Source of the DNA: Qipengyuania qiaonensis | Lineage (GTDB): Bacteria > Pseudomonadota > Alphaproteobacteria > Sphingomonadales > Sphingomonadaceae | NCBI RefSeq assembly: GCF_019711515.1 | Contig: NZ_JAIGNO010000003.1 | Coordinates: 1 to 64,000, forward strand | Length of the DNA stretch: 64,000 nucleotides | Direction: 5' to 3' | Shown here: positions 1 to 64,000 of the stretch, in pieces | Layout: every line of letters starts with the position of its first letter | How positions within the stretch are numbered: the first letter of the stretch is position 1 | Made by a program: the position numbers and the translations under genes | Notes under the pieces: generated by a model | Seen by the model: only the letters and a program-made list of their open reading frames with translations | The model's database searches: none | Told to the model about the DNA's origin: nothing

Positions 1-77
1 TAATATCACCAACCGGACGAGGCCCACACTCCGAAAAATTACGCCCCGAAGTGTGCCAAATGTTTTGACGACGGACA

Positions 78-109
78 GGGCGTGCCGTACTCAGATCGAT
101 GGCACGCCC
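78..109. terminator. Hairpin downstream of the glyoxalase gene
   Basis: A perfect 9-bp stem, GGGCGTGCC at 78-86 and GGCACGCCC at 101-109, closes a 14-nt loop just past the stop of the minus-strand glyoxalase gene. There is no T-run on the minus side, so this may be a Rho-assisted stop or a chance stem. Confidence 0.3.
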
Positions 110-123
110 CCGGGTCTTGGTTT

Positions 124-552
124 TCACTCGGGCGCATTGCACACGGCTTCGATGTTGATGCCATCCGGGTCGTAAACGAACGCGCCGTAGTAATCCTCGT
201 GGTACCGCCGAATTCCCGGAGCCCCATTGTCGGTGCCACCGGCGGCGAGTGCGGCTTCGTAGAAGTCGTCCACCTCCTGACGCGATCTGGCGATGAAGGC
301 GAAATGCGTCGCCTCGCCCACCTTGGCGTTGCCGACGATCCAGAACAGGGGCTTGTGCGCCCGGCCGAACCCGCACATCGCGCCGCCGGTCTTCTGCTGC
401 TCACCGCCTTCTTCGGCCTGCTCAGGTGGTATTGACAGCATCAGTTCGAGGCCCAGCGGCGCCAGTGCCTTCTCATAGAAGACACGCGAGCGCTCGATGT
501 CCGATACGCCGATATTGAGGTGGTCGATGATCGTTTCTTGATACGGGGTCAT
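124..552 (-). CDS. Glyoxalase/VOC-family dioxygenase-like protein
   Basis: This 142-residue protein is a single-domain member of the vicinal oxygen chelate superfamily. The N-terminus reads IDHLNIGVSDIERSRVFYEKAL, the classic first beta-alpha-beta unit, and the C-terminus ends in FVYDPDGINIEAVC, where the late metal-ligand glutamate normally lies. Such proteins are cytosolic enzymes of detoxification or ring cleavage; the substrate cannot be read from sequence. An upstream in-frame extension is possible, but the ATG at 552 has an AAGGA ribosome site at the right distance and begins where the family begins. It is divergent from a WYL regulator across a CTGACA-N5-TGTCAG palindrome and is probably that regulator's target. 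Confidence 0.85.
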   Translation of the reverse strand: MTPYQETIIDHLNIGVSDIERSRVFYEKALAPLGLELMLSIPPEQAEEGGEQQKTGGAMCGFGRAHKPLFWIVGNAKVGEATHFAFIARSRQEVDDFYEAALAAGGTDNGAPGIRRYHEDYYGAFVYDPDGINIEAVCNAPE

Positions 553-601
553 CTGTGATCCTTCGTTCCGTTGCTGTCGCGATTTGTGATAGAGAACCCT
601 C

Positions 602-618
602 CTGACAGCTCGTGTCAG
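602..618. promoter_or_regulatory. WYL-regulator operator site 1 (CTGACA-N5-TGTCAG)
   Basis: Perfect inverted repeat CTGACA (602-607), 5-bp spacer, TGTCAG (613-618), in the divergent promoter between the glyoxalase gene and the first WYL regulator. Its centre is 58 bp from the glyoxalase start codon. The same palindrome recurs at 2032, 28519 and 29360, each time beside a WYL regulator or an enzyme gene. Confidence 0.65.
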
Positions 619-641
619 CAGCGTTATGCATGTCCGCATCA

Positions 642-1328
642 ATGAAGCGCGCCGACAGACTACTTCAGATCGTCCAGATCCTGCGACGCCGGGATTGCCC
701 GACGACGGCCATGATGCTCGCCACCGAACTCGAGGTGGCACCGCGGACGATCTACCGCGACATCGCGACCCTTCAAGCCGGGCGGGTTCCGATCGACGGA
801 GAGGCAGGCGTTGGATACGTCCTGAGACCGGGATACGATCTTCCGCCGTTGATGTTCGACCCCCAAGAGATCGAAGCTGTCACGCTCGGCGCGCGCATGG
901 TGATCGAACGGGGCGATCCGGACCTTTCCAGAGCCGCCGCTGACGTTCTTGCGAAGATTCGAGCAGTCCTTCCGACCTCGGTTGGAAGCGAACTTTGGAA
1001 GGCTTCGCTGCTGGTTCCCCATCCGCTTGAGGATGCGGTCGACCTCGGACCGCATCTTCCCGAACTGCGCACAGCGATCCGCGGAAACCGCAAGCTTCGT
1101 ATCGCCTACATGGATGGCGATCGGCAAGGCACCGAAAGAACCATCTGGCCACTCGGCCTCTATCTCTACAGCCACGTCACGCTGGTCTGTTCGTGGTGCG
1201 AACTGCGCAGCGGTTACCGCGCGTTTCGATCGGACAGGATTTCGGTCTGTGAAACCCTCGATCAGCAGTTCGACGCCCAGAATGGGCGATTGCTGAGAGA
1301 GTATTTCGAGGCATCGGCGCTTCAATGA
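642..1328 (+). CDS. YafY-type HTH/WYL transcriptional regulator (1)
   Basis: This 228-residue regulator has an N-terminal winged HTH (RADRLLQIVQILRRR..., recognition helix around VAPRTIYRDIATL) and a C-terminal WYL domain (LRIAYMDGD..., YRAFRSDRI) that in this family senses a ligand. The ATGs at 630 and 642 and a GTG at 612 are all in frame. I chose 642 because the paralogues at 1342 and 29390 start with the same M-x-R-x-E/D-RLL pattern, and because 612 lies inside the operator palindrome. It probably autoregulates and controls the divergent glyoxalase through the 602-618 site. A second WYL paralogue follows 13 bp downstream, so the two are likely co-transcribed. Confidence 0.88.
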   Translation: MKRADRLLQIVQILRRRDCPTTAMMLATELEVAPRTIYRDIATLQAGRVPIDGEAGVGYVLRPGYDLPPLMFDPQEIEAVTLGARMVIERGDPDLSRAAADVLAKIRAVLPTSVGSELWKASLLVPHPLEDAVDLGPHLPELRTAIRGNRKLRIAYMDGDRQGTERTIWPLGLYLYSHVTLVCSWCELRSGYRAFRSDRISVCETLDQQFDAQNGRLLREYFEASALQ

Positions 1329-1341
1329 CCGGTGAGGTGAC

Positions 1342-2025
1342 ATGACGCGCTCCGAGCGCCTTCTGGCCATCATGCAAATGCTTCGAGCAAGGCGAGGGCC
1401 GGTGACCGCGGGCGTGATCGCGGACAGGTTCGGGGTGTCCGAGCGCACCATCTACCGCGATATCCTCGTCCTCATCGATCGGGGAGCGGTGATCCGGGGC
1501 GAAGCGGGGATCGGCTACGTCCTGGACCAGGATCACTTTCTGCCGCCCTTGATGTTCACCGCGGACGAAGCCGATGCGATCGTATTCGGGCTGCGGTATG
1601 CGACACGTCGGGGCGATACGGGCCTGTCCTGTGCAGCGGAACACGCGCTCGCGAAGATCACCTCCGTCACGCCGCCCGATCTTGCGCGATCGATGCAGGC
1701 CAATGGACTTGTCGTGCAGCCCGAGCTCGGAGCGATCGGCCAGATGGTAGGGCAGATCCGTCAGGCGATCCGCCGAGAGCACATGATCACCTTCGACTAC
1801 GTCGATCAACAGGGAACTCGGTCGCATCGCAGCGGAATGCCCGTCGCGATCGGATTCTTCGATGATGGTGCCATGCTCGCTGCCTGGTGCAACGGTCGGC
1901 AGGACTTCCGGCATTTTCGCCTGGATCGCATATCCGGACTTCATGAGCAGCCCGAACGCTTCGACAGGCCGCATCGACGCCTCCTCGCGGAATACCGCAA
2001 ACTGGAGCCGGGCATGCAGTCTTGA
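1342..2025 (+). CDS. YafY-type HTH/WYL transcriptional regulator (2)
   Basis: A 227-residue paralogue of the preceding gene: HTH at about residues 1-55 (MTRSERLLAIMQML, VSERTIYRDILVL, then the GEAGIGYVL wing) and WYL core at about 140-215 (HMITFDYVD, FRHFRLDRI). A GGTGAGGTGAC stretch precedes the ATG. It follows the first regulator closely and precedes an NmrA-type oxidoreductase whose promoter holds another copy of the same palindrome (2032-2048). Tandem WYL regulators of one subfamily may bind the same sites as homo- or hetero-oligomers; that is inference. Confidence 0.88.
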   Translation: MTRSERLLAIMQMLRARRGPVTAGVIADRFGVSERTIYRDILVLIDRGAVIRGEAGIGYVLDQDHFLPPLMFTADEADAIVFGLRYATRRGDTGLSCAAEHALAKITSVTPPDLARSMQANGLVVQPELGAIGQMVGQIRQAIRREHMITFDYVDQQGTRSHRSGMPVAIGFFDDGAMLAAWCNGRQDFRHFRLDRISGLHEQPERFDRPHRRLLAEYRKLEPGMQS

Positions 2026-2031
2026 ACGCTC

Positions 2032-2048
2032 CTGACACGAATTGTCAG
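2032..2048. promoter_or_regulatory. WYL-regulator operator site 2
   Basis: CTGACA (2032-2037), 5-bp spacer, TGTCAG (2043-2048): the same palindrome and spacing as site 1. It starts 7 bp after the second WYL regulator stops, and its centre is 52 bp upstream of the ATG of the NmrA-like gene. Confidence 0.65.
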
Positions 2049-2091
2049 TCACGGGGTCTAGCCAAGACAAAAGGCCAAGGAGCGCTTGCAT

Positions 2092-2949
2092 ATGTTCATT
2101 GTTTCGGGAGCGACGGGGCACGTGGGTTCTGCCGTTGCGGAAGCCCTGTTGCGGGACGGACACGAGGTGATCGCCATCACCCGCGATGCAGCCAACGCTG
2201 CGGCCCTGAAGGAGAAAGGCGCATCGATCGCGGTCGCCGATCTCTATGATGTCGATGCGATGCGGGATGTCTTCAGGAAGGGCAAGAGGCTGTTCCTGCT
2301 CAATCCTCCCGCCAAGCCGGACACCGATACGGATCGCGCGGAAAATGAAACCGCACGACTCCTGCTTGCAGCTGTCGAAGGATCCGGACTGGAGAAGATC
2401 GTCGCCGAGTCGACCTACGGTGCGCAGCCGGGCGAGCAGTTGGGCGACCTCAACACCCTTCACACGATGGAAGAGGGGCTGCGCGACCAGCGGGTCCCGA
2501 CCACCATTCTTCGCGCCGCCTATTACTTCAGCAACTGGGATGCGATGCTCGAAACCGTTCGCGAAGGCACATTGCCCACGATGTATCCGGCGGACCTCAA
2601 GCTGCCCATGGTCGCGCCCGCCGATCTCGGCGACGCCGCCGCCGATCTCTTGACGGCTCCGGTCGAAGAAACGGGGATCGTCCATGTCGAAGGGCCGACT
2701 CGGTACTCTTCGCGCGACGTCGCGGACGCTTTCGCTCATACATTGGGCCGAAAGGTAGAGGTGGCAGTAACGCCCCGCGACCATTGGGAGGAAACGTACA
2801 GGTCTCTGGGGTTCTCGGAGGAGGCCGCGCATTCCTACGCACGGATGACCGCGATCACGGCCGATGGCGACTATGAGATGCCGAATGAACCCGTCCGCGG
2901 CTCGACCACGCTACAGGACTACATCGATGCCCTCGTCGAGCGAGACTGA
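2092..2949 (+). CDS. NmrA-family NAD(P)-binding oxidoreductase
   Basis: A 285-residue atypical short-chain dehydrogenase. The Rossmann fingerprint VSGATGHVGSAVAEAL is at residues 4-19, followed by an NmrA-like substrate region (FLLNPPAKPDTDTDRAE..., ILRAAYYFSNW) in place of the classical YxxxK. Relatives include quinone reductase QOR2-like and redox-sensor NmrA proteins. An upstream in-frame TTG at 2086 is only 3 nt from the AAGGAG, so the ATG at 2092 (9-nt spacing) is preferred. The promoter carries the WYL palindrome. With the glyoxalase and the 28.5-kb monooxygenase and thioesterase it forms a putative stress/detoxification regulon. Confidence 0.85.
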   Translation: MFIVSGATGHVGSAVAEALLRDGHEVIAITRDAANAAALKEKGASIAVADLYDVDAMRDVFRKGKRLFLLNPPAKPDTDTDRAENETARLLLAAVEGSGLEKIVAESTYGAQPGEQLGDLNTLHTMEEGLRDQRVPTTILRAAYYFSNWDAMLETVREGTLPTMYPADLKLPMVAPADLGDAAADLLTAPVEETGIVHVEGPTRYSSRDVADAFAHTLGRKVEVAVTPRDHWEETYRSLGFSEEAAHSYARMTAITADGDYEMPNEPVRGSTTLQDYIDALVERD

Positions 2950-3292
2950 GATCGGCACGACCTCAGTCCGCCTTGCCGTAGCGGGCTGCCAGTTCGAGAA
3001 CCACGATGGCAGCAGCCGACAGGAGGAGCTGCGTCGGTGCCGCGCCGGAGAGGCGGTCGCGCTTACCGCGGAGCCAGACAATCCTAAGCACGTCGGCGCC
3101 ATAGCAGTCTATTCGTGCCGGGATATCCAGATCGGATACCTTCGTCGCCGCGATGCCGAGTGGCTGACCGATCAACTCATGGAAGGAACCGGCCTCTCCG
3201 CGTCCATCGTTTCGATCGCGCCGCGTGCCAGGCCATTCGACCCTCTTGTCGTGATGATTCGTATCGAATGTAGTGCGCTTCAGGTTCGATGA
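2927..3292 (+). CDS. Stand-alone HIRAN-domain protein
   Basis: This roughly 121-residue protein matches the HIRAN fold almost end to end: LAVAGCQFENHDGSSRQEELRRC, then GEAVALTAEPDNPKHVGAIAVYS and IQIGYLRRRDAEWL. HIRAN domains bind DNA ends or stalled forks and are usually fused to helicases or nucleases, but stand-alone copies are common in mobile DNA. The ATG at 2927 lies inside the preceding NmrA-like gene (23-bp overlap), implying translational coupling; no strong Shine-Dalgarno is visible. Its 3' end overlaps the end of the convergent MarR gene by 13 bp. Confidence 0.65.
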   Translation: MPSSSETEIGTTSVRLAVAGCQFENHDGSSRQEELRRCRAGEAVALTAEPDNPKHVGAIAVYSCRDIQIGYLRRRDAEWLTDQLMEGTGLSASIVSIAPRARPFDPLVVMIRIECSALQVR

Positions 3293-3801
3293 GTCTGCTC
3301 CAGGCTCAGGGCCAGTTTGCCGAGAAGCTCGCCGAGCCTTTCACGTTCCCCATCGTTCAATCCGGCCAGAAGTTGCATCTCGAGCGCCATGTCGTCGCGG
3401 AAGGCCTGCTCGGTCTTCCTTCGACCCCTCGGCGTCAACTGGACGAGCATGCTGCGCGCATCGTCGGCACTGGGCTCGCGTCGCACCAGTCCAGCCCTTT
3501 GCAGACGGCTCAGACGGTCGGTGAGACCGCCCGATGAGATCATCAGGGACCTGTAGAGTTCGGTCGGTCGAAGACGATAGGGCGGGCCCGATCGAAGGAG
3601 GGTCGAGAGTACGTCGAATTCTCCCCGGTCCAGTCCATGGCCGGCGAAGACTTTCTCGATCGGCGCGCCGACAGCATGGACGATCCAGCGCGCGCGTCCG
3701 AGGACGGCCATCGGGCTGGTGTCGAGATCGGGCAGCTCCCTGTCCCACTGCTCGCGTCGCTCGGCCACCCGGTCACCGAACGAAACTGATTGTCTTGACA
3801 T
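3280..3801 (-). CDS. MarR-family transcriptional regulator
   Basis: This 173-residue protein has a central winged helix (LDRGEFDVLSTLLRSG, LMISSGGLTDRLSRLQRAGLVRR, DDARSMLVQLTPRG), the diagnostic MarR/HTH_20 pattern, flanked by helices for dimerisation. It has an N-terminal extension of about 30 residues relative to minimal MarR proteins. The ATG at 3801 is supported by CGGAG 7 nt upstream on the minus strand. It is divergent from the DoxX-like gene, and two TCTYGACATCRAGA sites in the shared promoter suggest autoregulation plus control of the neighbour. Confidence 0.88.
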   Translation of the reverse strand: MSRQSVSFGDRVAERREQWDRELPDLDTSPMAVLGRARWIVHAVGAPIEKVFAGHGLDRGEFDVLSTLLRSGPPYRLRPTELYRSLMISSGGLTDRLSRLQRAGLVRREPSADDARSMLVQLTPRGRRKTEQAFRDDMALEMQLLAGLNDGERERLGELLGKLALSLEQTHRT

Positions 3802-3833
3802 CGAGACATCTCCGATTTATCTCGACATCAAGA
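3793..3833. promoter_or_regulatory. Pair of MarR operators
   Basis: Two related near-palindromes, TCTTGACATCGAGA (3793-3806) and TCTCGACATCAAGA (3820-3833), are 27 bp apart between the divergent MarR and DoxX-like genes. The first covers the MarR start codon and Shine-Dalgarno region; the second lies about 35 bp upstream of the DoxX-like ATG. Confidence 0.6.
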
Positions 3834-3868
3834 TAACAACGATGTGACGAAGAGCAAGGACCCCGTTG

Positions 3869-4288
3869 ATGAACGAATACGATCCGGAAGAGCCACCCAA
3901 CGGAAAGGGCGGGGTTGTGTGGGCCGGCCGGGCGCTGACGGCGCTCTTCGCGCTGTTCATGCTCGGGGCATCGATCGCACCCAAGCTCCTTGGACTCGAT
4001 GTTGCCGGCGATACGCTCGAACCTCTAGGCTGGCCCCGCGATGCTGCCTTCGCGATCGGCATCCTCGAACTTGCATGCGTTGCGCTGTATCTATGGCCAC
4101 GAACCAGCGTTCTGGGCGCCATCCTGATGACCGGCGTGCTAGGTGGTGCGATGGCGACCCAATTCAGGGTCGACGCGCCGCTGCTCTCCCATTCGCTGTT
4201 CGGCATCTATCTGGGTCTCGCGATGTGGGGCGGGCTATGGCTCCGCGATCCGGCGCTGCGTCGGCAGTTCCCCTGGAGGGTCCGCTAG
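3869..4288 (+). CDS. DoxX-like inner-membrane protein
   Basis: This 139-residue protein is predicted to cross the membrane four times: hydrophobic stretches start at about residues 19 (VWAGRALTALFALFMLGASI), 60 (AAFAIGILELACVALYLW), 82 and 105. It resembles the DoxX-like family, small membrane proteins of uncertain role often induced under oxidative or electrophile stress. The ATG at 3869 has AGCAAGGA 8 nt upstream; a TTG just before it is less likely. Divergence from a MarR gene with shared operators suggests derepression by a MarR ligand. Confidence 0.75.
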   Translation: MNEYDPEEPPNGKGGVVWAGRALTALFALFMLGASIAPKLLGLDVAGDTLEPLGWPRDAAFAIGILELACVALYLWPRTSVLGAILMTGVLGGAMATQFRVDAPLLSHSLFGIYLGLAMWGGLWLRDPALRRQFPWRVR

Positions 4289-4327
4289 AACGAGCTGGTC
4301 AACCGCTACAGCAGAAGGAAGTGAACG

Positions 4328-4555
4328 ATGTCGTTCCAAGCATATCTGGATACGATCGAAAACAAGACCGGTCTCGATGCCGACGGTCTCAGGAAGGCCG
4401 CCGAGGCCAACGGGCTGGCCGAGAACGGCAAGCTCAAGCCGGGAACGAAGGCCGGCGACGTGGTTGCCTGGCTGAAGGCGGAGCATGACCTTGGGCACGG
4501 CCATGCGATGGCAGTATATGCGCTCCTGTCCGGGAAGCGGAAGCCTGGCGACTAG
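4328..4555 (+). CDS. DUF4287 family protein
   Basis: A 75-residue soluble protein that matches DUF4287 from end to end: MSFQAYLDTIENKTG, then LKPGTKAGDVVAWLKAEHDLGHGHAMAVYALL. The family is widespread, short and of unknown function; the LGHGHAMA motif is its hallmark. It follows the DoxX-like gene by 39 bp with AGAAGGAAGTGAACG before the ATG, so it is probably in the same MarR-controlled transcript. Confidence 0.85.
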   Translation: MSFQAYLDTIENKTGLDADGLRKAAEANGLAENGKLKPGTKAGDVVAWLKAEHDLGHGHAMAVYALLSGKRKPGD

Positions 4556-4641
4556 AATCGGCGGACGCTCGTATGGACCGTGAGGGCAGATCGCAGCCCC
4601 TCGCACATCGCATCCTTCGACTGCAGACGTGGAAGGACAGA

Positions 4642-5745
4642 ATGATAATCGCATTCAAACGGTTGGCAGGCCTCGTCATGCTATCGGCGACCTGCTTTTC
4701 GACCCCGCTACAGGCTCAAGTGCCTGAAACGCCGGCAGCGGTACCTTGGGCGGTGCCACCGACCATTCGAATAGAGCTATTGTCACTTACGTTCGACAAT
4801 CTGGGAACATCACTCAGTGGCATACTGTATGTGCCGGAGGGTGCGCGCGAACTGCCGGTCGCGGTGGTCCTGCATAGCGCGGCGGGCCCTTCGCAGGACG
4901 CCGCGCTCTATGAACACCTCAAACAAATGTTACCGCCCCTGGGTATGGCCGTATTCGTGTTCGACCGCCGCGGAAGCGGAGCTTCAGGCGGTGACGATCC
5001 GCGCAGCACCGACTTCGATGTGCTCGCGAGCGACGCGGTCGCGGCCCGCGCACGGCTTGCGATCCTGCCGCAGATCGACCCGAGCCGCATCGGTTTCTGG
5101 GGTCTCAGCCAAGGAGGATGGATAGCGCTGCTCGCTGCGGCCAGGATGCCGGACGCCGCGTTCGCAATCTCGGTTTCCGCCCCGATCACCGCGGCCGACG
5201 TCCAGATGAACTACGCCGTCGAGAACATTCTCCGGATCAAGGGGTACAGTCAGGGCGACATCGACGAGGCGATCGACGCTCGGCGCGCTGTCGACGATTA
5301 CACGCGGGGGCATCTGGATCGCGCGAGCGCAGAGCGCTTCGTCGCGGCCGCGCGGCTCCGGCCGTGGTGGAAGCACATCTACCTGGAGGGGAACATCGAC
5401 GATCCGACATGGCTCGGGCAGATCGAGGCGGATCCGTTGCGCGCGCTGGACGGTTCGAGGGTTCCGACGCTCATGATCTTTGGTCAGGCCGATCCCTGGA
5501 TCCCCGTCGGGGCGTCGATAGCCGCGCTCGACGGGTCCGCTGCCAGGCGTCCGAACGTCTCCGTCCATGTCGTGGCCGGGGCCGATCACATGATGATGCT
5601 GGGCGTCGACCCGAAGGAGCAGATCGACCCGGCGGCCTTCGACGGACAACGGCCGGACGCGAGTGAATACTTCGGGCTGCTCGCAAGTTGGCTGGAAAGG
5701 CGTGGCCTCACGACAAGGACGGCGACCCAGCCCAGCCCGCGTTGA
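4642..5745 (+). CDS. Secreted alpha/beta hydrolase (dienelactone hydrolase/S9-like)
   Basis: A 367-residue alpha/beta-fold hydrolase with a Sec signal peptide (MIIAFKRLAGLVMLSATCFSTPLQAQ). The nucleophile elbow is GLSQGG (serine around residue 153), the oxyanion-side motif is VFDRRGSG, the acid probably lies in FGQADPW, and the histidine is in AGADHMMM. This makes it an esterase or peptidase acting in the periplasm; the substrate is unknown. The ATG at 4642 was chosen over 4573 because it follows GGAAGGAC and starts the signal peptide. A second secreted hydrolase follows. Confidence 0.82.
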   Translation: MIIAFKRLAGLVMLSATCFSTPLQAQVPETPAAVPWAVPPTIRIELLSLTFDNLGTSLSGILYVPEGARELPVAVVLHSAAGPSQDAALYEHLKQMLPPLGMAVFVFDRRGSGASGGDDPRSTDFDVLASDAVAARARLAILPQIDPSRIGFWGLSQGGWIALLAAARMPDAAFAISVSAPITAADVQMNYAVENILRIKGYSQGDIDEAIDARRAVDDYTRGHLDRASAERFVAAARLRPWWKHIYLEGNIDDPTWLGQIEADPLRALDGSRVPTLMIFGQADPWIPVGASIAALDGSAARRPNVSVHVVAGADHMMMLGVDPKEQIDPAAFDGQRPDASEYFGLLASWLERRGLTTRTATQPSPR

Positions 5746-5787
5746 CTTCGCAAAATGAACAGCGTTCTGAGAGAGTTTGAGAGAAGA

Positions 5788-6927
5788 ATGATGAATGGTT
5801 TCCGGTCCATCCTTGCTTCGGCCCTGTTGCTTGCCGGATCGCATGCCTCGGCGCAGAGCGCGCCTGACCCATACGCCCAGGGTCGCGAGATCGTCGCCGA
5901 CATCGGCCGTATCGTCATACCGGACGGGGTGCAGGAGACATTCACCGCCACCCTCGGTGGTACGCGCCAGGTCGTAAACGTGCGCGGAGCCGATCGCGAC
6001 AATCCGATCCTGCTCTTTATCCACGGCGGCCCGGGCGCGGTCGAGATGCCGATCGCCTGGTCGTTCCAGCGGCCATGGGAGGACTTCTTCACGGTGGTGC
6101 AATGGGACCAGCGCGGTGCCGGCAGGTCGTATTTGCTCAACGACCCTGACGTCATCGCGCCCACTCTGACGCTCGACCGTTATCGCGACGACGCGATCGA
6201 GTTGATCGAACAGCTCCGTGCCAGATATGGGAAGCGCAAGATCTTCGTGCTCGGCCACAGCTGGGGCTCGGCGGTCGGCCTGGCCGTGGCCGCCAGACGT
6301 CCGGACCTTCTCCACGCCTACGTGGGGATGGGCCAGATCATCGATTTCAAGGAAAACGAGCGCGTTGGCATGGCGTGGACGATCGAGCAGGCTCGCATCC
6401 GCGGCGACTTGGATGCCGCACGAGAGGTCGAGGAGCTTCGGCCCTACCCTGACGGTGGCACCTTCACGATCGAGCAGGCTGACGGGTGGCGCAAGCACGC
6501 CATCCGCTACGGTGCGCTCGCGGCCTACCGTCAGGACGCCGACTTCTACCTTCGCGCGCCACGCCTCTCTCCGGAGTACAACGCCGCCGACCGGCAGGCC
6601 TGGTCCGACGGTGCTGCATTCACGGTCGAGACGCTGTTTCCGCGTCTGGCCGACTTGAGCTTCACAACCACCCGGGAACTCGAAATCCCGGTGATAATGC
6701 TGCTGGGCCGCCACGATTATGTGACGCCCTCATCGATCACGCAGGAATGGATGGCTCGCCTCAGCGCACCCCGGAAGCAGACCATTCTGCTCGAACATTC
6801 GGCGCATCTTCCCATGGTCGAGCAGCCTGGGCTGACGCTGAAGGCGCTGCTGGAGCAGGTAAGACCACTCAGTGCGGACGGAGGCTACAGCTCGCGGACC
6901 GCGTCTCCCGCAGCCGAACGCCATTAA
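5788..6927 (+). CDS. Secreted proline iminopeptidase-like alpha/beta hydrolase
   Basis: This 379-residue protein has a signal peptide (MNGFRSILASALLLAGSHASAQ) and the hallmarks of the S33 prolyl aminopeptidase/epoxide hydrolase-like group: IHGGPGAVEMP near residue 80, VVQWDQRGAGRS, and the nucleophile motif GHSWGSAVG near residue 155. The late acid is in GRHDYVTP and the histidine in EHSAHLP. The HGGPG and WDQRGxG pair is characteristic of proline iminopeptidases. It lies 42 bp after the previous hydrolase and was probably co-acquired with it. The ATG at 5788 or 5791 fits the signal peptide better than 5755. Confidence 0.85.
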   Translation: MMNGFRSILASALLLAGSHASAQSAPDPYAQGREIVADIGRIVIPDGVQETFTATLGGTRQVVNVRGADRDNPILLFIHGGPGAVEMPIAWSFQRPWEDFFTVVQWDQRGAGRSYLLNDPDVIAPTLTLDRYRDDAIELIEQLRARYGKRKIFVLGHSWGSAVGLAVAARRPDLLHAYVGMGQIIDFKENERVGMAWTIEQARIRGDLDAAREVEELRPYPDGGTFTIEQADGWRKHAIRYGALAAYRQDADFYLRAPRLSPEYNAADRQAWSDGAAFTVETLFPRLADLSFTTTRELEIPVIMLLGRHDYVTPSSITQEWMARLSAPRKQTILLEHSAHLPMVEQPGLTLKALLEQVRPLSADGGYSSRTASPAAERH

Positions 6928-6969
6928 TGTATCCGAAGCCTCAACGTCAGGGCGCTTCCCAGAGAGCAC

Positions 6970-7179
6970 TTAGGCGAGCTGGAACTGGGTCCACTCATCA
7001 TGCTTCGCCTCTCGGACGACGGTGACAAGGGGCGCTTGCTCGGCACGCGGCTCAACCCCCGCGAGACCTAGGCGATGGTACAGCAGCTTTTGGGATACCA
7101 ACGGTGCCTGCCCAATGACCGACATGAGGGCGCAAAGCTGCCGTTCTTGAAGGAAGCCAAGTGCTATCGGCAACTTCAT
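6970..7179 (-). CDS. Uncertain small ORF overlapping the CopG gene
   Basis: A 69-codon frame whose ATG overlaps the CopG stop codon by 4 bp (ATGA), the arrangement expected for the next gene of a trb operon. The predicted protein does not resemble TrbB or any family I recognise. It is either a coincidental frame in the junction left by loss of the trb genes or a genuine short gene. I cannot assign a function. Confidence 0.25.
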   Translation of the reverse strand: MKLPIALGFLQERQLCALMSVIGQAPLVSQKLLYHRLGLAGVEPRAEQAPLVTVVREAKHDEWTQFQLA

Positions 7180-7607
7180 TCTACCGGGTCTTCGACAGAC
7201 GGCTGAGGCCAGACGTCCTCCTGTACCTCGTCGAGTAGGCTCTTACCGCTCGCATACCGACGCCCGAGTGTTTCGACGAAACCCTCGTAGCGTTTGCGTC
7301 CCTTGATCTGCGCCGCCGCCTGGTCCTCCTCGGGCAGCGGCGGCGTAACCGACAGCCAGAACCGCACGAACAGCGCCAGTGCCTCGGTCGTGAGACCGGT
7401 ATCGCGTTCCAGACGCTGAACCTGCCGCGACAACCGGTCGAGCCGCCGTGCGAACGCCGCTTCCAGACGGTCGGTGCCATCGGGCGACATATAGGACGTT
7501 ACCGCAGCCTCGATAAGCGCGGAACGGGAGATGCGCTTGCGGAGCGCGAGCTCGCTGACTTGCTTCGCCAGTGCGGGCGGAAAATACACATTGAGCCGGG
7601 TTCGCAT
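7176..7607 (-). CDS. CopG-family ribbon-helix-helix regulator of the conjugation module
   Basis: This 143-residue protein starts with an RHH fold (TRLNVYFPPALAKQVSELALRKRISRSALIEAAVTSYM) and continues with a helical region rich in LDRLSRQVQRLERD. In Tn4371/RP4-like modules a CopG-type gene of this length lies between traG and trbB and is thought to regulate transfer genes. Here it follows TraG by 9 bp with GGAGCTGGAA before the ATG, but no trbB follows. That makes it the last recognisable gene of the conjugation block on this side. Confidence 0.85.
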   Translation of the reverse strand: MRTRLNVYFPPALAKQVSELALRKRISRSALIEAAVTSYMSPDGTDRLEAAFARRLDRLSRQVQRLERDTGLTTEALALFVRFWLSVTPPLPEEDQAAAQIKGRKRYEGFVETLGRRYASGKSLLDEVQEDVWPQPSVEDPVE

Positions 7608-7616
7608 TTCCAGCTC

Positions 7617-9590
7617 CTACAAATCGATGCCGTCGTTCGGATCGAGCGAGGCCTGCCGCGCCAGTCCCTGCATTCGCCGCCGCAGAGCCGATGTGCGCGC
7701 GACCTCGTCGGGATCGTCCTCGACGATCGCAAACTCATCGGCAGACGACACTTCCTGATCCTTCGCGATATCGACATGCTCGGGCAATTCGGGCTCGCGG
7801 CGCAGCCCGCCATTGGCGGCGTCCTCGGCATCGCGCACGATGCGTGCCACCTGCTTGGGGTCGGCCGCAACCTGTTTGCCAGTCCAATTGTCAGGCCGGG
7901 TCGATGTTGCCGCAGGTATCGGCGCATCGAAAATCCTCTCCACAAACCGCCGATCTCTGAAATAGCGCGCCTTCTTCGCGCGGATCGGCGGCAAGCCGGC
8001 CACCATCACAATCTCGTCGTCGGGTGGCAGTTGCATCACCTCACCGGGCGTCAGCAGTTGCCGCCCGGTCTCCTGTCGCGACACCATCAGATGGCCGAGC
8101 CATGGCGAGAGGCGATGGCCGGCATAGTTCTTCATCGCGCGCAGTTCGGTCGCAGTCCCGAGCGCGTCGGATACGCGCTTGGCGGTCCGCTCGTCATTGG
8201 TCGCGAAGCTCACCCGCACATGGCAGTTGTCGAGGATCGCGTTGTTGGGACCGTAGGCTTTCTCGATCTGGTTCAGCGATTGAGCGATCAGGAAGCTTTT
8301 CAGACCATAGCCCGCCATGAAGGCGAGTGCGGATTCGAAGAAGTCGAGTCGCCCCAGCGCCGGAAACTCATCGAGCATCAGCAGCACGCGGTGGCGGTTC
8401 GCCTTCGGGGTCAGCTCTTCGGTCAACCTTCGCCCGATCTGGTTGAGGATGAGGCGGATCAGCGGTTTGGTCCGCGAGATGTCGCTGGGCGGAACGACCA
8501 GATAAAGCGTTGCCGGTCGATCGCCTTCGACCAGATCGGCGATACGCCATTGGCAGGCGCGCGTGACCTGCGCGACGACGGGATCGCGGTAGAGGCCGAG
8601 GAACGACATGGCGGTGCTGAGCACGCCCGAGCGTTCGTTGTCCGACTTGTTCAGCAGCTCGCGCGCGGCGCTGGCGACGACCGGATGCACGCCCGCCTCA
8701 CCGAAGTGCGACGTCGCCATCATCGCGGCCAGTGTCTGCTCGATCGTGCGGGATGGATCGGAGAGGAAGGAGGCCACTCCGGCAAGCGTCTTGTCGCTTT
8801 CCGCGTAGAGAACGTGCAGGATCGCGCCGACCAACAGCGAGTGCGATGTCTTCTCCCAATGGTTGCGCCGCTCGAGAGACCCTTCGGGATCGACCAGCAC
8901 GTCGGCGACGTTCTGGACGTCGCGCACTTCCCACTGGCCGCGCCGCACTTCGAGCAGCGGATTGTAGGCGGCAGAGGCGGCATTGGTCGGATCGAACAGA
9001 AGCACCCGCCCGTGTCGCGACCGGAAACCGGCAGTAAGTTGCCAATTCTCGCCCTTGATGTCGTGAACGATCGCCGAGCCTGGCCAGGTCAGCAGCGATG
9101 GGATGACCAGCCCGACGCCCTTCCCGCTCCGCGTCGGCGCGAAGCACAACACATGCTCGGGGCCATCGTGGCGCAGATAGTCGCGACCGAGCTTGCCCAA
9201 TACGACACCATCGCTGCCGAGCAAGCCCGCGGCGCGCACCTCGCGCTCGGCTGCCCAGCGCGCCGAACCGTAGGTCTCGGCATTCTTCAACTCACGCGCG
9301 CGCCAGACCGACATGGCTATGGCCACCGCGATCGAGGCGAAGCCGCCCGAAGCGGCGATGAACGCACCGGTCTGGAAGATTTCGGGCGCATAGGCGTCGA
9401 ACGAAAACCACCACCAGAAGAAGGCGGGCGGCAGATAGACCGGCTGATCGAACGCGACGAACCATGGCGGCCCGAGTTCGGGCTGATAGGTCAGCGCCGC
9501 GGCGGTCCACTGGGTCGCGCCCCAAACCCCGGCGAGCACGATCAGGAAGACGGCGATGATCTGGCCCCACAGTATCTTGGTCGCTGACAT
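7617..9590 (-). CDS. traG: Type IV coupling protein TraG/VirD4
   Basis: This 657-residue inner-membrane ATPase would couple the relaxosome to a mating channel. It has N-terminal transmembrane segments (about residues 8-35 and 75-95), Walker A APTRSGKG (about 151-158), a Walker B-type LLMLDEFPALG near 390, and the late TATELRAMKNYAGHRLSPWL region typical of TraG. Length is normal for the family. The ATG at 9590 has GAGGAGACGATC immediately upstream. It follows the relaxase gene by 20 bp, the usual rlxS-traG-copG order. The downstream trb secretion genes are missing, so it would have to use a channel encoded elsewhere. Confidence 0.95.
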   Translation of the reverse strand: MSATKILWGQIIAVFLIVLAGVWGATQWTAAALTYQPELGPPWFVAFDQPVYLPPAFFWWWFSFDAYAPEIFQTGAFIAASGGFASIAVAIAMSVWRARELKNAETYGSARWAAEREVRAAGLLGSDGVVLGKLGRDYLRHDGPEHVLCFAPTRSGKGVGLVIPSLLTWPGSAIVHDIKGENWQLTAGFRSRHGRVLLFDPTNAASAAYNPLLEVRRGQWEVRDVQNVADVLVDPEGSLERRNHWEKTSHSLLVGAILHVLYAESDKTLAGVASFLSDPSRTIEQTLAAMMATSHFGEAGVHPVVASAARELLNKSDNERSGVLSTAMSFLGLYRDPVVAQVTRACQWRIADLVEGDRPATLYLVVPPSDISRTKPLIRLILNQIGRRLTEELTPKANRHRVLLMLDEFPALGRLDFFESALAFMAGYGLKSFLIAQSLNQIEKAYGPNNAILDNCHVRVSFATNDERTAKRVSDALGTATELRAMKNYAGHRLSPWLGHLMVSRQETGRQLLTPGEVMQLPPDDEIVMVAGLPPIRAKKARYFRDRRFVERIFDAPIPAATSTRPDNWTGKQVAADPKQVARIVRDAEDAANGGLRREPELPEHVDIAKDQEVSSADEFAIVEDDPDEVARTSALRRRMQGLARQASLDPNDGIDL

Positions 9591-9610
9591 GATCGTCTCC
9601 TCTTCCCGGA

Positions 9611-11368
9611 CTACCGACCGAGGCCGCGCTTGCGGCCCAGCATGAGGTCGAGGCCGCCGCCGCTGCGCACCACGCCCGCCACTTCGCGACCGAGTTGGCG
9701 TTCGAGACCGTTTGACCAAGGGACGAGGCGGAAGCCCAAGCCGTCGTCGATCATGGCAAAACGGCCGGAAGCAAGCCCGAGGCGTCGGCGGACGGTGCCG
9801 GCGACTTGGTCGCCAGTCTGCGCCGGTCGGTAGGCCAGCCCGGTTTCGCTCGCGATCTTCGTGGCGACGCTGTGCAGTTCGCGCGTTTGCAACCGGTCGA
9901 GCAGGCCGCGTTCGAACACCGTGCGTTCGCCAAAGCGGCGCGCCAGTCCCTCGGTCGCGAGATGATCGGTACGCGCGTCCATCGCGCGGCGCACCTCGGC
10001 ACCGAACCCAGCATCGACGATAGCCTTGCCGCGCTCGATCAGTCGATGGTCGAGCCAAGTCGCACCTTTTGCTTTGACCTGACTTTCGAGATCGAAATCC
10101 GACCGTGTGGCAAGGAAGGGGATCGAGCCTTTGCCATCGCGCCGTTCGATCGCGCGTAGCTCGACGATACCGCCCAGGTCCGGGCTGTGCTCCAGCGCCT
10201 CGATGCCAGGCAACCGGACATGGTGGGTGCGCCCGTCGGTGGCGTCGATCACGGCATAGGCGGAGCCGGTCAGTTCGTCGTGAAGTCCCTTGTCGATCAG
10301 CCGTCCGGCGATGGGCTTTTCCGGCGCACCGGTGACGACGGCGTAGCTATCGAGTGCCCGATCCTGACCTTGCTCTTTGAGCGCCCGACCTATCCTGCGG
10401 ATGATATCGCCGCGTGTGCCTAACTCACGAAGCTTTTCACGCACGCCGTCGGCCACCGCCCACTGGCCAGGCTCACCTTCAGCGGCGAGCCCCATCGTCT
10501 CCAGATGCTGCAGGCGCCCGATCATCAGACGGCGCAGGCGCGGATCGTCAGGACCGGAGCGCTCGGGCCGCAGATCGATCACGCCCAACTCGTCGGCGAC
10601 GCGGTCGATTGCGTAATCCAGGCGCGTCCAGCGTTCGGCGGTCACCTCGCGATTAAGTGCGCGCTGCACCTCATGCTCGGGTTTCGGTCCAAGCTCGGCG
10701 AGGGCCAGTTCCTCGGCGCGCGACCGCAGGCCGTGGCCGATATAGTCGCGCGAGATGACGAGATCCTCGCCGCGCTCATCGACACCGCGCACCAGCAGAT
10801 GGACGTGCGGATTGTCGGTGTTCCAATGATCGACCGCGACCCAGTCTAGCCGCGTGCCGAGATCGGCTTCCATCTGGCGCGCGAGGTCGCGGGTGTATTC
10901 GCGAAGATCGGTGAGCTCTGACGCGTCTTCGGGCGAGACGATGATCCGGAAATGATGCCGGTCGTCCTTACAGCGGTCGGCGAAGTTGAGGTCGTCGGCT
11001 TCGTCGCCGTTCGCATCGAACAGGCCTGCGGGCGAGCCGTCGCGGGTGACACCTTCGCGCTTCAGATAGGCTAAATGCGCGGTCAGCGGCGCCATTCGCC
11101 GCCCGCCGATCCGATGGCGCACCGGCAGCGCCTTCACCAGCACCCTTCGGCCCGAGCCGAACAGGCGTCCGCGCGCGAAGGATGTGCGACCCTTGCCGAA
11201 GCTCGATTGCCCGCGCTTACGTGGTCCGCCCCAGCCAGAACGTTTGGTCCCGCCATGCAGGGCGGCAACGCGCAGCACCTCGGCAACCAGTCCGCGCGTG
11301 TTCCGGCCTTGCGCCTTGCCGCGCGTCGCCTTGCCCGGCCGAATGCTGAAGTCGTTGTCTTCGGTCAC
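9611..11368 (-). CDS. DUF3363-type conjugative relaxase (RlxS/VirD2-like)
   Basis: A 585-residue relaxase that would nick oriT and pilot DNA. Features are an arginine-rich N-terminus (DFSIRPGKATRGKAQGRNTRG), a candidate catalytic tyrosine in HLAYLKREGV (about residue 101), HHFRIIVSPED at 138-148, and the HUH-type metal motif DNPHVHLLVRG at 186-195, then the long DUF3363 C-terminal region. A GTG start at 11368 is chosen because relatives begin with a D-D-F-x-x-RPG sequence; the Shine-Dalgarno is weak. It is followed by TraG and preceded by the lytic transglycosylase, a conserved arrangement in alphaproteobacterial integrative elements. Confidence 0.93.
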   Translation of the reverse strand: MTEDNDFSIRPGKATRGKAQGRNTRGLVAEVLRVAALHGGTKRSGWGGPRKRGQSSFGKGRTSFARGRLFGSGRRVLVKALPVRHRIGGRRMAPLTAHLAYLKREGVTRDGSPAGLFDANGDEADDLNFADRCKDDRHHFRIIVSPEDASELTDLREYTRDLARQMEADLGTRLDWVAVDHWNTDNPHVHLLVRGVDERGEDLVISRDYIGHGLRSRAEELALAELGPKPEHEVQRALNREVTAERWTRLDYAIDRVADELGVIDLRPERSGPDDPRLRRLMIGRLQHLETMGLAAEGEPGQWAVADGVREKLRELGTRGDIIRRIGRALKEQGQDRALDSYAVVTGAPEKPIAGRLIDKGLHDELTGSAYAVIDATDGRTHHVRLPGIEALEHSPDLGGIVELRAIERRDGKGSIPFLATRSDFDLESQVKAKGATWLDHRLIERGKAIVDAGFGAEVRRAMDARTDHLATEGLARRFGERTVFERGLLDRLQTRELHSVATKIASETGLAYRPAQTGDQVAGTVRRRLGLASGRFAMIDDGLGFRLVPWSNGLERQLGREVAGVVRSGGGLDLMLGRKRGLGR

Positions 11369-11606
11369 GACACCACCACTTTCCGCCGAAAATGAGGGAC
11401 GGTGCCATTCGAGGCGTTGTTTTTGTTGCCTTTTTCCTTCCGAGCGGCACGCTCGTCGACCGACGCCCCCATGGTAAGCCAAGCAAAAGCCGCGCTTTTC
11501 CGGCGAAACGGGGTGCACCTTGTATCTTGCAATCGTTTCCTACCCGGTTTTCCAGCTTCTCCTCCTCTCTTCACTTGAGGACACAATGCGAGGTGGACGG
11601 GCGAGA

Positions 11607-12359
11607 TCATTGCGGTCGGCCCGCGCCAGCGCGGCGAACGAACAGCGTGTCCGACGACGCGGGTGATGTCGGCGTAGCCGCATCATCGCGGATGGTCGGC
11701 TCGCGTTCGGGCTGGGATTCCCGGACATTGTCTGATGCGACAATGACGTCGTTCGATAGTGGTTGTGCGGACAGTTCGGCTGGGCTTGCGGTGCGGACGA
11801 ACAGCCCGGCCTGGCGCCAGGCGTGCGGGTCAGAAGGTGCCGCGGCAGTGACCTGCACGTCGCCCGAAGTGCCCGAGATCGACGAAAGACCGGCGAGATA
11901 GGCGCGCGTTTCGGCGGGCAGCGGGCGGCCGCGCAGATACTGATCGTAGCGGCCTGGTCCCGCATTGTAGGCCGCGAGCATCGCGGTCACATTGCCGTAG
12001 CGATTGTACATCGCGCGCAGGTAAGCCGCGCCCGCCAGGATGTTGTCGCGCGGATCGAATGGGTCGGAGCCGAGCCGATGGCGCGCACGCAGCTGCGCCC
12101 AGGTGCCGGGCATGATCTGCATCAGACCCATCGCTCCCGCACGCGAGACGGCATTGCGCCTGCCGCCGGACTCGACGCGCATCACCGCCCATATCCACGC
12201 TTCCGGAATGCCGAAGCGATGCGCGGCTTCGGCCACATGGCCTGAATAGGGATGACTCATGGCCGCACGATTCACAGGCTCGTCCTGCGCGACGACAATG
12301 CCGGGCGCAGCGAGGCCCGCCAACAGCAGAACTGCGAAGAAGGAGCCGTTCAACCTCAT
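11607..12359 (-). CDS. Conjugation-associated lytic transglycosylase
   Basis: A 250-residue periplasmic muramidase that would locally open peptidoglycan for the mating channel. It has a signal peptide (MRLNGSFFAVLLLAGLAAPGIVVAQ) and the SLT/GH23 motifs: the catalytic glutamate in WAVMRVESGGRRNAVS, then GAMGLMQIMPGTW and AYNAGPGRYDQYL. The C-terminal tail is low-complexity and family-typical. The start at 12359 lies 4 bp past the stop of the DUF736 gene, so translation is probably coupled. Confidence 0.92.
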   Translation of the reverse strand: MRLNGSFFAVLLLAGLAAPGIVVAQDEPVNRAAMSHPYSGHVAEAAHRFGIPEAWIWAVMRVESGGRRNAVSRAGAMGLMQIMPGTWAQLRARHRLGSDPFDPRDNILAGAAYLRAMYNRYGNVTAMLAAYNAGPGRYDQYLRGRPLPAETRAYLAGLSSISGTSGDVQVTAAAPSDPHAWRQAGLFVRTASPAELSAQPLSNDVIVASDNVRESQPEREPTIRDDAATPTSPASSDTLFVRRAGAGRPQ

Positions 12360-12363
12360 CGGC

Positions 12364-12699
12364 TCAGTCCCGCTCGCGGCGCGGTTGCGGTCGGGTCCAG
12401 CGCAGCACCCAGGAACTTTCGTCCGCCTCGCTGCGGAAGAGCGCGGCGCGGATGGGCTGCACAAAGGCGGGATCGTCGATGCGCAGCGAGACGTAATCGC
12501 CCGCGCGCTCGCCGGTCTCGTTCCAACCCGCGCCGATCTCCGGCCCTTCCGCATCCGAGCCGCGATGGACGCGCCAGTCGGGCGCCTTGTCGATATCGCT
12601 GCGTTCGGCCGGAACGAGCGCGATGCGAAGATCGAGCGTCGCGGTCTCGATCATGCCCTCGTAGCCATTGGCGGTGCGGATGAAGCTGCCGATCTGCAT
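12364..12699 (-). CDS. DUF736 family protein (1)
   Basis: A 111-residue DUF736 protein (MQIGSFIRTANGYEGMIETATLDLRIALVP, then EIGAGWNETGERAGDYVSLRIDDPAFVQPIRAALF). The family is of unknown function and almost restricted to integrative and conjugative elements, where it sits next to traF and the transglycosylase as here. AAGGATATTTAC precedes the ATG. A second DUF736 paralogue lies at 15946. Confidence 0.93.
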   Translation of the reverse strand: MQIGSFIRTANGYEGMIETATLDLRIALVPAERSDIDKAPDWRVHRGSDAEGPEIGAGWNETGERAGDYVSLRIDDPAFVQPIRAALFRSEADESSWVLRWTRPQPRRERD

Positions 12700-12736
12700 G
12701 TAAATATCCTTTCGTGGGTTGGGATCGGTTGGGGGA

Positions 12737-13294
12737 TCAGGGGTTGCCGGAACGCCATTCGAGCGGCGCGCCGGGCGCATCGCGGGTGAGAATCGGCTGC
12801 GCGCGGCCGAGCACCGCGTTGGCGGGCAGCAGCCCGAAATAGCGACCGTCGAGACTGTCCGGATGGTCGGGATTGAGGAGGAACAGCTCGCCGTTGCGCA
12901 GCGTGCGACACCCATGCCAGACCGGCAGCGGGCGACCGAGCCGGTCATTGGCGCGCGTGGTCGCGAGGGGCCGGGTATCGACGCTGACGATGCTGCCGTC
13001 GCGACAGACACGCGCGCCGGGCTTGCCGACGACATGCTTCAGGAGCGGCACGTCCTCGCCGAGATAGCCGCGTTCGACCATCCAACGCGCGAGCCGTTCG
13101 GGCGGCGCGATCGCGACCAGCGCACCGACCGGCGGATCGCGATCGGGCGTGATGCGATAGAACCCGATCGGAACGCTCGCGCTGGCGTTCCAGATGATAC
13201 GCGGCATTGGGTCGGTGATCGTAGTGACTGCATAACCGCCGACAAACAGCGACGCGACCATGGCGGTCGCGCGGATGTAGAAGCGGCGGGTCAT
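12737..13294 (-). CDS. traF: S26 signal peptidase, conjugal transfer TraF type (P-type module)
   Basis: This 185-residue membrane-anchored serine peptidase resembles RP4 TraF, which matures the TrbC pilin. It has an N-terminal hydrophobic anchor (residues 8-27), a catalytic-serine region NASASVPIGFYRI, and a general-base lysine region in LLKHVVGKPGARV, then FLLNPDHPDSLDGRYFGLLP. Its start overlaps the DUF2840 stop by 4 bp. The element has no trbC pilin gene in this window, so its normal substrate is missing. Confidence 0.9.
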   Translation of the reverse strand: MTRRFYIRATAMVASLFVGGYAVTTITDPMPRIIWNASASVPIGFYRITPDRDPPVGALVAIAPPERLARWMVERGYLGEDVPLLKHVVGKPGARVCRDGSIVSVDTRPLATTRANDRLGRPLPVWHGCRTLRNGELFLLNPDHPDSLDGRYFGLLPANAVLGRAQPILTRDAPGAPLEWRSGNP

Positions 13295-13791
13295 CCTTCG
13301 ACCTTTACGCGCTTGAGCCACGCTTGGTGACGCTCCAGAGTGTAGGCGCGCGGCTCCAGTCCGGCGGCGATGCGGTTGTGGACGTGCCGCCAGTGATCGG
13401 GCGCGGCATCGCACGGATCGACACCCGCTTCGTCGGCGGCATCGATCGCCGCGAGCACCTTGGAAACCTTCGGCCAGCCCTGAATGGAGAGCAGGATCTC
13501 GCCACCCGGGCGCACGAAAGGCAGCGTCGTGAACGGCTCTTCGGCAGCAACGGCGCGCACCACATCGATGCGCGACATGATCGTGCCGTAATCGTTCGCG
13601 GCCCACCGGACGAACGCGAACACCACCCCGGGACGAAAGCTGACGATGCGGCGACGGCGATCGACAATACGATCGTTCTCGACGCGCCCGAAGCGGATCC
13701 AATGTTCGATACGCTTCTCGATCCAGGTGAGTTCTACATGGGTCAGCCCGTCATCCGCAAGCTGGCGCAAGGCGTTGGAAGCGCGCATCAC
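13291..13791 (-). CDS. DUF2840 family protein
   Basis: A 166-residue protein matching DUF2840 (THVELTWIEKRIEHWIRFGRV..., RRIVSFRPGVVFAFVRWAANDYGTI, HWRHVHNRIAAG). This family of unknown function occurs almost only immediately upstream of TraF-type peptidases in integrative elements, which is the arrangement here. ATGs at 13791 and 13788 are both possible. It overlaps both neighbours by 4 bp, so it is translationally coupled within the leader operon. Confidence 0.92.
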   Translation of the reverse strand: MMRASNALRQLADDGLTHVELTWIEKRIEHWIRFGRVENDRIVDRRRRIVSFRPGVVFAFVRWAANDYGTIMSRIDVVRAVAAEEPFTTLPFVRPGGEILLSIQGWPKVSKVLAAIDAADEAGVDPCDAAPDHWRHVHNRIAAGLEPRAYTLERHQAWLKRVKVEG

Positions 13792-14150
13792 TTGCGGCTC
13801 CGAGCGAAGGCCGAACCCTCGCGCGGCAACAGATCGTTCTGCCCCGGATCGCTGGTCGAGTGCTTGATGCCGAGATCGGCCCAGGCCTGGAGGTCGTCGA
13901 CCGAATAGATCACCCGTCCACCGATCCGGCGATAGGCGGGACCGGTCCCGAAATAGCGGTGCTTTTCGAGGGTGCGGCCCGACAAGCCGAGAAAGCGTGC
14001 CGCTTCGGGCGTCCTCAGATAGCGGGGCGGAAGGTTGGTCGTATCGGGCAAGGGAGCACTCCTGCGGTCATGGGCGGCAGGAGGCGTTTGTGGTGGAGCG
14101 AACGCGGGAGGCTGGAGTACGACAATATGCGGTCGCACCGATGTGACCAC
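13788..14150 (-). CDS. MerR/excisionase-type helix-turn-helix protein
   Basis: A 120-residue DNA-binding protein whose core is PPRYLRTPEAARFLGLSGRTLEKHRYFGTGPAYRRIG with the wing GGRVIYSVDDLQAWA, the HTH_17 pattern used by AlpA/Xis-like regulators. The first 35 residues are proline-rich and may not be translated; an internal start close to the HTH is possible. It heads the DUF2840-traF-DUF736-transglycosylase-relaxase series and probably regulates it. Confidence 0.88.
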   Translation of the reverse strand: MVTSVRPHIVVLQPPAFAPPQTPPAAHDRRSAPLPDTTNLPPRYLRTPEAARFLGLSGRTLEKHRYFGTGPAYRRIGGRVIYSVDDLQAWADLGIKHSTSDPGQNDLLPREGSAFARSRK

Positions 14151-14168
14151 CCCTTCGGAGCGGTGAAT

Positions 14169-14717
14169 TTAGCGGATGCGCAGCAGCTTGCGGTAGCCAC
14201 CGTTCATCATGGCGGTGGCATCACGCACGAGCCGGATGACGAACGACCGTCCGGCCGAAACCTTCCATTCGGTCGCGGGCAGTTTGGCGTCATCCTCGCG
14301 GCCCAGCTCCGCGGCGATCTCGCGATAGGTTGCGCCGTCCTGGCGCATGTCGAGCGCGCGCAGCATCCGGTGGAGGCGCGCGAGCCGGTAGGCGCTGAGC
14401 GGCCAGCCGCGCGGCGGCGGACCCGGTTCTCGACCGAACAGGCGGCGGTGAAAGCGCATGAGGCTAGCCATCCGCGTGCTGAAATCATTGTCGAGCGGCA
14501 CGATCGCGGCGAGCGGCGTCCCGGGCGTTGGGTCACGCAGCCACAGCCAGTGATCGCCCGAAGCATCGGCGACGATGATGTGGCGACCGTCGATGCCCAC
14601 TTGGTCGATCAGCAGCGTGCCGAGCGTGTCCGGATCGAGGCTATCTGCACCGTCGAACCCATCTGGAGCAGCGTCGAGAATGACGGTGACAGCGGTCAGT
14701 TCAGGCCGCCAGACCAC
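14169..14717 (-). CDS. DUF2285 domain protein
   Basis: A 182-residue protein whose C-terminal half (LSAYRLARLHRMLRALDMRQDGATYREIAAELGRE..., RSFVIRLVRDATAMMNGGYRKLLRI) is the DUF2285 HTH-like domain common in integrative elements. The GTG at 14717 gives the right N-terminus (VWRPELTAVTVIL). In many elements this domain is fused to the DUF6499 domain that here is a separate gene 13 bp upstream, so the two products probably act together as a DNA-binding regulator. Confidence 0.88.
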   Translation of the reverse strand: MVWRPELTAVTVILDAAPDGFDGADSLDPDTLGTLLIDQVGIDGRHIIVADASGDHWLWLRDPTPGTPLAAIVPLDNDFSTRMASLMRFHRRLFGREPGPPPRGWPLSAYRLARLHRMLRALDMRQDGATYREIAAELGREDDAKLPATEWKVSAGRSFVIRLVRDATAMMNGGYRKLLRIR

Positions 14718-14730
14718 TTGCTCGTGAAGG

Positions 14731-14952
14731 TCATCCGGCGCAGCCGCAAAAGGATAACCCCCATCGCCGGGCGAACGCCGCCTCGGCGGTGTCCCTGGCG
14801 ACGGTGCCGCGCGCGATGCGTTTCTGCATCTGTGCGTGCTCCGCTCGGTAGTTGCGATTGCGCTTCAGAAACTCTGCGGCGAGTTCGGCGCGACCAAGCG
14901 CTGGGGATGTGCCCCTCTTGCGCCCTGCGCGCCGCTGCGTCGGCGTCGGCAT
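14731..14952 (-). CDS. DUF6499/transcriptional-regulator-like domain protein
   Basis: A short protein of 73 residues with RNRNYRAEHAQMQKRIARGTVARDTAEAAFARRWGLSF, the small domain that precedes DUF2285 in fused homologues. The ATG at 14952 gives a compact basic N-terminus (MPTPTQRRAGRKRG); longer frames add sequence unlike the family. It is probably cotranscribed with the DUF2285 gene, its usual partner. Confidence 0.75.
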   Translation of the reverse strand: MPTPTQRRAGRKRGTSPALGRAELAAEFLKRNRNYRAEHAQMQKRIARGTVARDTAEAAFARRWGLSFCGCAG

Positions 14953-15096
14953 GGCATTCTCCCGGCCGCATTGCGCGCGACCTCGAAGGTCGCACGCTGA
15001 TCCCTGCCAGTGCATCCGAACAGAGCCAAGATCGCGCGATGCCATGCGCGATCGGGAGCGAGTAGAAGCACTTAGTTTGCGAGTGGAATGAACCGT

Positions 15097-15363
15097 TTAG
15101 CGCGTCCGTGGGCCGAGAAGATGCGCGTAGCCGACCTCGGTCATCCACCGCGCGCGGGCGAGATGGCTCGCATACATGGTCTGCGCGCGCTGCGGTTCGG
15201 CCACCGGGTCGAGTTCGAACAGAACAACCGCGATTTCGCGCCAATCCGCGCCTTCGTCGTCGGCATCAAGCAAACGCAGATAATCTACTAGATGAGTTTC
15301 GTCGTAGGACGTGAGCGTGGAAAGATCGGGTGCGAGATCGTCGAAACGGCAGACGGACGGCAT
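15097..15363 (-). CDS. Conserved integrative-element protein (DUF2285-neighbour family)
   Basis: An 88-residue acidic protein with the conserved core HLVDYLRLLDADDEGADWREIAVVLFELDP and the tail YASHLARARWMTEVGYAHLL. I recognise this pattern from small proteins that accompany DUF2285 genes in integrative elements, but no function is known. The start at 15363 (MPSVCRFDDLAP) matches that group. It is the first gene of the minus-strand leader block. Confidence 0.75.
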   Translation of the reverse strand: MPSVCRFDDLAPDLSTLTSYDETHLVDYLRLLDADDEGADWREIAVVLFELDPVAEPQRAQTMYASHLARARWMTEVGYAHLLGPRTR

Positions 15364-15606
15364 TGTCGAACCCCTTCCCAAACCCCGCGAAATACAACAA
15401 CCTATCCCCCGGATAGGCGCGCGATCCGCATTTAGCGGTGCGCAAACGGCATCACCTCAACCCACCGATCTGCCTGCGAATCTCGATCGACACACCATCG
15501 ATCCGGCACTTCATCGACGATTCCGCGGTCGCTGAACAGAGCCGAGCTCCGGACTGTGACCACTTATCGGCAGAGCGCCAATACCCACGCCCCAGTCGTT
15601 TGTAGA

Positions 15607-15629
15607 GAATACTCCGTGGCGGAATACTC
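15607..15629. promoter_or_regulatory. Direct repeats upstream of the XRE gene
   Basis: Two identical GAATACTC boxes (15607-15614 and 15622-15629) are spaced 15 bp apart, centred about 35 bp upstream of the XRE ATG at 15653. The position fits an autoregulatory operator. Confidence 0.45.
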
Positions 15630-15652
15630 TGCAAGCGTGGCCTCTCGCAGGC

Positions 15653-15877
15653 ATGGATATCCGCGAGGTCTTGGCCGAGAATCTGAAGCGTCATCGCAAG
15701 GCGGCGGGATTGTCGCAGGAGGAACTTGCGCACCGCGCCGACATCGATCGCACCTATATCAGCTCGCTCGAACGCTGCGTCTATGCCGCCGGGATCGACG
15801 TCGTCGACCGGCTCGCGCGAGAACTGGGGCTTGAAGCCGCCGATCTGTTGAAGCGTCCGAAAAGCGAAAGCGAGTAA
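15653..15877 (+). CDS. XRE-family HTH regulator
   Basis: A 74-residue protein consisting of one lambda-repressor-like HTH (LAENLKRHRKAAGLSQEELAHRADIDRTYISSLERCVYAAGIDVVDRLARELGL). Such minimal XRE proteins are standard regulators of conjugative elements; the DRTYISSLER recognition helix is canonical. It is divergent from the minus leader block and would control transfer or itself. Direct repeats upstream may be its binding sites. Confidence 0.9.
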   Translation: MDIREVLAENLKRHRKAAGLSQEELAHRADIDRTYISSLERCVYAAGIDVVDRLARELGLEAADLLKRPKSESE

Positions 15878-15906
15878 GCCCCGCTGCTCAAACTAGCACA
15901 GCAAAA

Positions 15907-15934
15907 GCCCCGCCCGGGCGAACCCGGGCGGGGC
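15907..15934 (-). terminator. Rho-independent terminator of the second DUF736 gene
   Basis: A perfect 12-bp GC-rich stem (GCCCCGCCCGGG at 15907-15918, CCCGGGCGGGGC at 15923-15934) closes a 4-nt loop and is followed on the minus strand by TTTT. It sits 12 bp past the stop of the DUF736 gene. Confidence 0.85.
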
Positions 15935-15945
15935 GTCTGGCCGGA

Positions 15946-16275
15946 TCAGCCGTCGTTGCGGCGGTCGTTGGGGCGGGACCAGATGAGCGAGAAGCTCTCG
16001 CCGCCTTCGTCGTCGAAGAGGTTGGCGTAGATGGGAGCGGTGAAGCTCGGATCGTCGAGCTTGAGGCCGAGATAGTCGCGGCCCTCGTTCGAACTCTTGG
16101 ACCAGGCCGCGCCGATCTCCGCCTTGCCGGCGAACACCCGGTGCGAGGGGGCGTTCTCGCTGGGGCGGGTTTCCTCGGGGACGATCCGGACGTTCTTCGC
16201 CTGGACCGAGAGGGTGACGATCTCGCCGGTGTATTCGCCCAAGGCCGTCTGCTTGAAGGTTCCGATGGTAGCCAT
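15946..16275 (-). CDS. DUF736 family protein (2)
   Basis: A 109-residue DUF736 protein (MATIGTFKQTALGEYTGEIVTL..., AEIGAAWSKSSNEGRDYLGLKLDDPSFTAPIYANLF), paralogous to the one at 12364. Function is unknown; family members often number two per integrative element. It has its own terminator and a leader of over 100 nt that contains a structured repeat also found upstream of the DUF2493 gene. Confidence 0.93.
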   Translation of the reverse strand: MATIGTFKQTALGEYTGEIVTLSVQAKNVRIVPEETRPSENAPSHRVFAGKAEIGAAWSKSSNEGRDYLGLKLDDPSFTAPIYANLFDDEGGESFSLIWSRPNDRRNDG

Positions 16276-16369
16276 GATTAAGTTCCTTTCTTCGGTGTTT
16301 CGAGCTCCGCGACCATCGCGGTCTCGATGGCATGTCGTCCGGCCGGGATGAGCGCCGACGCACCCGCAG

Positions 16370-16465
16370 GGCCGCAGCTTGAGCGAAGGACGGCGGGAGG
16401 CGACTTTCTTGCCTCGCGAGGAATGCGCGCAGCGCAGGGGAAGAAAGTTGCTGCTCCGCCGTTGC
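16370..16465 (-). repeat. Structured leader repeat, copy 1
   Basis: A block of about 95 bp that recurs, by eye roughly three-quarters identical, at 24898-24990. Both begin GGCCGCAG and hold CTTTCTT (here 16404-16410) pairing with AAGAAAG (16441-16447) around a CCTCGCGAGG palindrome. Both copies lie in the 5' region of minus-strand genes, about 90 bp upstream of the DUF736 and DUF2493 starts, so they may act as RNA. Confidence 0.5.
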
Positions 16466-17095
16466 GTCCCAGGCGATCAAGGGCGCGCAGCGCCCGATCC
16501 CGGCCAGATCAGGCCAAGAGAGAGACCGTGAGGTCGGTGCTCGGGAGCTGTCTTGAAGAAAACGTTCGAATGGCGACTCGGACCTGCCTAATGACGAGCG
16601 AGTGCTACCACACGGGCAAGAACCTACGGTGCGGCAGGAATGTTGGAGACCGATGTAACGAAGGGAGGAAAAACGCATCTTCTGTCCGGATAGGCGGCAA
16701 CTGGGGACAGTCACGCGTCCCTGAGGGGAGAGGAGAATGAGCGTTTCAGTCTGGGCGAGACTGCGCTCGACGCGTACTGGAACCGCATAGTCGAGACTTT
16801 CGCCAAGCAACGCTTGATGGCGGCCCCGATTGCTCAACCCCGCACAACTGCTCGCAGACACGCTGGCTGCGACCGATTGCAGCCCGGCCGGATCGCCCAT
16901 CAGCTAAGCGCCCCGATCTAAGTCGGTCGGCCTTCCTCGCCATTTTCCCGAAAGCAGAAGTCGAACCGATGAACGCCGAGCGCCACCAAAGATCGACGGA
17001 CCGGGAAGTCTACTTCGGAAGTGGCGATGGCGATTAACGGCCTTTGAGCCTCCGCATATGCCTGCCAGCGTAGCGCACCGACAAAATGGGTTGCA

Positions 17096-17126
17096 TGTCG
17101 GATATTCCGACATTATAGAATCGGAA
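17096..17126. promoter_or_regulatory. Operator of the XRE/ImmA/C1-protease operon
   Basis: TGTCGGA (17096-17102) and TCCGACA (17106-17112) form a 17-bp near-perfect palindrome. A third half-site, TCGGAA (17121-17126), pairs with TTCCGA (17105-17110) over 10 bp. The cluster ends 25 bp before the first start codon of the operon, as expected for an operator of its XRE protein. Confidence 0.55.
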
Positions 17127-17151
17127 TGTAGCTTAATCATGCGAGGCTTAT

Positions 17152-17490
17152 ATGGCGACCATTGCCCCTCATGCGCCAGCAAAAACGGCCTTTCCGAAGG
17201 CCGATGTGATCACGGCGCTGACCGACGAGTTGCTTACTGTAGCGGGAATTGAAGCGCAGCTCCGTGGCATCGCCCTGCCTAAAGATCAGGCAGGAGTCAT
17301 GAAGGCAGCAATCCCGCTCGATTCGCTTTCGGTTGTGGACACGCTTTGCGCCATAGAGGCCGTGGTCGGCTTCGAGCTTCGCGACAACATCGTGCGAACG
17401 GGAGGATATGATTCGATCGAAGAGGCGCTCGCCCATGTCGTGCCTCGAATCGAGAGGGTCTGGGTCAAGAAGAAAGGAGCCAAGCCATGA
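17152..17490 (+). CDS. Acyl-carrier-protein-like protein of the protease operon
   Basis: A 112-residue protein. Residues 54-100 read IPLDSLSVVDTLCAIEAVV, then GFELRDNIVRTGGYDSIEEALAHV. This mimics the ACP fold: DSL with the serine that would carry phosphopantetheine (about S58), then the hydrophobic helix II/III spacing. No fatty-acid or polyketide gene is near; instead it is the first gene of an XRE-ImmA-papain operon and overlaps the XRE start by 4 bp. It could be a carrier for an unknown acyl or peptidyl group, or a fold relative without the prosthetic group. The start has GAGG upstream. Confidence 0.6.
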   Translation: MATIAPHAPAKTAFPKADVITALTDELLTVAGIEAQLRGIALPKDQAGVMKAAIPLDSLSVVDTLCAIEAVVGFELRDNIVRTGGYDSIEEALAHVVPRIERVWVKKKGAKP

Positions 17491-17864
17491 GCAATGTGGC
17501 TGTCAGCCAAGAAAGCGATGACGCTATGGAACGTCAACGCCTCGGCAATCGTCTGCGCGACGCGCGGAAATATCTCGGCCTCAAGCAGGACGAGGTGGCC
17601 AGCTATCTCAAGATTCCGCGCACGGCATTGACGGATATCGAGAATGGCCAGCGCCGTGTCGAGGCGATCGAGCTCACGCGCCTTGCCAAGCTCTACCGGC
17701 AGTCGGTCGCCTATTTCACGGGCGAGGACGAAGCTTCGGCAAGTCTTCCGCCTGACGTTGCGCATCTGGCGCGTCGTGTGGCGGATCTTTCGAGCGAGGA
17801 CCGCGCGGAGCTTGGCCGTTTCGCCGAGTATCTACGCTCGCGTTCGGCTGGGGAGCAGGCCTAA
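17487..17864 (+). CDS. XRE-family repressor of the protease operon
   Basis: A 125-residue regulator with an N-terminal HTH (LGNRLRDARKYLGLKQDEVASYLKIPRTALTDIENGQRRVEAIELTRLAKLY) and a helical C-terminus ending in AELGRFAEYLRSR. An XRE gene directly followed by an ImmA/IrrE metallopeptidase recalls the ImmR-ImmA pair of ICEBs1, in which the peptidase cleaves the repressor. The same relation is plausible here but not shown. Likely binding sites are the TCGGA half-sites at 17096-17126. Confidence 0.85.
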   Translation: MSNVAVSQESDDAMERQRLGNRLRDARKYLGLKQDEVASYLKIPRTALTDIENGQRRVEAIELTRLAKLYRQSVAYFTGEDEASASLPPDVAHLARRVADLSSEDRAELGRFAEYLRSRSAGEQA

Positions 17865-17867
17865 TCC

Positions 17868-18878
17868 ATGGCGAGCGACTATGAAAGTGCGGTTCGCGCG
17901 GGCGCGATGGCAGCCGGCAGACTTCATCGCCGTCTTGACACGCAGGCGCTGATCGGACGGCATGGCGGCAACGTCGATGTCTTCGGCGCGATACATGCGC
18001 TCGATCTTCCGTTGCTATTACGGCCGCTCAAGGGCTTGTTGGGAGCCTATCTTAGTTCGCCCGCCCCGGGAGTGCTCGTTACCACTGAACGGCCAATGAG
18101 CATCCAACGCTTCACCGCCGCGCATGAGCTGGGCCATTTCTTCATGCGGCACGAACCCAGCCTGGATGATGAAAGCATTTTACGGCGCATGCCGATGAGC
18201 CCCGAACCGGGCAATCAGTTTCAGGAAACCGAAGCCGACGCGTTCGCCATCGCATTCATGATGCCCAAATGGCTAATCGCGCTTCATTGCGCGCGGCAGG
18301 GCTGGACGGTTGATGAACTGCGTCGGCCCAACATCGCCTATCAGCTCTCTCTACGGATTGGGGCCAGCTACGAAGCGACCTGCAGAACGCTCTTTCGATA
18401 CAAACTCATTTCGGATGCCGTCATGCGCGAATTGATCGATACCAAGCCGCGCAGCCTGAAGGTTGACCTGCTGGATGACTACCGCCCCACTGATTATCGC
18501 GGCGATGTCTGGCTGCTGACCGAACGCGACGAAGGCACGCGGATCGATGGCAGCCGCAATGACCTCTTCGTGCTGCGCCTGAAGGAACATGCCGGAGGCG
18601 GATATCTGTGGGATCTCGACCAGTTGATGGCGAGCGGATTTGCGGTGGTGCGTGATGAGCGCGAGGCACTCGATGCGGAAGCAATCGGCGGACCAGTGGT
18701 CCGGCGGGTGACCGCAGCGCCGGAGGCAGCTCAGCGAGGACGGATGTCGCTCAACGAGAGGCGGCCGTGGCAACCGGCCACGGCCAATGCGAGCCTGACG
18801 ATCGATTTTGATTTCACCGGGCCGGAACAGGAAGGTCTTTCCCGAGCGGAACGGCGCCATTTGCTCGAGGCCGCCTGA
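17868..18878 (+). CDS. ImmA/IrrE metallopeptidase with a C-terminal chagasin-like inhibitor domain
   Basis: A 336-residue two-part protein. Residues 75-150 carry the zinc-peptidase motif FTAAHELGHFFMRHE (H86, E87, H90) and the third-ligand region FQETEADAFAIAFMMP. Residues 232-318 look like a chagasin (I42) cysteine-peptidase inhibitor: LKEHAGGGYLWDL stands for the NPTTGYxW loop, AIGGPVVRRV for the GxGG loop, and NERRPWQP for the RPW loop. Chagasin-type domains plug the active site of papain-family proteases, and the next gene encodes one. I infer a switch: the metallopeptidase senses a trigger and the attached inhibitor holds or releases the cysteine protease. The domain call rests on motif reading only. 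Confidence 0.72.
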   Translation: MASDYESAVRAGAMAAGRLHRRLDTQALIGRHGGNVDVFGAIHALDLPLLLRPLKGLLGAYLSSPAPGVLVTTERPMSIQRFTAAHELGHFFMRHEPSLDDESILRRMPMSPEPGNQFQETEADAFAIAFMMPKWLIALHCARQGWTVDELRRPNIAYQLSLRIGASYEATCRTLFRYKLISDAVMRELIDTKPRSLKVDLLDDYRPTDYRGDVWLLTERDEGTRIDGSRNDLFVLRLKEHAGGGYLWDLDQLMASGFAVVRDEREALDAEAIGGPVVRRVTAAPEAAQRGRMSLNERRPWQPATANASLTIDFDFTGPEQEGLSRAERRHLLEAA

Positions 18879-18884
18879 CTTCCC

Positions 18885-19565
18885 ATGATCGACATAAAGA
18901 CCGACCTCCGGCCATTCCTAGGGCCTGTGCGCGATCAAGGAGCGCGACCGACCTGTCTTGCCTTCGCGGCGAGCGATACCCATGCCAGTCTACGCGAGGG
19001 ATGGATGCCGTTGTCTTGCGAATATGTCTTCTTCCGAGCGCAGCAGCGCACAGGGCGGCGGCATGACCAGGGTGCCACGCTTTCAGCTATACTGGAGACC
19101 CTGCGGCTCGACGGCCAACCTGCTGAAAGCGGATGGCCCTATCTCGATGCCGTGCCGGACGATCCCGACCACTGGACGCCGCCATCAGACGTCGGCCCAC
19201 GTTTCGGCAGGAAAGGAGGGCCCGCCGCAATCGACCTCGGCCCGATTGTCGAGGCCCTCGATAGCAAGAAGCCGGTGATGCTGCTTTCGACCCTGTCGCA
19301 GTCGTTTTTCGCACCGGCCAATGAAGGCGTGGTCGATCCGGCCAATGACGAGAAACCCGATCCAAGCCTGCGGCATGCAATCGTGGCGGTGGGCCACGGC
19401 CATGCCGCCGGCCAGAACGCAATCCTCATCCGCAACAGCTGGGGCGCCAGCTGGGGTGTGGACGGCCATGCCTGGCTGACTGAGAAATTCCTGAAGCCGC
19501 GCCTATTCGCGACGGCAATTCTGACGGAGGATATCGATGTATCTACCCGTGCCGCCGCAGCCTGA
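18885..19565 (+). CDS. Papain-family (C1) cysteine protease
   Basis: A 226-residue compact C1A peptidase with every catalytic element in order: oxyanion glutamine and nucleophile in GPVRDQGARPTCLAFAAS (Q18, C24), histidine in SLRHAIVAVGHG (H164), asparagine in LIRNSWGASWGVDGHAWL (N184). No signal peptide or propeptide is visible, so it is probably cytosolic and must be controlled by other means, plausibly the chagasin-like domain encoded just upstream (6 bp gap). Cytosolic papain-like proteases are rare in bacteria outside effectors and defence. Confidence 0.85.
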   Translation: MIDIKTDLRPFLGPVRDQGARPTCLAFAASDTHASLREGWMPLSCEYVFFRAQQRTGRRHDQGATLSAILETLRLDGQPAESGWPYLDAVPDDPDHWTPPSDVGPRFGRKGGPAAIDLGPIVEALDSKKPVMLLSTLSQSFFAPANEGVVDPANDEKPDPSLRHAIVAVGHGHAAGQNAILIRNSWGASWGVDGHAWLTEKFLKPRLFATAILTEDIDVSTRAAAA

Positions 19566-20325
19566 TTGCGTCTCGGCTTGGCGTGAAGCCGTCCGCCTGG
19601 TGAATGCAAGGCCTGGGCATCACGAGCATAATGTCCTGATCGATGTTGCCGACCCGTTGGCTCGCGCCGATCTATCCGATCCAGTGGTCGCGCTGGTCGA
19701 CGCCTTCCTTAAAGACCGCGATACCAAGCGCATCGAGACGGTCGCAAACACGATCTTTCCAGCGGCGCTTTATCGGCGCTACGGTTCGCCGACGTTCTTC
19801 ACGCGATTTACGGACAATGTTCTGCCCAAGGTCCGTTCGCCGGGAAAGAAGAGCTGGTCCGGTTATTATTTCGAACGGATGATGCAACTTCCGCAGCCGG
19901 AAGGCGAGCCGCTAAACCAGTTGACCGAGATCATCGGGCGGCTGAAAGACCCGACTGTGCGGGCGCTCAACAAGTTTGAACTCAGCGTGTTTGATCCGCT
20001 GCGCGATGTCGATGGGTCGCCTTATGGCGGACAATGCCTTAGTTTCGCGAGCTTCAAGTTGATTGGCGATGGCGACGGCCGTCGGCTGGCGCTCACCGCG
20101 ATGTATCGCAATCATTATTATATTGAAAAGCTACTCGGCAATCTGATCGGCCTTGGCCGTCTGCAGCAGTTCGTGGCTGAGGAGTCGGGCATCGCGATGG
20201 GGCCGCTCACGATCCTTTCGACGCATGCCACGATCGATGTGAAGAACGGAAAATGGAACCGTGGAGATATTGCAGCTCTGCTCGCGGCCTGCGATCAAGC
20301 CAAGGCCTTGGCCGTCGCTGCATAG
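19537..20325 (+). CDS. Thymidylate-synthase-like protein of the protease operon
   Basis: A 262-residue protein whose second half parallels ThyA. QLTEIIGRLKDP corresponds to the N-terminal helix. YGGQCLSFASFKL places a cysteine (C167) where the ThyA nucleophile sits. LALTAMYRNHYYIEKLLGNLIGLGRLQQFVAEESGIAMGPLTILSTHATID mirrors the LYQRSxDxxLGxPFNIA...GD-H-Y stretch, with altered substrate residues. It could methylate or hydroxymethylate a pyrimidine, or be a non-catalytic sensor. It overlaps the C1 protease gene by 29 bp and the convergent glycosylase gene by 31 bp. Family assignment is moderate. Confidence 0.55.
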   Translation: MYLPVPPQPDCVSAWREAVRLVNARPGHHEHNVLIDVADPLARADLSDPVVALVDAFLKDRDTKRIETVANTIFPAALYRRYGSPTFFTRFTDNVLPKVRSPGKKSWSGYYFERMMQLPQPEGEPLNQLTEIIGRLKDPTVRALNKFELSVFDPLRDVDGSPYGGQCLSFASFKLIGDGDGRRLALTAMYRNHYYIEKLLGNLIGLGRLQQFVAEESGIAMGPLTILSTHATIDVKNGKWNRGDIAALLAACDQAKALAVAA

Positions 20326-20996
20326 CGAGGTCCGAGCGGCAGTTCTGGTAAACCGACCGGGTCGTCTGCGATCCCGTAGAGGCCGTACATTCCGTCGATG
20401 AATTCGCGTTGCCCGCCATAGCTTGGATGGCGGATCGCAGTAACTTCTGTATCCAGTTCAGCCAGCGCGAGATGTGCATCGCGTCCGATCGCAACGATAC
20501 GGCGGGGCTGCACCATCGATACCAGCGCCTGTAGCAGAGGCCAGGTCGCTTCACGCTCGGCGCGGCTATGGCAGCGATTGGACATTGGATCATCCGCCTC
20601 ATGCGGATGAAAGGGAAAGACATTCCACAACATGACTGGCTGTCCGATACGGCCAAGCACCTGCCATACGATTGCGGCAGTGCGTTCGGCAATTTCCGGC
20701 CCCTGCGTGGCACGCTCCAACGCGATACCGCCCATCAGTGCCGATGCATGGGTAAGATGCACCTCGTCGGTCAGCGGCACCCCAGTGCGACGTCCGCCGC
20801 GATACCCAAGATCGCGGGCAATCCAGATCGTTTCGACATGCGCATCGAGCGCAGCTTCCAGCATGCCCTGGAGGTTGGACCGGCGCCGCGCCGCAGCATC
20901 GCGGCGGTCATGGATGGAACAGCGGTCGCGCCATGGGTTGAATACCGAGGGCAATTTCGCTGCCGCCAATGCCGATACGAAGGTCTTGGGGGTCAT
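20295..20996 (-). CDS. Uracil-DNA-glycosylase-superfamily protein
   Basis: A 233-residue protein with the landmarks of this superfamily: FNPWRD near residue 19, IARDLGYRGGRRTGVPLTDE at 59-78 (equivalent to the GExPG active-site loop, with the usual acidic residue replaced), LWNVFPFHPHE, and IRHPSYGG near the end, matching the HPS loop. It may excise deaminated or modified bases, or merely bind them. It overlaps the MazG stop by 4 bp in the minus operon. Altered residues in the water-activating loop mean activity should not be assumed. Confidence 0.65.
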   Translation of the reverse strand: MTPKTFVSALAAAKLPSVFNPWRDRCSIHDRRDAAARRRSNLQGMLEAALDAHVETIWIARDLGYRGGRRTGVPLTDEVHLTHASALMGGIALERATQGPEIAERTAAIVWQVLGRIGQPVMLWNVFPFHPHEADDPMSNRCHSRAEREATWPLLQALVSMVQPRRIVAIGRDAHLALAELDTEVTAIRHPSYGGQREFIDGMYGLYGIADDPVGLPELPLGPRYAATAKALA

Positions 20997-22174
20997 TGCG
21001 GCAATTCCTTAATGCGCAAGCGACGGCGGTCGAAATCGATCGTGATTCGCGCCCGTCGGTTTTTCTGGAGGAAGCGGAAAGCAGCATAACCCTGGAGAAT
21101 TGCTTCCTCCCAGAGCCACAGCGGACAGCGGTCAGCCTCGTAACCGGCGACGAATTGGCGGACATGCTTGAGCATGTCCAGCGGAAGTCCGCCTCGTTTG
21201 ACGTCTTCGAAAAAATTGAGTTGCTGCGCTTGACCGAAAAGCCAGGAAGTGACCCCTTCCTCGATCAAGATGGCGCGCGCACCATCCTCGGCTTCGTCAA
21301 GCTTCGGGTCACTCTTTCGTTTAAGTCGAAGCAGAGCGCGGATCACTGGTGACCAGCCCAGCACCGCGACATAGGCGTAGTGAAAGACATCGTGGAACCG
21401 ATAGTCGTCGGCTTCGATGGCATTGTCGGTCAGCCTATCGCCGACATAGACCCCGCGCGAACGCTGGAAGACATAATCGCGACCCCGTACGTTGCGCTCG
21501 TAGATATCGATCTGCATCGATCGGGGGAGCTGCTCCTCGGTGTCTTTGTCGGCATCAAAGGCAGGCGGGTAGATGCGTTCGCGCGGCCATCGATCAAAGA
21601 TCTTCTGCAAGTTCTTGATCGCAGCCGCCTCAATGGTAATGCCTGAGTCGGTCGATGCGCGAATGACACAACGCATTACAGCGATGAGCCGTTCGGCCAC
21701 TTCGGTGCGGTGCCGAGTTGAATTACCTCCTTCGATTTCCCGCGCGAGAAGTCCGACCTCGCCAGCCAGGGCGAGCAGGCTGTGTTCGAATTCTGGCATG
21801 GGCGCTTTGGCGAGTGGAATGTGCGCTGGTTGTAGGGCGTGCAGACTAAGACTTCCGTTTGCGCCCGCGGCGTATTCGCCATCTCTCTCGAGCGCAGCGG
21901 CCGCGATGTCGCTCAATATCAAGCGATGGCGCCGGGCGATTGCGGCCAGATACCACAGAACGTCACCGATTTCTTCAGCGACGGCTTCGGCATAGCCAAG
22001 ATAGGAGGCGGCATCGCGCTGTTTCTTCTTGGCTTCGGCGAGTAGACTGCCAGTTTCGCCGAAGAGGCCTAGCATAGTGAACCCGACAGTGCCGGAACCT
22101 TTGCGCTGGTCGGTCCGCGCTGCCTCGCTCGCATAATGATCGACTGTTAGCGCCTCAAATTCGTCTTTGATCAT
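20993..22174 (-). CDS. MazG-type nucleotide pyrophosphohydrolase with MazG C-terminal domain
   Basis: A 393-residue protein. The N-terminal all-alpha NTP pyrophosphohydrolase half has GLFGETGSLLAEAKKK and AVAEEIGDVLWYLAAIAR with the metal-binding ExxE...EExxD pattern. Residues of about 125-205 look like a degenerate repeat of the same fold (ALAGEVGLLAREIEGG, but the EExxD is lost). The C-terminal part (NVGDRLTDNAIEADDYRFHDVFH-like, ARAILIEEGVTSWLF, WEEAILQGYAAFRFL) matches the MazG C-terminal domain of phage- and island-borne homologues. It would hydrolyse (d)NTPs or alarmones. Flanked by overlapping RHH and glycosylase genes. Confidence 0.78.
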   Translation of the reverse strand: MIKDEFEALTVDHYASEAARTDQRKGSGTVGFTMLGLFGETGSLLAEAKKKQRDAASYLGYAEAVAEEIGDVLWYLAAIARRHRLILSDIAAAALERDGEYAAGANGSLSLHALQPAHIPLAKAPMPEFEHSLLALAGEVGLLAREIEGGNSTRHRTEVAERLIAVMRCVIRASTDSGITIEAAAIKNLQKIFDRWPRERIYPPAFDADKDTEEQLPRSMQIDIYERNVRGRDYVFQRSRGVYVGDRLTDNAIEADDYRFHDVFHYAYVAVLGWSPVIRALLRLKRKSDPKLDEAEDGARAILIEEGVTSWLFGQAQQLNFFEDVKRGGLPLDMLKHVRQFVAGYEADRCPLWLWEEAILQGYAAFRFLQKNRRARITIDFDRRRLRIKELPQ

Positions 22175-22368
22175 GTGCGTTTCCGTCGGTCCGTGATCGC
22201 GCCTTCGGGCACGACCACGCCATAGGCCGCGAGGGCTCTCAACACGATCATACGAATCGGCTCGCGACTATCGAGTGCGCGCTGCCCAAGATCGCGCTTG
22301 GTTTCGGTCGGCACTTGGACCTGGAGATGCTCGTCCCCGCTGTCATCGACGTCGCCCTTCTGTTTCAT
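22171..22368 (-). CDS. Small ribbon-helix-helix protein, first gene of the MazG operon
   Basis: A 65-residue protein with LQVQVPTETKRDLGQRALDSREPIRMIVLRALAAYGV, a typical RHH strand and two helices. Its stop overlaps the MazG start by 4 bp. As the promoter-proximal gene it is the likely autoregulator, and an AT-rich palindrome at 22394-22413 immediately upstream is the likely operator. The layout resembles small antitoxin-like regulators. Confidence 0.7.
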   Translation of the reverse strand: MKQKGDVDDSGDEHLQVQVPTETKRDLGQRALDSREPIRMIVLRALAAYGVVVPEGAITDRRKRT

Positions 22369-22393
22369 GAAAACATAAAAGCATATTTTAATG

Positions 22394-22413
22394 AAAATTG
22401 AAAGCTCAATTTT
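22394..22413. promoter_or_regulatory. Palindrome upstream of the RHH-MazG-glycosylase operon
   Basis: AAAATTGA (22394-22401), 4-bp spacer, TCAATTTT (22406-22413), in an AT-rich promoter about 30 bp upstream of the RHH start codon. Size and position suit an RHH operator. Confidence 0.5.
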
Positions 22414-22501
22414 TCAACCTCGACTTGGTTGGGCTTAGTGACGAAGATCGGCTGTGAGCATCCTTGCCGATCCGGGTTGTGGCAAGGTCAGCCGGGCGTA
22501 C

Positions 22502-22660
22502 TCAAAACGGATCGTAAACGTGAACGATCAGGCTCGGATCGCCATCGTAGTCGGCATCGGTCATGACCGCGTAGCCGTCGCTGGTGTGGACGAGAACGAC
22601 GCAGGTCATCAGCGTCTGGGCGAGGCTCCAGGCGTATCTCTGGGCGGTGGAAAGCGACAT
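22502..22660 (-). CDS. Small conserved integrative-element protein
   Basis: A 52-residue protein (MSLSTAQRYAWSLAQTLMT..., GYAVMTDADYDGDPSLIVHVYDPF). The tail with an acidic DYDGD and terminal DPF resembles short uncharacterised proteins that I associate with alphaproteobacterial integrative elements. It lies between the cargo block and the HEPN-like gene, and its upstream 130 bp is GC-rich with hairpins. Function unknown. Confidence 0.5.
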   Translation of the reverse strand: MSLSTAQRYAWSLAQTLMTCVVLVHTSDGYAVMTDADYDGDPSLIVHVYDPF

Positions 22661-22944
22661 GGGACTGCTCCTGCTTCGGAGCGGGGACCGTCCCCGCTCG
22701 ACAGGCGCACGGGCGGCCATCGCGGGGCCGCGATCACCGACAAGCAAAGCTGGAGGCCGCAAGCTTCGCTTAGCGGACCCCCTGCGGGTTGATCGTCACA
22801 AGGCCATGCGGAGGGTAGGAGTAAGCCAGGGAGAGCGGGGTGGTCGCCGCAAGCGTGTCAGAGCCGCTTATGTCGCCGCGCGAGGACAGATCGCGAGCTA
22901 CGGAACGGTTTGGAACAAGCTCTTGATCCGCTAAAGCGATAGGC

Positions 22945-23823
22945 ATGGCTACTTGGACCGACGAAGATATCTATCGCCTTGACCTCGAACTTGCGAAGAA
23001 GGGCGTCGCCCAGCACGCTCGAGCGCATCACGTAGCGATGGAAATCCTGGGCCCCGAATATGTGATCGGAGTCGGCGGCAATCCGCAGGTCGACGAAGTC
23101 CTAGCCAACTACGCCCGGCTATTCCCCGGCGCTGAGAAGACCTGGCCGGGCATGGGAACCGGTCTCGTCGCCTCGGTGGATCAGGTTCGCAAGGTCACCG
23201 TGCCGGTCGTTTTCGGAACCTGCACCGTGTCTATTCACGAAGGCCTGGGTTTCAGCAGCCATGCTGAATTTGCAAACTGGTGCCGCCAGGATCAGGACAT
23301 CGCGCTCAAGTCCGCGTTTTCATTCGCCGACATTTTCGATCTCACCTACGGTCGTGATGAAGTGACGCATTCTTCGCCTGATGCGATCGAGATGTGGACC
23401 TTGGCGTTGTCCCACCTCGAAGTGACAACCAACAGTATAATCGGCGGTTTCGATCTCGCGGCCCTTACCCAGTCGATCTGTATGACCGTCGAATTGTCGC
23501 TCAAGGCGGCGCTCGCTCATCTCGGAGTGACCGAGAAAGAGCTGAAAGCCATTGGTCACAATAACGTTGAGAGCGCGAAACTCTTGGCATCGCTGAAGCC
23601 ACACCGTGATGATCCGCTGATCGAACAACTAGTCGCCAAACTCCCGCCCTACGTCGGGTCGCGCTATAAGCGAGCCGATCTCACAAGGTTGGCAATGATC
23701 GATCTTGCTCTCGCAAGTCAGTTCATCGCATCCTCGACATTGCGGCGGCTCACAGATCGGGATTTTGCAGCGATGATCGAAACGGAAGATGGGCCAGACG
23801 CGCGCTCGCGCCTCTTCGACTGA
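22945..23823 (+). CDS. Uncharacterised protein with a HEPN-like C-terminus
   Basis: A 292-residue protein. I do not recognise the first 150 residues. From about residue 178 the sequence ELSLKAALAHLGVTEKELKAIGHNNVESAKLLASLKPH, then YVGSRYKRADLTRLAMIDLALASQFIA, has the spacing of HEPN helical bundles (LKA...LGH). The R-x4-6-H ribonuclease motif of toxic HEPNs is not clear, so it may be a binding version. It stands alone on the plus strand between minus backbone genes, a typical cargo position. Confidence 0.5.
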   Translation: MATWTDEDIYRLDLELAKKGVAQHARAHHVAMEILGPEYVIGVGGNPQVDEVLANYARLFPGAEKTWPGMGTGLVASVDQVRKVTVPVVFGTCTVSIHEGLGFSSHAEFANWCRQDQDIALKSAFSFADIFDLTYGRDEVTHSSPDAIEMWTLALSHLEVTTNSIIGGFDLAALTQSICMTVELSLKAALAHLGVTEKELKAIGHNNVESAKLLASLKPHRDDPLIEQLVAKLPPYVGSRYKRADLTRLAMIDLALASQFIASSTLRRLTDRDFAAMIETEDGPDARSRLFD

Positions 23824-23887
23824 TTTTCTCGGGAGGGTGACGCTGGCTAGCCAAAAGCGCTGCTGACCGCTCGTGAAGTGGCGGCGC

Positions 23888-24808
23888 TCACTCGCCGCGC
23901 TTGCGAAAATCGAACAGCGGGATGCCGAGCTTCCGTGCCTTGTCGGCGAGGTTGTCCTGGATGCCGGTGCCGGGGAACATCACGACACCGATCGGCAGCA
24001 CTTCGAGCAGCGCATCGTTGCGGCGGAACGGCGCGGCCTTGCCGTGGCGGTTCCAGTCGGGTTTGAACGCAACCTGGCAGACCTTGCGGTTGTCGGCCCA
24101 GCAGGCAGCGATGCGTTCGGCGCCGGACGGCGCTCCGCCGTGGAGCAACACCATGTCGGGATGCTTTGCATGCACGCGGTCTAGCGCGGCGAAGATCGCA
24201 TCGGTATCGTTGCAGTCCTTGCCGCCGGTGAACGCGACCTTGGTTCCGGCGGGCACCATGACCTCGGTTTCGGAGCGGCGGCGGGCGGCGATGAAGTCGC
24301 GGCTGTCGACGACCGCGGCGGTCAGCGCGCGGCGGTTGACGAGACTGCCGTGGCGAGGACGCCAGGTTGATCCGGTGTGGGTGCGGTAGAGATCGGACGC
24401 GACATCGCGCATGAGTTCGTGCGCGTCGCGCCGTTCGATCAGCGTCAGCCCCTGGGCGATCAGATTTTCCAGTTCGACCGAGGCGACCTCGGAGCCGTCC
24501 TGTTCGCGTTGCGAGCGGCGCTGCGCCTGTTCGTTGTCGTCGAGCTCGCGCTCGACCCGTTCGGCCGAGCGATGGAACAGATTGACCGTGGACCAGAGAA
24601 GGTCGCCCAAATCGGGTTCGAGCCGGGTTTCGACGAGTGTGCCGATGAGCGCATCGAAGATATCGGCGATGGCCCCGGCAACGCGGTCGCCTTCGGGCAG
24701 CGGCCGGGGATCGGGCTCGTCCTCATAGGGATGGTGGCCGTAGAGCTGGAGCTCATTGAGGATATGGGCGGTTTGCGATTGGTCGGCTGGGTCGTCGCGA
24801 TCGGTCAT
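23888..24808 (-). CDS. DUF2493 (SLOG-like) domain protein
   Basis: This 306-residue protein has a helical N-terminal half (IADIFDALIGTLVETRLEPDLGDLLWSTVNLF) and a C-terminal DUF2493 domain with KVAFTGGKDCNDTDAIFAALDRVHAKHPDMVLLHGGAPSGAERIAACWA and VVMFPGTGIQDNLADKARKLGIPLFDF. The Rossmannoid SLOG superfamily binds nucleotides or nucleotide-like ligands; in integrative elements the partner genes are Toprim and ParB-like, as here. Its leader carries structured repeat copy 2. Confidence 0.88.
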   Translation of the reverse strand: MTDRDDPADQSQTAHILNELQLYGHHPYEDEPDPRPLPEGDRVAGAIADIFDALIGTLVETRLEPDLGDLLWSTVNLFHRSAERVERELDDNEQAQRRSQREQDGSEVASVELENLIAQGLTLIERRDAHELMRDVASDLYRTHTGSTWRPRHGSLVNRRALTAAVVDSRDFIAARRRSETEVMVPAGTKVAFTGGKDCNDTDAIFAALDRVHAKHPDMVLLHGGAPSGAERIAACWADNRKVCQVAFKPDWNRHGKAAPFRRNDALLEVLPIGVVMFPGTGIQDNLADKARKLGIPLFDFRKRGE

Positions 24809-24897
24809 GGTGGTTGCTCCGTTTCTCGAAGACCGCGCCTCTCGCGGCCTTCACGGGCGAGCCGGGAGCGGGGGCGGAGCGGTCTGGCACCCAAGGG

Positions 24898-24990
24898 GCC
24901 GCAGCGCAGCGGAGGACGGCGAAGCGCGGCTTTCTTGTCGCGCGAGGAGCCGCGCAGCGGCGGGGAAGAAAGTTGCGCGCAGCCGTTGCC
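24898..24990 (-). repeat. Structured leader repeat, copy 2
   Basis: Second copy of the block at 16370-16465. CTTTCTT (24930-24936) and AAGAAAG (24966-24972) pair around a GC-rich core containing CGCGCGAGGAGC. It starts 90 bp upstream of the DUF2493 start codon on the minus strand, matching the distance of copy 1 from DUF736. Confidence 0.5.
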
Positions 24991-25101
24991 GGACCGGGCC
25001 GGCTCCGGTTCTCTCGCCCGCTCTGGAAGGCCGGGGCGCGGCTCTGGCGATTAGGAGCTGTCCTGACAGGGACTCGGACATCCACCCATTCCTCATTCCG
25101 G

Positions 25102-26136
25102 TCATCGACCGATGAACATTTCGGCATCTTCAGGCGTTAGCTGGACCCGGATATCTGCCCGCATGGCATCAAGCCCAAGCTGGCGGAGGTCGTCGTTGAA
25201 ATCGCCCAGCTTGGCATCGAGCGGGAGCGCGTCGATCCCGGCTTCTTGCGCTCGCGACTCAAGGTCGTCGTATGCACCGTGACCGGCGGAATCGTTCTCG
25301 CGGGCGATGTAAAGGCGGCGCAGCATCGGCGGAAACGCGACCGCAGTGAGGTGGGCAGCCGATGACGCTGCAATCATCGGCATGACGGGCAGAATCTGCC
25401 GCAGCGAGATCATCGTCTCGATCCCTTCGCCGGCGATCATGGTTGCGCCCGGTGATCCGAACCGCACGCCGTGCCCCAGCAGATCGCCCATCGCGCGGCG
25501 CGGTGTCGCGATGTTTGCCTTCGATGTGCCGAACGGATCGAGCCAGGTGCGGTGCAGGCCGGTCAGCGTGCCGTCATTGTCGCGCACCGCTGCTATCAAT
25601 GCTGGAAACGCTTCGGGCGTATCGGGCGGATCGTCCCGGTCGGCGCGATACCAGCAATTGGGATGGAAGCGGAGGCACCCGCAGTTGCGCAAATCGACGA
25701 TGCCACGATTGCGCAAATAGGTCTCAGCCAGCGTGCCGTGGATCGGCCGCGAAATCGCCCACAACCGCCGTGCTGCCTCAGGCGAGCCGGTCGGTGCGGG
25801 CGTGCGCCGCGCGGTGTCGGATGGTTCGGGAACGGGAAGCGACAAGAAGTGCCGCGCCTCTTCGAGCGTCTCGGCAAGCGAGCCGAGCCGTCTGTTCGCG
25901 GCGATCATATCGAGCAGGTCGCCATGCTCGCCGGTGGCGGCGTCGGTCCATTTGCCTGTAGCGCCTTTGCCGGATTCGGGGCCGGTCAGCCGCACGAACA
26001 TGCTGCGGCCCGGCGTGCCTTCGACATCGCCGATCAGCCAGTAGCGGCCCTGACGGCGACCCTCCGGCAGATAATGGCGGCAGACGCTTTCGGCGTTGCG
26101 CGCAAGCTGGCGCGCGAGGTCGGATGCCTGGTGCAT
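25102..26136 (-). CDS. Toprim-domain protein (phage/plasmid primase-like)
   Basis: A 344-residue protein with an N-terminal zinc-less primase-like region (SVCRHYLPEGRRQGRYWLIGDVEG, KWTDAATGEHGDLLDMI) and a C-terminal Toprim domain: ATMIAGEGIETMISLRQILP gives the conserved glutamate and RRLYIARENDSAGHGAY stands for the DxD region. Such proteins are constant members of alphaproteobacterial element backbones, possibly priming DNA after transfer. The ATG at 26136 follows GAAGGAGGATGCG, an excellent ribosome site. The 13-bp hairpin upstream may tune read-through from the ParB-like gene. Confidence 0.9.
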   Translation of the reverse strand: MHQASDLARQLARNAESVCRHYLPEGRRQGRYWLIGDVEGTPGRSMFVRLTGPESGKGATGKWTDAATGEHGDLLDMIAANRRLGSLAETLEEARHFLSLPVPEPSDTARRTPAPTGSPEAARRLWAISRPIHGTLAETYLRNRGIVDLRNCGCLRFHPNCWYRADRDDPPDTPEAFPALIAAVRDNDGTLTGLHRTWLDPFGTSKANIATPRRAMGDLLGHGVRFGSPGATMIAGEGIETMISLRQILPVMPMIAASSAAHLTAVAFPPMLRRLYIARENDSAGHGAYDDLESRAQEAGIDALPLDAKLGDFNDDLRQLGLDAMRADIRVQLTPEDAEMFIGR

Positions 26137-26158
26137 CGCATCCTCCTTCAGACGGAAA

Positions 26159-26190
26159 GAGGGTCCGACGCTTGGGGGCGTCGGACCCTC
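26159..26190 (-). terminator. Strong hairpin between ParB-like and Toprim genes
   Basis: A perfect 13-bp stem GAGGGTCCGACGC (26159-26171) / GCGTCGGACCCTC (26178-26190) with a 6-nt loop, followed on the minus strand by TTTCC and, within 25 nt, the Toprim Shine-Dalgarno. It could be a partial terminator or an RNA-processing/stability site in the operon. Confidence 0.6.
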
Positions 26191-26218
26191 GAAGTGAGCA
26201 GGTCCGGGGAGCGGGAAC

Positions 26219-28321
26219 CTACTCGGCGGCGACGGCGTAGGGGGTATCGCCCTCGACCGCCTCATCATCGCCCAATGGCTCGTCATCCGCCACGGACCCT
26301 GTGCCGTCGTCCTCCGCCGATTGCACTTCGCTCTCGGCCTCATCGGCGGTTTGCTCGTCGGTATCGTCCAACTCGGACGCGACCGGCGCGGTGCGCAGCG
26401 GCTCGGGCAGCCAACCGGTGTCCGCGATCAGTTCCTCGGCGCGTTCGGCCTGGGCATCCTTCTTCAGGCCTTCGATACCCTCGGCGGCTTCCTCGCCCTT
26501 CGCCTCGCGCACCGCCGCGACGATCCGTGCCTTGGTGACCTTGCCGAGATAATTCTCGGCAGTGGTCGTCCAGCCCGCATCGACCATGTCGAGCCCGATA
26601 TCGGTCGCGAGCCGCTCGGCGTGGGCGAGCGCACGCGGCCTGCGGTTGTAGGCCTCGACCGCGGCGTTGACCGTCATCGCTACGCAATGCGCGAACAGTG
26701 CGTTCCGGAGCTTCACCGGCATGGCGAGGATCGCGTCCCACAGTTGCTCGCTGTCGTCGGGCAGCGCGCCCGCGAACGCCTCGTGCCGTTCGGTCAGCGC
26801 CTCGGCGTAGGGCGTTTCGCCGAGACCCGGCGCTTGGCTGCCGAAGAACACGCATTTGGCATCGAGTTCGAGGCAGCTGTCGGGCGCGTAGCTGTAGAAC
26901 AGCTTGAGCGCCAGCGCGTGGAGGCAGGCGCAGAACGCCGTCCCGTAGCTGCCGCCGACCGCGAGCCGCAGCGCGACCGTGCGATGCGCGGTGAGTTCGG
27001 TGACGAGCCGGTCGGGTATTGGATGCAGAGTGTCGTCCTCATCCTCGCCACCCGAAAAGTCCTCGGACTGGCGCTGACTGTTGGCAGTGCTGGCCTTCGA
27101 CCACACAGCATCGATCTCACCGTCATCCTCAGGCTCGACCTTCTCCTCGTCCTCGGGCCGGACATAACCGCGATCCACCCGCAGCCGCCCGGCATGATCG
27201 ACGCTGACGAACACGCCCGCCCGGGCGATGTCGTCCTCGTCGTAGCGCACCGGCCGATCGTCGATCGCATCGATGGCGGTCTCGATCTCGCCGAGCCGTT
27301 CGTCGACCTCGTCGGGCAGTTCGGGCGCATCGGCATATTCGGCTTCGAGCGTTTCGAGCTCGGCCTGCAATGCATCGCGCGTCGCCTGCTCCTCTTCGGT
27401 CAGCTCGGGCCGCTCGCCCGAAATGCGCCGCAGCCCGTAAGTATGGCCGTAGGGGAAATCGAGGCCGACCTCGATCCACTTCCAGCCCTCGGCGCGGATG
27501 GCTTCGGCTTGCTCGCTGAGCTTCTCGGTAACGAGCATCTCGACCAGCCCGACATGCTCGAGCCAGCCGCCATCGTCGCTCTCGAACAGGTCGCGCATGA
27601 CCGCACCGCCCGCTTCGACATAGGCATCCATGCCAATGAACAGCGCGCGCTTGTCCGACGCCCGCACCGAATGCTCGGTCAGCATGCGGCGGATCTGATA
27701 GGGCTGATCGTTGTAGCTGCCGCGCACCGCGTCCCAGACCTGCGCCTGCCGCTCATGGTCGGGATTGACGGTGAACGCCATCAGCTGATCGAGCGTCATC
27801 GCGTCTTCGGCGAACGCATCGAGCAGGGCTTCGCCGACGCTCGCGAGCTTCAGCCGCTGCTTGACCACATTGGCCGAGACGAAGAACGCGGCAGCGATCT
27901 CCTCCTCGCTCATGCCCTTCTCGCGCAGCGCCTGGAAGGCGCGGAACTGGTCGAGCGGATGCAAGGGAGCGCGCTGGATGTTCTCCGCGAGACTGTCCTC
28001 TTCGGCATACCCGCCTTCGCGCACGATGCAGGGTACGGGCGCGGTCTTGGGCAGCCGCTTCTGCTTCACCAGCAGTTCGAGCGCGCGATAGCGGCGCCCG
28101 CCCGCCGGCACCTCGAACATGCCGGTCTCCTTGCCGTCCGCATCGGTGACGGCGCGCACGGTGATGCTCGCGAGCAGCGTACGCCGGGCGATGTCCTCGG
28201 CAAGCTCCTCGATCGAGACGCCCGCCTTGACGTGGCGGACATTGGCCTGGCTCAGCACCAGCGTGTCGAACGGAATGTCCCGCGAGGGGCTGAGCGCGAT
28301 GGTCTTGACTGACTTGGTCAT
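26219..28321 (-). CDS. ParB/RepB/Spo0J-like nuclease-domain protein of the element backbone
   Basis: This 700-residue protein has an N-terminal ParB-like domain (IPFDTLVLSQANVRHVKAGVSIEELAEDI, then VPAGGRRYRALELLVKQK, EDSLAENIQRAPLHPLDQFRAFQALREKGMSEEEIAAAFFVSANVVKQRLKLA). These are the Box I/II and HTH regions. A long acidic coiled region and an uncharacterised C-terminal half follow. Chromosomal ParB is about 300 residues, so this is the large plasmid/ICE subfamily with no ParA beside it; a role in element maintenance or regulation is likely. The start has GGAGAAGACCC upstream and a leader shared with the DUF932 gene. Confidence 0.92.
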   Translation of the reverse strand: MTKSVKTIALSPSRDIPFDTLVLSQANVRHVKAGVSIEELAEDIARRTLLASITVRAVTDADGKETGMFEVPAGGRRYRALELLVKQKRLPKTAPVPCIVREGGYAEEDSLAENIQRAPLHPLDQFRAFQALREKGMSEEEIAAAFFVSANVVKQRLKLASVGEALLDAFAEDAMTLDQLMAFTVNPDHERQAQVWDAVRGSYNDQPYQIRRMLTEHSVRASDKRALFIGMDAYVEAGGAVMRDLFESDDGGWLEHVGLVEMLVTEKLSEQAEAIRAEGWKWIEVGLDFPYGHTYGLRRISGERPELTEEEQATRDALQAELETLEAEYADAPELPDEVDERLGEIETAIDAIDDRPVRYDEDDIARAGVFVSVDHAGRLRVDRGYVRPEDEEKVEPEDDGEIDAVWSKASTANSQRQSEDFSGGEDEDDTLHPIPDRLVTELTAHRTVALRLAVGGSYGTAFCACLHALALKLFYSYAPDSCLELDAKCVFFGSQAPGLGETPYAEALTERHEAFAGALPDDSEQLWDAILAMPVKLRNALFAHCVAMTVNAAVEAYNRRPRALAHAERLATDIGLDMVDAGWTTTAENYLGKVTKARIVAAVREAKGEEAAEGIEGLKKDAQAERAEELIADTGWLPEPLRTAPVASELDDTDEQTADEAESEVQSAEDDGTGSVADDEPLGDDEAVEGDTPYAVAAE

Positions 28322-28340
28322 GGGTCTTCTCCATGACGGG

Positions 28341-28390
28341 CCGGCCGGGAGCCTCTCTCCCGATCTCAAACCGTCACGAAGCGACAGCGC
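28341..28390 (-). promoter_or_regulatory. Conserved 5' leader element of the ParB-like gene
   Basis: A block beginning with a CGGGAG/CTCCCG hairpin. The first 23 bp (28341-28363) are identical to 31381-31403 upstream of the DUF932 gene, followed in both by an AACCGTCACG box. In both genes the block ends exactly 19 nt before the start codon on the mRNA side, so it is part of the leader RNA. Confidence 0.65.
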
Positions 28391-28518
28391 CGCCCTCTCA
28401 CTCTTTGAGGGCTGCGCTGCAATCAGGCGCAAGGAAGCAGAGTAGCGGTGACTGCTTCCGACGTTGGTCTTAGACGTTCGCCATAAACCCTGAAAATTTT
28501 CGTAGTCGTCATTCGCTA

Positions 28519-28536
28519 CTGACATAATGCTGTCAG
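28519..28536. promoter_or_regulatory. WYL-regulator operator site 3
   Basis: CTGACA (28519-28524), 6-bp spacer, TGTCAG (28531-28536). Its centre is 52 bp upstream of the monooxygenase start codon, the same distance as site 2 from its gene. Confidence 0.62.
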
Positions 28537-28579
28537 CAGCACTGGTGCACTATGCCTTCCCAACAAGACGGAGGCAAAA

Positions 28580-28891
28580 ATGACAACGCAGTTCAACGAC
28601 AGACGGGTGATGCTGGCTGAGTTCCCAATCAAGTCGGAAAAGCGGGATGAATTTCTCCAGTATACCACGGAAAATCTGGCGCTCAGCAGATCGGCGGCGG
28701 GCAACATCGAATTCGACATCCTCATTGACGAAGCCCGTTCTGACCAGGTGTTCTTCTATGAAGTCTGGGAGTCGGCGGAGGCTCAAAGGGCTTACATGGC
28801 ATGGCGCGTTGAACGCGGAGACCTCAATATTCTCATGACGTTTCTGGCCGGCGAGCCCAAATTCACTGCATTGCGAAGGATCGAGAGCTAA
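28580..28891 (+). CDS. Antibiotic-biosynthesis-monooxygenase (ABM) domain protein
   Basis: A 103-residue ferredoxin-like-fold protein of the ABM/YgiN group: VMLAEFPIKSEKRDEFLQYTTENLALSRSAAGNIEFDILIDEARSDQVFFYEVWESAEAQRAYMAWR. Members act as quinol monooxygenases or heme-degrading enzymes without cofactor; the exact substrate is not predictable. GACGGAGGCAAAA precedes the ATG. The promoter carries WYL operator site 3, tying it to the regulator at 29390. Confidence 0.85.
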   Translation: MTTQFNDRRVMLAEFPIKSEKRDEFLQYTTENLALSRSAAGNIEFDILIDEARSDQVFFYEVWESAEAQRAYMAWRVERGDLNILMTFLAGEPKFTALRRIES

Positions 28892-28894
28892 GGG

Positions 28895-29317
28895 TCAGGC
28901 CACAGCCTTTTGGATAGCGGAAAGTCTGAGGCTTGCGGTTGCGCGCGCCAGGGTCTTGCCATCCGCATCGGCCAACTCGGCTTCAACAAAACCAATAGTC
29001 TTTCCCAATTGGACGACACGGGCTTTGCCGATCAGCCTTCCTGGCTTGGCCGGCGCCAAATACTGCACGTTCAGGTCGATCGTCGATGGGTATATCCGCG
29101 CATCGGTGGCGATCAACACCGCAGGGCCCATACAATCGTCGAGCATGGCCGATAGAAAGCCGCCTTGCACATTGCCTGCGGCGTTGCGGAATTCCGGCTT
29201 GGCGGTGAAGGCGATTTTCACCCTCCCGCCGTCGCGCTCCGCTTCCAAAATGTCGAGGCCCAGCAATTTAGCGCAGGGTGGCGTCGGAAAGCGATCAAGG
29301 ATTGTCGGGATCGACAT
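28895..29317 (-). CDS. PaaI-type hotdog-fold thioesterase
   Basis: This 140-residue protein has a single hotdog domain: EFRNAAGNVQGGFLSAMLDDCMGPAVLIATDARIYPSTIDLNVQYLAPAKPGRLIGKARVVQLGKTIGFVEAELADADGKTLARA. The GNVQGGFLSAMLDD stretch is the PaaI active-site helix. It would hydrolyse acyl-CoA thioesters. It is convergent with the ABM gene (3-bp gap) and divergent from a WYL regulator; the operator at 29360 lies 54 bp from its start. Confidence 0.88.
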   Translation of the reverse strand: MSIPTILDRFPTPPCAKLLGLDILEAERDGGRVKIAFTAKPEFRNAAGNVQGGFLSAMLDDCMGPAVLIATDARIYPSTIDLNVQYLAPAKPGRLIGKARVVQLGKTIGFVEAELADADGKTLARATASLRLSAIQKAVA

Positions 29318-29359
29318 CGCAGTCTCCTGTCGGTTGGTGCGCTTGTGTTTAAAGTAGCG

Positions 29360-29383
29360 CTCCTGACAGCCTTGTGTCAGGAG
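29360..29383. promoter_or_regulatory. WYL-regulator operator site 4
   Basis: CTCCTGACA (29360-29368), 6-bp spacer, TGTCAGGAG (29375-29383): the longest of the four palindromes, with perfect 9-bp arms. It lies between the divergent thioesterase and regulator genes and ends 6 bp before the regulator ATG, so it overlaps the ribosome site. Confidence 0.68.
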
Positions 29384-29389
29384 TGCCCG

Positions 29390-30097
29390 ATGCGCCGTGC
29401 CGAACGTCTATTCAGACTGGTTAGTGAACTCCGCGCTCGAGGCGTTTGCCTTGCCGAAGATCTTGCGGACTATTTCGAGATTAGCGTGCGCACCATCTAT
29501 CGCGACATCGCGCACCTGCAGGCATCAGGATTGCCTATCGAAGGGGAGGCAGGCGTCGGCTATCTGTTGCGGCCCGGATTTGACCTTCCGGCGATGACTT
29601 TCACTTTCGAACAGCTGGATGCGCTTGCAGTCGGCCTGTCGTTCGTGGAAGTGGCGGGCGATAGCTCGCTGGCAGAAGCCGCGCGAGAAGTTCGCGCAAA
29701 AATTCAGGCGTCCCTGCCCGATCCAGACGCGCGCAAACTTGAAAGAGCGCCGTTGTTCGCAAGCAGGCGGGACGGTCCTGCCAATCCCATAATGAAGGTC
29801 GTTCGCCGGGCGATCCGTCGGCGGACCACTTTGCATTTGCACTATGAGAACGGGGAGGGAAGCCTTTCGAACCGCCGGGTCAGGCCGCTTGCCATTTGGG
29901 CGTTCACTGAAGGCTGGCTGTTTGCAGGCTGGTGTGAGTTGCGCGACGACTTTCGCGCCTTTCGTCTCGACCGGATAAACGCACTGGAAGAAACGGGCGA
30001 CCGCTTTGCTGACGATCCCGATCGGAATCTGGACGCATACCTAAGAGCACGAATCCTTGCTCCGCAAAAACATGATCGTGCATCGCAGAACAGGTAA
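29390..30097 (+). CDS. YafY-type HTH/WYL transcriptional regulator (3)
   Basis: A 235-residue regulator, paralogous to the two at 642 and 1342. The HTH reads MRRAERLFRLVSELRARGVCLAEDLADYFEISVRTIYRDIAHLQASGLPIEGEAGVGYLLRPGFDLP. The WYL core contains TLHLHYENGEG, GWCELRDDFRAFRLDRI. The ATG at 29390 is set by this homology. Operator 4 abuts the start codon, arguing for autorepression; the thioesterase and ABM genes are the probable targets. This three-gene module interrupts the element backbone between the ParB-like and DUF932 genes. Confidence 0.88.
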   Translation: MRRAERLFRLVSELRARGVCLAEDLADYFEISVRTIYRDIAHLQASGLPIEGEAGVGYLLRPGFDLPAMTFTFEQLDALAVGLSFVEVAGDSSLAEAAREVRAKIQASLPDPDARKLERAPLFASRRDGPANPIMKVVRRAIRRRTTLHLHYENGEGSLSNRRVRPLAIWAFTEGWLFAGWCELRDDFRAFRLDRINALEETGDRFADDPDRNLDAYLRARILAPQKHDRASQNR

Positions 30098-30167
30098 GTC
30101 AACGATGGCGAACGGCAGCTTTTGCCTCCGGCGGCCAAATTCCAGACAGTCCGCTCCCCACCCTTTC

Positions 30168-31361
30168 TCAGACCTTCTCCAGCAACTTCTTGGCGCGGGT
30201 CTCGAGGTCGAGCCGTGCGTCCTGTTGTCGCTTGTTGCGCGCATAGGCGGTGATGCCCTGCACGAAGTCGAACACGGACTCCGGCGGCCGGCCTTCCTCG
30301 GCGAGCACCGTCTCGACGATCTTTGCCGTCTCCGCCTTTCCGAAGCCGCGCTTCCTCAGGAAGTCGGTGCGGTCCTCGTCAGAGCGCGCCACAATGCGTT
30401 CGCGCGCGGCCCGGATGCCGTTCAGAAAAGGCTGAGGCGAGCTGTCGGCGAACCGGGTCAACGCCGGCGCCGCCTCGTGCGCGAAGCGGTTGGCGGCATA
30501 TTTGGAATGCCGGATGCTGATCTCCTGGAAGTCCTCCACGCCCCAGAGATTGCGGTTCTGGCAGACCGCGCGAAGGTAGAAGCTCGCGATGCCGAGCGTC
30601 TTCGCGCCCACCTCGCTGTTCCAGCAATAGAAGCCTCGGAAAAACAGATCGGGCGATCCGTCGGGCAGCTTGCCAGCCTCGATCGGGTTCGTGTCGTCGA
30701 CAAGGAACAAGAAGACGTCGCGATCCGAGGCATAGAGCGTGGTCGTGTCGGACGTGATATCGACCATCGGATTGTAGACGCCGGTCGACCAGTCGAGCAC
30801 GCCCGGCACCTTCCAGCGTGTATCGCCAGTGCCGTTGCCTGCGATCCGCTGAACAGCCGCGACGAGTTCGTGATCGTAGATACGACCGTAATCGGGACCG
30901 GTAACAGCGCGCAGTTCGGTGCGGCCATCCTCAGTCTCCAGTGTCTTGACCTGCTCGGCGCGGTGACTGGTGAGCCCATATTGCAGGTTGATCGCGGCGA
31001 GCGGTGCGGGAAGCTGGCGCATATAGGCCGCAGGCGCGCCGACCAGGCTGGCGAGCTGGCCGAAGCTCCAATGGGTCGGTGCCAGCGGCTTGTCCGCATC
31101 GGGAAGGACCAGCGCCAGCCGTTCGGGATCGTCGCGATGGGCTTCGACCCGGATCGCCGCGCTCTCCACCGTCCGCGTCCGGCTGCGCTCGGCACGGCCC
31201 TTCACCGCCGTCATCAACTCGTCGAGCGACGTGAAGCGCTGATCCGCGGGGCGACTGAACCACTCGGACGAGACCCGACCGATCCGCTGGCCGCGGCCCA
31301 CATCCACTCTGTAGCCGCCGCTCCGCTCGGGGCTCGCGTCGAGAACTTGGGCTTGTGTCAT
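30168..31361 (-). CDS. DUF932 family protein
   Basis: A 397-residue phage/plasmid-like protein matching DUF932: APTHWSFGQLASLVGAPAAYMRQLPAPLAAINLQYG, then RAVTGPDYGRIYDHELVAAVQRI and LFFRGFYCWNSEVGAKTLGIASFYLRAVCQNRNLWG. The family is common in conjugative elements; a DNA-related role has been proposed but not established. The start at 31361 fits the family N-terminus and follows GGAGAAAAGTC. The conserved leader shared with the ParB-like gene precedes it. Confidence 0.92.
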   Translation of the reverse strand: MTQAQVLDASPERSGGYRVDVGRGQRIGRVSSEWFSRPADQRFTSLDELMTAVKGRAERSRTRTVESAAIRVEAHRDDPERLALVLPDADKPLAPTHWSFGQLASLVGAPAAYMRQLPAPLAAINLQYGLTSHRAEQVKTLETEDGRTELRAVTGPDYGRIYDHELVAAVQRIAGNGTGDTRWKVPGVLDWSTGVYNPMVDITSDTTTLYASDRDVFLFLVDDTNPIEAGKLPDGSPDLFFRGFYCWNSEVGAKTLGIASFYLRAVCQNRNLWGVEDFQEISIRHSKYAANRFAHEAAPALTRFADSSPQPFLNGIRAARERIVARSDEDRTDFLRKRGFGKAETAKIVETVLAEEGRPPESVFDFVQGITAYARNKRQQDARLDLETRAKKLLEKV

Positions 31362-31380
31362 GACTTTTCTCCGCGACGAT

Positions 31381-31430
31381 CCGGCCGGGAGCCTCTCTCC
31401 CGACACTCGAACCGTCACGGCGACAGCCGC
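31381..31430 (-). promoter_or_regulatory. Conserved 5' leader element of the DUF932 gene
   Basis: Partner of the block at 28341-28390: 23 identical bases (31381-31403) forming a CGGGAG/CTCCCG hairpin, then AACCGTCACG and a CGACAGC box, again separated from the start codon by 19 nt. Confidence 0.65.
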
Positions 31431-31649
31431 TGCACTCTGACTCTCTGAGGCCGCGAAACGGGGCGCCCAGACGCGCCTGCAGCCGCTTCGAGGCGACACA
31501 CATCGCCACGAACACGCTCGGGATCAGCATCTACCGCCGCGCCTGCGCATGACTGCGATGACAGCAAAACGCGTCTTGCGCTTCGCGTTCGGTCTGCTCA
31601 TTTGATTTCAGGGAGCGCCGCCAACTCGCAGGAAGTGGAAGGGCATCCC

Positions 31650-31862
31650 ATGTCGAACCCTGATCGTATTATCCGACTCAAAACCGTTCTGGACCAAACC
31701 GGACTCACCCGTTCGACGCTATACCGCAAGATCGACGAGGGCACGTTTCCTCGCCAGATCCCGATAAGCGCCCGAGGTACGGGGTGGCGGGAGTCCGAGG
31801 TGAGACGCTGGATCGCCGACCCAATGGGCTACGATACCGAAGAGCTTGATCGCCTAGCTTGA
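31650..31862 (+). CDS. AlpA-family regulator/excisionase-like protein
   Basis: A 70-residue protein with RIIRLKTVLDQTGLTRSTLYRKIDEGTFPRQIPISARGTGWRESEVRRWIADPM, a full AlpA (PF05930) domain. AlpA proteins activate or assist integrase function in P4-type elements. It is convergent with the integrase gene and overlaps its 3' end by 9 bp. The ATG at 31650 follows GGAAGTGGAAGG. Confidence 0.92.
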   Translation: MSNPDRIIRLKTVLDQTGLTRSTLYRKIDEGTFPRQIPISARGTGWRESEVRRWIADPMGYDTEELDRLA

Positions 31863-33089
31863 AATCGTTGCTCGCTGACCGAAGTCGCCTTTCAAAACCG
31901 TCGCTCCATCGCGCAGCTGATCGAGATAATCTGACCAGTGCTGCATCATGCGGACACGCTCGTCCCAAAACTCTCCGCGTGCGTAAGCGCGACGAACGGC
32001 ATTGCTGTCCTGGTGCGCGAGTTGCCGCTCGATCGCGTCGGGGTTCCATAAACCCATTTCGTTCAAGAGCGTCGCCGCCATTGCGCGGAAGCCGTGGCCG
32101 GTCATCTCGTCTTGGGCATACCCCATCCGGCGCAGGGCGGCGTTCACGGTGTTTTCCGACATGGGTCGTTGGACGGAGCGGAGCGAGGGAAACAGGTAGC
32201 GGCTGTAGGCGGCATCGTGTTCGACCAGTGCGATGATTTCCAGCGCCTGGCGCGATAGAGGGATCGCATGCGGACGGCGCATCTTCGTTTTCTCGGCGGG
32301 AATCGTCCATACCTTGCCGTCAATGTCGAACTCGGCCCATTCCGCGTGGCGCAATTCTCCGGGCCGAACGAAGACATGCGGGATCAATTGAAGCGCAACC
32401 TTCGTGGTGGGATGGCCATCGAACGAAGCAATCGCACGCAGCAAACCGCCAACTTCTGAAGGATCGGTAATCGCCGGTCGGTGGGTCGTCTTCGGAACAA
32501 TCAGCGCCCCTCGCAGGTCGACGGTCACGTCCCGTTCCGCGCGCCCGGTGGCGATTGCATATCGGAAGATCTGGCTGCATGTGCTCCGGAGCCGTCGTGC
32601 CGTTTCATACTTCCCCTTCTTCTCCATCTTGCGAAGGGTGAGCAGCAGCTCTGGAGCCGAAATGGCGCTGATCGGTCGCTTGCCCATCGACTTGTCGATG
32701 AAGCCAATCAGCCATCGCTTCTTCTTCATGGTAACAGGAGAGCGGCCCTCCTTCTCGATCTTTGCGAGATATTCGTCGGCTACCGCCTCGAAGCTGCTCG
32801 CGGAGGCGACGCTTGCGGCGATCCGTTCAAGCTTCGCCTGCTCACCTGGGTCTTCTCCACGAGCGAGCACCTCACGGGCCGCGTCGCACCTCTTGCGTGC
32901 ATCGGCGAGTCCCACCACTGGCCATTGTCCGAACGTGAGCGTCTTCTGCTTGCCCAGATAGCGGTAGTTCATTTTCCAACTGCGGGCGCCGGTAGGCCAA
33001 ACCACGAGATAAAGGCCGTCGCGGTCGGCGAGCTTGTAGGGCTTCTCGCGACTCTTGGCGGCTTTGATCGCAACCGCTGACAACGCCAT
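31854..33089 (-). CDS. int: P4-type tyrosine recombinase (integrase)
   Basis: A 411-residue integrase. It has the N-terminal DUF4102 arm-binding domain (LSAVAIKAAKSREKPYKLADRDGLYLVVWPTGARSWKMNYRYLGKQKTLTFGQWP) and a catalytic domain with arginine in HVFVRPGELRHAEW, HGFRAMAATLLNEMG, the QLAHQD region, and tyrosine in NAVRRAYARGEFWDER. It would insert and excise the element at a tRNA 3' end. The gene starts about 160 bp from a putative attachment core (33252) and reads away from it, the usual P4 layout, which places the element to the left. Confidence 0.95.
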   Translation of the reverse strand: MALSAVAIKAAKSREKPYKLADRDGLYLVVWPTGARSWKMNYRYLGKQKTLTFGQWPVVGLADARKRCDAAREVLARGEDPGEQAKLERIAASVASASSFEAVADEYLAKIEKEGRSPVTMKKKRWLIGFIDKSMGKRPISAISAPELLLTLRKMEKKGKYETARRLRSTCSQIFRYAIATGRAERDVTVDLRGALIVPKTTHRPAITDPSEVGGLLRAIASFDGHPTTKVALQLIPHVFVRPGELRHAEWAEFDIDGKVWTIPAEKTKMRRPHAIPLSRQALEIIALVEHDAAYSRYLFPSLRSVQRPMSENTVNAALRRMGYAQDEMTGHGFRAMAATLLNEMGLWNPDAIERQLAHQDSNAVRRAYARGEFWDERVRMMQHWSDYLDQLRDGATVLKGDFGQRATISS

Positions 33090-33117
33090 GATGGTCTCTC
33101 CTCAATCACCTCCGTCG

Positions 33118-33160
33118 AGACCATCAAATCGACCATCAAGTTGATGGTTAGTGATGGTTT
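33118..33160. repeat. ACCATCA(A) repeats at the integrase promoter
   Basis: ACCATCAA, 1-bp spacer, TTGATGGT (33132-33148) form a perfect 17-bp palindrome. Additional half-sites ACCATCAA just before and TGATGGTT just after give four boxes within about 45 bp. They are candidate integrase arm sites or AlpA/integrase operator boxes. Confidence 0.5.
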
Positions 33161-33251
33161 CTAGCGGTTTTCAGTGAGAAACCTATACCACGAAAAAGTG
33201 CCGGAAAACAGCCACTTCTGAGACATTTTGGGACGTCCTGAGAAGGGTAGA

Positions 33252-33267
33252 TGGTGCCCAGAAGAGG
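33252..33267 (-). other. Probable attachment core: tRNA 3'-end remnant
   Basis: TGGTGCCCAGAAGAGG on the plus strand reads on the minus strand as an acceptor arm ending in TGGGCACCA, like the 3' end of a tRNA (leucine-type acceptor is my guess). The rest of the tRNA is absent, as expected for the element-side att copy of a tRNA-integrated element. The sister copy is not in the window. Confidence 0.4.
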
Positions 33268-33481
33268 CATCACATTCTAGCAACTTTTCCGCGTGTTATC
33301 CGACAGTTAGGAATTTGGGCTTCGGCAAAAAGCCCTCAAAAGGCCCTCAAAAACCGTCTAATGCATTGGTTCGATGCCTTTTTCAGGACTCAGCGTTAGC
33401 ACTAATCCCGCTTTGATATCGTCATTGCAAGTCAGCAAGAACGGTCAGCGAACCATCTCCGCACAGCAGTCCGATCACGTG

Positions 33482-33522
33482 TTTATCCCGCAAATTCACG
33501 TTTTCGCAAATTGCGGGATAAA
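33482..33522. repeat. 41-bp palindromic site A
   Basis: Arms TTTATCCCGCAA and TTGCGGGATAAA (12 bp) flank a 17-bp core. The reverse complement of the site at 45356-45396 has the same length and arms, and its core keeps the central GTTTTCG. The two sites are thus inverted copies flanking 11.8 kb. Site A begins just upstream of the copper island. Confidence 0.65.
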
Positions 33523-33536
33523 CCTTCTCGAAGCTT

Positions 33537-34160
33537 CTATTCGCCCACCGTAACCTCGTCGCGCACCTCCGGCCTGATAGGACGCTCGACCGCCTGTTTG
33601 GCTTCCTGCAATAACTCTGGTGTGAGATCGGTCGTCCGCGCGGTGAGTGGCGTGCCGTCGCCCATCTCACCGTTCCTTTCGATGTCTTCGATCAGCAACT
33701 TCATCTCTGCAATTTCTTTGACCTGAGCCTCGATGATCGAGTCCGCCAGCTTGCGAACACGCGGATCGGTGATCTCGGCCCGCGCGCTCGTCATGATTGC
33801 GATCGAATGGTGCGGGATCATCGCCGACATGTATTCTTCGTCGTTGACGGTCGCCTGGCTGCGGACAAGCCATAGCGCCACCGCAAAGACCAGCGCGCCT
33901 ACGCCCAGGATGACGAAGTTCTTGGTCTTGTCCTTGTACATGCCCCACATGAAGAGAAGCATGACGATCATCATCATGCCGCCCATAACGAACGTCATCC
34001 AGAATCGCGTCTCGCTCCAGAACACGTGATCGAGCTCATAGGTATTCAAGTACATCAGGCCGAACATGATCGCGGTAGAGGTCGCTACCATCGCCATGAA
34101 GCGCCAGTAGTTGCTTCCACCACCGTGCAGCTGGTGATCCGCGTTTTGGTTGTCGGCCAT
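33537..34160 (-). CDS. DUF305 membrane protein of the copper island
   Basis: A 207-residue protein with three hydrophobic segments (about residues 20-38, 53-72 and 83-98) and a C-terminal DUF305 domain: EEYMSAMIPHHSIAIMTSARAEITDPRVRKLADSIIEAQVKEIAEMKLLIEDI. The HHxxA motif and histidine/methionine spacing suggest metal binding; DUF305 proteins are frequent in copper/silver islands. It abuts the ion-channel gene, so both belong to the same minus operon led by the copper ATPase. Confidence 0.88.
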   Translation of the reverse strand: MADNQNADHQLHGGGSNYWRFMAMVATSTAIMFGLMYLNTYELDHVFWSETRFWMTFVMGGMMMIVMLLFMWGMYKDKTKNFVILGVGALVFAVALWLVRSQATVNDEEYMSAMIPHHSIAIMTSARAEITDPRVRKLADSIIEAQVKEIAEMKLLIEDIERNGEMGDGTPLTARTTDLTPELLQEAKQAVERPIRPEVRDEVTVGE

Positions 34161-34577
34161 TCAAACCTCCTGTTGGCTCATCGTCTTGTATACGTACTGG
34201 GCAGTGCAGCTGATGAGGATAAAACCCGTTAGCGACGCAATGCCCGCAATCACCCTGAGGTGATCGGTCGGATAGATATCGCCCAGACCCACCGTCGTGA
34301 CGGTGATCAGGGCGAAGTAATAGTAATCCATCGCCGACATGGCCTGTTCCTTGGCGAACCCGCCAAGTCCGAGCGAGGCTGCCGATGCGAAGCCGACTGC
34401 GAATACGACAGCTACCAGCATGTGGCTGATAAGGACGAGCAAGGAACCGCCCGTCAGTCGCAAGCCGGCCGGCGCGAGTCCGGGCGGCGACACTTTCTTG
34501 GCCAAGCGCAACATCGCGAGATGCAAGGTCAGCGACGCAAGGAAAAGCACTATTCCGATTGCCGTTGCCGCGATCAT
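34161..34577 (-). CDS. Two-TM potassium-channel-like membrane protein
   Basis: This 138-residue protein has a first hydrophobic segment at residues 3-25, another at about 45-68, then [21 protein letters not shown], a canonical K+ selectivity filter (TVGLGD), and a last helix at about 107-125. It is therefore an ion-channel (PF07885) pore module. It overlaps the copper-ATPase stop by 4 bp and abuts DUF305, so it is an integral part of the copper operon. Its job may be charge compensation during copper export; that is inference. Confidence 0.85.
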
Positions 34578-36940
34578 GTCCGACCTTCGCCCAATGTCGG
34601 AAGCTTCAGCCCGCGCAGCCGCAAGGCATTGGCAATTACCGATACCGACGAGAGGCTCATCGCCGCGGCCGCGATCATCGGATTGAGAAGCAGGCCGAAG
34701 GCGGGAAACAGCACGCCGGCCGCCACCGGGATGCCGAGCGCATTGTAACCGAACGCGAATACGAGATTCTGGCGAATATTGCGCATGGTGGCGCGCGACA
34801 GCACGATCGCCTGGAGCACGCCGGTCAGGTCGCCGCGGACCAGCGTGACACCGGCGCTTTCGATCGCCACGTCGGTGCCTGTTCCCATCGCAATGCCTAC
34901 ATCCGCAGCCGCCAGCGCTGGCGCGTCGTTGATGCCGTCCCCGGCCATCGCAACGCGCTTGCCTGCGGCCTTGAGCGCCTCGACCTTGCGATGCTTGTCC
35001 TCGGGCGAGACGTTTGCCTCGACCTCGTCGATACCGAGCTGGCGGGCCACGGCTTCTGCGGTGGCGCGGCTGTCGCCGGTCAGCATGACCACCTCGATCC
35101 CGCGCTCGTGCAGCGCCCGAATGGCCGCAGCGCTGGTCGGCTTGATCGGATCGGCGACCGCGATCAGCCCTGCCGGTGCGCCATCGATGGCCACGAACAT
35201 CACGGTCTGGCCTTGGGAGCGTCCGGCTTCTGCGGACGCGAGCCATTCCGCATCATCGATACCGAGCCGCCGCATTAGCTTCTCGTTGCCGATAGCGACC
35301 TTCTGCGGTCCCACGCGCGCCTCGACACCCTCGCCGGTAGTCGACGACAAATCAGAAGCTGCCTCGAACGCTACGCCACGCGCCTTGGCACCTTCAACTA
35401 TTGCATGGGCGAGCGGATGCTCGCTCCCCGCTTCGACCGCGGCGACGGCGGAAAGGAACTCGGCCTCGTCGAGGCCTACTCGGGGAGTGACGGCGACGAG
35501 ATCGGGCTTGCCCATGGTGAGAGTACCCGTCTTGTCGACCACCAGCGTGCCGATCTTTTCGAGTGTCTCCAGCGCCTCGGCGTTGCGAATGAGGATGCCG
35601 TGCTGGGCGCCCTTGCCGGTCCCGGTCATGATCGACATCGGCGTTGCGAGGCCGAGCGCGCATGGACAGGCAATGATGAGAACGGCGATCGCGTTGACCA
35701 GCGCATAGGCTAGCGCCGGGAAAGGCCCCCAGATTGCCCAGACGATGAAGGTAACGACCGCGACCACGACCACCGAAGGCACGAACCAGGCCGCGACCTG
35801 ATCGGCCAGACGCTGGATCGGTGCCCGGCTGCGCTGAGCCTCGGCGACCATCTGGACGATCTTGGACAGCATCGTGTCCTTGCCGACCGCGCCCGCGCGC
35901 ATAACGAAGCCGCAGGTCTGGTTGACCGTTCCGCCGATCACCTGGTCGCCGGCCTTCTTGGACACGGGCAATGGTTCACCGCTGATCATCGACTCGTCGA
36001 TCGCGCTCGCGCCTTCGGTCACTTCGCCATCGACCGGCACCTTGTCACCCGGGCGGACGCGGAGCATGTCTCCGCTCGCCAATTGGTCGAGGGAGACTTC
36101 GCGTTCATCGCCACTGCCGAAGATCTTGAGCGCGGTCGGCGGCGCGAGTTCGAGCAGTGCACGCAGCGCGCTCGAGGTCGAGCCCCGCGCCCTGAGTTCA
36201 AGCACCTGGCCAAGTAGGACGAGCGTGGTGATGACCGCCGCCGCCTCGTAATAGACGCCGACGCGCCCCGAGTGATCGCGGAAGGCGGGCGGGAATATGT
36301 CGGGCAGGAGCGTTGCGACGAGACTGAACAGGAATGCGATCGCAACGCCGAAGCCGATCAGCGTAAACATGTTGAGATTACGGGTCTTCAGCGACTGCCA
36401 CGCGCGCTCGAAGAAAGGCCAGCCGCCCCACAGAACCACTGGTGTGGCGAGCGCCAGCTGCGCCCATTGCGCGCGTGCCGGTTCGATCAGCCGGTCGAAG
36501 CTGATCCCGGGCACCATGTCGCTCATCGCGTAGACGAACAACGGCAGGGTGAAGAGCGCGCTGATCCAGAGCCGGCGGGTCATGTCGACGAGTTCGGGGT
36601 CGGGTCCATCTTCGAGGCTCACCGTCTCGGGCTCCAGCGCCATTCCGCAGATGGGGCAGCTTCCCGGTCCTACCTGCCGGATCTCGGGATGCATGGGGCA
36701 GGTGTAGATCGTCCCTTCGGGAACGTCCTCAACCTGCTTGAGATGCGCTCCGGACAGATAGTGTTCCGGATCGACAACGAATTTGTCCTTGCACCGCGCC
36801 GAACAGAAGTAGTGCGTCGCGCCGTCGTGCTCGGCGATATGCGTAGCACCCTCGATCGTCACGCTCATGCCGCAGACAGGGTCGATGGCGGTAGCTTCAC
36901 CTTGGCCTTGGCCTGCGTGGTGGGTGTCGCAACAGCTCAT
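34574..36940 (-). CDS. copA: Copper-translocating P1B-type ATPase with YHS and heavy-metal-binding domains
   Basis: This 788-residue inner-membrane pump exports copper. Order: an N-terminal YHS-type domain (IDPVCGMSV, then [12 protein letters not shown]), a metal-binding domain [24 protein letters not shown], eight membrane segments, the transport motif [11 protein letters not shown] near residue 430, phosphorylation site [10 protein letters not shown] near 470, SEHPLAHA near 510 and [10 protein letters not shown] near 668. There is no classical HMA domain; the YHS/CPMHP front is typical of sphingomonad copper ATPases. It is first gene of a unit with the ion-channel and DUF305 genes. Confidence 0.95.
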
Positions 36941-36979
36941 GGATTGGCTCCTCTGCTTCGCAGGTGCGTATGACTGAAA

Positions 36980-37444
36980 TCAGGGATAGGACGCGAACAC
37001 CTCGCGGCGGCCGTTGCCGAACGCTATGACCTGATAGGGTTGCACTTTGCCCCCCGCTTCCATGCCGGGCGACCCGAGCGGCATACCGGCGACCGCGAGC
37101 CCTTCTACCCAGTCGGGCCTTTCCGCGAGCAGACGCTCGACGTCCGCGGCGGGCACGTGGCCCTCGATGACGTATCCATCCGCAATCATGGTATGACACG
37201 AACGAAGGTCATCGGGCACGCCGGTCTGCGCCTTTACCGACGCCATGTCGGGGTGATCGACCGTGGCGACTTCATGCCGGTCGCCCTGCCGCATGTGCGC
37301 GGCCCAGGCTTCGCAGCATCCGCAGCTGGGATCGCGATACATGGTGAAGCTGGCTGCCTGCGCCGCGCCCGTACAGGCTGCGAGCAACATCGTGCCAAGT
37401 ATGGGGAGAAGCGGGCGACGGGTCAGATTTCTGTGTTGGCTCAT
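36980..37444 (-). CDS. DUF411 metal-binding periplasmic protein
   Basis: A 154-residue protein with an export signal (RRPLLPILGTMLLAACTGAAQA, which may be a lipoprotein signal) and a DUF411 domain: FTMYRDPSCGCCEAWAAHMRQ with the CxCC metal motif, SVKAQTGVPDDLRSCHTMIADGYVIEGHVPAADVERLLAERP, and GLAVAGMPLGSPGME. DUF411 proteins accompany copper resistance genes and probably bind copper in the periplasm. Its start overlaps the lipoprotein stop by one base (TGATG), so translation is coupled. Confidence 0.9.
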   Translation of the reverse strand: MSQHRNLTRRPLLPILGTMLLAACTGAAQAASFTMYRDPSCGCCEAWAAHMRQGDRHEVATVDHPDMASVKAQTGVPDDLRSCHTMIADGYVIEGHVPAADVERLLAERPDWVEGLAVAGMPLGSPGMEAGGKVQPYQVIAFGNGRREVFASYP

Positions 37445-37839
37445 CAGTTGTGTCCCATTGCTTTCATGTCTTCGTCGGACATGGTGGACATGTCGTGGCC
37501 GGCATGCGGATCAGCGGCGGGCGTTGCGGTGGCCGTCGGCGTGGGAGTTGCGACGGCTGCCGGCGCGACCTTGCGAGCGGAAGGCGCGGGCGCGCTGGTG
37601 GTTACAGTCTGCGGACTCGACGCGGCGACTGGCGCATCAGATCGCGGCTCGGAGACTGGCTCGGTGACCGCCTCGGAAATCGCTTCGGAAGCGACCGGAG
37701 CCGGGGTTGCGGCAGCCGCCTCGGCTGCCGGAGTTTCCTCTTCCACCGGAGCAGCTGCTTCTCCGCACGCTGCCAACGGAAGCAGGAGCGCGGGCGCAAG
37801 CAACGACTTACCGGCGAAGGCGAGAGAATTGAGACGCAT
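37444..37839 (-). CDS. Low-complexity copper-island lipoprotein
   Basis: A 131-residue predicted lipoprotein: the signal KSLLAPALLLPLAACGEA has a LAAC lipobox, then a long Ala/Pro/Thr/Glu-rich linker. The end is DPHAGHDMSTMSDEDMKAMGHN, a short His/Met-rich tail likely to bind copper. It matches no named family I recognise. Start 37839 follows GAAGGAGCCTGCC. It lies between DUF2231 and DUF411 in the CsoR-led operon. Confidence 0.75.
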   Translation of the reverse strand: MRLNSLAFAGKSLLAPALLLPLAACGEAAAPVEEETPAAEAAAATPAPVASEAISEAVTEPVSEPRSDAPVAASSPQTVTTSAPAPSARKVAPAAVATPTPTATATPAADPHAGHDMSTMSDEDMKAMGHN

Positions 37840-37850
37840 GGCAGGCTCCT

Positions 37851-38480
37851 TCAGAGTTTGAGGTGATTGAGGCCATGAGCGAGTTCGCCGCCCATGTAGC
37901 CCTGAACGATCAGCAACGCCGCAAGCAGGAAAAGCGTCAGGCGAAGAACAATGCGGGACTGCGGATTGCGGTAAGCAATCCAGGCTGCCGCCAAGCCGAG
38001 GGCCGCGATCAGCATCCCGTTCCAACGGTGAAGCTGCATGACGGTATCCCCGCCGAACCACAGTCCGGTGTGTATCCATCCGAACAGAGCTGCACCGACC
38101 GCTCCCGCAGCGCCGCCGTAGGTCATGATCTTCACGGCCGCTTCGCGTTCGGGAGTACGGCGCGCCATCACGAACAGCTCGGTAAGCGCAGCCATCATGA
38201 AGAGTGCAATCGGAAAGTGGACGGTTGCCGGATGCAGGCTCTTGAGAGCTCCGGTTATGCCTTCACTCTCAACCTGCTCGGCATCATGGCCTTGCGTGGT
38301 TTCGTCGGAAACTGCGGCGCTGCCGATCGCTTCCATATCATGATCGGGCTGAGCACGGACCGCCTCGCTTGCAGCTGAGCGCGTGTCCTCCTCCCCATGC
38401 TTTTCCTCACCGTGTGCGAACGCAACCGTTGCCGAGAGGATGAGGGCCAGGCTGGCCAAAAGGCGCAGAACGGAGTTCAC
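37851..38480 (-). CDS. DUF2231-type membrane protein
   Basis: A 209-residue protein: signal peptide (LRLLASLALILSATVAFAHGEE), a His/Glu-rich periplasmic stretch of about 60 residues, then four membrane segments starting LHPATVHFPIALFMMAALTELFVMARR, the DUF2231 signature. The HPxxVHFPIAL motif is conserved in this copper-associated family, whose function is unknown; a heme or metal ligand role for the histidines is possible. The start overlaps the CsoR stop. Confidence 0.82.
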   Translation of the reverse strand: MNSVLRLLASLALILSATVAFAHGEEKHGEEDTRSAASEAVRAQPDHDMEAIGSAAVSDETTQGHDAEQVESEGITGALKSLHPATVHFPIALFMMAALTELFVMARRTPEREAAVKIMTYGGAAGAVGAALFGWIHTGLWFGGDTVMQLHRWNGMLIAALGLAAAWIAYRNPQSRIVLRLTLFLLAALLIVQGYMGGELAHGLNHLKL

Positions 38481-38752
38481 CGCTTGGCCTTCTCGAAAAG
38501 GTCGACCAGTTCGCCGAACTTCTGTTTCTGTTCGTCGGCGTCACCGCTGGCGATCGCTTCAGCCACGCAGCAAGCCGCATGGCGCTTCAAGATTTCGCTC
38601 TCGGCACGGCCGAGAGCAGCCTTGATCGCCTGGACCTGGTTCAGGACGTCGATGCAGTAACGATCATCCTCGATCATCTGCGCCACGCCACGCACCTGTC
38701 CCTCGATCCTGCGAAGCCGATTGACGATGCGGGAACCATCGGTTGCTGACAC
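38477..38752 (-). CDS. csoR: CsoR-type copper-sensing repressor
   Basis: A 91-residue all-helical sensor. SRIVNRLRRIEGQVRGVAQMIEDDRYCIDVLNQVQAIKAAL, then ILKRHAACCVAEAI, supplies the Cu(I) ligands C33, H58 and C62, the CsoR pattern rather than RcnR. I chose the GTG at 38752, which has GGAG 8 nt upstream and gives the normal N-terminus; a longer frame from TTG at 38797 would start inside an operator. It heads the minus operon (DUF2231, lipoprotein, DUF411) and is divergent from the multicopper oxidase. Copper binding should release the two operators between them. Confidence 0.9.
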   Translation of the reverse strand: MSATDGSRIVNRLRRIEGQVRGVAQMIEDDRYCIDVLNQVQAIKAALGRAESEILKRHAACCVAEAIASGDADEQKQKFGELVDLFEKAKR

Positions 38753-38774
38753 GTTAGATGCTCCATCTACCGGA

Positions 38775-38813
38775 ATACCCTGCGGGGTATCTTGCAATAC
38801 TCCTGGGGGGTAT
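38775..38813. promoter_or_regulatory. Two CsoR-type operators
   Basis: ATACCCTGCGGGGTAT (38775-38790) and ATACTCCTGGGGGGTAT (38797-38813) are variants of the TACCC-N4-GGGTA palindrome bound by CsoR proteins. They are 22 bp apart centre to centre and lie between csoR and the multicopper oxidase gene, so they can govern both directions. Confidence 0.8.
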
Positions 38814-38845
38814 ATATGACAAGGCCAGAAGGAGTTGCAAGACCC

Positions 38846-40669
38846 ATGAGTGAATTGCTGGTTTCGCGTCGTCGACTGTTAGGAGCAGGGGCGCTTGGCG
38901 CAGGCGCGCTGGCCCTGCCCGCCTGGGCCCGCGGTGCTGATCTGCACCGCGGTGGATCGATCCGCCCCGGCTTCGACGAAGTGTCGGGCCACAACATCGC
39001 GCTGACAATCGGCGAAGGCCCGCGCGTCGTGCAGGGCCGCCGCGGACACGCAGTCGCCGTGAACGGTAGCGTGCCGGGTCCGCTGGTGCGCCTGCGCGAA
39101 GGTCAGCCGGTTCGCCTCGCGGTCACGAACACTCTTGATGAGGACAGCTCGATCCACTGGCACGGACTGCTGCTGCCGTTTCAATACGACGGCGTTCCCG
39201 GCGTCAGCTTCCCCGGAATCAGGCCGGGCGAGACTTTCGTCTACGACATCCCTGCGCTTCGCCAGCATGGCACATATTGGTGGCACAGCCATTCCGGATT
39301 GCAGGAGCAGGCCGGGCATTATGGCCCGATCGTGATCGAACCATCCGGCACGGATGCCGTGCAGGCGGACCGCGATTACGTGCTGCTCCTCAGCGAATTC
39401 ACCCCGCTTCACCCGCACACGATCATGGACAAGCTGAAGAAGGGCGAAGGCTACTTCAATTACCAGCAGAACACCTGGACCGACGATTATCCGCTTTCGG
39501 GCGAAGACCGGCGGATGTGGGCGCGCATGCGCATGATGGCGACCGACATTCTCGACGTGACCGGTTCGACCTACACCTATCTCGCCAATGGGCGCGGTCC
39601 GGAAGAGGGCCTCGAATTTCTGTTCAATCCTGGCGAGCGGGTACGGCTTCGCGTCATCAACGGCAGCGCGATGACCTTCTTCAACGTCCGTATTCCCGGC
39701 GTGAAGTTCTGGGTGGTCGGCGCCGATGGGCAGAACGTGCGCCCGGTCGAGGTCGAAGAATTCCAGATTGGCGCCGCAGAGACCTACGACATCGTTGTCG
39801 AGCCGACCGGGGAAGCCCGCACGATCGTGGCCGAGAGCATGGACCGGTCGGGCATGGCGGTGGCGACCCTCGCCTCGCGTCCCGGCGCGCGGGCTCCGAT
39901 TCCAGCCTTGCGCGATCCGCCACTGCTGACGATGGCGGACATGGGCATGAATCATGGCTCGGGCGGAATGGACCATGGCGGTGGCGACGACATGGGCGGG
40001 ATGGACCATGCGGCCATGGGCCACGACATGACATCGCACGGCGCGACCGAGGATTCGATGGCGAACATGGATATGAGCGGCATGGACATGCGTGATACGT
40101 CCCTGCTGCCGCCTGACGTGAAGGTCGGCCCCGGCATCGACATGGTGTCGATGAATCCGGTCGATCGCATGGGCGATCCGGGCCTCGGCTTGGACAACGT
40201 TCCCCATAAGGTTCTGACTTACAAGGATCTCGTGGCGCTCGAACCGAACGACGATCTGCGCCGCCCGTCACGGCAGATGGAAATTCACCTGACCGGCAAC
40301 ATGGAACGCTACATGTGGTCCTTCGACGGCAAGAAATTCACCGCCGTGAGCGACGATCCGATCCGTTTTGCCTACAACGAAAGGGTCCGGGTGAAGTTGG
40401 TCAACGACACGATGATGGCCCACCCGATCCATTTGCACGGACATTTCTTCGAGCTGGTCAACGGCGCGCCTGCCGATCGCCAGCCGCAGAAGCACACGGT
40501 GATCGTCCAGCCCGGCGGCAGCGCGACCTTCGACCTTACTGCCGATGAGGAGGGCGACTGGGCCTTCCACTGCCACCTGCTCTACCACATGCATTCGGGC
40601 ATGTTTCAGATCGTGACGGTCGCAAAGCCGCCTTCGGCACCCGATGTGAAGCGGGTGGGAGAAGACTGA
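38846..40669 (+). CDS. copA: Copper-resistance multicopper oxidase (CopA/PcoA type)
   Basis: This 607-residue periplasmic oxidase probably converts Cu(I) to Cu(II). It has a Tat signal (SRRRLLGAGALGAGALALPAWA) and all four copper-binding regions: IHWHGLLLPFQYDG near residue 103, YWWHSHSG near 145, HPIHLHGHFF near 525 and WAFHCHLLYHMHSGM near 572. A Met/His/Asp-rich insert (residues 370-415, MGMNHGSGGMDHGG...) is typical of CopA. The ATG at 38846 has AGAAGGAG upstream. The end overlaps copB by one base. It shares its symbol with the P-type ATPase in older nomenclature but is a different protein. Confidence 0.95.
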   Translation: MSELLVSRRRLLGAGALGAGALALPAWARGADLHRGGSIRPGFDEVSGHNIALTIGEGPRVVQGRRGHAVAVNGSVPGPLVRLREGQPVRLAVTNTLDEDSSIHWHGLLLPFQYDGVPGVSFPGIRPGETFVYDIPALRQHGTYWWHSHSGLQEQAGHYGPIVIEPSGTDAVQADRDYVLLLSEFTPLHPHTIMDKLKKGEGYFNYQQNTWTDDYPLSGEDRRMWARMRMMATDILDVTGSTYTYLANGRGPEEGLEFLFNPGERVRLRVINGSAMTFFNVRIPGVKFWVVGADGQNVRPVEVEEFQIGAAETYDIVVEPTGEARTIVAESMDRSGMAVATLASRPGARAPIPALRDPPLLTMADMGMNHGSGGMDHGGGDDMGGMDHAAMGHDMTSHGATEDSMANMDMSGMDMRDTSLLPPDVKVGPGIDMVSMNPVDRMGDPGLGLDNVPHKVLTYKDLVALEPNDDLRRPSRQMEIHLTGNMERYMWSFDGKKFTAVSDDPIRFAYNERVRVKLVNDTMMAHPIHLHGHFFELVNGAPADRQPQKHTVIVQPGGSATFDLTADEEGDWAFHCHLLYHMHSGMFQIVTVAKPPSAPDVKRVGED

Positions 40670-41859
40670 TGCGCCTGATCGTCGCCATTCTCCTCGCGAG
40701 CGCCGCCACCCCCGCTATCGCACAGGACCATTCCGGGCACGCGATGCCGGTTGCGCAATCTCCTGCCCAGACCGAATGCGAAAAGGAAGCCGCACGCCAT
40801 CGCGCCATGGGCCATCCGGTGCCTGAAGGAGCCTGTGCGCCCACTGCGCAATCCGCCCCAGGACACGAAAGCCACGCCGGCATGGATCATTCGCAGATGA
40901 ACCATAGCCAGACGGAGGTGATGGACCATTCCACCATGGACCATTCAGCGATGGATCATAGCCAGATGCCGGCGATGGACCATTCTACCATGGAAAACAT
41001 GGACCACGCGGCGATGGGCCATGAAGGAATGCAGTCGTCCGGCCAAACACCGATGAACCATCAGGCGATGGATCACAGAGCCATGGATCATGGCACCATG
41101 GACATGACCCCCATTCCCCAAGGACCGTCTCCGGCTTCGGCGGGATCCGGGCCGCCGAGCGCCGCCGATGCGATCTGGGGCGCAGATGCAATGCGCGCCT
41201 CGCGCGATGCCCTGCGCGTCGAGAACGGCGGCATGAACGTCTTCTGGTTCCAGGGCGACCGCGCCGAATATCGCGCACGGGAAGGTGGGGATGGCTACCT
41301 TTGGGACGTGCAAGGCTACTACGGCGGCGATCTCGACAAGTTCTGGTTCAAAAGCGAGGGCGAGGGCACCTTCGGCGAGAAGCTCGAGTCCGCCGAAATC
41401 CAAGGGCTTTGGAGCCATGCGATCGGCCCATGGTGGGACCTGCAAGTCGGCGTTCGGCAGGACCTGACCGGCCCGGAACGCACCCACGCCGTCCTCGGCG
41501 TGCAGGGACTTGCGCCCTACATGTTCGAGGTCGACGCGGCCGCTTTCCTGTCCACCAAGGGCGATCTGACGGCGCGTATCGAAGCCGAGCTCGACCAGCG
41601 CATTACCCAGCGCCTGATCCTGCAACCACGCGGCGAGGTGAATCTATCGGCGCAGGACATTCCCGAGCTGGGTGTCGGAGCCGGTTTCGATTCGGTCGAA
41701 CTGGGACTGCGGCTGCGCTACGAATTCGCCCGCGAATTCGCGCCCTATGTCGGCATCGAACAGGAATGGAAGGTTGGCCAGAGCGCCGACTATGCCCGCC
41801 TCGCGGGCGAGGATCCGAGTGTAACCAATTACGTTGTTGGCGTCCGGTTCTGGTTTTGA
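40669..41859 (+). CDS. copB: Copper-resistance outer-membrane protein CopB
   Basis: A 396-residue protein with a signal peptide (MRLIVAILLASAATPAIAQ), about 100 residues of MDHS/MNH/MDH-type repeats (residues 64-145), then the beta-barrel CopB domain (NVFWFQGDRAEYR, LWDVQGYYGGDLDKFWFKSEGEG, VGVRQDLTGPERTHAVLGVQGLAPYMFEVDAAAFLS, LRYEFAREFAPYVGIEQEWKVG) ending in WF, the outer-membrane terminus. It pairs with the multicopper oxidase. The TGATG junction shows coupled translation. Confidence 0.95.
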   Translation: MRLIVAILLASAATPAIAQDHSGHAMPVAQSPAQTECEKEAARHRAMGHPVPEGACAPTAQSAPGHESHAGMDHSQMNHSQTEVMDHSTMDHSAMDHSQMPAMDHSTMENMDHAAMGHEGMQSSGQTPMNHQAMDHRAMDHGTMDMTPIPQGPSPASAGSGPPSAADAIWGADAMRASRDALRVENGGMNVFWFQGDRAEYRAREGGDGYLWDVQGYYGGDLDKFWFKSEGEGTFGEKLESAEIQGLWSHAIGPWWDLQVGVRQDLTGPERTHAVLGVQGLAPYMFEVDAAAFLSTKGDLTARIEAELDQRITQRLILQPRGEVNLSAQDIPELGVGAGFDSVELGLRLRYEFAREFAPYVGIEQEWKVGQSADYARLAGEDPSVTNYVVGVRFWF

Positions 41860-42022
41860 ACACCGCCTTTTAGTGAGGGCGCAATGGCGGGCCTTCATTT
41901 TCGATGTGTTTAATTTAGGACCGCTAATGAACATCTTATTTGAATGATCACGTAGCTTTTTCGGGACTCGAAACTTAGAATCTTCCCGTCTGTCACCCTG
42001 ACGCATTTCCCCATAAAACGAG

Positions 42023-42187
42023 CTAGCGGCGCCGCTTCCGCTTTACCCATTCATCATGCGGGATCCAGTCGCCGCGCACCTTCTTGGCCGCCTTCCAAGC
42101 GTTGATCTTGTCGATCTTAGATGACCTGCGATGTACGATCACGGCGCCTCGTGAGAGGCCTCTGAAGATAGATGAAAATATGCCCAT
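42023..42187 (-). CDS. Small basic protein downstream of the NYN gene
   Basis: A 54-residue frame (MGIFSSIFRGLSRGAVIVHRR..., WKAAKKVRGDWIPHDEWVKRKRRR) with an excellent AGGAG 9 nt before the ATG and no other plausible gene in the interval. It is strongly basic at the C-terminus and amphipathic at the N-terminus. It starts 39 bp after the NYN gene stop, so it is probably the second gene of that operon. Function unknown; a nucleic-acid-binding partner is conceivable. Confidence 0.55.
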   Translation of the reverse strand: MGIFSSIFRGLSRGAVIVHRRSSKIDKINAWKAAKKVRGDWIPHDEWVKRKRRR

Positions 42188-42226
42188 TTGAACTGTCTCC
42201 TGTTCGCGCGACCTCGACCAACTTAC

Positions 42227-43459
42227 TCAATTCACACCAAGCCAATTTCCAATCGCCTCTTCGGCAGTCTCTCCAAGTGGCAGGCCGAGTGAGGATGCAC
42301 GATCGAGGACTGCACCGCGAAAAGCCGCCCCAATAGCCTCAGGACTGGGCGCCAACTCGGAATCGAGCCTAACGCCCCCAAACTGAGCACCGCGCATCAC
42401 GTACGCAAGCGAATTGCGACCGACCTCAACGCCTTCGCCCGCCAGCGCATCACGGCACCATCGCGTTGCTTCGGTTAGATTGAACTCATGGGTCATGGCG
42501 TATTGTGCCAGTACGGCGAAAACCTTGGGCCAGTCAGCCCGATCAATTCTCGGCAGGTCCAGTTCTCTAGCAAGCAGGCCGACGTCGGCTGGCAAGCCGG
42601 CGCTCTCATCAGTCCTGTCAGCGGACGGCGGTTGATGTCGTTCGGCATCCCACATGTGATGTTGCGAGAACTGCACATTGGGTAAGTCCAAGGCCACAAC
42701 CGCTGCAGTGAAGCTTCCGGCTCCGAACCATCCTGATTGCTTTGCATCGACGCATTTTCGCGCTGCATCGAGCGCCAGGGCGGCGAGATTCAAGGGGGCA
42801 CTTGCCTCTTGATAACGCGTCCGGATCAATGAACTGAATTCGGCTCGACTATCTTCTTGCTCGGTCTCGACTTGGCTTGGACCAGATTTGTCGACGCCCC
42901 CTAACGCTAGGTCTGCATCTGCTCTTAGGAGTTCTGTGATCGCTTCGAAGCCAACAATGCGATCGGCGATAGAGGTATATGCTGCCGACAAATACCCCGG
43001 GGAGACGATCGTTATCCGGCGGTCCTCAGCACGAAGCTTTTGCAGGAGCGGCGTAAAATCGGAATCGCCGGAAGCGAGGACAAACTCATCGAAGTGTGTT
43101 CGATGATCGAGCAACTCCAGGGCATCGACAACCATGCGAATATCCGCGGCATTTTTGCCTCCTCGGGATACTGCCGGACAATCGATGACCTCGAAGCCTG
43201 CGCGTACCAGGCCTGGCCGAAAGCGTGAAAAGTATAACCTGTCGTTGGTGTCTCCAGGGGCGCGGGCAAAGCCCGCCGGGTTCAGGTAGCAGCGGGCAAC
43301 AAGCCAGCGCCTTGGATCACTGATGACATGCGTGTTCGCCAACACTTGAAGCCAGTCCCCCGGCTCTGAAGCAAACCGTAGTGCCGCTTCGCGATCTAAT
43401 TCCCATAAAGTCGTGAAAACATTGTCGAAATCGACAAAGATGGCGCACTTCGCCAGCAT
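42227..43459 (-). CDS. NYN-domain (PIN-like nuclease) protein (1)
   Basis: A 410-residue protein. Residues 1-165 are a NYN domain of the LabA/DUF88 kind: KCAIFVDFDNVFTTLWELD (first acidic site), KNAADIRMVVDALELLDHRTHFDEFVLASGDSDFTPLLQKLRAEDRRITIV (second and third acids). The C-terminal half has two repeats resembling OST-HTH/LOTUS-like winged helices (GLLARELDLPRIDRADWPKVFAVLAQYA, SLGLPLGETAEEAIGNWLGV). Such proteins are predicted metal-dependent RNases. It lies between the copper genes and site B. Confidence 0.8.
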   Translation of the reverse strand: MLAKCAIFVDFDNVFTTLWELDREAALRFASEPGDWLQVLANTHVISDPRRWLVARCYLNPAGFARAPGDTNDRLYFSRFRPGLVRAGFEVIDCPAVSRGGKNAADIRMVVDALELLDHRTHFDEFVLASGDSDFTPLLQKLRAEDRRITIVSPGYLSAAYTSIADRIVGFEAITELLRADADLALGGVDKSGPSQVETEQEDSRAEFSSLIRTRYQEASAPLNLAALALDAARKCVDAKQSGWFGAGSFTAAVVALDLPNVQFSQHHMWDAERHQPPSADRTDESAGLPADVGLLARELDLPRIDRADWPKVFAVLAQYAMTHEFNLTEATRWCRDALAGEGVEVGRNSLAYVMRGAQFGGVRLDSELAPSPEAIGAAFRGAVLDRASSLGLPLGETAEEAIGNWLGVN

Positions 43460-43658
43460 ATAAAATCTCCAACATAAAATGAAGAAAGCAACCGAACAAT
43501 TCGTTTGATTTCCTACACTTCGTCGTCCCAGAAATGCCTAGCAACAGGCTACGCATTAAATCTCGACTCGGTGCGCCTTCAGCATACACCGGTGGTTTGC
43601 GTTCGAGAACTAGCAACTCGGCATGAGAAGGGCGGTTGATAGAACCGCTCACTCCCTG

Positions 43659-44933
43659 TCACGGAGTGAATGTACCCGCTGGCTCGGCGTAGCTCTTGAT
43701 TATCCTTTCCGGACTTTCATGCCAGCCGATGTTGAATGCCCAATAGGTCGGAAAGAAATAGAGCGTCGAGTAAGGCAGATGCTCATAGATCCATCGAGCG
43801 AGGATCCGCCAATCGCCTTGCTCTTGGTGCTTGGCCCAGAAACTAGGAACGACCACGCAAGCCATCGCCCCCATGTGACCGTTCTCGTCGAGGCGATCCC
43901 AGATGTGCCCCGCGAAGTTGCTCTCGTTCGAAGCACAGGTGTAGCCGGCCTTCTTCTTGCGCTGCATTGCGTTGCAAAAGCCATTCACCTCACACGAGCG
44001 ATACGCAGATCGGATCGCAATCCTGCCCCAATGGTCTTGAAGGGGTTCGAGCAATTCCTCGCAAAGGCGTTTGCCCGCCTTTATCGCCAGGTCTGGATCG
44101 TCTGGTGCATTGTTAAGGCCGTGGATCATTGCGACCTCGGAATAGAGCATGTCCCGCATGAAGAAGGACTTTGACAGCTGGACCCGACCCAGATCAGTCA
44201 GCATGGGAACTGTCCTGGCCGTACCGAGCCTGGTGTGCGGACCGTTGTTTGGCTCCGCGACCCACCCAACACGAAGCGCAACGTCATCACGAATTTTCGG
44301 CGCGCTAACCGTTCCCACCTGATGAGGAGGGAAACCTAAGGCAGTTGCGAATGCGCTGAAATCATCAAACCACGAACGGCGCGGGCAGAAGCTTTGCACC
44401 AAGATGACCGCGTCATGCGCGTGGTAGCGCTTTGCTTCGATGATTGCCGATGCTGTCCGGTGAATAAGCTGATACCGCAACGACCCGGCTGTGGCAGGAT
44501 CGAGACCAAGCATTCCGCACAGCCGATCGAGTCGAGCCGTCCTGGTAGGAAGATCACCCTTTGGGTCAGCCAGCCACTCCGCGACGGTTGGACCAAAGGT
44601 CTCGTCGACTTTCGCCTCGATGGCAATAACGCCAAGCCCGCTCTCGTGGCGAACGATAGCCATGAGGTCTGTCTGGCTTGGCCGTTGACCGTCACCGAGA
44701 TCGACGGATCGCTCAAGGAAGGCATCCAGCAATCTACAATCGCGCAGCACGGCATCGTTGCTCAACGCAGCCATTACGGACGACGGCAACGCGTTCGCAG
44801 CAAACCATAGGTCGACCACAGACTTGGCTGACCTTCCCGGCTGCCAATGGGTCGGCGAACCGAGGTGATGGATTGCGTCCTCCGGTCGGAGCAACGGCAC
44901 GTGAACCCTCCGGATCGAATTCTCGTCTTGCAT
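43659..44933 (-). CDS. DUF6946 domain fused to an M15/DD-peptidase-like domain
   Basis: About 424 residues. The N-terminal half matches DUF6946: VHVPLLRPEDAIHHLGSPTHWQPGRSAKSVVDLWFAANALP, QTDLMAIVRHESGLGVIAIEAKVDETFGPTVAEWL (a D...ExK pattern recalling PD-(D/E)XK nucleases), LRYQLIHRTASAIIEAKRY. The C-terminal half (IAIRSAYRSCEVNGFCNAM, NESNFAGHIWDR, AFNIGWHESPERII) has the spaced HxxxxxxD and GWH features of hedgehog/DD-peptidase zinc enzymes. The ATG at 44933 has AAGGTGAG upstream; one 63 bp earlier lacks a ribosome site. The role is unknown. Confidence 0.6.
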   Translation of the reverse strand: MQDENSIRRVHVPLLRPEDAIHHLGSPTHWQPGRSAKSVVDLWFAANALPSSVMAALSNDAVLRDCRLLDAFLERSVDLGDGQRPSQTDLMAIVRHESGLGVIAIEAKVDETFGPTVAEWLADPKGDLPTRTARLDRLCGMLGLDPATAGSLRYQLIHRTASAIIEAKRYHAHDAVILVQSFCPRRSWFDDFSAFATALGFPPHQVGTVSAPKIRDDVALRVGWVAEPNNGPHTRLGTARTVPMLTDLGRVQLSKSFFMRDMLYSEVAMIHGLNNAPDDPDLAIKAGKRLCEELLEPLQDHWGRIAIRSAYRSCEVNGFCNAMQRKKKAGYTCASNESNFAGHIWDRLDENGHMGAMACVVVPSFWAKHQEQGDWRILARWIYEHLPYSTLYFFPTYWAFNIGWHESPERIIKSYAEPAGTFTP

Positions 44934-45114
44934 TGCCAGTCGCTCACCTTCCCCGCTTGCACCCTTCCTCAACCCAAGGATACTCGAGTTACGCATCTCG
45001 TTTGCAACAAAATTGAATGAGCCAGAGCGTCATCCGACCAAAATGCTGTGCAAGGCAAAGAGATGCTGATTCCAACAATTGATCTGGGTTTGTCTGCGGG
45101 GTAGCAATTGAGCG

Positions 45115-45330
45115 ATGGCAGAGACGGTTCTTGAACAGGTGCGAGCGTTCGTCGAGCGTTTACGTCCGGATGCAGTTTGCGATGACTGCATTGCCGATCG
45201 TTTAGGACTGTCAGTGAGGCAGCACGCCAATCACAAGACGCGGGAATTGGCCGGGTCACCGGGTTTCCAGCGCCAGGTTGATACCTGCACGCTTTGCGGT
45301 TCTCGCAAGAAGGTTATCCGTCGCGCTTGA
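45115..45330 (+). CDS. Small conserved CxxC zinc-ribbon-like protein
   Basis: A 71-residue protein with CDDCIADRLGLSVRQHANHKTRELAGSPGFQRQVDTCTLCGSRKKVIRRA: two CxxC pairs framing a short HTH-like segment, likely a zinc-binding mini-domain. I recognise this pattern from uncharacterised proteins of proteobacterial accessory DNA. The upstream ribosome site is weak. It ends 26 bp before palindromic site B and is divergent from the DUF6946 gene. Confidence 0.6.
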   Translation: MAETVLEQVRAFVERLRPDAVCDDCIADRLGLSVRQHANHKTRELAGSPGFQRQVDTCTLCGSRKKVIRRA

Positions 45331-45355
45331 CGAGGGTTGAGGCGGACTGGCCATA

Positions 45356-45396
45356 TTTATCCCGCAATTCTCGAAAACCAGAAAATGCGGGATAAA
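45356..45396. repeat. 41-bp palindromic site B
   Basis: Arms TTTATCCCGCA and TGCGGGATAAA (11 bp) flank a 19-bp core. Read on the minus strand it matches site A (33482-33522) over its full length with a handful of differences, so the pair is inverted. Everything from the DUF305 gene to the CxxC mini-protein lies between them. Confidence 0.65.
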
Positions 45397-45543
45397 TCGT
45401 TGCATTTCCAAGCAGGCAGCTGAGTGGCCTCATCAGCTGGGTTGGCGGGCGTTCCACAACGAACACTTCCCGAGAACTGCCCCACAGCCTTTTGCGGACC
45501 AGACGTCTTTTTCGCTTTGATGCAATAGCCCTCGATGAGGCCT

Positions 45544-46716
45544 CTATGCCTCTCCGACGACCTCTCGCCGCAGAGCCAACCATGCCCACTGCAAAGCAAC
45601 TTCACGCAGTTCAGGCTTATCCAACGCCATGAAGACATTTGGCAGATTTTGTAGGATGGGCTCTTCTTTCAGGTTAAAGAATGACTTCTCTCCGACTGCA
45701 TTGATCAATCGATATGAAACCCGCCCTTCAATACCACATATGAAGACTGACTTACCCTTTGCAACCAATCGCTCGACGAGAGGGAAAAAATCCATATCAT
45801 TGGTCATGAATACAAAGACATCTACATTGTCTTGATATAGATCATCCATGACCTGCATAATCAAATCACAATCTACACCCTTCTCTCCAAAATCACTTAG
45901 ATCTTGTCTCCAGTGAATTTTGCTTTCTCCCAATCGCGAATAGTATCCAATTCGATCTGAGACAGCATCGTAGAAGACCTCGCTGAATTCAAAGTCCACA
46001 GGCCGACCGATAGATCCATCCCGATTTCGATAATGAAATTTTCCATCTCGAACGGACTCAACGTTTTTCTCCAGCCAAGTAATCCTCGATGTATCCCCGA
46101 ACCTTCTACAGTTCTCCAGTTCGCGCTTAAGAATTGCAACTTGCTTATCGCGATCGACCTTGCCGGTAGAATAGATGGTTCCATCGCTTGAGATATCTAG
46201 ATAATTTTCAGCCAAGAACTCATCTTCGCGGATCGGGTAGAAAGTTTCCAAGATATTCCACGTCTTCCCATTGATCTCTAAATTCAATGGGTTCGACTTA
46301 TTGACCAATAGAGCGTTCGGATAGACGGGCGTGCCTCGCGCCCTCATGCGATCTTCGATTGTCGAAATGACGTAGAGCTCAATGAGAGCTAGGCTATAGC
46401 TTAAAATCTCGGCAAATATTTCTGGAGTTGGAGGGGTATAAAGCTTGTCATACAATTGCTCATCGGCTGCAGCACTTATACCATCTTGATTTCGCAAATG
46501 CTCATGGAGACGTTTATCGCCTATATCGTACAATACCTCGGAAGATATTTTCGCACCATAGCCATCAATATAATAGCAAATCTTCAATGGAACGGGTTTT
46601 AACTTGCTCGTGTGTGCGGGATCGATTGAATGACCTGAGATTCTTTTCACCGTTGCCCTCGCGAATATCGACAAAGTGACATCGAGATTGGTCACCTTGG
46701 AATTGCGAACGAGCAC
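45544..46716 (-). CDS. NYN-domain protein (2), AT-rich
   Basis: This 390-residue protein starts its NYN fold late: LKICYYIDGYGAKISSEVLYD near residue 45, then GVDCDLIMQVMDDLYQDNVDVFVFMTNDMDFFPLVERLVAKGKSVFICGIEGRVSYRLINAVGEKSFFNL near 280-350, which carries the second set of acidic residues. A long insertion separates the halves. Base composition is visibly lower in GC than all neighbours, with many AT-ending codons, so it is a recent arrival from another genome. A predicted RNase, possibly a defence effector. Confidence 0.75.
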   Translation of the reverse strand: MLVRNSKVTNLDVTLSIFARATVKRISGHSIDPAHTSKLKPVPLKICYYIDGYGAKISSEVLYDIGDKRLHEHLRNQDGISAAADEQLYDKLYTPPTPEIFAEILSYSLALIELYVISTIEDRMRARGTPVYPNALLVNKSNPLNLEINGKTWNILETFYPIREDEFLAENYLDISSDGTIYSTGKVDRDKQVAILKRELENCRRFGDTSRITWLEKNVESVRDGKFHYRNRDGSIGRPVDFEFSEVFYDAVSDRIGYYSRLGESKIHWRQDLSDFGEKGVDCDLIMQVMDDLYQDNVDVFVFMTNDMDFFPLVERLVAKGKSVFICGIEGRVSYRLINAVGEKSFFNLKEEPILQNLPNVFMALDKPELREVALQWAWLALRREVVGEA

Positions 46717-46802
46717 TAACAGGACGAATTTGCCAAAACCAGACGGATAGGAAATTCAAGATGTTGGTAATCGAACCCGCCTGTTCTGTCCGACTGTTCG
46801 AC

Positions 46803-47018
46803 TCACTCCAATCTGGTAGCAATCCAAGCCTCTACCTCATCTTCCGCCCATGCCACCGAGTATCCACCGAGCTGCACCGGCTTCGGGAACTTTCCCTCGC
46901 TCATCCAGCGATAGATCGTCGATCGGCCCAGCCCGACACGATGCTGCACTTCCGGCAAACGAATGAGGCGAGTGACCCTGCGGGCTTCCGTCGCTCCTTT
47001 GTCGATCTCTTCACCCAC
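46803..47018 (-). CDS. AlpA-family regulator
   Basis: A 71-residue protein with RLIRLPEVQHRVGLGRSTIYRWMSEGKFPKPVQLGGYSVAWAEDEVEAWIATRLE, a complete AlpA domain. The GTG at 47018 is preceded by GAAGGAGG and overlaps the stop of the XRE gene by 8 bp, which is convincing; ATG frames further upstream lack such a site. It and the XRE protein are divergent from the F-type transfer operon and are likely its regulators. Confidence 0.88.
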   Translation of the reverse strand: MGEEIDKGATEARRVTRLIRLPEVQHRVGLGRSTIYRWMSEGKFPKPVQLGGYSVAWAEDEVEAWIATRLE

Positions 47019-47502
47019 GATGGCCTCCTTCGACACCGGCAAAGACATCGCCGAGTAGCGCATCCTTTCGTTCAAGCTCATCGATGTGGTCGGAGAGCAA
47101 GCGCGCAACCCGGTGCGCGGTGCCTTTGGCCCAACGCGGCTTCACGTCATGAACCTGGTTGCCCAAGACACGCTCGAGTGCTGAAGGCAGTTCGCCGGAA
47201 AAGTCCTCGAAGAATTGCGCGAGGTCCGATTGCAACCACGCAATCGCGTGATCGCCGCTACTGACGAGGAAGAGGAGCAGGTGTGCGTGCGGCGCAACTC
47301 CGCTCGCGGCAAGAATGCGCAACGCTTCACCGAGGCTTGCCGAACGTTCGCCGGCAAGGACGCGGCGCAAGGCATCCTTATGGATCTGCGCATCGCGCGC
47401 GATGTCGCAGCGGGTACGGCCGCTGGCTTCGACGGCCGCCAAGAGCAGCCGGGCGAGGTCGGCGCGAACCTGTTGTTCGGCAAAGAGCGCCATCTTGGTC
47501 AT
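47011..47502 (-). CDS. HTH regulator divergent from the F-type transfer operon
   Basis: A 163-residue protein with an XRE-like helix-turn-helix near residues 25-70 (AAVEASGRTRCDIARDAQIHKDALRRVLAGERSASLGEALRILAASGV) and a C-terminal helical region ending AHRVARLLSDHIDELERKDALLGDVFAG. The ATG at 47502 gives the compact form. The gene starts about 370 bp from traA and overlaps alpA; it probably represses the tra promoter. Confidence 0.78.
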   Translation of the reverse strand: MTKMALFAEQQVRADLARLLLAAVEASGRTRCDIARDAQIHKDALRRVLAGERSASLGEALRILAASGVAPHAHLLLFLVSSGDHAIAWLQSDLAQFFEDFSGELPSALERVLGNQVHDVKPRWAKGTAHRVARLLSDHIDELERKDALLGDVFAGVEGGHRG

Positions 47503-47869
47503 CGACGAATCCTTATCTCTAGAGGTGATCGACTCACCGGCTAACCGCGAAGGAAGCCTGTAGGAAAACGAAAAGAACATCTAGAGAACATGGAGGGAGA
47601 AACGAATCAGCTTCCTTCAGTGATTCGCGCAAATTCCGGTCGCGTTCACGCGCATCGCGGCACGCTTCGCGCTAAACTCGGCACAGTTTGCGCTGATCCG
47701 CGATCAACCTGCGCGAATCCCGTCCATCGCACCACCCGATGTCGCTTTTCGCTTGGTCGGCAGCCCCAAAATCCAGTTCCCGATTTCCTACAGCCCAGCT
47801 CCGGGGAGAGGAAAGAACATACAGCGAACGCATCGCTGACTGATGTTCAATCCCTCGGAGTTTCCATCC
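47503..47869. promoter_or_regulatory. Divergent regulatory region between XRE/AlpA and traA
   Basis: A 367-bp interval without a gene, expected to hold the tra promoter and perhaps oriT. Visible features are TCTAGA-centred short palindromes near 47517 and 47581, a run of GCGC/CGCAAA repeats from 47625 to 47730, and a small AAACT-N6-AGTTT stem near 47680. None is diagnostic of a named site. Confidence 0.4.
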
Positions 47870-48202
47870 ATGACCACCAAGACTGCCCTTCCGGCCCAGC
47901 AGCGCACGCTCAACCGTGCCCGTGGCCGCGACTACATTCTTCCCGCCTGCGTGGCGCTGGCCTGCGCCGGTGCCGCATTTGCCGGCGCCGACACCACCTT
48001 CGACCCCGCGTTGACCAAGTTCACCGACTTCCTCGAAGGCTCGGGCGGCAAGATCATCACCGTGCTCAGCCTTGCGGGCGGTTTGATCGGTCTCGCCTCC
48101 GGGCGCTTCTCGCTCGGCCAGGTCGCGGTGCCGGTCGGCGTCGGGATCGGTGTCGGCACCGGCGTGCCGATCGTCACCTCGGTCGTGACCGCAATCATCT
48201 GA
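47870..48202 (+). CDS. traA: F-type conjugative pilin TraA
   Basis: A 110-residue propilin with a long leader (to about residue 40, LPACVALACAGAAFA) and a mature part of about 70 residues: GADTTFDPALTKFTDFLEGSGGKIITVLSLAGGLIGLASGRFSLGQVAVPVGVGIGVGTGVPIVTSVVTAII. Two glycine-rich hydrophobic helices joined by a short basic loop are the TraA hallmark. Position just before traL confirms it. The ATG at 47870 has GGAG 9 nt upstream. It is the first gene of the transfer operon and would be the most highly translated. Confidence 0.85.
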   Translation: MTTKTALPAQQRTLNRARGRDYILPACVALACAGAAFAGADTTFDPALTKFTDFLEGSGGKIITVLSLAGGLIGLASGRFSLGQVAVPVGVGIGVGTGVPIVTSVVTAII

Positions 48203-48233
48203 TCAGCGGATCCGGTCACGACAGGAGGGCGGC

Positions 48234-48521
48234 ATGGCCGACAGGTACCTCGTTCCACGGCGGCTCGACGACCCGGAGCTCATCGGCTTCTGGACCATCG
48301 ACGAGTTTGCAGGGATTCTCATTCCCTTCGCCTGGGGCATTCTCTCGCAGCATATCTTCATCGGTATCGGCCTGGCCGCCGGGGCCTGGCTTGCCTTGCG
48401 GAAGGCAAAGGCACGCGGCGCCGGTTCGGCACTGGTGCATGCTGCGTACTGGTACCTGCCCGGGAGCTTTCTCGGTCTGAAAGCCACGCCGCCCTCCCAC
48501 TGCCGCCTGTTGGCGGGCTGA
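48234..48521 (+). CDS. traL: F-type conjugation protein TraL
   Basis: A 95-residue inner-membrane protein. YLVPRRLDDPELIGFWTIDEFAGILIPFAWGILSQHIFIGIGLAAGAWLALRKAKARG is the standard TraL pattern: a conserved N-terminal cytosolic motif (P-R-x-LD-P) followed by two membrane segments. TraL is needed for pilus assembly. It sits between traA and traE as in F. Confidence 0.92.
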   Translation: MADRYLVPRRLDDPELIGFWTIDEFAGILIPFAWGILSQHIFIGIGLAAGAWLALRKAKARGAGSALVHAAYWYLPGSFLGLKATPPSHCRLLAG

Positions 48522-48533
48522 GGGAGGCGACCC

Positions 48534-49103
48534 ATGCGAGCAGAATTCGCGCACGAACAGGCGCAGACCTACCTCCGGCAACGCAACCGCTTTGCCGTGT
48601 TGGCAGGTGTCCTGGGCCTCACCACGCTGGTCAGCCTCGGCGCCTCGGTCACCCGCGACGAGCAGGTGGTGCTGGTGCCGATCACCGCCGAGCGGATCAC
48701 CGTCTCGAGCGGCGGGATCGACGCGCCCTATCTCGAGCTCGTCACCCGCGACACGGCGCTGATGCTGCTCAACCGGGCCCCCGAAAGCCTCGACTACTGG
48801 ATGGCGAACATCCTGAAGCTCGCCGATCCCGCCGCGCACGGCCGCCTCAAGGCCGAGCTCATCAGAATCGTCGAGGAACAGCGCGGCTCGGACATCAGCC
48901 AGGCCTTCGTGATCGCGGAAATGCATGTCGACCCCAAGGCCCTGACCTCGACCGTCACCGGCACGCTCAAGACCTTCGTCGGCGCGCAGGTGATCGCGAG
49001 CCAGCGCCGCTCCTTCTGTTTCCGCTGGTCGAAGCGTGGTCTCAGCCTCGCGCTCGCCGGCTTCGAGCAACTTCCCACCGACAAGGAGGAACCCGGCCAA
49101 TGA
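48534..49103 (+). CDS. traE: F-type conjugation protein TraE
   Basis: This 189-residue protein has one N-terminal membrane anchor (RFAVLAGVLGLTTLVSLGASV) and a periplasmic domain with VVLVPITAERITVSSGGIDAPYLELVTRDTALMLLNRAPESLDYWMANILKLADPAAHGRLKAELIRI, the TraE/VirB8-like core. It is an assembly factor of the mating apparatus. The 3' end overlaps traK by 4 bp. Confidence 0.93.
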   Translation: MRAEFAHEQAQTYLRQRNRFAVLAGVLGLTTLVSLGASVTRDEQVVLVPITAERITVSSGGIDAPYLELVTRDTALMLLNRAPESLDYWMANILKLADPAAHGRLKAELIRIVEEQRGSDISQAFVIAEMHVDPKALTSTVTGTLKTFVGAQVIASQRRSFCFRWSKRGLSLALAGFEQLPTDKEEPGQ

Positions 49104-49915
49104 GCCTTCTCCCATCTCCCCTCGCTGCTGCGCTTGCCGGAACCGGTCTTGCCTGTTTTGCGATCGGCGCGACAAGACGCCCCGATCCCGGGCTCAAGCT
49201 GACCGGCCTCGCCGTACTCGCCTTCGCGCTCGCGCCGGTCCCGGCACATGCCGACCAGTTCGTCGAAGCGGCCGACAATGCGACCATCGACTGCGAACTC
49301 GCCCGCGGCGAACTCACCCGGATTGCGCTCATCGATGACGGCTTTGCCAATGTCTCGAAGATCGCGAGCGGCTTTCCCTACAACGATTTCCAGGTGACGC
49401 ACGAGCCGGTGCGCGGAGACATCTATATCTCCGTGCCTCCGCAGTTTGCCGCTGCCCGGGTCAGCTTTTTTGCGACCAGCAAGGCGGGCTATGTTTACAA
49501 GTTCGCCTGCCGCCTCGGCGGCGAAGAAGCGACCCAGCTCTTCATCACCAATCCCGCGCTCGCTAAATCCGCAGCTACCGAATGGGAGACCGAGACCGGA
49601 CTCGAGGACGCCGCGATCCGCTTGATCGAGGCGATGGCAAGCGATGCCGTCCTGCCCGGGTTCACCGCTCGCGCTGAACTCTCCGCTCCGCGCCGCACCG
49701 GCGGGATCGAGGTCCAGCTGGTCGCCGAATACCAGGGCGATGAACTCACCGGACAGCGCTTCCTCGTGCGCAACCTCGGCAAGGAGAGCCTTGCGCTTGG
49801 CTCCGAGCGAGAGGGTCCCGCAGGCGCGCTCGCCTTTGCTTATGGCCGCGATGCACTCGCTCCCGGTGAAGCGACCAGTGCCTTCCTTGTCTTTGCCAAG
49901 GGAGGGCTCGACTGA
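49100..49915 (+). CDS. traK: F-type secretin-like conjugation protein TraK
   Basis: A 271-residue exported protein, VirB9-like. The N-terminal region is hydrophobic with cleavage likely near VPAHA. DNATIDCELARGELTRIALIDDGFANVSKIASGFPYNDFQVTHEPVRGDIYISVPPQF and FLVRNLGKESLALGSEREGPAGALAFAYGRDALAPGEATSAFLVF are TraK signatures. With TraV and TraB it forms the outer-membrane core complex. Its junction with traB is ATGG/TGATG-type overlap. Confidence 0.9.
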   Translation: MSLLPSPLAAALAGTGLACFAIGATRRPDPGLKLTGLAVLAFALAPVPAHADQFVEAADNATIDCELARGELTRIALIDDGFANVSKIASGFPYNDFQVTHEPVRGDIYISVPPQFAAARVSFFATSKAGYVYKFACRLGGEEATQLFITNPALAKSAATEWETETGLEDAAIRLIEAMASDAVLPGFTARAELSAPRRTGGIEVQLVAEYQGDELTGQRFLVRNLGKESLALGSEREGPAGALAFAYGRDALAPGEATSAFLVFAKGGLD

Positions 49916-51231
49916 TGGCCGAGGCAACACAGAAGGACGCCGAAAAGAGGCCTCTGCCGGGCTCGCCGGAAGCGCGTGAAAGCGGACGGCGCAACCTCAA
50001 TTCGCAAATCGCGCAGCGCCAGAAGATGCTGCTCGCCGGGATCGGGGCCATCGCGCTCATCGGCGGCGGGATGTTCATCTTCGGCGGCGATGGCGACGAG
50101 GGCGGCAGTGATGCCAATGGTGCGGCGACAATCGACACCGGCGGCCTCGTCAATCGCAACCTCTCACAGCGCGAGTTCGTCGCGAGCTACGGCAACCGTC
50201 TCGATGCACAGGGCCGCGCGATCAAGGATCTCCAGCAGGCCCAGCTCCCGCGCCCCGAGATCGAACAGGAGCTCGAAGCCTTGCGCAGCGAGAACGCGCA
50301 GATGCGCTCCGACGGCCAGGCAGCGATCGACGCAATCTCGGCCGAGAACGCCAATCTGAGGTCACAGCTTAGCGACGCTGCGAAAGCGCCTGCAACCGCA
50401 CCGCCCCTGCCACCGCCACCTGCCTATGGCCCCGGCGTCGGCACCGGCGGAGCTGTCCAGCCTCCGCAAGGAGCGCCGGAAACGCAGGGCGGACAGCTCA
50501 GCCTGATGAGTTTCGGCGCGGAGACGGGCAAGGACGGCAAGCCGCGTGCGGCAGAGACTGCGCCCGCACTGCTGCTCGAAGCGAGCCGCGATTACCTGCC
50601 GCCTAACAGCTACGCACCGGCAACGGTCATCGTGGGTGTCGATGCCTCGACCGGCGTTGCCAGCCAGAGCGATCCGCTTCCCGTCGTGCTCCGGATCACC
50701 GGACCGGCGCGCTCGGTGATGCGCGGCAACAAGCTGCTCACCACCGACATCACCGGCTGCCTCGTCAATGGCGCGGCGCGCGGTGATCTCTCGGCCGAGA
50801 AGGTCTACGTCAAGCTGGTGCGCATGACCTGCGCGCAGCCCGGTGGCCGCTTCGCGGTCAGCGAGGTCAAGGGGTTCATCTCCTTTGCCGGAAAGTCGGG
50901 TGTGCGCGGCCGCGTGGTCAGCCGCGAAGGCAGCCTTGTCAGCCAGGCGCTGCTGGCCGGGATTGTCGGCGGCTTCGGGCGCGGATTTTCCGCCAACGCC
51001 AACGGCATCTTCACCGGTCAGGTCGGCGCCAACGGTCAGCGCGAAGCGCTGTCGCCGACCGACATCCTCGCCGGTGGCTTCGGCCAGGGTGCCGGCGAGG
51101 CTGCCGACACCGTCAGCCGATACCTCATCGAACGCGCCGAACAATACCAACCCGTCGTCGAGATGCCGACCGGCATCGAGGTCGAGATCGTCTTTCTCGA
51201 CGGCGTCCACGTCAGGAGCCCCTCCAAATGA
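49915..51231 (+). CDS. traB: F-type conjugation scaffold TraB
   Basis: This 438-residue VirB10-like protein has a cytosolic N-terminus, one membrane helix (MLLAGIGAIALIGGGMFIFGG), a coiled-coil stretch (about residues 95-155, LQQAQLPRPEIEQELEALRSENAQ...), a proline-rich linker (APPLPPPPAYGPGVG), and the C-terminal core: LLEASRDYLPPNSYAPATVIVGVDASTGVASQSDPLPVVLRITGPA, TTDITGCLVNGAARGDLSAEKVYVKLVRMTC and PTGIEVEIVFLDGVHV. It bridges inner and outer membrane. Confidence 0.95.
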   Translation: MAEATQKDAEKRPLPGSPEARESGRRNLNSQIAQRQKMLLAGIGAIALIGGGMFIFGGDGDEGGSDANGAATIDTGGLVNRNLSQREFVASYGNRLDAQGRAIKDLQQAQLPRPEIEQELEALRSENAQMRSDGQAAIDAISAENANLRSQLSDAAKAPATAPPLPPPPAYGPGVGTGGAVQPPQGAPETQGGQLSLMSFGAETGKDGKPRAAETAPALLLEASRDYLPPNSYAPATVIVGVDASTGVASQSDPLPVVLRITGPARSVMRGNKLLTTDITGCLVNGAARGDLSAEKVYVKLVRMTCAQPGGRFAVSEVKGFISFAGKSGVRGRVVSREGSLVSQALLAGIVGGFGRGFSANANGIFTGQVGANGQREALSPTDILAGGFGQGAGEAADTVSRYLIERAEQYQPVVEMPTGIEVEIVFLDGVHVRSPSK

Positions 51232-52100
51232 ACTACAATAACCACCGGCCGGGCCTGAAGGCCCGCGCCGCCCACCTTGCCCTTGCTCTTTCGAGCGCCG
51301 CCGCCGTGCTGACGCTCGGAGTCTCGGCCGTCACAGCCATGCCTGCGAGCGCCGCCGGCATGGCGAGCGAGGTCGCGCAGGCGCTGAAACTGCGGCTGCC
51401 CAAGACCCCGATCGATGCGATCAGCTGCGACACGCTTGGCCCCTGGTGCGAAGTCGTTTCGGGCGACACGCTGTTCTACATCGACGAGACCGCCCGCTAT
51501 CTCTTCGTGGGCCGTCTCTACGACATGGAAGAGCGGCGCGACGTGACCGCCGCCCGCCTGCTCGAACTCAATCCCGACCTGCTCGCGGCCGGTGCGGCGC
51601 GCGTAGCCAGCGACGCGCCGGCGGTACGCGACGAAGCGCCTTTCCAGGCGGCCGCCAGCCATGTCGACCTCTCATCGCTTCCGGCTGCAGGCGCGATCCA
51701 CTGGGGCAACCCCAAGGGCGAGCGCCTGGTCGTCTTCTCGGATTTCCAGTGTGGCTACTGCCAGCGCCTGACCGCCGAACTCGTCAAGGCAAAGGTCCAT
51801 GTCGAAGAGCGACCGATCTCGATCTTCGGCGCGGCAAGCCGCAAGATTTCCGAGGCCGTGCTGTGCGCCAAGGATCCGGCAAAGGCGCTCCATGCAGCCT
51901 ATGCCGGCCAGGCTCCGGCGAGTGCCAAGACCTGCAAGGACGCCAAGGCACTCGATGCCAACGAAGCCTTCGCGAAGGCCAACGGGTTTGCCGGAACTCC
52001 GGTCATCGTGCGCGCCCGCGATGGGGCGGTGCTGCATGGCTACCGCGATGCCGCGGCGATCCGCCGCTTCGTGGCCGAAGGCAAGGGAGTGGCGCAATGA
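51228..52100 (+). CDS. DsbC-type thiol:disulfide isomerase of the tra operon
   Basis: A 290-residue periplasmic protein with a signal sequence, a DsbC-like dimerisation domain (LRLPKTPIDAISCDTLGPWCEVVSGDTLFYIDETARYLFVGRLYDMEERRDVTAARLLELNP) and a thioredoxin-fold domain with the active site DFQCGYCQRLTAEL (about residue 175) and cis-proline in GFAGTPVIV. In F-type operons a DsbC is needed to fold the cysteine-rich TraU, TraN and TraH encoded downstream. Overlaps both neighbours by 4 bp. Confidence 0.92.
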   Translation: MNYNNHRPGLKARAAHLALALSSAAAVLTLGVSAVTAMPASAAGMASEVAQALKLRLPKTPIDAISCDTLGPWCEVVSGDTLFYIDETARYLFVGRLYDMEERRDVTAARLLELNPDLLAAGAARVASDAPAVRDEAPFQAAASHVDLSSLPAAGAIHWGNPKGERLVVFSDFQCGYCQRLTAELVKAKVHVEERPISIFGAASRKISEAVLCAKDPAKALHAAYAGQAPASAKTCKDAKALDANEAFAKANGFAGTPVIVRARDGAVLHGYRDAAAIRRFVAEGKGVAQ

Positions 52101-52669
52101 GCCGGCTTCCGATCCTTCGCGCCGTGGTGCTCGCTGCGCCGCTCATCCTGGCCAGTGGCTGCGCCAGCCTTGGCGGCAACGTCAAAGGCAGCTTTGCCTG
52201 CCGCGCTCCCGAAGGGACCTGCGCGCCGACTTCCGCGATCGATGCCGGGGCGACCGGCATCGAAAAGGCTGACACGACAGACGCGCATTGGACGGTGACC
52301 CCGACCGGCGAAGCGGTTCGCCGCCTGCAGGTGGTGCTGACGCCCTACCGTGACGCGGCGGGCCGCGACCATGAGGCGCGCGTCGTTCACCTGACCCTGC
52401 CCGAACAGGCAGGGACAGGCTGGCGCGCCCCGCAGGGCCGCCGCGAAGTCCTGCGCTCGCTGGCATCGACCATTGCCGCGACGCGCGAGAGCAACCCCGC
52501 AACCGATTTCCAACCAACAGACACATTGCCGGAACAGCTGTTCATCCCCTCGCAGCCCGTTCCGGCGATGCCCGGCGCTGACGCGCCGGAACCCGGGGGA
52601 CCTGGCTCGTTTTCCCCTCCCCGCGAGCCGGTCCCCCACCCTGATATGACCGAAGGAGAGAGCCGGTGA
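52097..52669 (+). CDS. traV: F-type conjugation outer-membrane lipoprotein TraV
   Basis: A 190-residue lipoprotein: signal peptide with lipobox (LAAPLILASGCASLGG), then GNVKGSFACRAPEGTCAPTSAIDAGA, the TraV cysteine motif (C-x-APxGxxC). A proline-rich tail follows. It anchors the TraK/TraB core complex in the outer membrane. The ATG at 52097 overlaps the dsbC stop (ATGA). Longer frames upstream lie within dsbC. Confidence 0.88.
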   Translation: MSRLPILRAVVLAAPLILASGCASLGGNVKGSFACRAPEGTCAPTSAIDAGATGIEKADTTDAHWTVTPTGEAVRRLQVVLTPYRDAAGRDHEARVVHLTLPEQAGTGWRAPQGRREVLRSLASTIAATRESNPATDFQPTDTLPEQLFIPSQPVPAMPGADAPEPGGPGSFSPPREPVPHPDMTEGESR

Positions 52670-55209
52670 CGCTATCCCTTGCTGCCGCGCGCGACGCACT
52701 CTCGCGAGGCCTGTTTGCAGACACGGCTCGGCCTGAGAAGCCGCAGGCGCATTTCGGGCTCGACATGCTCTCGGACTGGCTACCCTACCGGGTCTATGAC
52801 GAGGGGGCGAAGCTTTACCGCAACGCCCACTCGAAGGGCTTCGTGCTCGAGGTCACCCCGCTGATCGGGGCCGACGAACGGACCGGCGAGATCCTCGGCC
52901 AGTTCTTCTCCGAAGGCCTGCCGCAGGGCGCCTGCCTCCAGGTCCTGAACTTCGCGTCACCGCGGATCGGCAGCGTGGTCGGCCCCTGGTTCGCTCCGCG
53001 TTATGAGCAGGGCGGGATCTACGAGGCTATCGCCAGGGCGCGCACTAAGCGCCTTTACGATCTCGTCTGGAATTCGGGCTCGGCGCATGCGCCCTTCCAT
53101 GCCCGCAACGTCCGGCTGATCGTCTCGCTCGGCGTGCCGGTGCCCGGCAGCGTAACCGATGCCGAACTCTCCGAATGCCGCGAAGGGCTGATGGGCATGC
53201 TCCATTCGCTCGGACTCCACGCGCAAGAGCTGCGCCCGGGCGGGCTGCTGGCGCTGATCGACGAGCTCACCTCGCCGACCACCGCGCACGAGACCGATAT
53301 CCATGCGTGGAACCCGCATGATACGCTCGATGTCCAGGCCATCCGCCGCGACATCGAGCTCGAGGTCGAAGACGATCGCCTGATCCTCAGGACCGAGCGC
53401 TTTCGCGAGACCGGCCGCGACGAGGAGGGCAATCCCGAAGTCGGCGAATGCTATCCCGACCATTTCGACGTGCGGCATTATGCCGTGCGCTCTACCCCTG
53501 AGCGCTGGGCGCCCTGGGAATGCGCGCGGCTCATCGGCGACATGTTCACCGACAAGCTGCGCTTCCCCTGTCCAACGGCGACCATGCTGTGCCTGGTCTA
53601 CCCCGACCAGGAAGCCGCCTCGGCGCGCGCGGGCTTCAAGTTCATGCGCACGACCAGCCTCAGCCAGACCAAGAGCGCGCGTTTCTTGCCCAAGCTCGCC
53701 GAACAGTCGGCCGAGTGGCGCCACGTTCAAGCCGAACTCGAGGAAGGAAAGAAGCTCGTGAAGCTGTTCTACGGGCTCACCAGCATCTCGCCGCTCGGCC
53801 AGGGCGACGCGCACGAACGCATCATCAAGGCGATCTACAAGGCAGCGGGATGGGATCTTGCCGACGAGCGCTTCCTCCAGCTGCAGGGCCTCGTCGCTGC
53901 CTTTCCCCTGAGCCTTGCCGATGGCCTCGCCGACGACATGGCGCGGCTGAAGCGCCTCAAGACCATGCTCTCGACGACAGCGGCACATATCGCGCCGATG
54001 CAGGGGGAATATCTTGGCGGCGTGATCCCCCACCTCCTGCTCGTTGGCCGCCGCGGCCAGCCCTTCTGGTGGTCGCCGTTCGAAAACGCCGCCGGCAATC
54101 ACAATATCGCGATCTGCGGCAAGTCGGGCTCGGGCAAGTCGGTGCTGCTGCAGGAGCTCTGCGCCGCCTTGCGCGGCGCGGGCGCCAAGGTCGTGGTGAT
54201 CGACGACGGGCGCAGCTTCGAGCATTCGGTCAAACTGCAGGGCGGACGCTTCGTCGAGTTCACGCTCGCCTCGGGTTTTTCCCTGAACCCCTTCTCGATG
54301 GTCGACGATGCCCGCGCGCACGAAGACGAGGACTACCGCCTCGACTGCTTCGCCATGATCAAGGCGATCGTCGGCCAGATGGCGCGACCCGGCACCGCGC
54401 CGAGCGATACCGAACGCGGACTGATCGACCGGGCCGTGACTGCGACCTGGGAGGCTCTGGGAAGCGGCGCATCGGTCGACGATGTCGCGCATGCGCTCCA
54501 TGGATCGGAAAGCGAGGCGGGCCGCGATCTGGCCACCGCGATCGCGCCCTTCTGCCGCGGCGGCAGCTACGGCGGGTTCTTTGCAGGCAAAGCGAGCTTC
54601 GCGCTCGACGATGATTTCACCGTCTTCGAGATGAGCGATCTCGCGTCCCGTGAGGAACTGCGCAGCGTCGTCCTTTCGGCGATCATGTTCATGACCAGCC
54701 AGGCGATGACGCGCTCATCGCGAGCGACCAAGAAGCTGCTGCTGATCGACGAGGCCTGGGCCATGCTCAAGGGCGGGTCGATGGGCGAGTTCGTCGAGAC
54801 CTATGCCCGCACAGCCCGCAAGTACGGCGGCGCGCTCGCCACTGCGACCCAGTCCCTTAATGACTATTACAAGTCCGATGGCGCGCGCGCCGCGCTCGAG
54901 AACAGCGACTGGATGCTGGTGCTCCAGCAGAAGGCCGAGACGATCGCCGATTTCAGGGCGAACGCGCGGCTCGACATGGACGATCGCACCGAGACGCTGA
55001 TCCGCAGCCTCAAGCGTTCGGGGACCGAGTACAGCGAGGTCTTCATCAAGGGTCCCGAGACCGAGGCGGTCGGCCGGCTCGTGCTCGATCCCTTCTCGGC
55101 GACAATCTACTCCTCCGATCCCGACACCTATGCCGCGATCCAGGAATGCGAGCGGCGCGGACACAGCCTCGCCGATGCCATCCGCATTGTGGCGGGAGGC
55201 GGACAATGA
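52666..55209 (+). CDS. traC: F-type T4SS ATPase TraC (VirB4-like)
   Basis: This 847-residue cytosolic/peripheral ATPase energises pilus assembly. The N-terminal TraC_F region includes FGLDMLSDWLPYRVYDEGAKLYRNAHSKGFVLEV; Walker A GKSGSGKSVLLQEL is near residue 485; VVIDDGRSFEHSVKLQGGRFVEF lies just after; Walker B LLLIDEAWAMLKGGSMGEFVETYARTARKYGG is near 690; ATQSLNDYYKSDGARAALENSDWMLVLQQK near 725. Length matches the family. The start is GTG, overlapping traV by 4 bp. Confidence 0.96.
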   Translation: MTLSLAAARDALSRGLFADTARPEKPQAHFGLDMLSDWLPYRVYDEGAKLYRNAHSKGFVLEVTPLIGADERTGEILGQFFSEGLPQGACLQVLNFASPRIGSVVGPWFAPRYEQGGIYEAIARARTKRLYDLVWNSGSAHAPFHARNVRLIVSLGVPVPGSVTDAELSECREGLMGMLHSLGLHAQELRPGGLLALIDELTSPTTAHETDIHAWNPHDTLDVQAIRRDIELEVEDDRLILRTERFRETGRDEEGNPEVGECYPDHFDVRHYAVRSTPERWAPWECARLIGDMFTDKLRFPCPTATMLCLVYPDQEAASARAGFKFMRTTSLSQTKSARFLPKLAEQSAEWRHVQAELEEGKKLVKLFYGLTSISPLGQGDAHERIIKAIYKAAGWDLADERFLQLQGLVAAFPLSLADGLADDMARLKRLKTMLSTTAAHIAPMQGEYLGGVIPHLLLVGRRGQPFWWSPFENAAGNHNIAICGKSGSGKSVLLQELCAALRGAGAKVVVIDDGRSFEHSVKLQGGRFVEFTLASGFSLNPFSMVDDARAHEDEDYRLDCFAMIKAIVGQMARPGTAPSDTERGLIDRAVTATWEALGSGASVDDVAHALHGSESEAGRDLATAIAPFCRGGSYGGFFAGKASFALDDDFTVFEMSDLASREELRSVVLSAIMFMTSQAMTRSSRATKKLLLIDEAWAMLKGGSMGEFVETYARTARKYGGALATATQSLNDYYKSDGARAALENSDWMLVLQQKAETIADFRANARLDMDDRTETLIRSLKRSGTEYSEVFIKGPETEAVGRLVLDPFSATIYSSDPDTYAAIQECERRGHSLADAIRIVAGGGQ

Positions 55210-55586
55210 TGGTCTCGCATCTCGTCGACCGGACCCCTCCGGCCAATCTCCGCAGCCTGATGCCATTCCTGCAAGGGACCTGCTTCGTCCTCATCGAGAC
55301 CGCACGCTTTGCCGCGACCTCGCTGCTGATCGTGCTGGGATTGCCGCTCGCGCTGTTCCTGTTCGTTGCGGGCTGGGACCTTGGCGGCCTCTTCACCCAG
55401 CTCGCCAATCTGTCGGACCGCTACCTCGAAGCCGACGGCCTGCGCCGCAGCCTGTTCAGCCAGGACCTCAAGGGCTGCTTCCTGGTGTTGACCGGTGCGG
55501 TGACGCTGTTTCGCATGCCCCGCTTCCTGAAGCGGCTCGCGGCCGATCTCGACAACCATCCGGCCCGGGAGGCAAACCGTGACTGA
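55206..55586 (+). CDS. Small inner-membrane protein between traC and trbI
   Basis: A 126-residue protein with two hydrophobic segments (CFVLIETARFAATSLLIVLGLPLALFLFVAGW and a weaker one near GCFLVLTGAVTLF) and a basic C-terminus. I know no named family for it, but its position inside the F-type operon and 4-bp overlap with traC suggest a conserved accessory transfer protein of this plasmid/ICE lineage. Confidence 0.75.
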   Translation: MMVSHLVDRTPPANLRSLMPFLQGTCFVLIETARFAATSLLIVLGLPLALFLFVAGWDLGGLFTQLANLSDRYLEADGLRRSLFSQDLKGCFLVLTGAVTLFRMPRFLKRLAADLDNHPAREANRD

Positions 55587-55965
55587 CACGCGCAGATTAC
55601 AATCTTTTAATCGCCCGCTGGTGCTCAGAATTCTTGGCGTGCTCGCGCTCGTGGTCGGACTGCTCTGGGCGGCCTGGGTCAGCCGCGAGCTGTCCGAGCC
55701 GCGCCAGCAGATCGTCACGGTCCGGCTTGCCGAGACCATCGCGGGTTTCGTCGATGCCGAAGCGCGCGGGCAGCAGGATCCCGAAGCCAGCCAGGCGCGC
55801 GTGCTCGCCTTCCTCCAAGCGTCCGAGCGTGCCGTTGCAGAAATGGGGACCGATGGCCGCGTGGTGCTGGTCGGCGAAGCGGTGCTCGCAGGAGATGCCC
55901 CCGATGCCACCAACGAACTGCGCATGCGGATCGCCCGCCAGCTTGGGCAGGGAGGCGGTCAGTGA
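55579..55965 (+). CDS. trbI: F-type conjugation protein TrbI
   Basis: A 128-residue protein with one N-terminal membrane helix (LVLRILGVLALVVGLLWAAWVS) and a periplasmic domain EPRQQIVTVRLAETIAGFVDAEARGQQDPEASQARVLAFLQASERAVAEM. This is the TrbI/TraW-operon pattern of F (a pilus-length/retraction factor). Not to be confused with RP4 TrbI. It overlaps both neighbours. Confidence 0.8.
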   Translation: MTDTRRLQSFNRPLVLRILGVLALVVGLLWAAWVSRELSEPRQQIVTVRLAETIAGFVDAEARGQQDPEASQARVLAFLQASERAVAEMGTDGRVVLVGEAVLAGDAPDATNELRMRIARQLGQGGGQ

Positions 55966-56483
55966 CGCCCTTTGCCTCTCGTCTTGTCCGCACGATCAAA
56001 CGGCCGCTTGTCCTGACCGGCCTGGTGCTGCTGCCGCTCGGATGGGGCGCGGTCGATGCCTTCGCGAAAGGCCATGCCTTTCTCATCAACGCCAGCCCGA
56101 GCCTGCCGAACTGGGCCTTCTGGCTCGACAAGCATGCGCGGATCGAGCGCGGCAGCCTGATCTTCTTCGAGCCGCCGGCAAGCAGACTCGTTGAAGTGCA
56201 TTTCGGGAAAGGCGCGCAGCTCTTCGGCAAACGGGTGCTCGGCGTGCCGGGCGATGTCGTAAGCCACCGTGGCCACGAGGTCTTCATCAACGGCCGCAAG
56301 ATCGCCGCGCGGCTCGATGAGACCCGTCTCGGCATTGCGCTTCACAAAGGCCCCGAAGGCACGATCCCCGACGGCTGCTTCTACACTGGGACCAGCCATC
56401 CACGCGGCCTCGACAGCCGCTACGCCGAGATCGGCTTCGTCTGCCGCGGCCAGATCCTCGGCAGCGGGAGGGCGATCCTGTGA
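55962..56483 (+). CDS. S26 signal peptidase in the F-type operon (TraF-like peptidase)
   Basis: This 173-residue membrane-anchored peptidase has a hydrophobic N-terminus (VLTGLVLLPLGWGAVDAF), a probable nucleophile in INASPSLPNWAFWLDK, and a lysine base in KRVLGVPGDVVSHRGHEVFINGR with the conserved D and the box GTSHPRGLDSRYAEIGFV. It resembles RP4 TraF, the pilin-maturing peptidase, and F itself has no such gene. It presumably processes TraA here. GTG start, overlapping trbI. Confidence 0.88.
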   Translation: MTPFASRLVRTIKRPLVLTGLVLLPLGWGAVDAFAKGHAFLINASPSLPNWAFWLDKHARIERGSLIFFEPPASRLVEVHFGKGAQLFGKRVLGVPGDVVSHRGHEVFINGRKIAARLDETRLGIALHKGPEGTIPDGCFYTGTSHPRGLDSRYAEIGFVCRGQILGSGRAIL

Positions 56484-57118
56484 GCAAATTCATCCTCCCT
56501 GCGGCCTTGCTTGCAGTCCTGCTCTACCCTGCCGAGGTGCTGGCGCGCGATTATGGCCAGCGCGGCACGGTGTTTCCCGTGATCGAACGCGACCTCCTCG
56601 AACAGATCCATTCGCGCCTGACGCAGATGGAACGATCGGGCGAGACCGCGCGGCTCAATGAAGACCTGAAGCGCCGCACGATCGCGCGGGTCAACCGCCC
56701 TGACCCCGTTGCGGGGATCGCCCGGGCCAGCGAAGCGCGGCGCTGGCACTTCGATCCGACGATTACGCTCGCTGCCGATATCCGCGGGGCAAAAGGCGAG
56801 CTGATCCATGCCGCTGGCACGAGGGTCAATCCGCTCGACAGCGTCGACCTTCGCGCCGATCTCCTGTTCCTCGACGGCGACGATCCAGACCAGCTCACCT
56901 GGGCGCTCAAGCAGGACGCCAATGCCAAGCTGATCCTGGTGAAGGGCGCGCCGCTCGAGCTGATGAAGGCTCGCCAGCGCCGCTTCTATTTCGACCAGGG
57001 CGGCAAGCTCACCGAAAGGTTCGGGATCAGGTCGGTGCCCGCACGCGTGCGCCAGCAGGGCCGCCTGCTCGAGGTCAGCGAAATCGCGCTGCCACCGAAA
57101 AGGAGGACAGCCCAATGA
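56480..57118 (+). CDS. traW: F-type conjugation protein TraW
   Basis: A 212-residue periplasmic protein with a signal peptide (FILPAALLAVLLYPAEVLA). RDYGQRGTVFPVIERDLLEQIHSRLTQME is the TraW start and FDPTITLAADIRGAKGELIHAAGTRVNPLD its core, followed by LLFLDGDDPDQLTWALKQDANAKLILVKGAPLELMKARQRRFYFDQGGKLTERFGIRSVPARVRQQG. It works with TrbC in pilus assembly; the C-terminal part has a thioredoxin-like topology. Confidence 0.94.
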   Translation: MSKFILPAALLAVLLYPAEVLARDYGQRGTVFPVIERDLLEQIHSRLTQMERSGETARLNEDLKRRTIARVNRPDPVAGIARASEARRWHFDPTITLAADIRGAKGELIHAAGTRVNPLDSVDLRADLLFLDGDDPDQLTWALKQDANAKLILVKGAPLELMKARQRRFYFDQGGKLTERFGIRSVPARVRQQGRLLEVSEIALPPKRRTAQ

Positions 57119-58128
57119 CGCACTTAAGAAAGCTGGCGCTCATGCTGGCCGCCATTCTTGGTCTAGCGACCGCAACGCCCGCCATGGCCGATGCCGGTCC
57201 GGGACGCTGCACCGGCAGCTTCGTCAACCCGATCACCGACATCTGCTGGTCGTGCCTGTTCCCGATCTCCATCGGCGGGCTGGACATCTGGCCGTCGAGC
57301 CGGCCCGATCCCGATAACCCCGATCTGCCGGTGTGCCTGTGCGGTCTGAGGCCCGGGATCGCCATGGGCTTCTGGGAGCCCGTTCGGCTTGCCGATGTCA
57401 GCATGAAGCCGTGGTGCTTCGTGAACCTCGGCGGCATGAAACTCGATCCGGGCTTCGATATCGGCTTCCGCTCGATCTCGGGTCCATCGGCGGTGGGCGG
57501 CGCGAGCCAGTATTATTCGAGCTGGCATGTCCACTGGTATGCCTATCCGCTGATCTACTGGATGGAGATCGTCGCCGATTTCCTGTGCCTGGAATCGGGC
57601 TCGATCGACATTCTCTACATCTCCGAGATCGATCCGCTGTGGCAGGATTCCGAGCTCACCGCGATCATCAACCCTGAGGCCGTGCTCTTCGCCAACCCGC
57701 TGGCGCTCGCTGCCTGTGCGGCCGACTGCGTCGCCTCGACCGCGAAGCTGCCGATCGACGAGATGTTCTGGTGCGCGGGCTGCCAGGGTTCGATGTATCC
57801 GATGAACGGCAACGTCTCGGCCTCGATCGGGCACGTCCAGGCCTCGCGGCTCGTGCTCTCGCGCTTTGCTTACAAGCTCCACCGCGAACTCGTCTCGTGG
57901 GGGACGATGGGGTCCAAGGGCCTGTGCGGCAAATACCTGATGCCGGTGATGCGCAAGCAGCAATACCGCTTCCAGGCCACCAACCCCAACCCGGCGACCT
58001 CGGGCCGTTACGCCTGCCCGCCCGTCGGCGCCTCCACCACCTTTCAATCGGCCGGACAGGTCATCCCCGCTATCGGTGAAGACATGGGATACCTCGTCTG
58101 GCGCAAGCGGAACTGCTGCGCGCTATGA
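57115..58128 (+). CDS. traU: F-type conjugation protein TraU
   Basis: A 337-residue exported cysteine-rich protein. CTGSFVNPITDICWSCLFPISIGGLDIWPSSRPD, VCLCGLRPGIAMGFWEPVRLADVSMKPWCFVNLGG, YPLIYWMEIVADFLCLESGSIDILYISEIDPLWQDSELTAIINPEAVLFAN and a closing PAIGEDMGYLVWRKRNCC are near-invariant TraU blocks. TraU acts in mating-pair stabilisation and DNA transfer and needs DsbC for folding. Overlaps both neighbours by 4 bp. Confidence 0.96.
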   Translation: MTHLRKLALMLAAILGLATATPAMADAGPGRCTGSFVNPITDICWSCLFPISIGGLDIWPSSRPDPDNPDLPVCLCGLRPGIAMGFWEPVRLADVSMKPWCFVNLGGMKLDPGFDIGFRSISGPSAVGGASQYYSSWHVHWYAYPLIYWMEIVADFLCLESGSIDILYISEIDPLWQDSELTAIINPEAVLFANPLALAACAADCVASTAKLPIDEMFWCAGCQGSMYPMNGNVSASIGHVQASRLVLSRFAYKLHRELVSWGTMGSKGLCGKYLMPVMRKQQYRFQATNPNPATSGRYACPPVGASTTFQSAGQVIPAIGEDMGYLVWRKRNCCAL

Positions 58129-58877
58129 ACAAACACCTCCTTCTTTTGCCCGTCGGCCTTGCCGTCACCCTCGGTGGCCTCGCTCTCGCCCAGAGCGCGC
58201 CCGAAGGCATCGATCTCGAAGCGATCCGCGAGCGTGCGGCCGAACACGCCGACGATGCGCAGGCGCTCAGCACCAATGTCCGCCAGCGCGCCGAGGCGCT
58301 GACCGAGGACGCACAGACTATCCAGGCGCAAGCGCAGGCCAATCGCGCAGCCTATGCGGACAGCATCGAGGCAATCGAGACAAACGCCGTCCTCGACTTC
58401 GACGCGATGATCGCGGGGCAAGCCGCCGCCGAGAAGGCATCGCTCGGGGGAGCCCCCCGCTTCATTGCCTTTGCCAGCCTGTCGATGCCGCCCGAGGCGC
58501 TGAAAGTACTGGTCCACGACATGACCAGGGCAGGAGGCGTCACCGTGCTGCGCGGCTTCCCGCAAGGAAACAGCGAGGCGTTCAAGAAGCGCCTGGCTGC
58601 CATCTGGAGCACCCGCGACGAAGCCGGCTCGCTCGGCATTGATCCAAGGCTGTTCCGCGCGTTCAAAATCGAGGCCGCACCGAGCTTCGTCATGCTGAGC
58701 ACTGAGTTCAGTCCCTGCGACGGGTTCGATTGCACCAGCGAGGTGCCGCCGCACGACCGCATCGCCGGTAACATCAGCGTGGGAGAAGTCCTCGAGACCT
58801 TTGTCTCGGGCAAGGGTCCGGGTGCCGAGCTTGCTCGCCTCCATCTGCGCCAGCTCTCCAGGGAGGAACGGCCATGA
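58125..58877 (+). CDS. trbC: F-type conjugation protein TrbC
   Basis: A 250-residue periplasmic protein with a signal peptide, a helical segment of about 75 residues rich in Ala/Gln/Glu, and the TrbC domain: RFIAFASLSMPPEALKVLVHDMTRAGGVTVLRGFPQGNSEAFKKRLAAIW, then IDPRLFRAFKIEAAPSFVML. This thioredoxin-like domain partners TraW. Note that RP4 TrbC is an unrelated pilin. Confidence 0.93.
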   Translation: MNKHLLLLPVGLAVTLGGLALAQSAPEGIDLEAIRERAAEHADDAQALSTNVRQRAEALTEDAQTIQAQAQANRAAYADSIEAIETNAVLDFDAMIAGQAAAEKASLGGAPRFIAFASLSMPPEALKVLVHDMTRAGGVTVLRGFPQGNSEAFKKRLAAIWSTRDEAGSLGIDPRLFRAFKIEAAPSFVMLSTEFSPCDGFDCTSEVPPHDRIAGNISVGEVLETFVSGKGPGAELARLHLRQLSREERP

Positions 58878-60607
58878 CCGGCAGAACCCTCGCCAATCTC
58901 CTTGCCGCACTCGTCGCCCTCACAAGCGCGGCTTCCATTCACGCTCAGACCCGCGATGCAGCAAGGGCCGACGGCAAGGACTTTGCCACCGAGCTGCTGG
59001 GCGAAGCGCGCGACGCCGCAACGACCAATCCCGACGCGGCGCGCGTTCCCAATTTCGATCCGCAGGCGACGCGCGACCTGCAGGATCTTGTGCGCGATCC
59101 CGACCAGATCGAGGCCCGCGCCCGCAGCGCCGCCACGACCAGCACGCCGATGCGGACCATCCGCGACAGCATTGCCAATCGCGCAAGGTTCGAGCCGAAC
59201 GAGATCGAGGACGTGATTGCCCGCAGCCTCGCGATCAACGAGACGCCGCTCGACTACACCAGCGGCATGGCAATTTCGGGCAGCCAGGGATCGTGCGTTC
59301 CGCTGCCGCCTGGTTCGGGGTCGGCGGGCACCTACACAGCCACCTGCAATACGGGCACACGGATCGATCAGTCGCTTGGCCAATGCACGGTCCCGCTCGT
59401 CGCCAAGGTCAGCCAGCAACCGCAGTATCATTACCTTTGCAGCCCATTGGGCAGCTTCAACCTGTCAGGTGAGCCGGATTGCGAAGAGTTTTCGGGCGCT
59501 CTTTGCCGGGTGACCGGACACCGGGACGGTCCTTGCCTACAGTGGGGTTGGTCCGGCGGTCGCAAATGGTGCACCGAGCCGGGCGATCCGATTACCGAGC
59601 TGACCTGCGACGAACAGGTCGCGGGGCAGACGCCCTACCGCATCGCCACGGCGACCACCGTCACGACGACCTCTGACGAAAGCCAGTGCACAGGTCTTGC
59701 GGACAATAGCGATTGCACGCTGGACGCCGAAATCTGCACCGATAGCGATCCGCAGACCCGCGTGATCGACGGCGTCTCTGTCACCAGGCCCTGCTGGGAA
59801 TGGCAACGCAGCTACACTTGCATTGCGCGCGAAGCGGCGACCGACTGCTCCGACATCGAAAGCCAGGGCACCTGCCGCTTTGTCCGCGAGGAATGCCTCA
59901 CTGACGAAGACCCTTGCGAGACCTGGGAGCGCATCTACGAGTGCCCGCTTCCCGTAAACGATAGCTCAACCCAGTATGTCTGCGACGGCGATGTCTATTG
60001 CATCGACGGCAGCTGCGAGACGATCGAGCGCACAGCTAACGATGAGTTCAAGGATGCCGTCACCGCGCTCCATGCGATGGACGAGGCCCGCGGTCAGTTC
60101 GATCCTGAAACGCTGACGCTGTTCCGCGGCACCCGCAACACCTGCTCCTCCAAGGTCTTCGGCGTGCTCAACTGCTGCAAGGGCAAGGGCTTCCCGCTCA
60201 TCCCCGGAATCAGCCTGCTCGTCGCGCTCGGCTGCAACCGCGAGGAGGTGCTGCTCCACGAACGCGATGCGCAGGGACTGTGCGCTTTTGTAGGGACCTA
60301 TTGTTCGGACAAGTTCCTCGGCGTCTGCCTGACCAAGAAGAAGGTCTACTGCTGCTTCGAGAGCAAGCTCTCGCGGGTCCTGCAGGAACAGGGCCGCCTC
60401 CAGCTGCTCAAGCCGTGGGACAAGCCCAAGGAAGAGCAGTGCGAGGGTTTCACTCTCGACGAGTTCGCCCGGCTCGACCTCAGCCAGATGGATTTCAGCG
60501 AAGTCTATGCCGAGTTCACCGAGGCTGCGCGGCTTCCCGACGAGCTCGAGACCAGCATCCTCATCCAGCAGAAAATCGAAGACTATTACGCAAGGAGTGG
60601 CCAATGA
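58874..60607 (+). CDS. traN: F-type mating-pair stabilisation protein TraN
   Basis: A 577-residue exported protein with more than 40 cysteines, the hallmark of TraN. The N-terminal region has a signal peptide and a helical segment; the core includes GSCVPLPPGSGSAGTYTATCNTG, then repeated short Cys-rich loops (CADSDP-like), and the conserved C-terminal block CSSKVFGVLNCCKGKGFPLIPGISLLVALGCNREEVLLHERDAQGLCAFVGTYCSDKFLGVCLTKKKVYCCFESKLSRVLQEQG. It acts as outer-membrane adhesin recognising the recipient. Confidence 0.95.
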   Translation: MTGRTLANLLAALVALTSAASIHAQTRDAARADGKDFATELLGEARDAATTNPDAARVPNFDPQATRDLQDLVRDPDQIEARARSAATTSTPMRTIRDSIANRARFEPNEIEDVIARSLAINETPLDYTSGMAISGSQGSCVPLPPGSGSAGTYTATCNTGTRIDQSLGQCTVPLVAKVSQQPQYHYLCSPLGSFNLSGEPDCEEFSGALCRVTGHRDGPCLQWGWSGGRKWCTEPGDPITELTCDEQVAGQTPYRIATATTVTTTSDESQCTGLADNSDCTLDAEICTDSDPQTRVIDGVSVTRPCWEWQRSYTCIAREAATDCSDIESQGTCRFVREECLTDEDPCETWERIYECPLPVNDSSTQYVCDGDVYCIDGSCETIERTANDEFKDAVTALHAMDEARGQFDPETLTLFRGTRNTCSSKVFGVLNCCKGKGFPLIPGISLLVALGCNREEVLLHERDAQGLCAFVGTYCSDKFLGVCLTKKKVYCCFESKLSRVLQEQGRLQLLKPWDKPKEEQCEGFTLDEFARLDLSQMDFSEVYAEFTEAARLPDELETSILIQQKIEDYYARSGQ

Positions 60608-61434
60608 CGCGCCGCCAATCACTGCCGATGCTGGCCCTCCCAGCACTGGCCATGTGTCTCGCTGCACTGCTTCCCGTTCGGGCAGTCGCCCAGGAAGCAC
60701 GCCCAGCAGAGCCAGCTGCCTCGGCAGACAGCCTCTACTGCGAGCAGCGCAGGCTCGGATACTGGTTCTATTGCGTCAGGCCGGAGCCGAAAGCCGAGCC
60801 GCAGGTCGCACAGCCACCCGCCCAGGTAACCGCCACACAGGAACTCGACGCGGTCACGGGGGAACTGCGCGAACTCAAAGCGCGCGCGATCCTCTATCCG
60901 ACGCCGGAAAACGTCACCGCCTATATCCGCTTCCAACGTACCCAGCTCGACCGGGCTTCGCTGTTTTCCGATGTCTGGCAGCGCGCGGTCTGGCAGGATC
61001 CCGAGCTCGACTACACGCTCGAGAGACCGGTCGGCGCGCTCGCCAAGAAGCAATGGCAGGAAGCACGCGCTGCCGACCGCGATGCGGTGATGGCCAGGCT
61101 CTCCGAGCGCTATGGCCTGTTCTACTTTTTCGCCCAGACCTGCGGTGCATGTGAAGTGATGAGCCCGATCGTGCGCTCGGTGGCGGACCGCTGGCATATC
61201 ACTGTTCGGGCGATCTCTACCGATGGCGGACCGTCCCGGCACTTCCCCGACTACAAGGTCGAAAGCGGCCAGCGGCCGCGGATGGGGCTCGAGCCCGGCA
61301 TCACCCCGGCGCTCGTGCTGTGGGACAGCGTGGCCAGGCGCCCGATCCCGATCGGATACGGCGTGCTCTCGGCCGACGAGCTGCAGGACCGCATCTACCT
61401 CCTCACCTCGAAGGAAGCCGGACATGATTACTAG
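60604..61434 (+). CDS. traF: F-type conjugation protein TraF (thioredoxin-like)
   Basis: A 276-residue periplasmic protein: signal peptide, DSLYCEQRRLGYWFYC near residue 35, a helical domain, and a thioredoxin-like domain with YGLFYFFAQTCGACEVMSPIVRSVADRW (CGAC near residue 178, active-site-like) and EPGITPALVLWD. F TraF lacks the CxxC; here it is kept, so it may be a working thiol oxidoreductase. Overlaps both neighbours. Different from the S26 peptidases also called TraF. Confidence 0.93.
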   Translation: MTRRQSLPMLALPALAMCLAALLPVRAVAQEARPAEPAASADSLYCEQRRLGYWFYCVRPEPKAEPQVAQPPAQVTATQELDAVTGELRELKARAILYPTPENVTAYIRFQRTQLDRASLFSDVWQRAVWQDPELDYTLERPVGALAKKQWQEARAADRDAVMARLSERYGLFYFFAQTCGACEVMSPIVRSVADRWHITVRAISTDGGPSRHFPDYKVESGQRPRMGLEPGITPALVLWDSVARRPIPIGYGVLSADELQDRIYLLTSKEAGHDY

Positions 61435-62872
61435 CATCCGCAATACGGCGCTCAGCATAGCTGCCGCCAGCATGGTCGCGTCCCCTCTGGCCGCGCCAGC
61501 ATCAGCCAATGTTGGCGACAGCATGGACCGCTTCATGGACGACATGGGCGCGGCGGCCAATGTTACCGGGCCAAGCGCGTTCGAAGGCCAGTCGGCGGGC
61601 TATTACAGCCTTGGCAATGTCTGGACGCGCTTCCCGCAGAAGACGACCAACATCGCCAATCTCCAGCTTCCGCGTGCCCGCGCTGGTTGCGGCGGTATCG
61701 ATATCTTCGCCGGGTCGTTCTCCTTCATCAACGCAAGCGAGATGGTCGCGCTCTTGAAGGCCGTCGCGAACAATGCGGTGGGGTTCGCCTTCAGCCTCGC
61801 GATCGACACCGTCTGCCCCGAATGCTCGAAGATCATGCAGGAGTTCAGCCAGAAGGCGCAGCTCATGAACAATCTCTCGATCAACTCCTGCGAGATGGCG
61901 CAGGGCCTGGTCGGCGGCGTTTGGCCCAAGGGCGATCTCGCGGACAAGGCGATCTGCGAAGCGATCGGCAACTCCGAAGGTATCTTCACCGACTATGCTG
62001 CCGCCAAGCATGGTTGCGGGACGCGCGGCCAACGCGCCTCCACCAACGAGGGCGCCGGCGCCGACTATGCCGACGTCAATCCCGGTGTGCCGCGCAATTA
62101 CACCTGGCATGTCCTCAAGCAGAGCGCCTTCTTCAACCCCGGCGGCACTTTCGACCGCGATCTTGCCGAGTATGCGATGACGCTCATCGGCACGGTGATC
62201 TACGTGCCGCCCCGCGACGACGAGTCGGGCAAATTCGTACCTTTCGCAGGCGATGCCTCCTCGACGCTGGTGACCGCACTGCTCGACGGGACGCAGGGCC
62301 AGTCGGTGCGGGTGTTCCAGTGCGACGAGCCCGACCAGTGCCTCAACCCCACTTTCCAGCAGATGAGCCTCACGAGCGCGAAAGCCATCCGGCCACGCGT
62401 TGCCCGGCTCATCGGCAGCATGGTGGAGGCGATCCGCAGCGATACCGCGATCGGCGACGAGGAGAAGGAGCTGCTCCAGGTGGCATCGGTGCCGCTCTAC
62501 AAGATCCTCACCGTTCAGGCGGCCTATGGGCGCGGGATGGCAACCGACGACCGCGACACGCTGGCCGAGATCGCCAGCATCGATCTCCTCTATGCCATTC
62601 TCGAGCGTATCACCGCTGAGGCCGGACGCTCGATGGCGAGCTTCATTGCGGCCGATGAAGCCAAGCTCGCGATCTGGCGCGCTCAGGTCGCCGAGGTCCG
62701 GTCTGGCCTCGCCCAGCGGCAAGCGACCGGACAGGCGCGGGTCTCTGCGATCATGCAGATCATCGAGAAGACGGCGATGATCGAGAATATGCTCGCTGCC
62801 TCGATGTCACCGTCGATGGCCGCCGCGCTCGACTGGTCACGCGGGATGCAGTCCCGCTCCATCGTTCCATAA
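61424..62872 (+). CDS. traH: F-type conjugation protein TraH
   Basis: This 482-residue periplasmic protein has a signal peptide (IRNTALSIAAASMVASPLAAPASA) and TraH blocks: MDRFMDDMGAAANVTGPSAFEGQSAGYYSLGNVWTRFP, ARAGCGGIDIFAGSFSFINASEMVALLKAVANNAVGFAFSLAIDTVCPECSKIMQEFSQKAQLMNNLSINSCEMAQGLVGG, PRNYTWHVLKQSAFF. Coiled-coil C-terminus. It helps pilus assembly with TraF. The start lies 11 bp inside traF. Confidence 0.95.
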   Translation: MITSIRNTALSIAAASMVASPLAAPASANVGDSMDRFMDDMGAAANVTGPSAFEGQSAGYYSLGNVWTRFPQKTTNIANLQLPRARAGCGGIDIFAGSFSFINASEMVALLKAVANNAVGFAFSLAIDTVCPECSKIMQEFSQKAQLMNNLSINSCEMAQGLVGGVWPKGDLADKAICEAIGNSEGIFTDYAAAKHGCGTRGQRASTNEGAGADYADVNPGVPRNYTWHVLKQSAFFNPGGTFDRDLAEYAMTLIGTVIYVPPRDDESGKFVPFAGDASSTLVTALLDGTQGQSVRVFQCDEPDQCLNPTFQQMSLTSAKAIRPRVARLIGSMVEAIRSDTAIGDEEKELLQVASVPLYKILTVQAAYGRGMATDDRDTLAEIASIDLLYAILERITAEAGRSMASFIAADEAKLAIWRAQVAEVRSGLAQRQATGQARVSAIMQIIEKTAMIENMLAASMSPSMAAALDWSRGMQSRSIVP

Positions 62873-62884
62873 GGGTCAGGCAGC

Positions 62885-64000
62885 ATGGTCGAGATTTTCA
62901 CGGTCGGCGGCGGCGAGTACATCGTCAATGTCCTCAACGCCGTTGCCGCCTGGACCGGTGCGGGCGGCTATAAGAGCCTGATCCAAGTCGCGCTGGTGAT
63001 GGGCATGGTGCTTGCGGTCATAGTGGTCGCGTTCAACCAGGACTGGCGTGCCTGGCTCAACTGGTTCCTCGGTGCGACGCTCATCTACATGTGCCTGATG
63101 GTGCCGCGCATGGACGTCCATGTGACAGACCGGGTCAATCCCAGCCTTGCACCGGCAACGGTGGCCAATGTCCCGCTCGGGCTCGCCCTAATGGCAAGTT
63201 TCACCAGCCAGGCAGGGGACTATCTGACCCGCTCGGCCGAGCTTGTCTTCGGCCTGCCGGATGACCTCAACTACTCGAAGAACGGCATGATCTATGGCGC
63301 GCGGCTGCTCGAATCGACGCGCAGCTTGCGCATTTCCGATCCGGAGTTCGCTGCGAACTTCGACGAGCATGTCCGGCAATGCGTGTTCTACGATCTGCTG
63401 CTCGGCCGCTACTCGATGAAGGAGCTGTCCGAGAGCGACGATATTTGGGCGACGATCGCGCCGGGCAGCGCGGCTCGCGCGCAGAAATTCTTGACCCGGC
63501 AGGCCGACGACAGCGTGACGGCTTCGATCATCACCTGCCGTGAAGCCTACACCGCGCTGTCGGGGCAGTGGGCGAGCCTTATCGACGAGATGACGCTTGT
63601 CGCGGGACGCCAGCTCTATCCGCGACAAACCGAAGCGTTCGCCAGGGCCAAGCTCATGGCCGACCTCCCGATTGCCTATCAGTATCTCACCGGCATCTCG
63701 CGCAGCGCGAGCGACATTTTCCGCCAGGTGCTGACGATCAATGCCATGAACCAGGCCATGCACGGCTTTGCAGGGGCGAGCGGCACCGGCAGCATCGACG
63801 TCTTCGCGCAGACCCGGGCCGATATTCAGACCGAGCGGACCTATTCCTCGATCGCGCACAACGCGATGAAATGGGTCCCGATCCTCAATGTCGTGCTGAC
63901 GGTGGTGTTCTACGCGCTGTTCCCTGTCCTGTTTCCGCTGTTCCTGATGCCGCGGACCGGACCCACTGCATTGAGAGGTTACGTCACCGGCTTCTTCTAC
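62885..64000 (+). CDS. traG: F-type conjugation protein TraG, N-terminal part (cut by window end)
   Basis: The frame opens at ATG 62885 (12 bp after traH, GGGTCAGGCAGC before it) and runs without stop to the last base: 372 codons, partial. The N-terminus MVEIFTVGGGEYIVNVLNAVAAWTG and the following membrane segments (LIQVALVMGMVLAVIVVAF, LNWFLGATLIYMCLMVPRM, and VLTVVFYALFPVLFPLFLM near residue 337) match F TraG, a large (over 900 residues) protein for pilus assembly and mating-pair stabilisation/entry exclusion. The MTLVAGRQLYPRQTEAFARAKLMADLPIAYQYLTG stretch is family-specific. Confidence 0.93.
   Translation, partial: MVEIFTVGGGEYIVNVLNAVAAWTGAGGYKSLIQVALVMGMVLAVIVVAFNQDWRAWLNWFLGATLIYMCLMVPRMDVHVTDRVNPSLAPATVANVPLGLALMASFTSQAGDYLTRSAELVFGLPDDLNYSKNGMIYGARLLESTRSLRISDPEFAANFDEHVRQCVFYDLLLGRYSMKELSESDDIWATIAPGSAARAQKFLTRQADDSVTASIITCREAYTALSGQWASLIDEMTLVAGRQLYPRQTEAFARAKLMADLPIAYQYLTGISRSASDIFRQVLTINAMNQAMHGFAGASGTGSIDVFAQTRADIQTERTYSSIAHNAMKWVPILNVVLTVVFYALFPVLFPLFLMPRTGPTALRGYVTGFFY

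Follow-up and report, generated by a model that had tools for sequence, protein, structure and literature searches.

A CTGACA-N5/6-TGTCAG palindrome as the probable operator and promoter box of YafY-type HTH_11-WYL regulators

Organization of the locus

The window analysed here, a 64,000-nucleotide stretch of Qipengyuania qiaonensis DNA (contig NZ_JAIGNO010000003.1, assembly GCF_019711515.1), carries three genes for WYL-domain regulators and four copies of the palindrome CTGACA-N5/6-TGTCAG, arranged in a left and a right module (Table 1). The palindrome centre lies 58 bp from the start codon of the glyoxalase gene (ATG 552, minus strand), 52 bp from that of the NmrA-like gene (ATG 2092), 52.5 bp from that of the ABM-domain gene and 54.5 bp from that of the hotdog thioesterase gene. 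The first-pass annotation had reported the left pair of palindromes at 602-618 and 2032-2048, with the same two distances, next to two tandem WYL regulators and with further copies near 29 kb; the exact sequences are found there, the coordinates reproduce the distances, and the tandem genes (642-1328 and 1342-2025) both encode HTH_11 and WYL domains. A scan of the whole genome (3,391,104 bases in 33 contigs) recovered four copies of CTGACA-N5/6-TGTCAG, all within the window, so the motif, read earlier as the mark of a regulon, is not frequent at random positions; the reversed control pattern gave no match in the same 3.39-Mb genome. Only three WYL-domain genes (E up to 1e-8) are present in the genome, namely those adjoining the palindromes. 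Among nine other genomes of the genus, one has a single such palindrome, which indicates that the WYL/palindrome modules are no genus trait.

Four copies within 29 kb of one mobile element might be attributed to chance or to the duplication of a single promoter fragment. When the window was shuffled 100 times and any spacer from 4 to 7 was accepted, the mean was 0.01 palindromes and the maximum 1, and no further copy appears in the window when up to two mismatches are permitted at N5 or N6. Moreover, the spacers and flanks of the four copies differ, the same layout recurs in distant bacteria, and the four target families are mutually unrelated by Pfam, so that the targets are not copies of one duplicated gene. 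Such an origin therefore has practically no probability.

The window resembles a conjugative element, with relaxase/DUF3363, Toprim/DUF7146 and TraC/TraG recognized by Pfam and ParB-like and DUF932-like genes by eye. Both WYL modules, and with them all three WYL genes of the genome, are cargo of this element, and the ABM/thioesterase/WYL3 module (28519-30097) lies between a ParB-like gene and the following gene of the element, as though it had entered the backbone by insertion. The element also carries a multicopper oxidase gene (38792-40669), which is possible copper-resistance cargo, and a gene for a MazG-like protein with a MazG_C domain (20996-22174), possibly serving defence or nucleotide house-cleaning. 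To the right of the NmrA-like gene, a divergent MarR-type regulator and a DoxX-like gene (3280-3801, 3866-4288) form a second regulator pair beside the WYL module.

Table 1. Features of the window: putative operators, regulators, predicted targets and predicted promoter elements
Feature	Positions	Strand	Remarks
Putative operator 1, CTGACA-N5-TGTCAG, CTGACAGCTCGTGTCAG	602..618		between divergent glyoxalase (VOC) gene and WYL1
Putative operator 2, CTGACA-N5-TGTCAG, CTGACACGAATTGTCAG	2032..2048		gap between WYL2 and NmrA-like gene
Putative operator 3, CTGACA-N6-TGTCAG	28519..28536		upstream of ABM-domain gene
Putative operator 4, CTGACA-N6-TGTCAG	29363..29380		between divergent hotdog thioesterase gene and WYL3
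WYL1, HTH_11-WYL regulator, 228 aa	642..1328	+	PF08279 and PF13280; AlphaFold model
WYL2, HTH_11-WYL regulator, 227 aa	1342..2025	+	PF08279 and PF13280
WYL3, HTH_11-WYL regulator, 235 aa	29390..30097	+	PF08279 and PF13280
Glyoxalase/VOC protein, predicted target of operator 1	124..552	-	PF00903, E 1.5e-12
NmrA-like NAD(P)-binding protein, predicted target of operator 2	2092..2949	+	PF05368, E 5.1e-22
ABM-domain protein, predicted target of operator 3	28580..28891	+	PF03992, E 3.5e-11
Hotdog thioesterase, predicted target of operator 4	28895..29317	-	PF03061, E 1.3e-12
Predicted -10, glyoxalase promoter, TATCAC	586..591	-	TA at offset 27 from operator 1
Predicted -10, NmrA promoter, TAGCCA	2059..2064	+	TA at offset 27 from operator 2
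Predicted -10, thioesterase promoter, TAAACA	29346..29351	-	TA at offset 29 from operator 4
Conjugative-element genes	9614-11518, 25105-28322, 30168-31499, 52666-55209

The WYL regulators and their structure

WYL1, WYL2 and WYL3 all score above the Pfam cut-offs for an N-terminal HTH_11 domain and a WYL domain, and WYL2 and WYL3 share 38% and 41% identity, respectively, with WYL1. The NCBIfam library provides no name for any of the three, and a YafY family annotation is carried by 32 of 40 plasmid relatives of WYL2 (40 listed of 237 matching records). The AlphaFold model of WYL1 (mean pLDDT 88.4, pTM 0.60) ends in a helix at residues 213-227, and its helix 34-46, which bears R35, Y38, R39 and D40, is interpreted as the winged-HTH recognition helix; these four residues are invariant in a 32-row alignment. 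R193 and R196 are invariant in all 32 rows as well, and anionic-ligand binding is therefore possible; in activators of the DriD/PafBC type the effector is single-stranded DNA.

The best match in a PDB sequence search is PafBC (6sj9, E 4.2e-22), followed by DriD, and the R-x-F-R pair of the WYL domain is conserved in the alignment to PafBC 6sj9. PafBC, the closest PDB match by sequence, is heterodimeric or fused, in contrast to the homodimer proposed for WYL1-3, and governs a DNA-damage regulon. By structure, most of the WYL1 model can be superposed on BrxR, CapW, PafBC and DriD (Z about 10 to 14), BrxR and CapW being among the top matches (Z 14.3 and 12.9); 213 residues align to PafBC 9fnd_Y (Z 12.9, rmsd 8.7) and 213 to DriD 8tp8_A (Z 12.5, rmsd 14.6), and since the rmsd values are mostly large, the domains appear to be placed differently in the model and in its matches. 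The wHTH-linker-WYL fold of the DriD/PafBC type is present in the model. The C-terminal WCX domain is absent, as the alignments stop about 93-105 residues before the ends of DriD and PafC, where WYL1-3 end; DriD, at about 330 aa, has this extra C-terminal part, which the 227-235 aa of WYL1-3 lack.

Occurrence of the palindrome beside WYL relatives

Two sets of relatives, neither selected by the DNA motif, were surveyed. The first consists of named relatives (the best 80 of 543) retrieved with peptide patterns that cover a portion of the recognition helix, and it is therefore biased towards like helices; the second comprises all 72 genes that the family profile detects, with E up to 1e-30, among 240 genomes belonging to the class, with the source genome excluded. 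The exact 12-base palindrome occurs near 51 of the best 80 of 543 relatives, 38 times within 150 bp upstream of the WYL start and 13 times farther upstream, up to 1.6 kb, and near 43 of the 72 family genes (28 within 150 bp upstream, 15 farther upstream). Thirty control palindromes with permuted arms reached at most 1/80 and 0/72. The relaxed form CTGNCA-N5/6-TGNCAG is found at 67 of the same best 80 of 543 and at 55 of the 72, and among 60 permuted relaxed controls there were no occurrences within 150 bp upstream and at most four farther upstream. Relaxed sites are missing in 13 of these 80 best-matching relatives (of 543) and in 17 of the 72 family genes; even the nearest tree relative of WYL3 (L214, 61% identical) is devoid of one. 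Four of the misses (L119, L121, L124 and L125), which have a WYL2-like helix and layout, carry a 10/12 site at or just behind the end of the WYL gene.

The palindrome recurs beside WYL relatives across Proteobacteria, and in some metagenome-derived records from other phyla. Sphingomonas aliaeris has, on a plasmid, a YafY-family gene whose product shares 52% identity with WYL2, followed by an NmrA-family gene; the 65-bp gap between them contains CTGACAAGAATTGTCAG (N5), which is placed with respect to the regulator just as operator 2 is. In the taxonomic family of the source, the ABM-WYL3 pair recurs with an N6 palindrome (L106), and another locus (L108) has an N6 palindrome between a VOC gene 84% identical to that of the window and a WYL gene 63% identical to WYL1; spacing can thus change, as this pair of the left type flanks an N6 site. 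A DNA-level search with window positions 1-5000 among plasmids found nothing.

Specificity was assessed in the 240 genomes of the class, where the exact N5/N6 palindrome is present in 44 of the 54 genomes with the WYL family versus 29 of the 186 without it (Fisher p 3e-19), and the reversed control pattern in 4 of 54 versus 11 of 186 (p 0.75); genomes lacking the family tend to be smaller, a bias that the low control counts answer only partly. Of 17 non-family WYL genes (those missed by the family profile) in 86 genomes, 14 have no site of at least 11 matches in about 4 kb. Two of the other three, L266 (G435) and L264 (G451), encode longer WYL proteins with a family-like SxRTIYRD recognition helix and have the site near their start, in one case an exact one. 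Because non-family WYL genes with this helix carry the site, the code may go with the helix and extend to longer WYL proteins.

These distributions bear on the idea that the palindromes belong to another regulator, with the WYL genes being mere neighbours. The 29 genomes that have the palindrome and lack the WYL family would fit this idea, but the exact palindrome lies near 43 of 72 family genes even though the partner genes span many unrelated families, 14 of 17 other WYL genes are without it, and, as described below, spacing and arm variants track the WYL tree and the recognition helix and background palindromes are without a phased -10. A different owner of the site is accordingly very improbable. 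The earlier assignment of the palindrome to a WYL subfamily as its operator thus appears well founded, given the 43 family genes with a site, the S. aliaeris plasmid copy and the 14 non-family genes devoid of one; the related claim that the motif defines the subfamily is supported by its presence near independent relatives, and the motif is not peculiar to this organism.

The exact palindrome alone was rejected as proof of function, as 41 of 60 fetched 3-kb loci have no WYL-family profile match; in the taxonomic family of the source, 24 of 30 fetched palindromes have no WYL gene in their 3-kb locus. One sequence, CTGACAACAACTTGTCAG, recurs in several genera of this taxonomic family (L094, L100-L104, L111, L112), with neither a WYL gene nor a phased -10 nearby in these loci; perhaps it is conserved coding sequence.

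Spacer length, arms and half-sites

Spacer length follows the protein clade: on the protein tree, the labels of 105 N6 and 26 N5 rows require 9 changes, versus at least 20 in 200 shuffles (FastTree; 56 of 157 inner branches are open). WYL2-like regulators that have a site use N5, often behind the regulator gene, and among regulators with the SKRS[VI]YRD helix, one arm frequently, though not invariably, reads CTGCCA. The apparent direct repeats at enteric and rhizobial YafY-VOC sites were discarded as a separate arrangement, since CTGACAG and CTGTCAG differ only in the central base; for the same reason, the half-site can be written as CTGNCAG, and its orientation there is uninformative. A third half-site, 11 bp upstream, accompanies several alphaproteobacterial sites. 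Six loci (L023, L038, L040, L052, L054 and L069) display, upstream of the WYL gene, three CTGNCA-type half-sites in steps of about 11 bp, the first two in direct order and some copies with one more mismatch. Such triple half-sites possibly reflect the binding of more than one dimer.

Promoter architecture and phase

The palindrome stands at a fixed distance from a -10-like element on the target side, defined as the side away from the WYL gene (downstream if co-oriented), whether or not a real gene lies there. A TA is found at offset 29 from the first base of the palindrome in 45 of 59 N6 sites made non-redundant at 65% protein identity, a level at which some shared promoter ancestry remains; the background has a mean of 1.58 per offset and a largest value of 14. 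At this phase, 22 of the 59 sites read TANNNT, versus a background mean of 0.32. The N5 sites show a TA peak at offset 27 on the target side (7 of 19; mean over offsets 0.67, peak included), and on the WYL-gene side the phase is weaker (13 of 40 N6 sites). In the window, the phased TA is present for three of the four targets (glyoxalase, NmrA and thioesterase), and the ABM promoter has CA instead of TA at offset 29.

If the TA is taken as -12/-11, the N6 palindrome spans about -41 to -24 with its centre at -32.5, in the middle of the -35 box. No -35 box was detected in the 45 phased N6 sites, where the best TTGACA match with spacers of 16-18 is 1.64 of 6 versus 2.47 at control positions. The layout of the DriD/PafBC type, with the site over -35 at a fixed -10 distance, is thus found for 45 of 59 N6 target sides. 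G occupies -14 in 29 of the 45 phased sites, and flanking or inner bases are constrained among the 59 N6 sites (A at 8 in 49, G at 10 in 53, A at 19 in 56 and G at 20 in 54). The possibility that an arm itself serves as the -35 box (CTGACA resembling TTGACA, with the -10 about 17 bp on) was considered and set aside: the conserved TA is found 23 bp past the first arm, and the hexamer taken at the correct spacing resembles TTGACA less than the control does.

Sixty exact palindromes fetched by pattern (30 from the taxonomic family, 30 from the class) provided a test of the phase, being split by the presence of a WYL gene in the 3-kb locus (family profile E up to 1e-8; 4 of the 19 positives are weak, E 1e-23 to 1e-27). 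A phased TA in either direction accompanies 13 of the 19 WYL-adjacent palindromes versus 2 of the 41 others (p 4e-7); when the 11 sites used to derive the phase are removed, 5 of 8 WYL-adjacent sites are phased (p 5e-4). Six of the 19 are without phase.

The fixed -10 distance and the missing -35 suggest a promoter-embedded box, for which activation is likelier than simple repression. The same operator may nevertheless work with the opposite sign, the WYL dimer acting as a repressor that sits over the -35 region of an extended -10 promoter until its ligand releases it, in the manner of BrxR, which represses through inverted repeats (PMC9122601). Placement of the site between a regulator gene and a divergent enzyme gene, as in many divergent regulator-enzyme pairs, would suit a repressor, the G at -14 hints at extended -10 promoters that fire without a -35, and fixed phasing over the -35 region would suit extended -10 repression as well. 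However, a base-exact phase and a missing -35 are not needed for repression, and DriD and PafBC, the full-length structural and best PDB sequence matches, are activators. Repression remains the weaker reading, though a serious one; activation is favoured over it by about two to one, since the layout is that of DriD and SiwR offers a parallel.

Comparison with known WYL systems

To our knowledge, WYL factors are numerous and few of them have known binding sites. According to one study, WYL proteins number more than 15,000, and DriD of Caulobacter crescentus is a WYL activator with the consensus ATACGAC-N7-GTCGTAT (PMC12340889). The spacing between its pseudo-palindromic site and the -10 is constant, the site overlaps a poor -35, G-14 is conserved, and the two DNA-binding domains flank sigma region 4 (PMC12340889). 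On that description, DriD resembles the YafY-type WYL proteins in its HTH-WYL fold over most of the model and in a site over -35 at a fixed -10 distance, and its GAC-N7-GTC core equals the core of the N5 sites described here; its ATACGAC-N7-GTCGTAT consensus and DNA-damage regulon distinguish it from WYL1-3.

SiwR of Mycobacterium smegmatis is a WYL activator whose palindrome, between siwR and the operon that it controls, occupies the -35 to -10 region; activation is abolished when two arginines three apart in its WYL domain are both replaced (PMC10693628). R193 and R196 would occupy the same positions as these two arginines. SiwR is like the window loci in having an inter-gene palindrome near the promoter and some glyoxalase-like neighbours, and unlike them in its 19-bp imperfect palindrome and DinB-superfamily targets (PMC10693628).

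CapW is a repressor. BrxR is a repressor that binds 11-bp inverted repeats with a 5-bp spacer, and this inverted-repeat binding is like the reading proposed for YafY-type WYL proteins (PMC9122601). BrxR and CapW are similar to the WYL model by structure and are located in phage-defence loci.

YafY-type HTH-WYL factors have been described beside EVE genes with VOC or SRPBCC partners (PMC7641849). In five YafY-EVE plasmid loci, a YafY-VOC arrangement is present in four, and half-sites lie in the gap behind the YafY gene in all five. In Gluconobacter oxydans, disruption of the YafY-family HTH-WYL gene GO_1816 increased rare-earth bioleaching in a screen (PMC12041372). Among the open-licence papers that capped literature listings brought up, none was found to describe the present operator for WYL/YafY proteins in its title, in the opening of its abstract or in the text consulted.

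Partner genes and predicted regulon

Partner genes were collected by script as 126 open frames, some of which are surely not genes, and were grouped by single linkage; 30 of the 45 clusters and singles were scanned with Pfam, and 12 of the 30, including two clusters of six, had no match. Representatives of two clusters (38 frames) are glutathione transferases, and those of two further clusters (24 frames) and two singles have the glyoxalase fold. Another cluster of three had no Pfam match, two of its members being publicly annotated as VOC. The remaining families include GFA (3), ABM, SnoaL, DUF1761, DUF1127, EamA and hydrolases, so that the Pfam-matched partners of the scanned set are GST, VOC, GFA and the like.

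Six palindrome-rich genomes were picked, and 21 of their 32 sites were examined. The one with the most (G605) has two WYL genes, one of them in the family, and 11 exact palindromes, of which one adjoins the family WYL gene and nine are phased. At these phased sites, Pfam identified two VOC proteins and GST, GFA, EamA and PNPOx proteins; two more phased frames had no match, and one site had no frame. In the other five genomes, 5 of 10 examined sites are phased, with frames that include PNPOx and GST. Judged from these predicted targets, the whole looks like a multi-locus regulon of small detoxification enzymes, and the nature of the target enzymes alone leads us to infer an electrophile signal; induction by electrophiles or quinones is suggested by the neighbouring genes.

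Proposed mechanism and significance

Taken together, CTGACA-N5/6-TGTCAG is probably (about 0.7) the operator and promoter box of YafY-type HTH_11-WYL regulators that act by DriD-like activation on a detoxification regulon. A homodimer would bind directly to two CTGNCAG half-sites placed 10 bp (N5) or 11 bp (N6) apart, that is, one helical turn, and the operator, at a fixed distance from the -10 of the target gene, would occupy the position of the absent -35 box. The dimer may bracket the -35 position and leave that face free for sigma region 4; once a signal is bound by the WYL domain, it would anchor RNA polymerase at an otherwise weak promoter. At divergent loci, the same site would also front the regulator gene. 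In the window, WYL1 and/or WYL2 are predicted to act on the glyoxalase and NmrA-like genes through the N5 sites, and WYL3 on the ABM-domain and thioesterase genes through the N6 sites, the regulon presumably serving the detoxification of reactive small molecules.

Being shared across the family and tied to a promoter phase, such an operator would make WYL regulons predictable by pattern search, and the phase helps to sort true sites from background palindromes. The operator also turns the question of what YafY-type proteins sense and do into a few bench tests, and the DriD mode of activation, familiar from DNA damage, would be extended to a probable detoxification response. For a wider proposal the odds appear even: the short WYL branch without WCX, in Proteobacteria and beyond, may consist of global electrophile-response activators that share one DNA code, in which CTGNCAG half-sites spaced by 10 or 11 bp cover the -35 position and stand, to the exact base, at a set distance from the -10, and with arms (CTGACA or CTGCCA), spacing and number of half-sites tuned by clade. 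If this is true, the regulons of such a one-code WYL branch would be readable from genome sequence alone.
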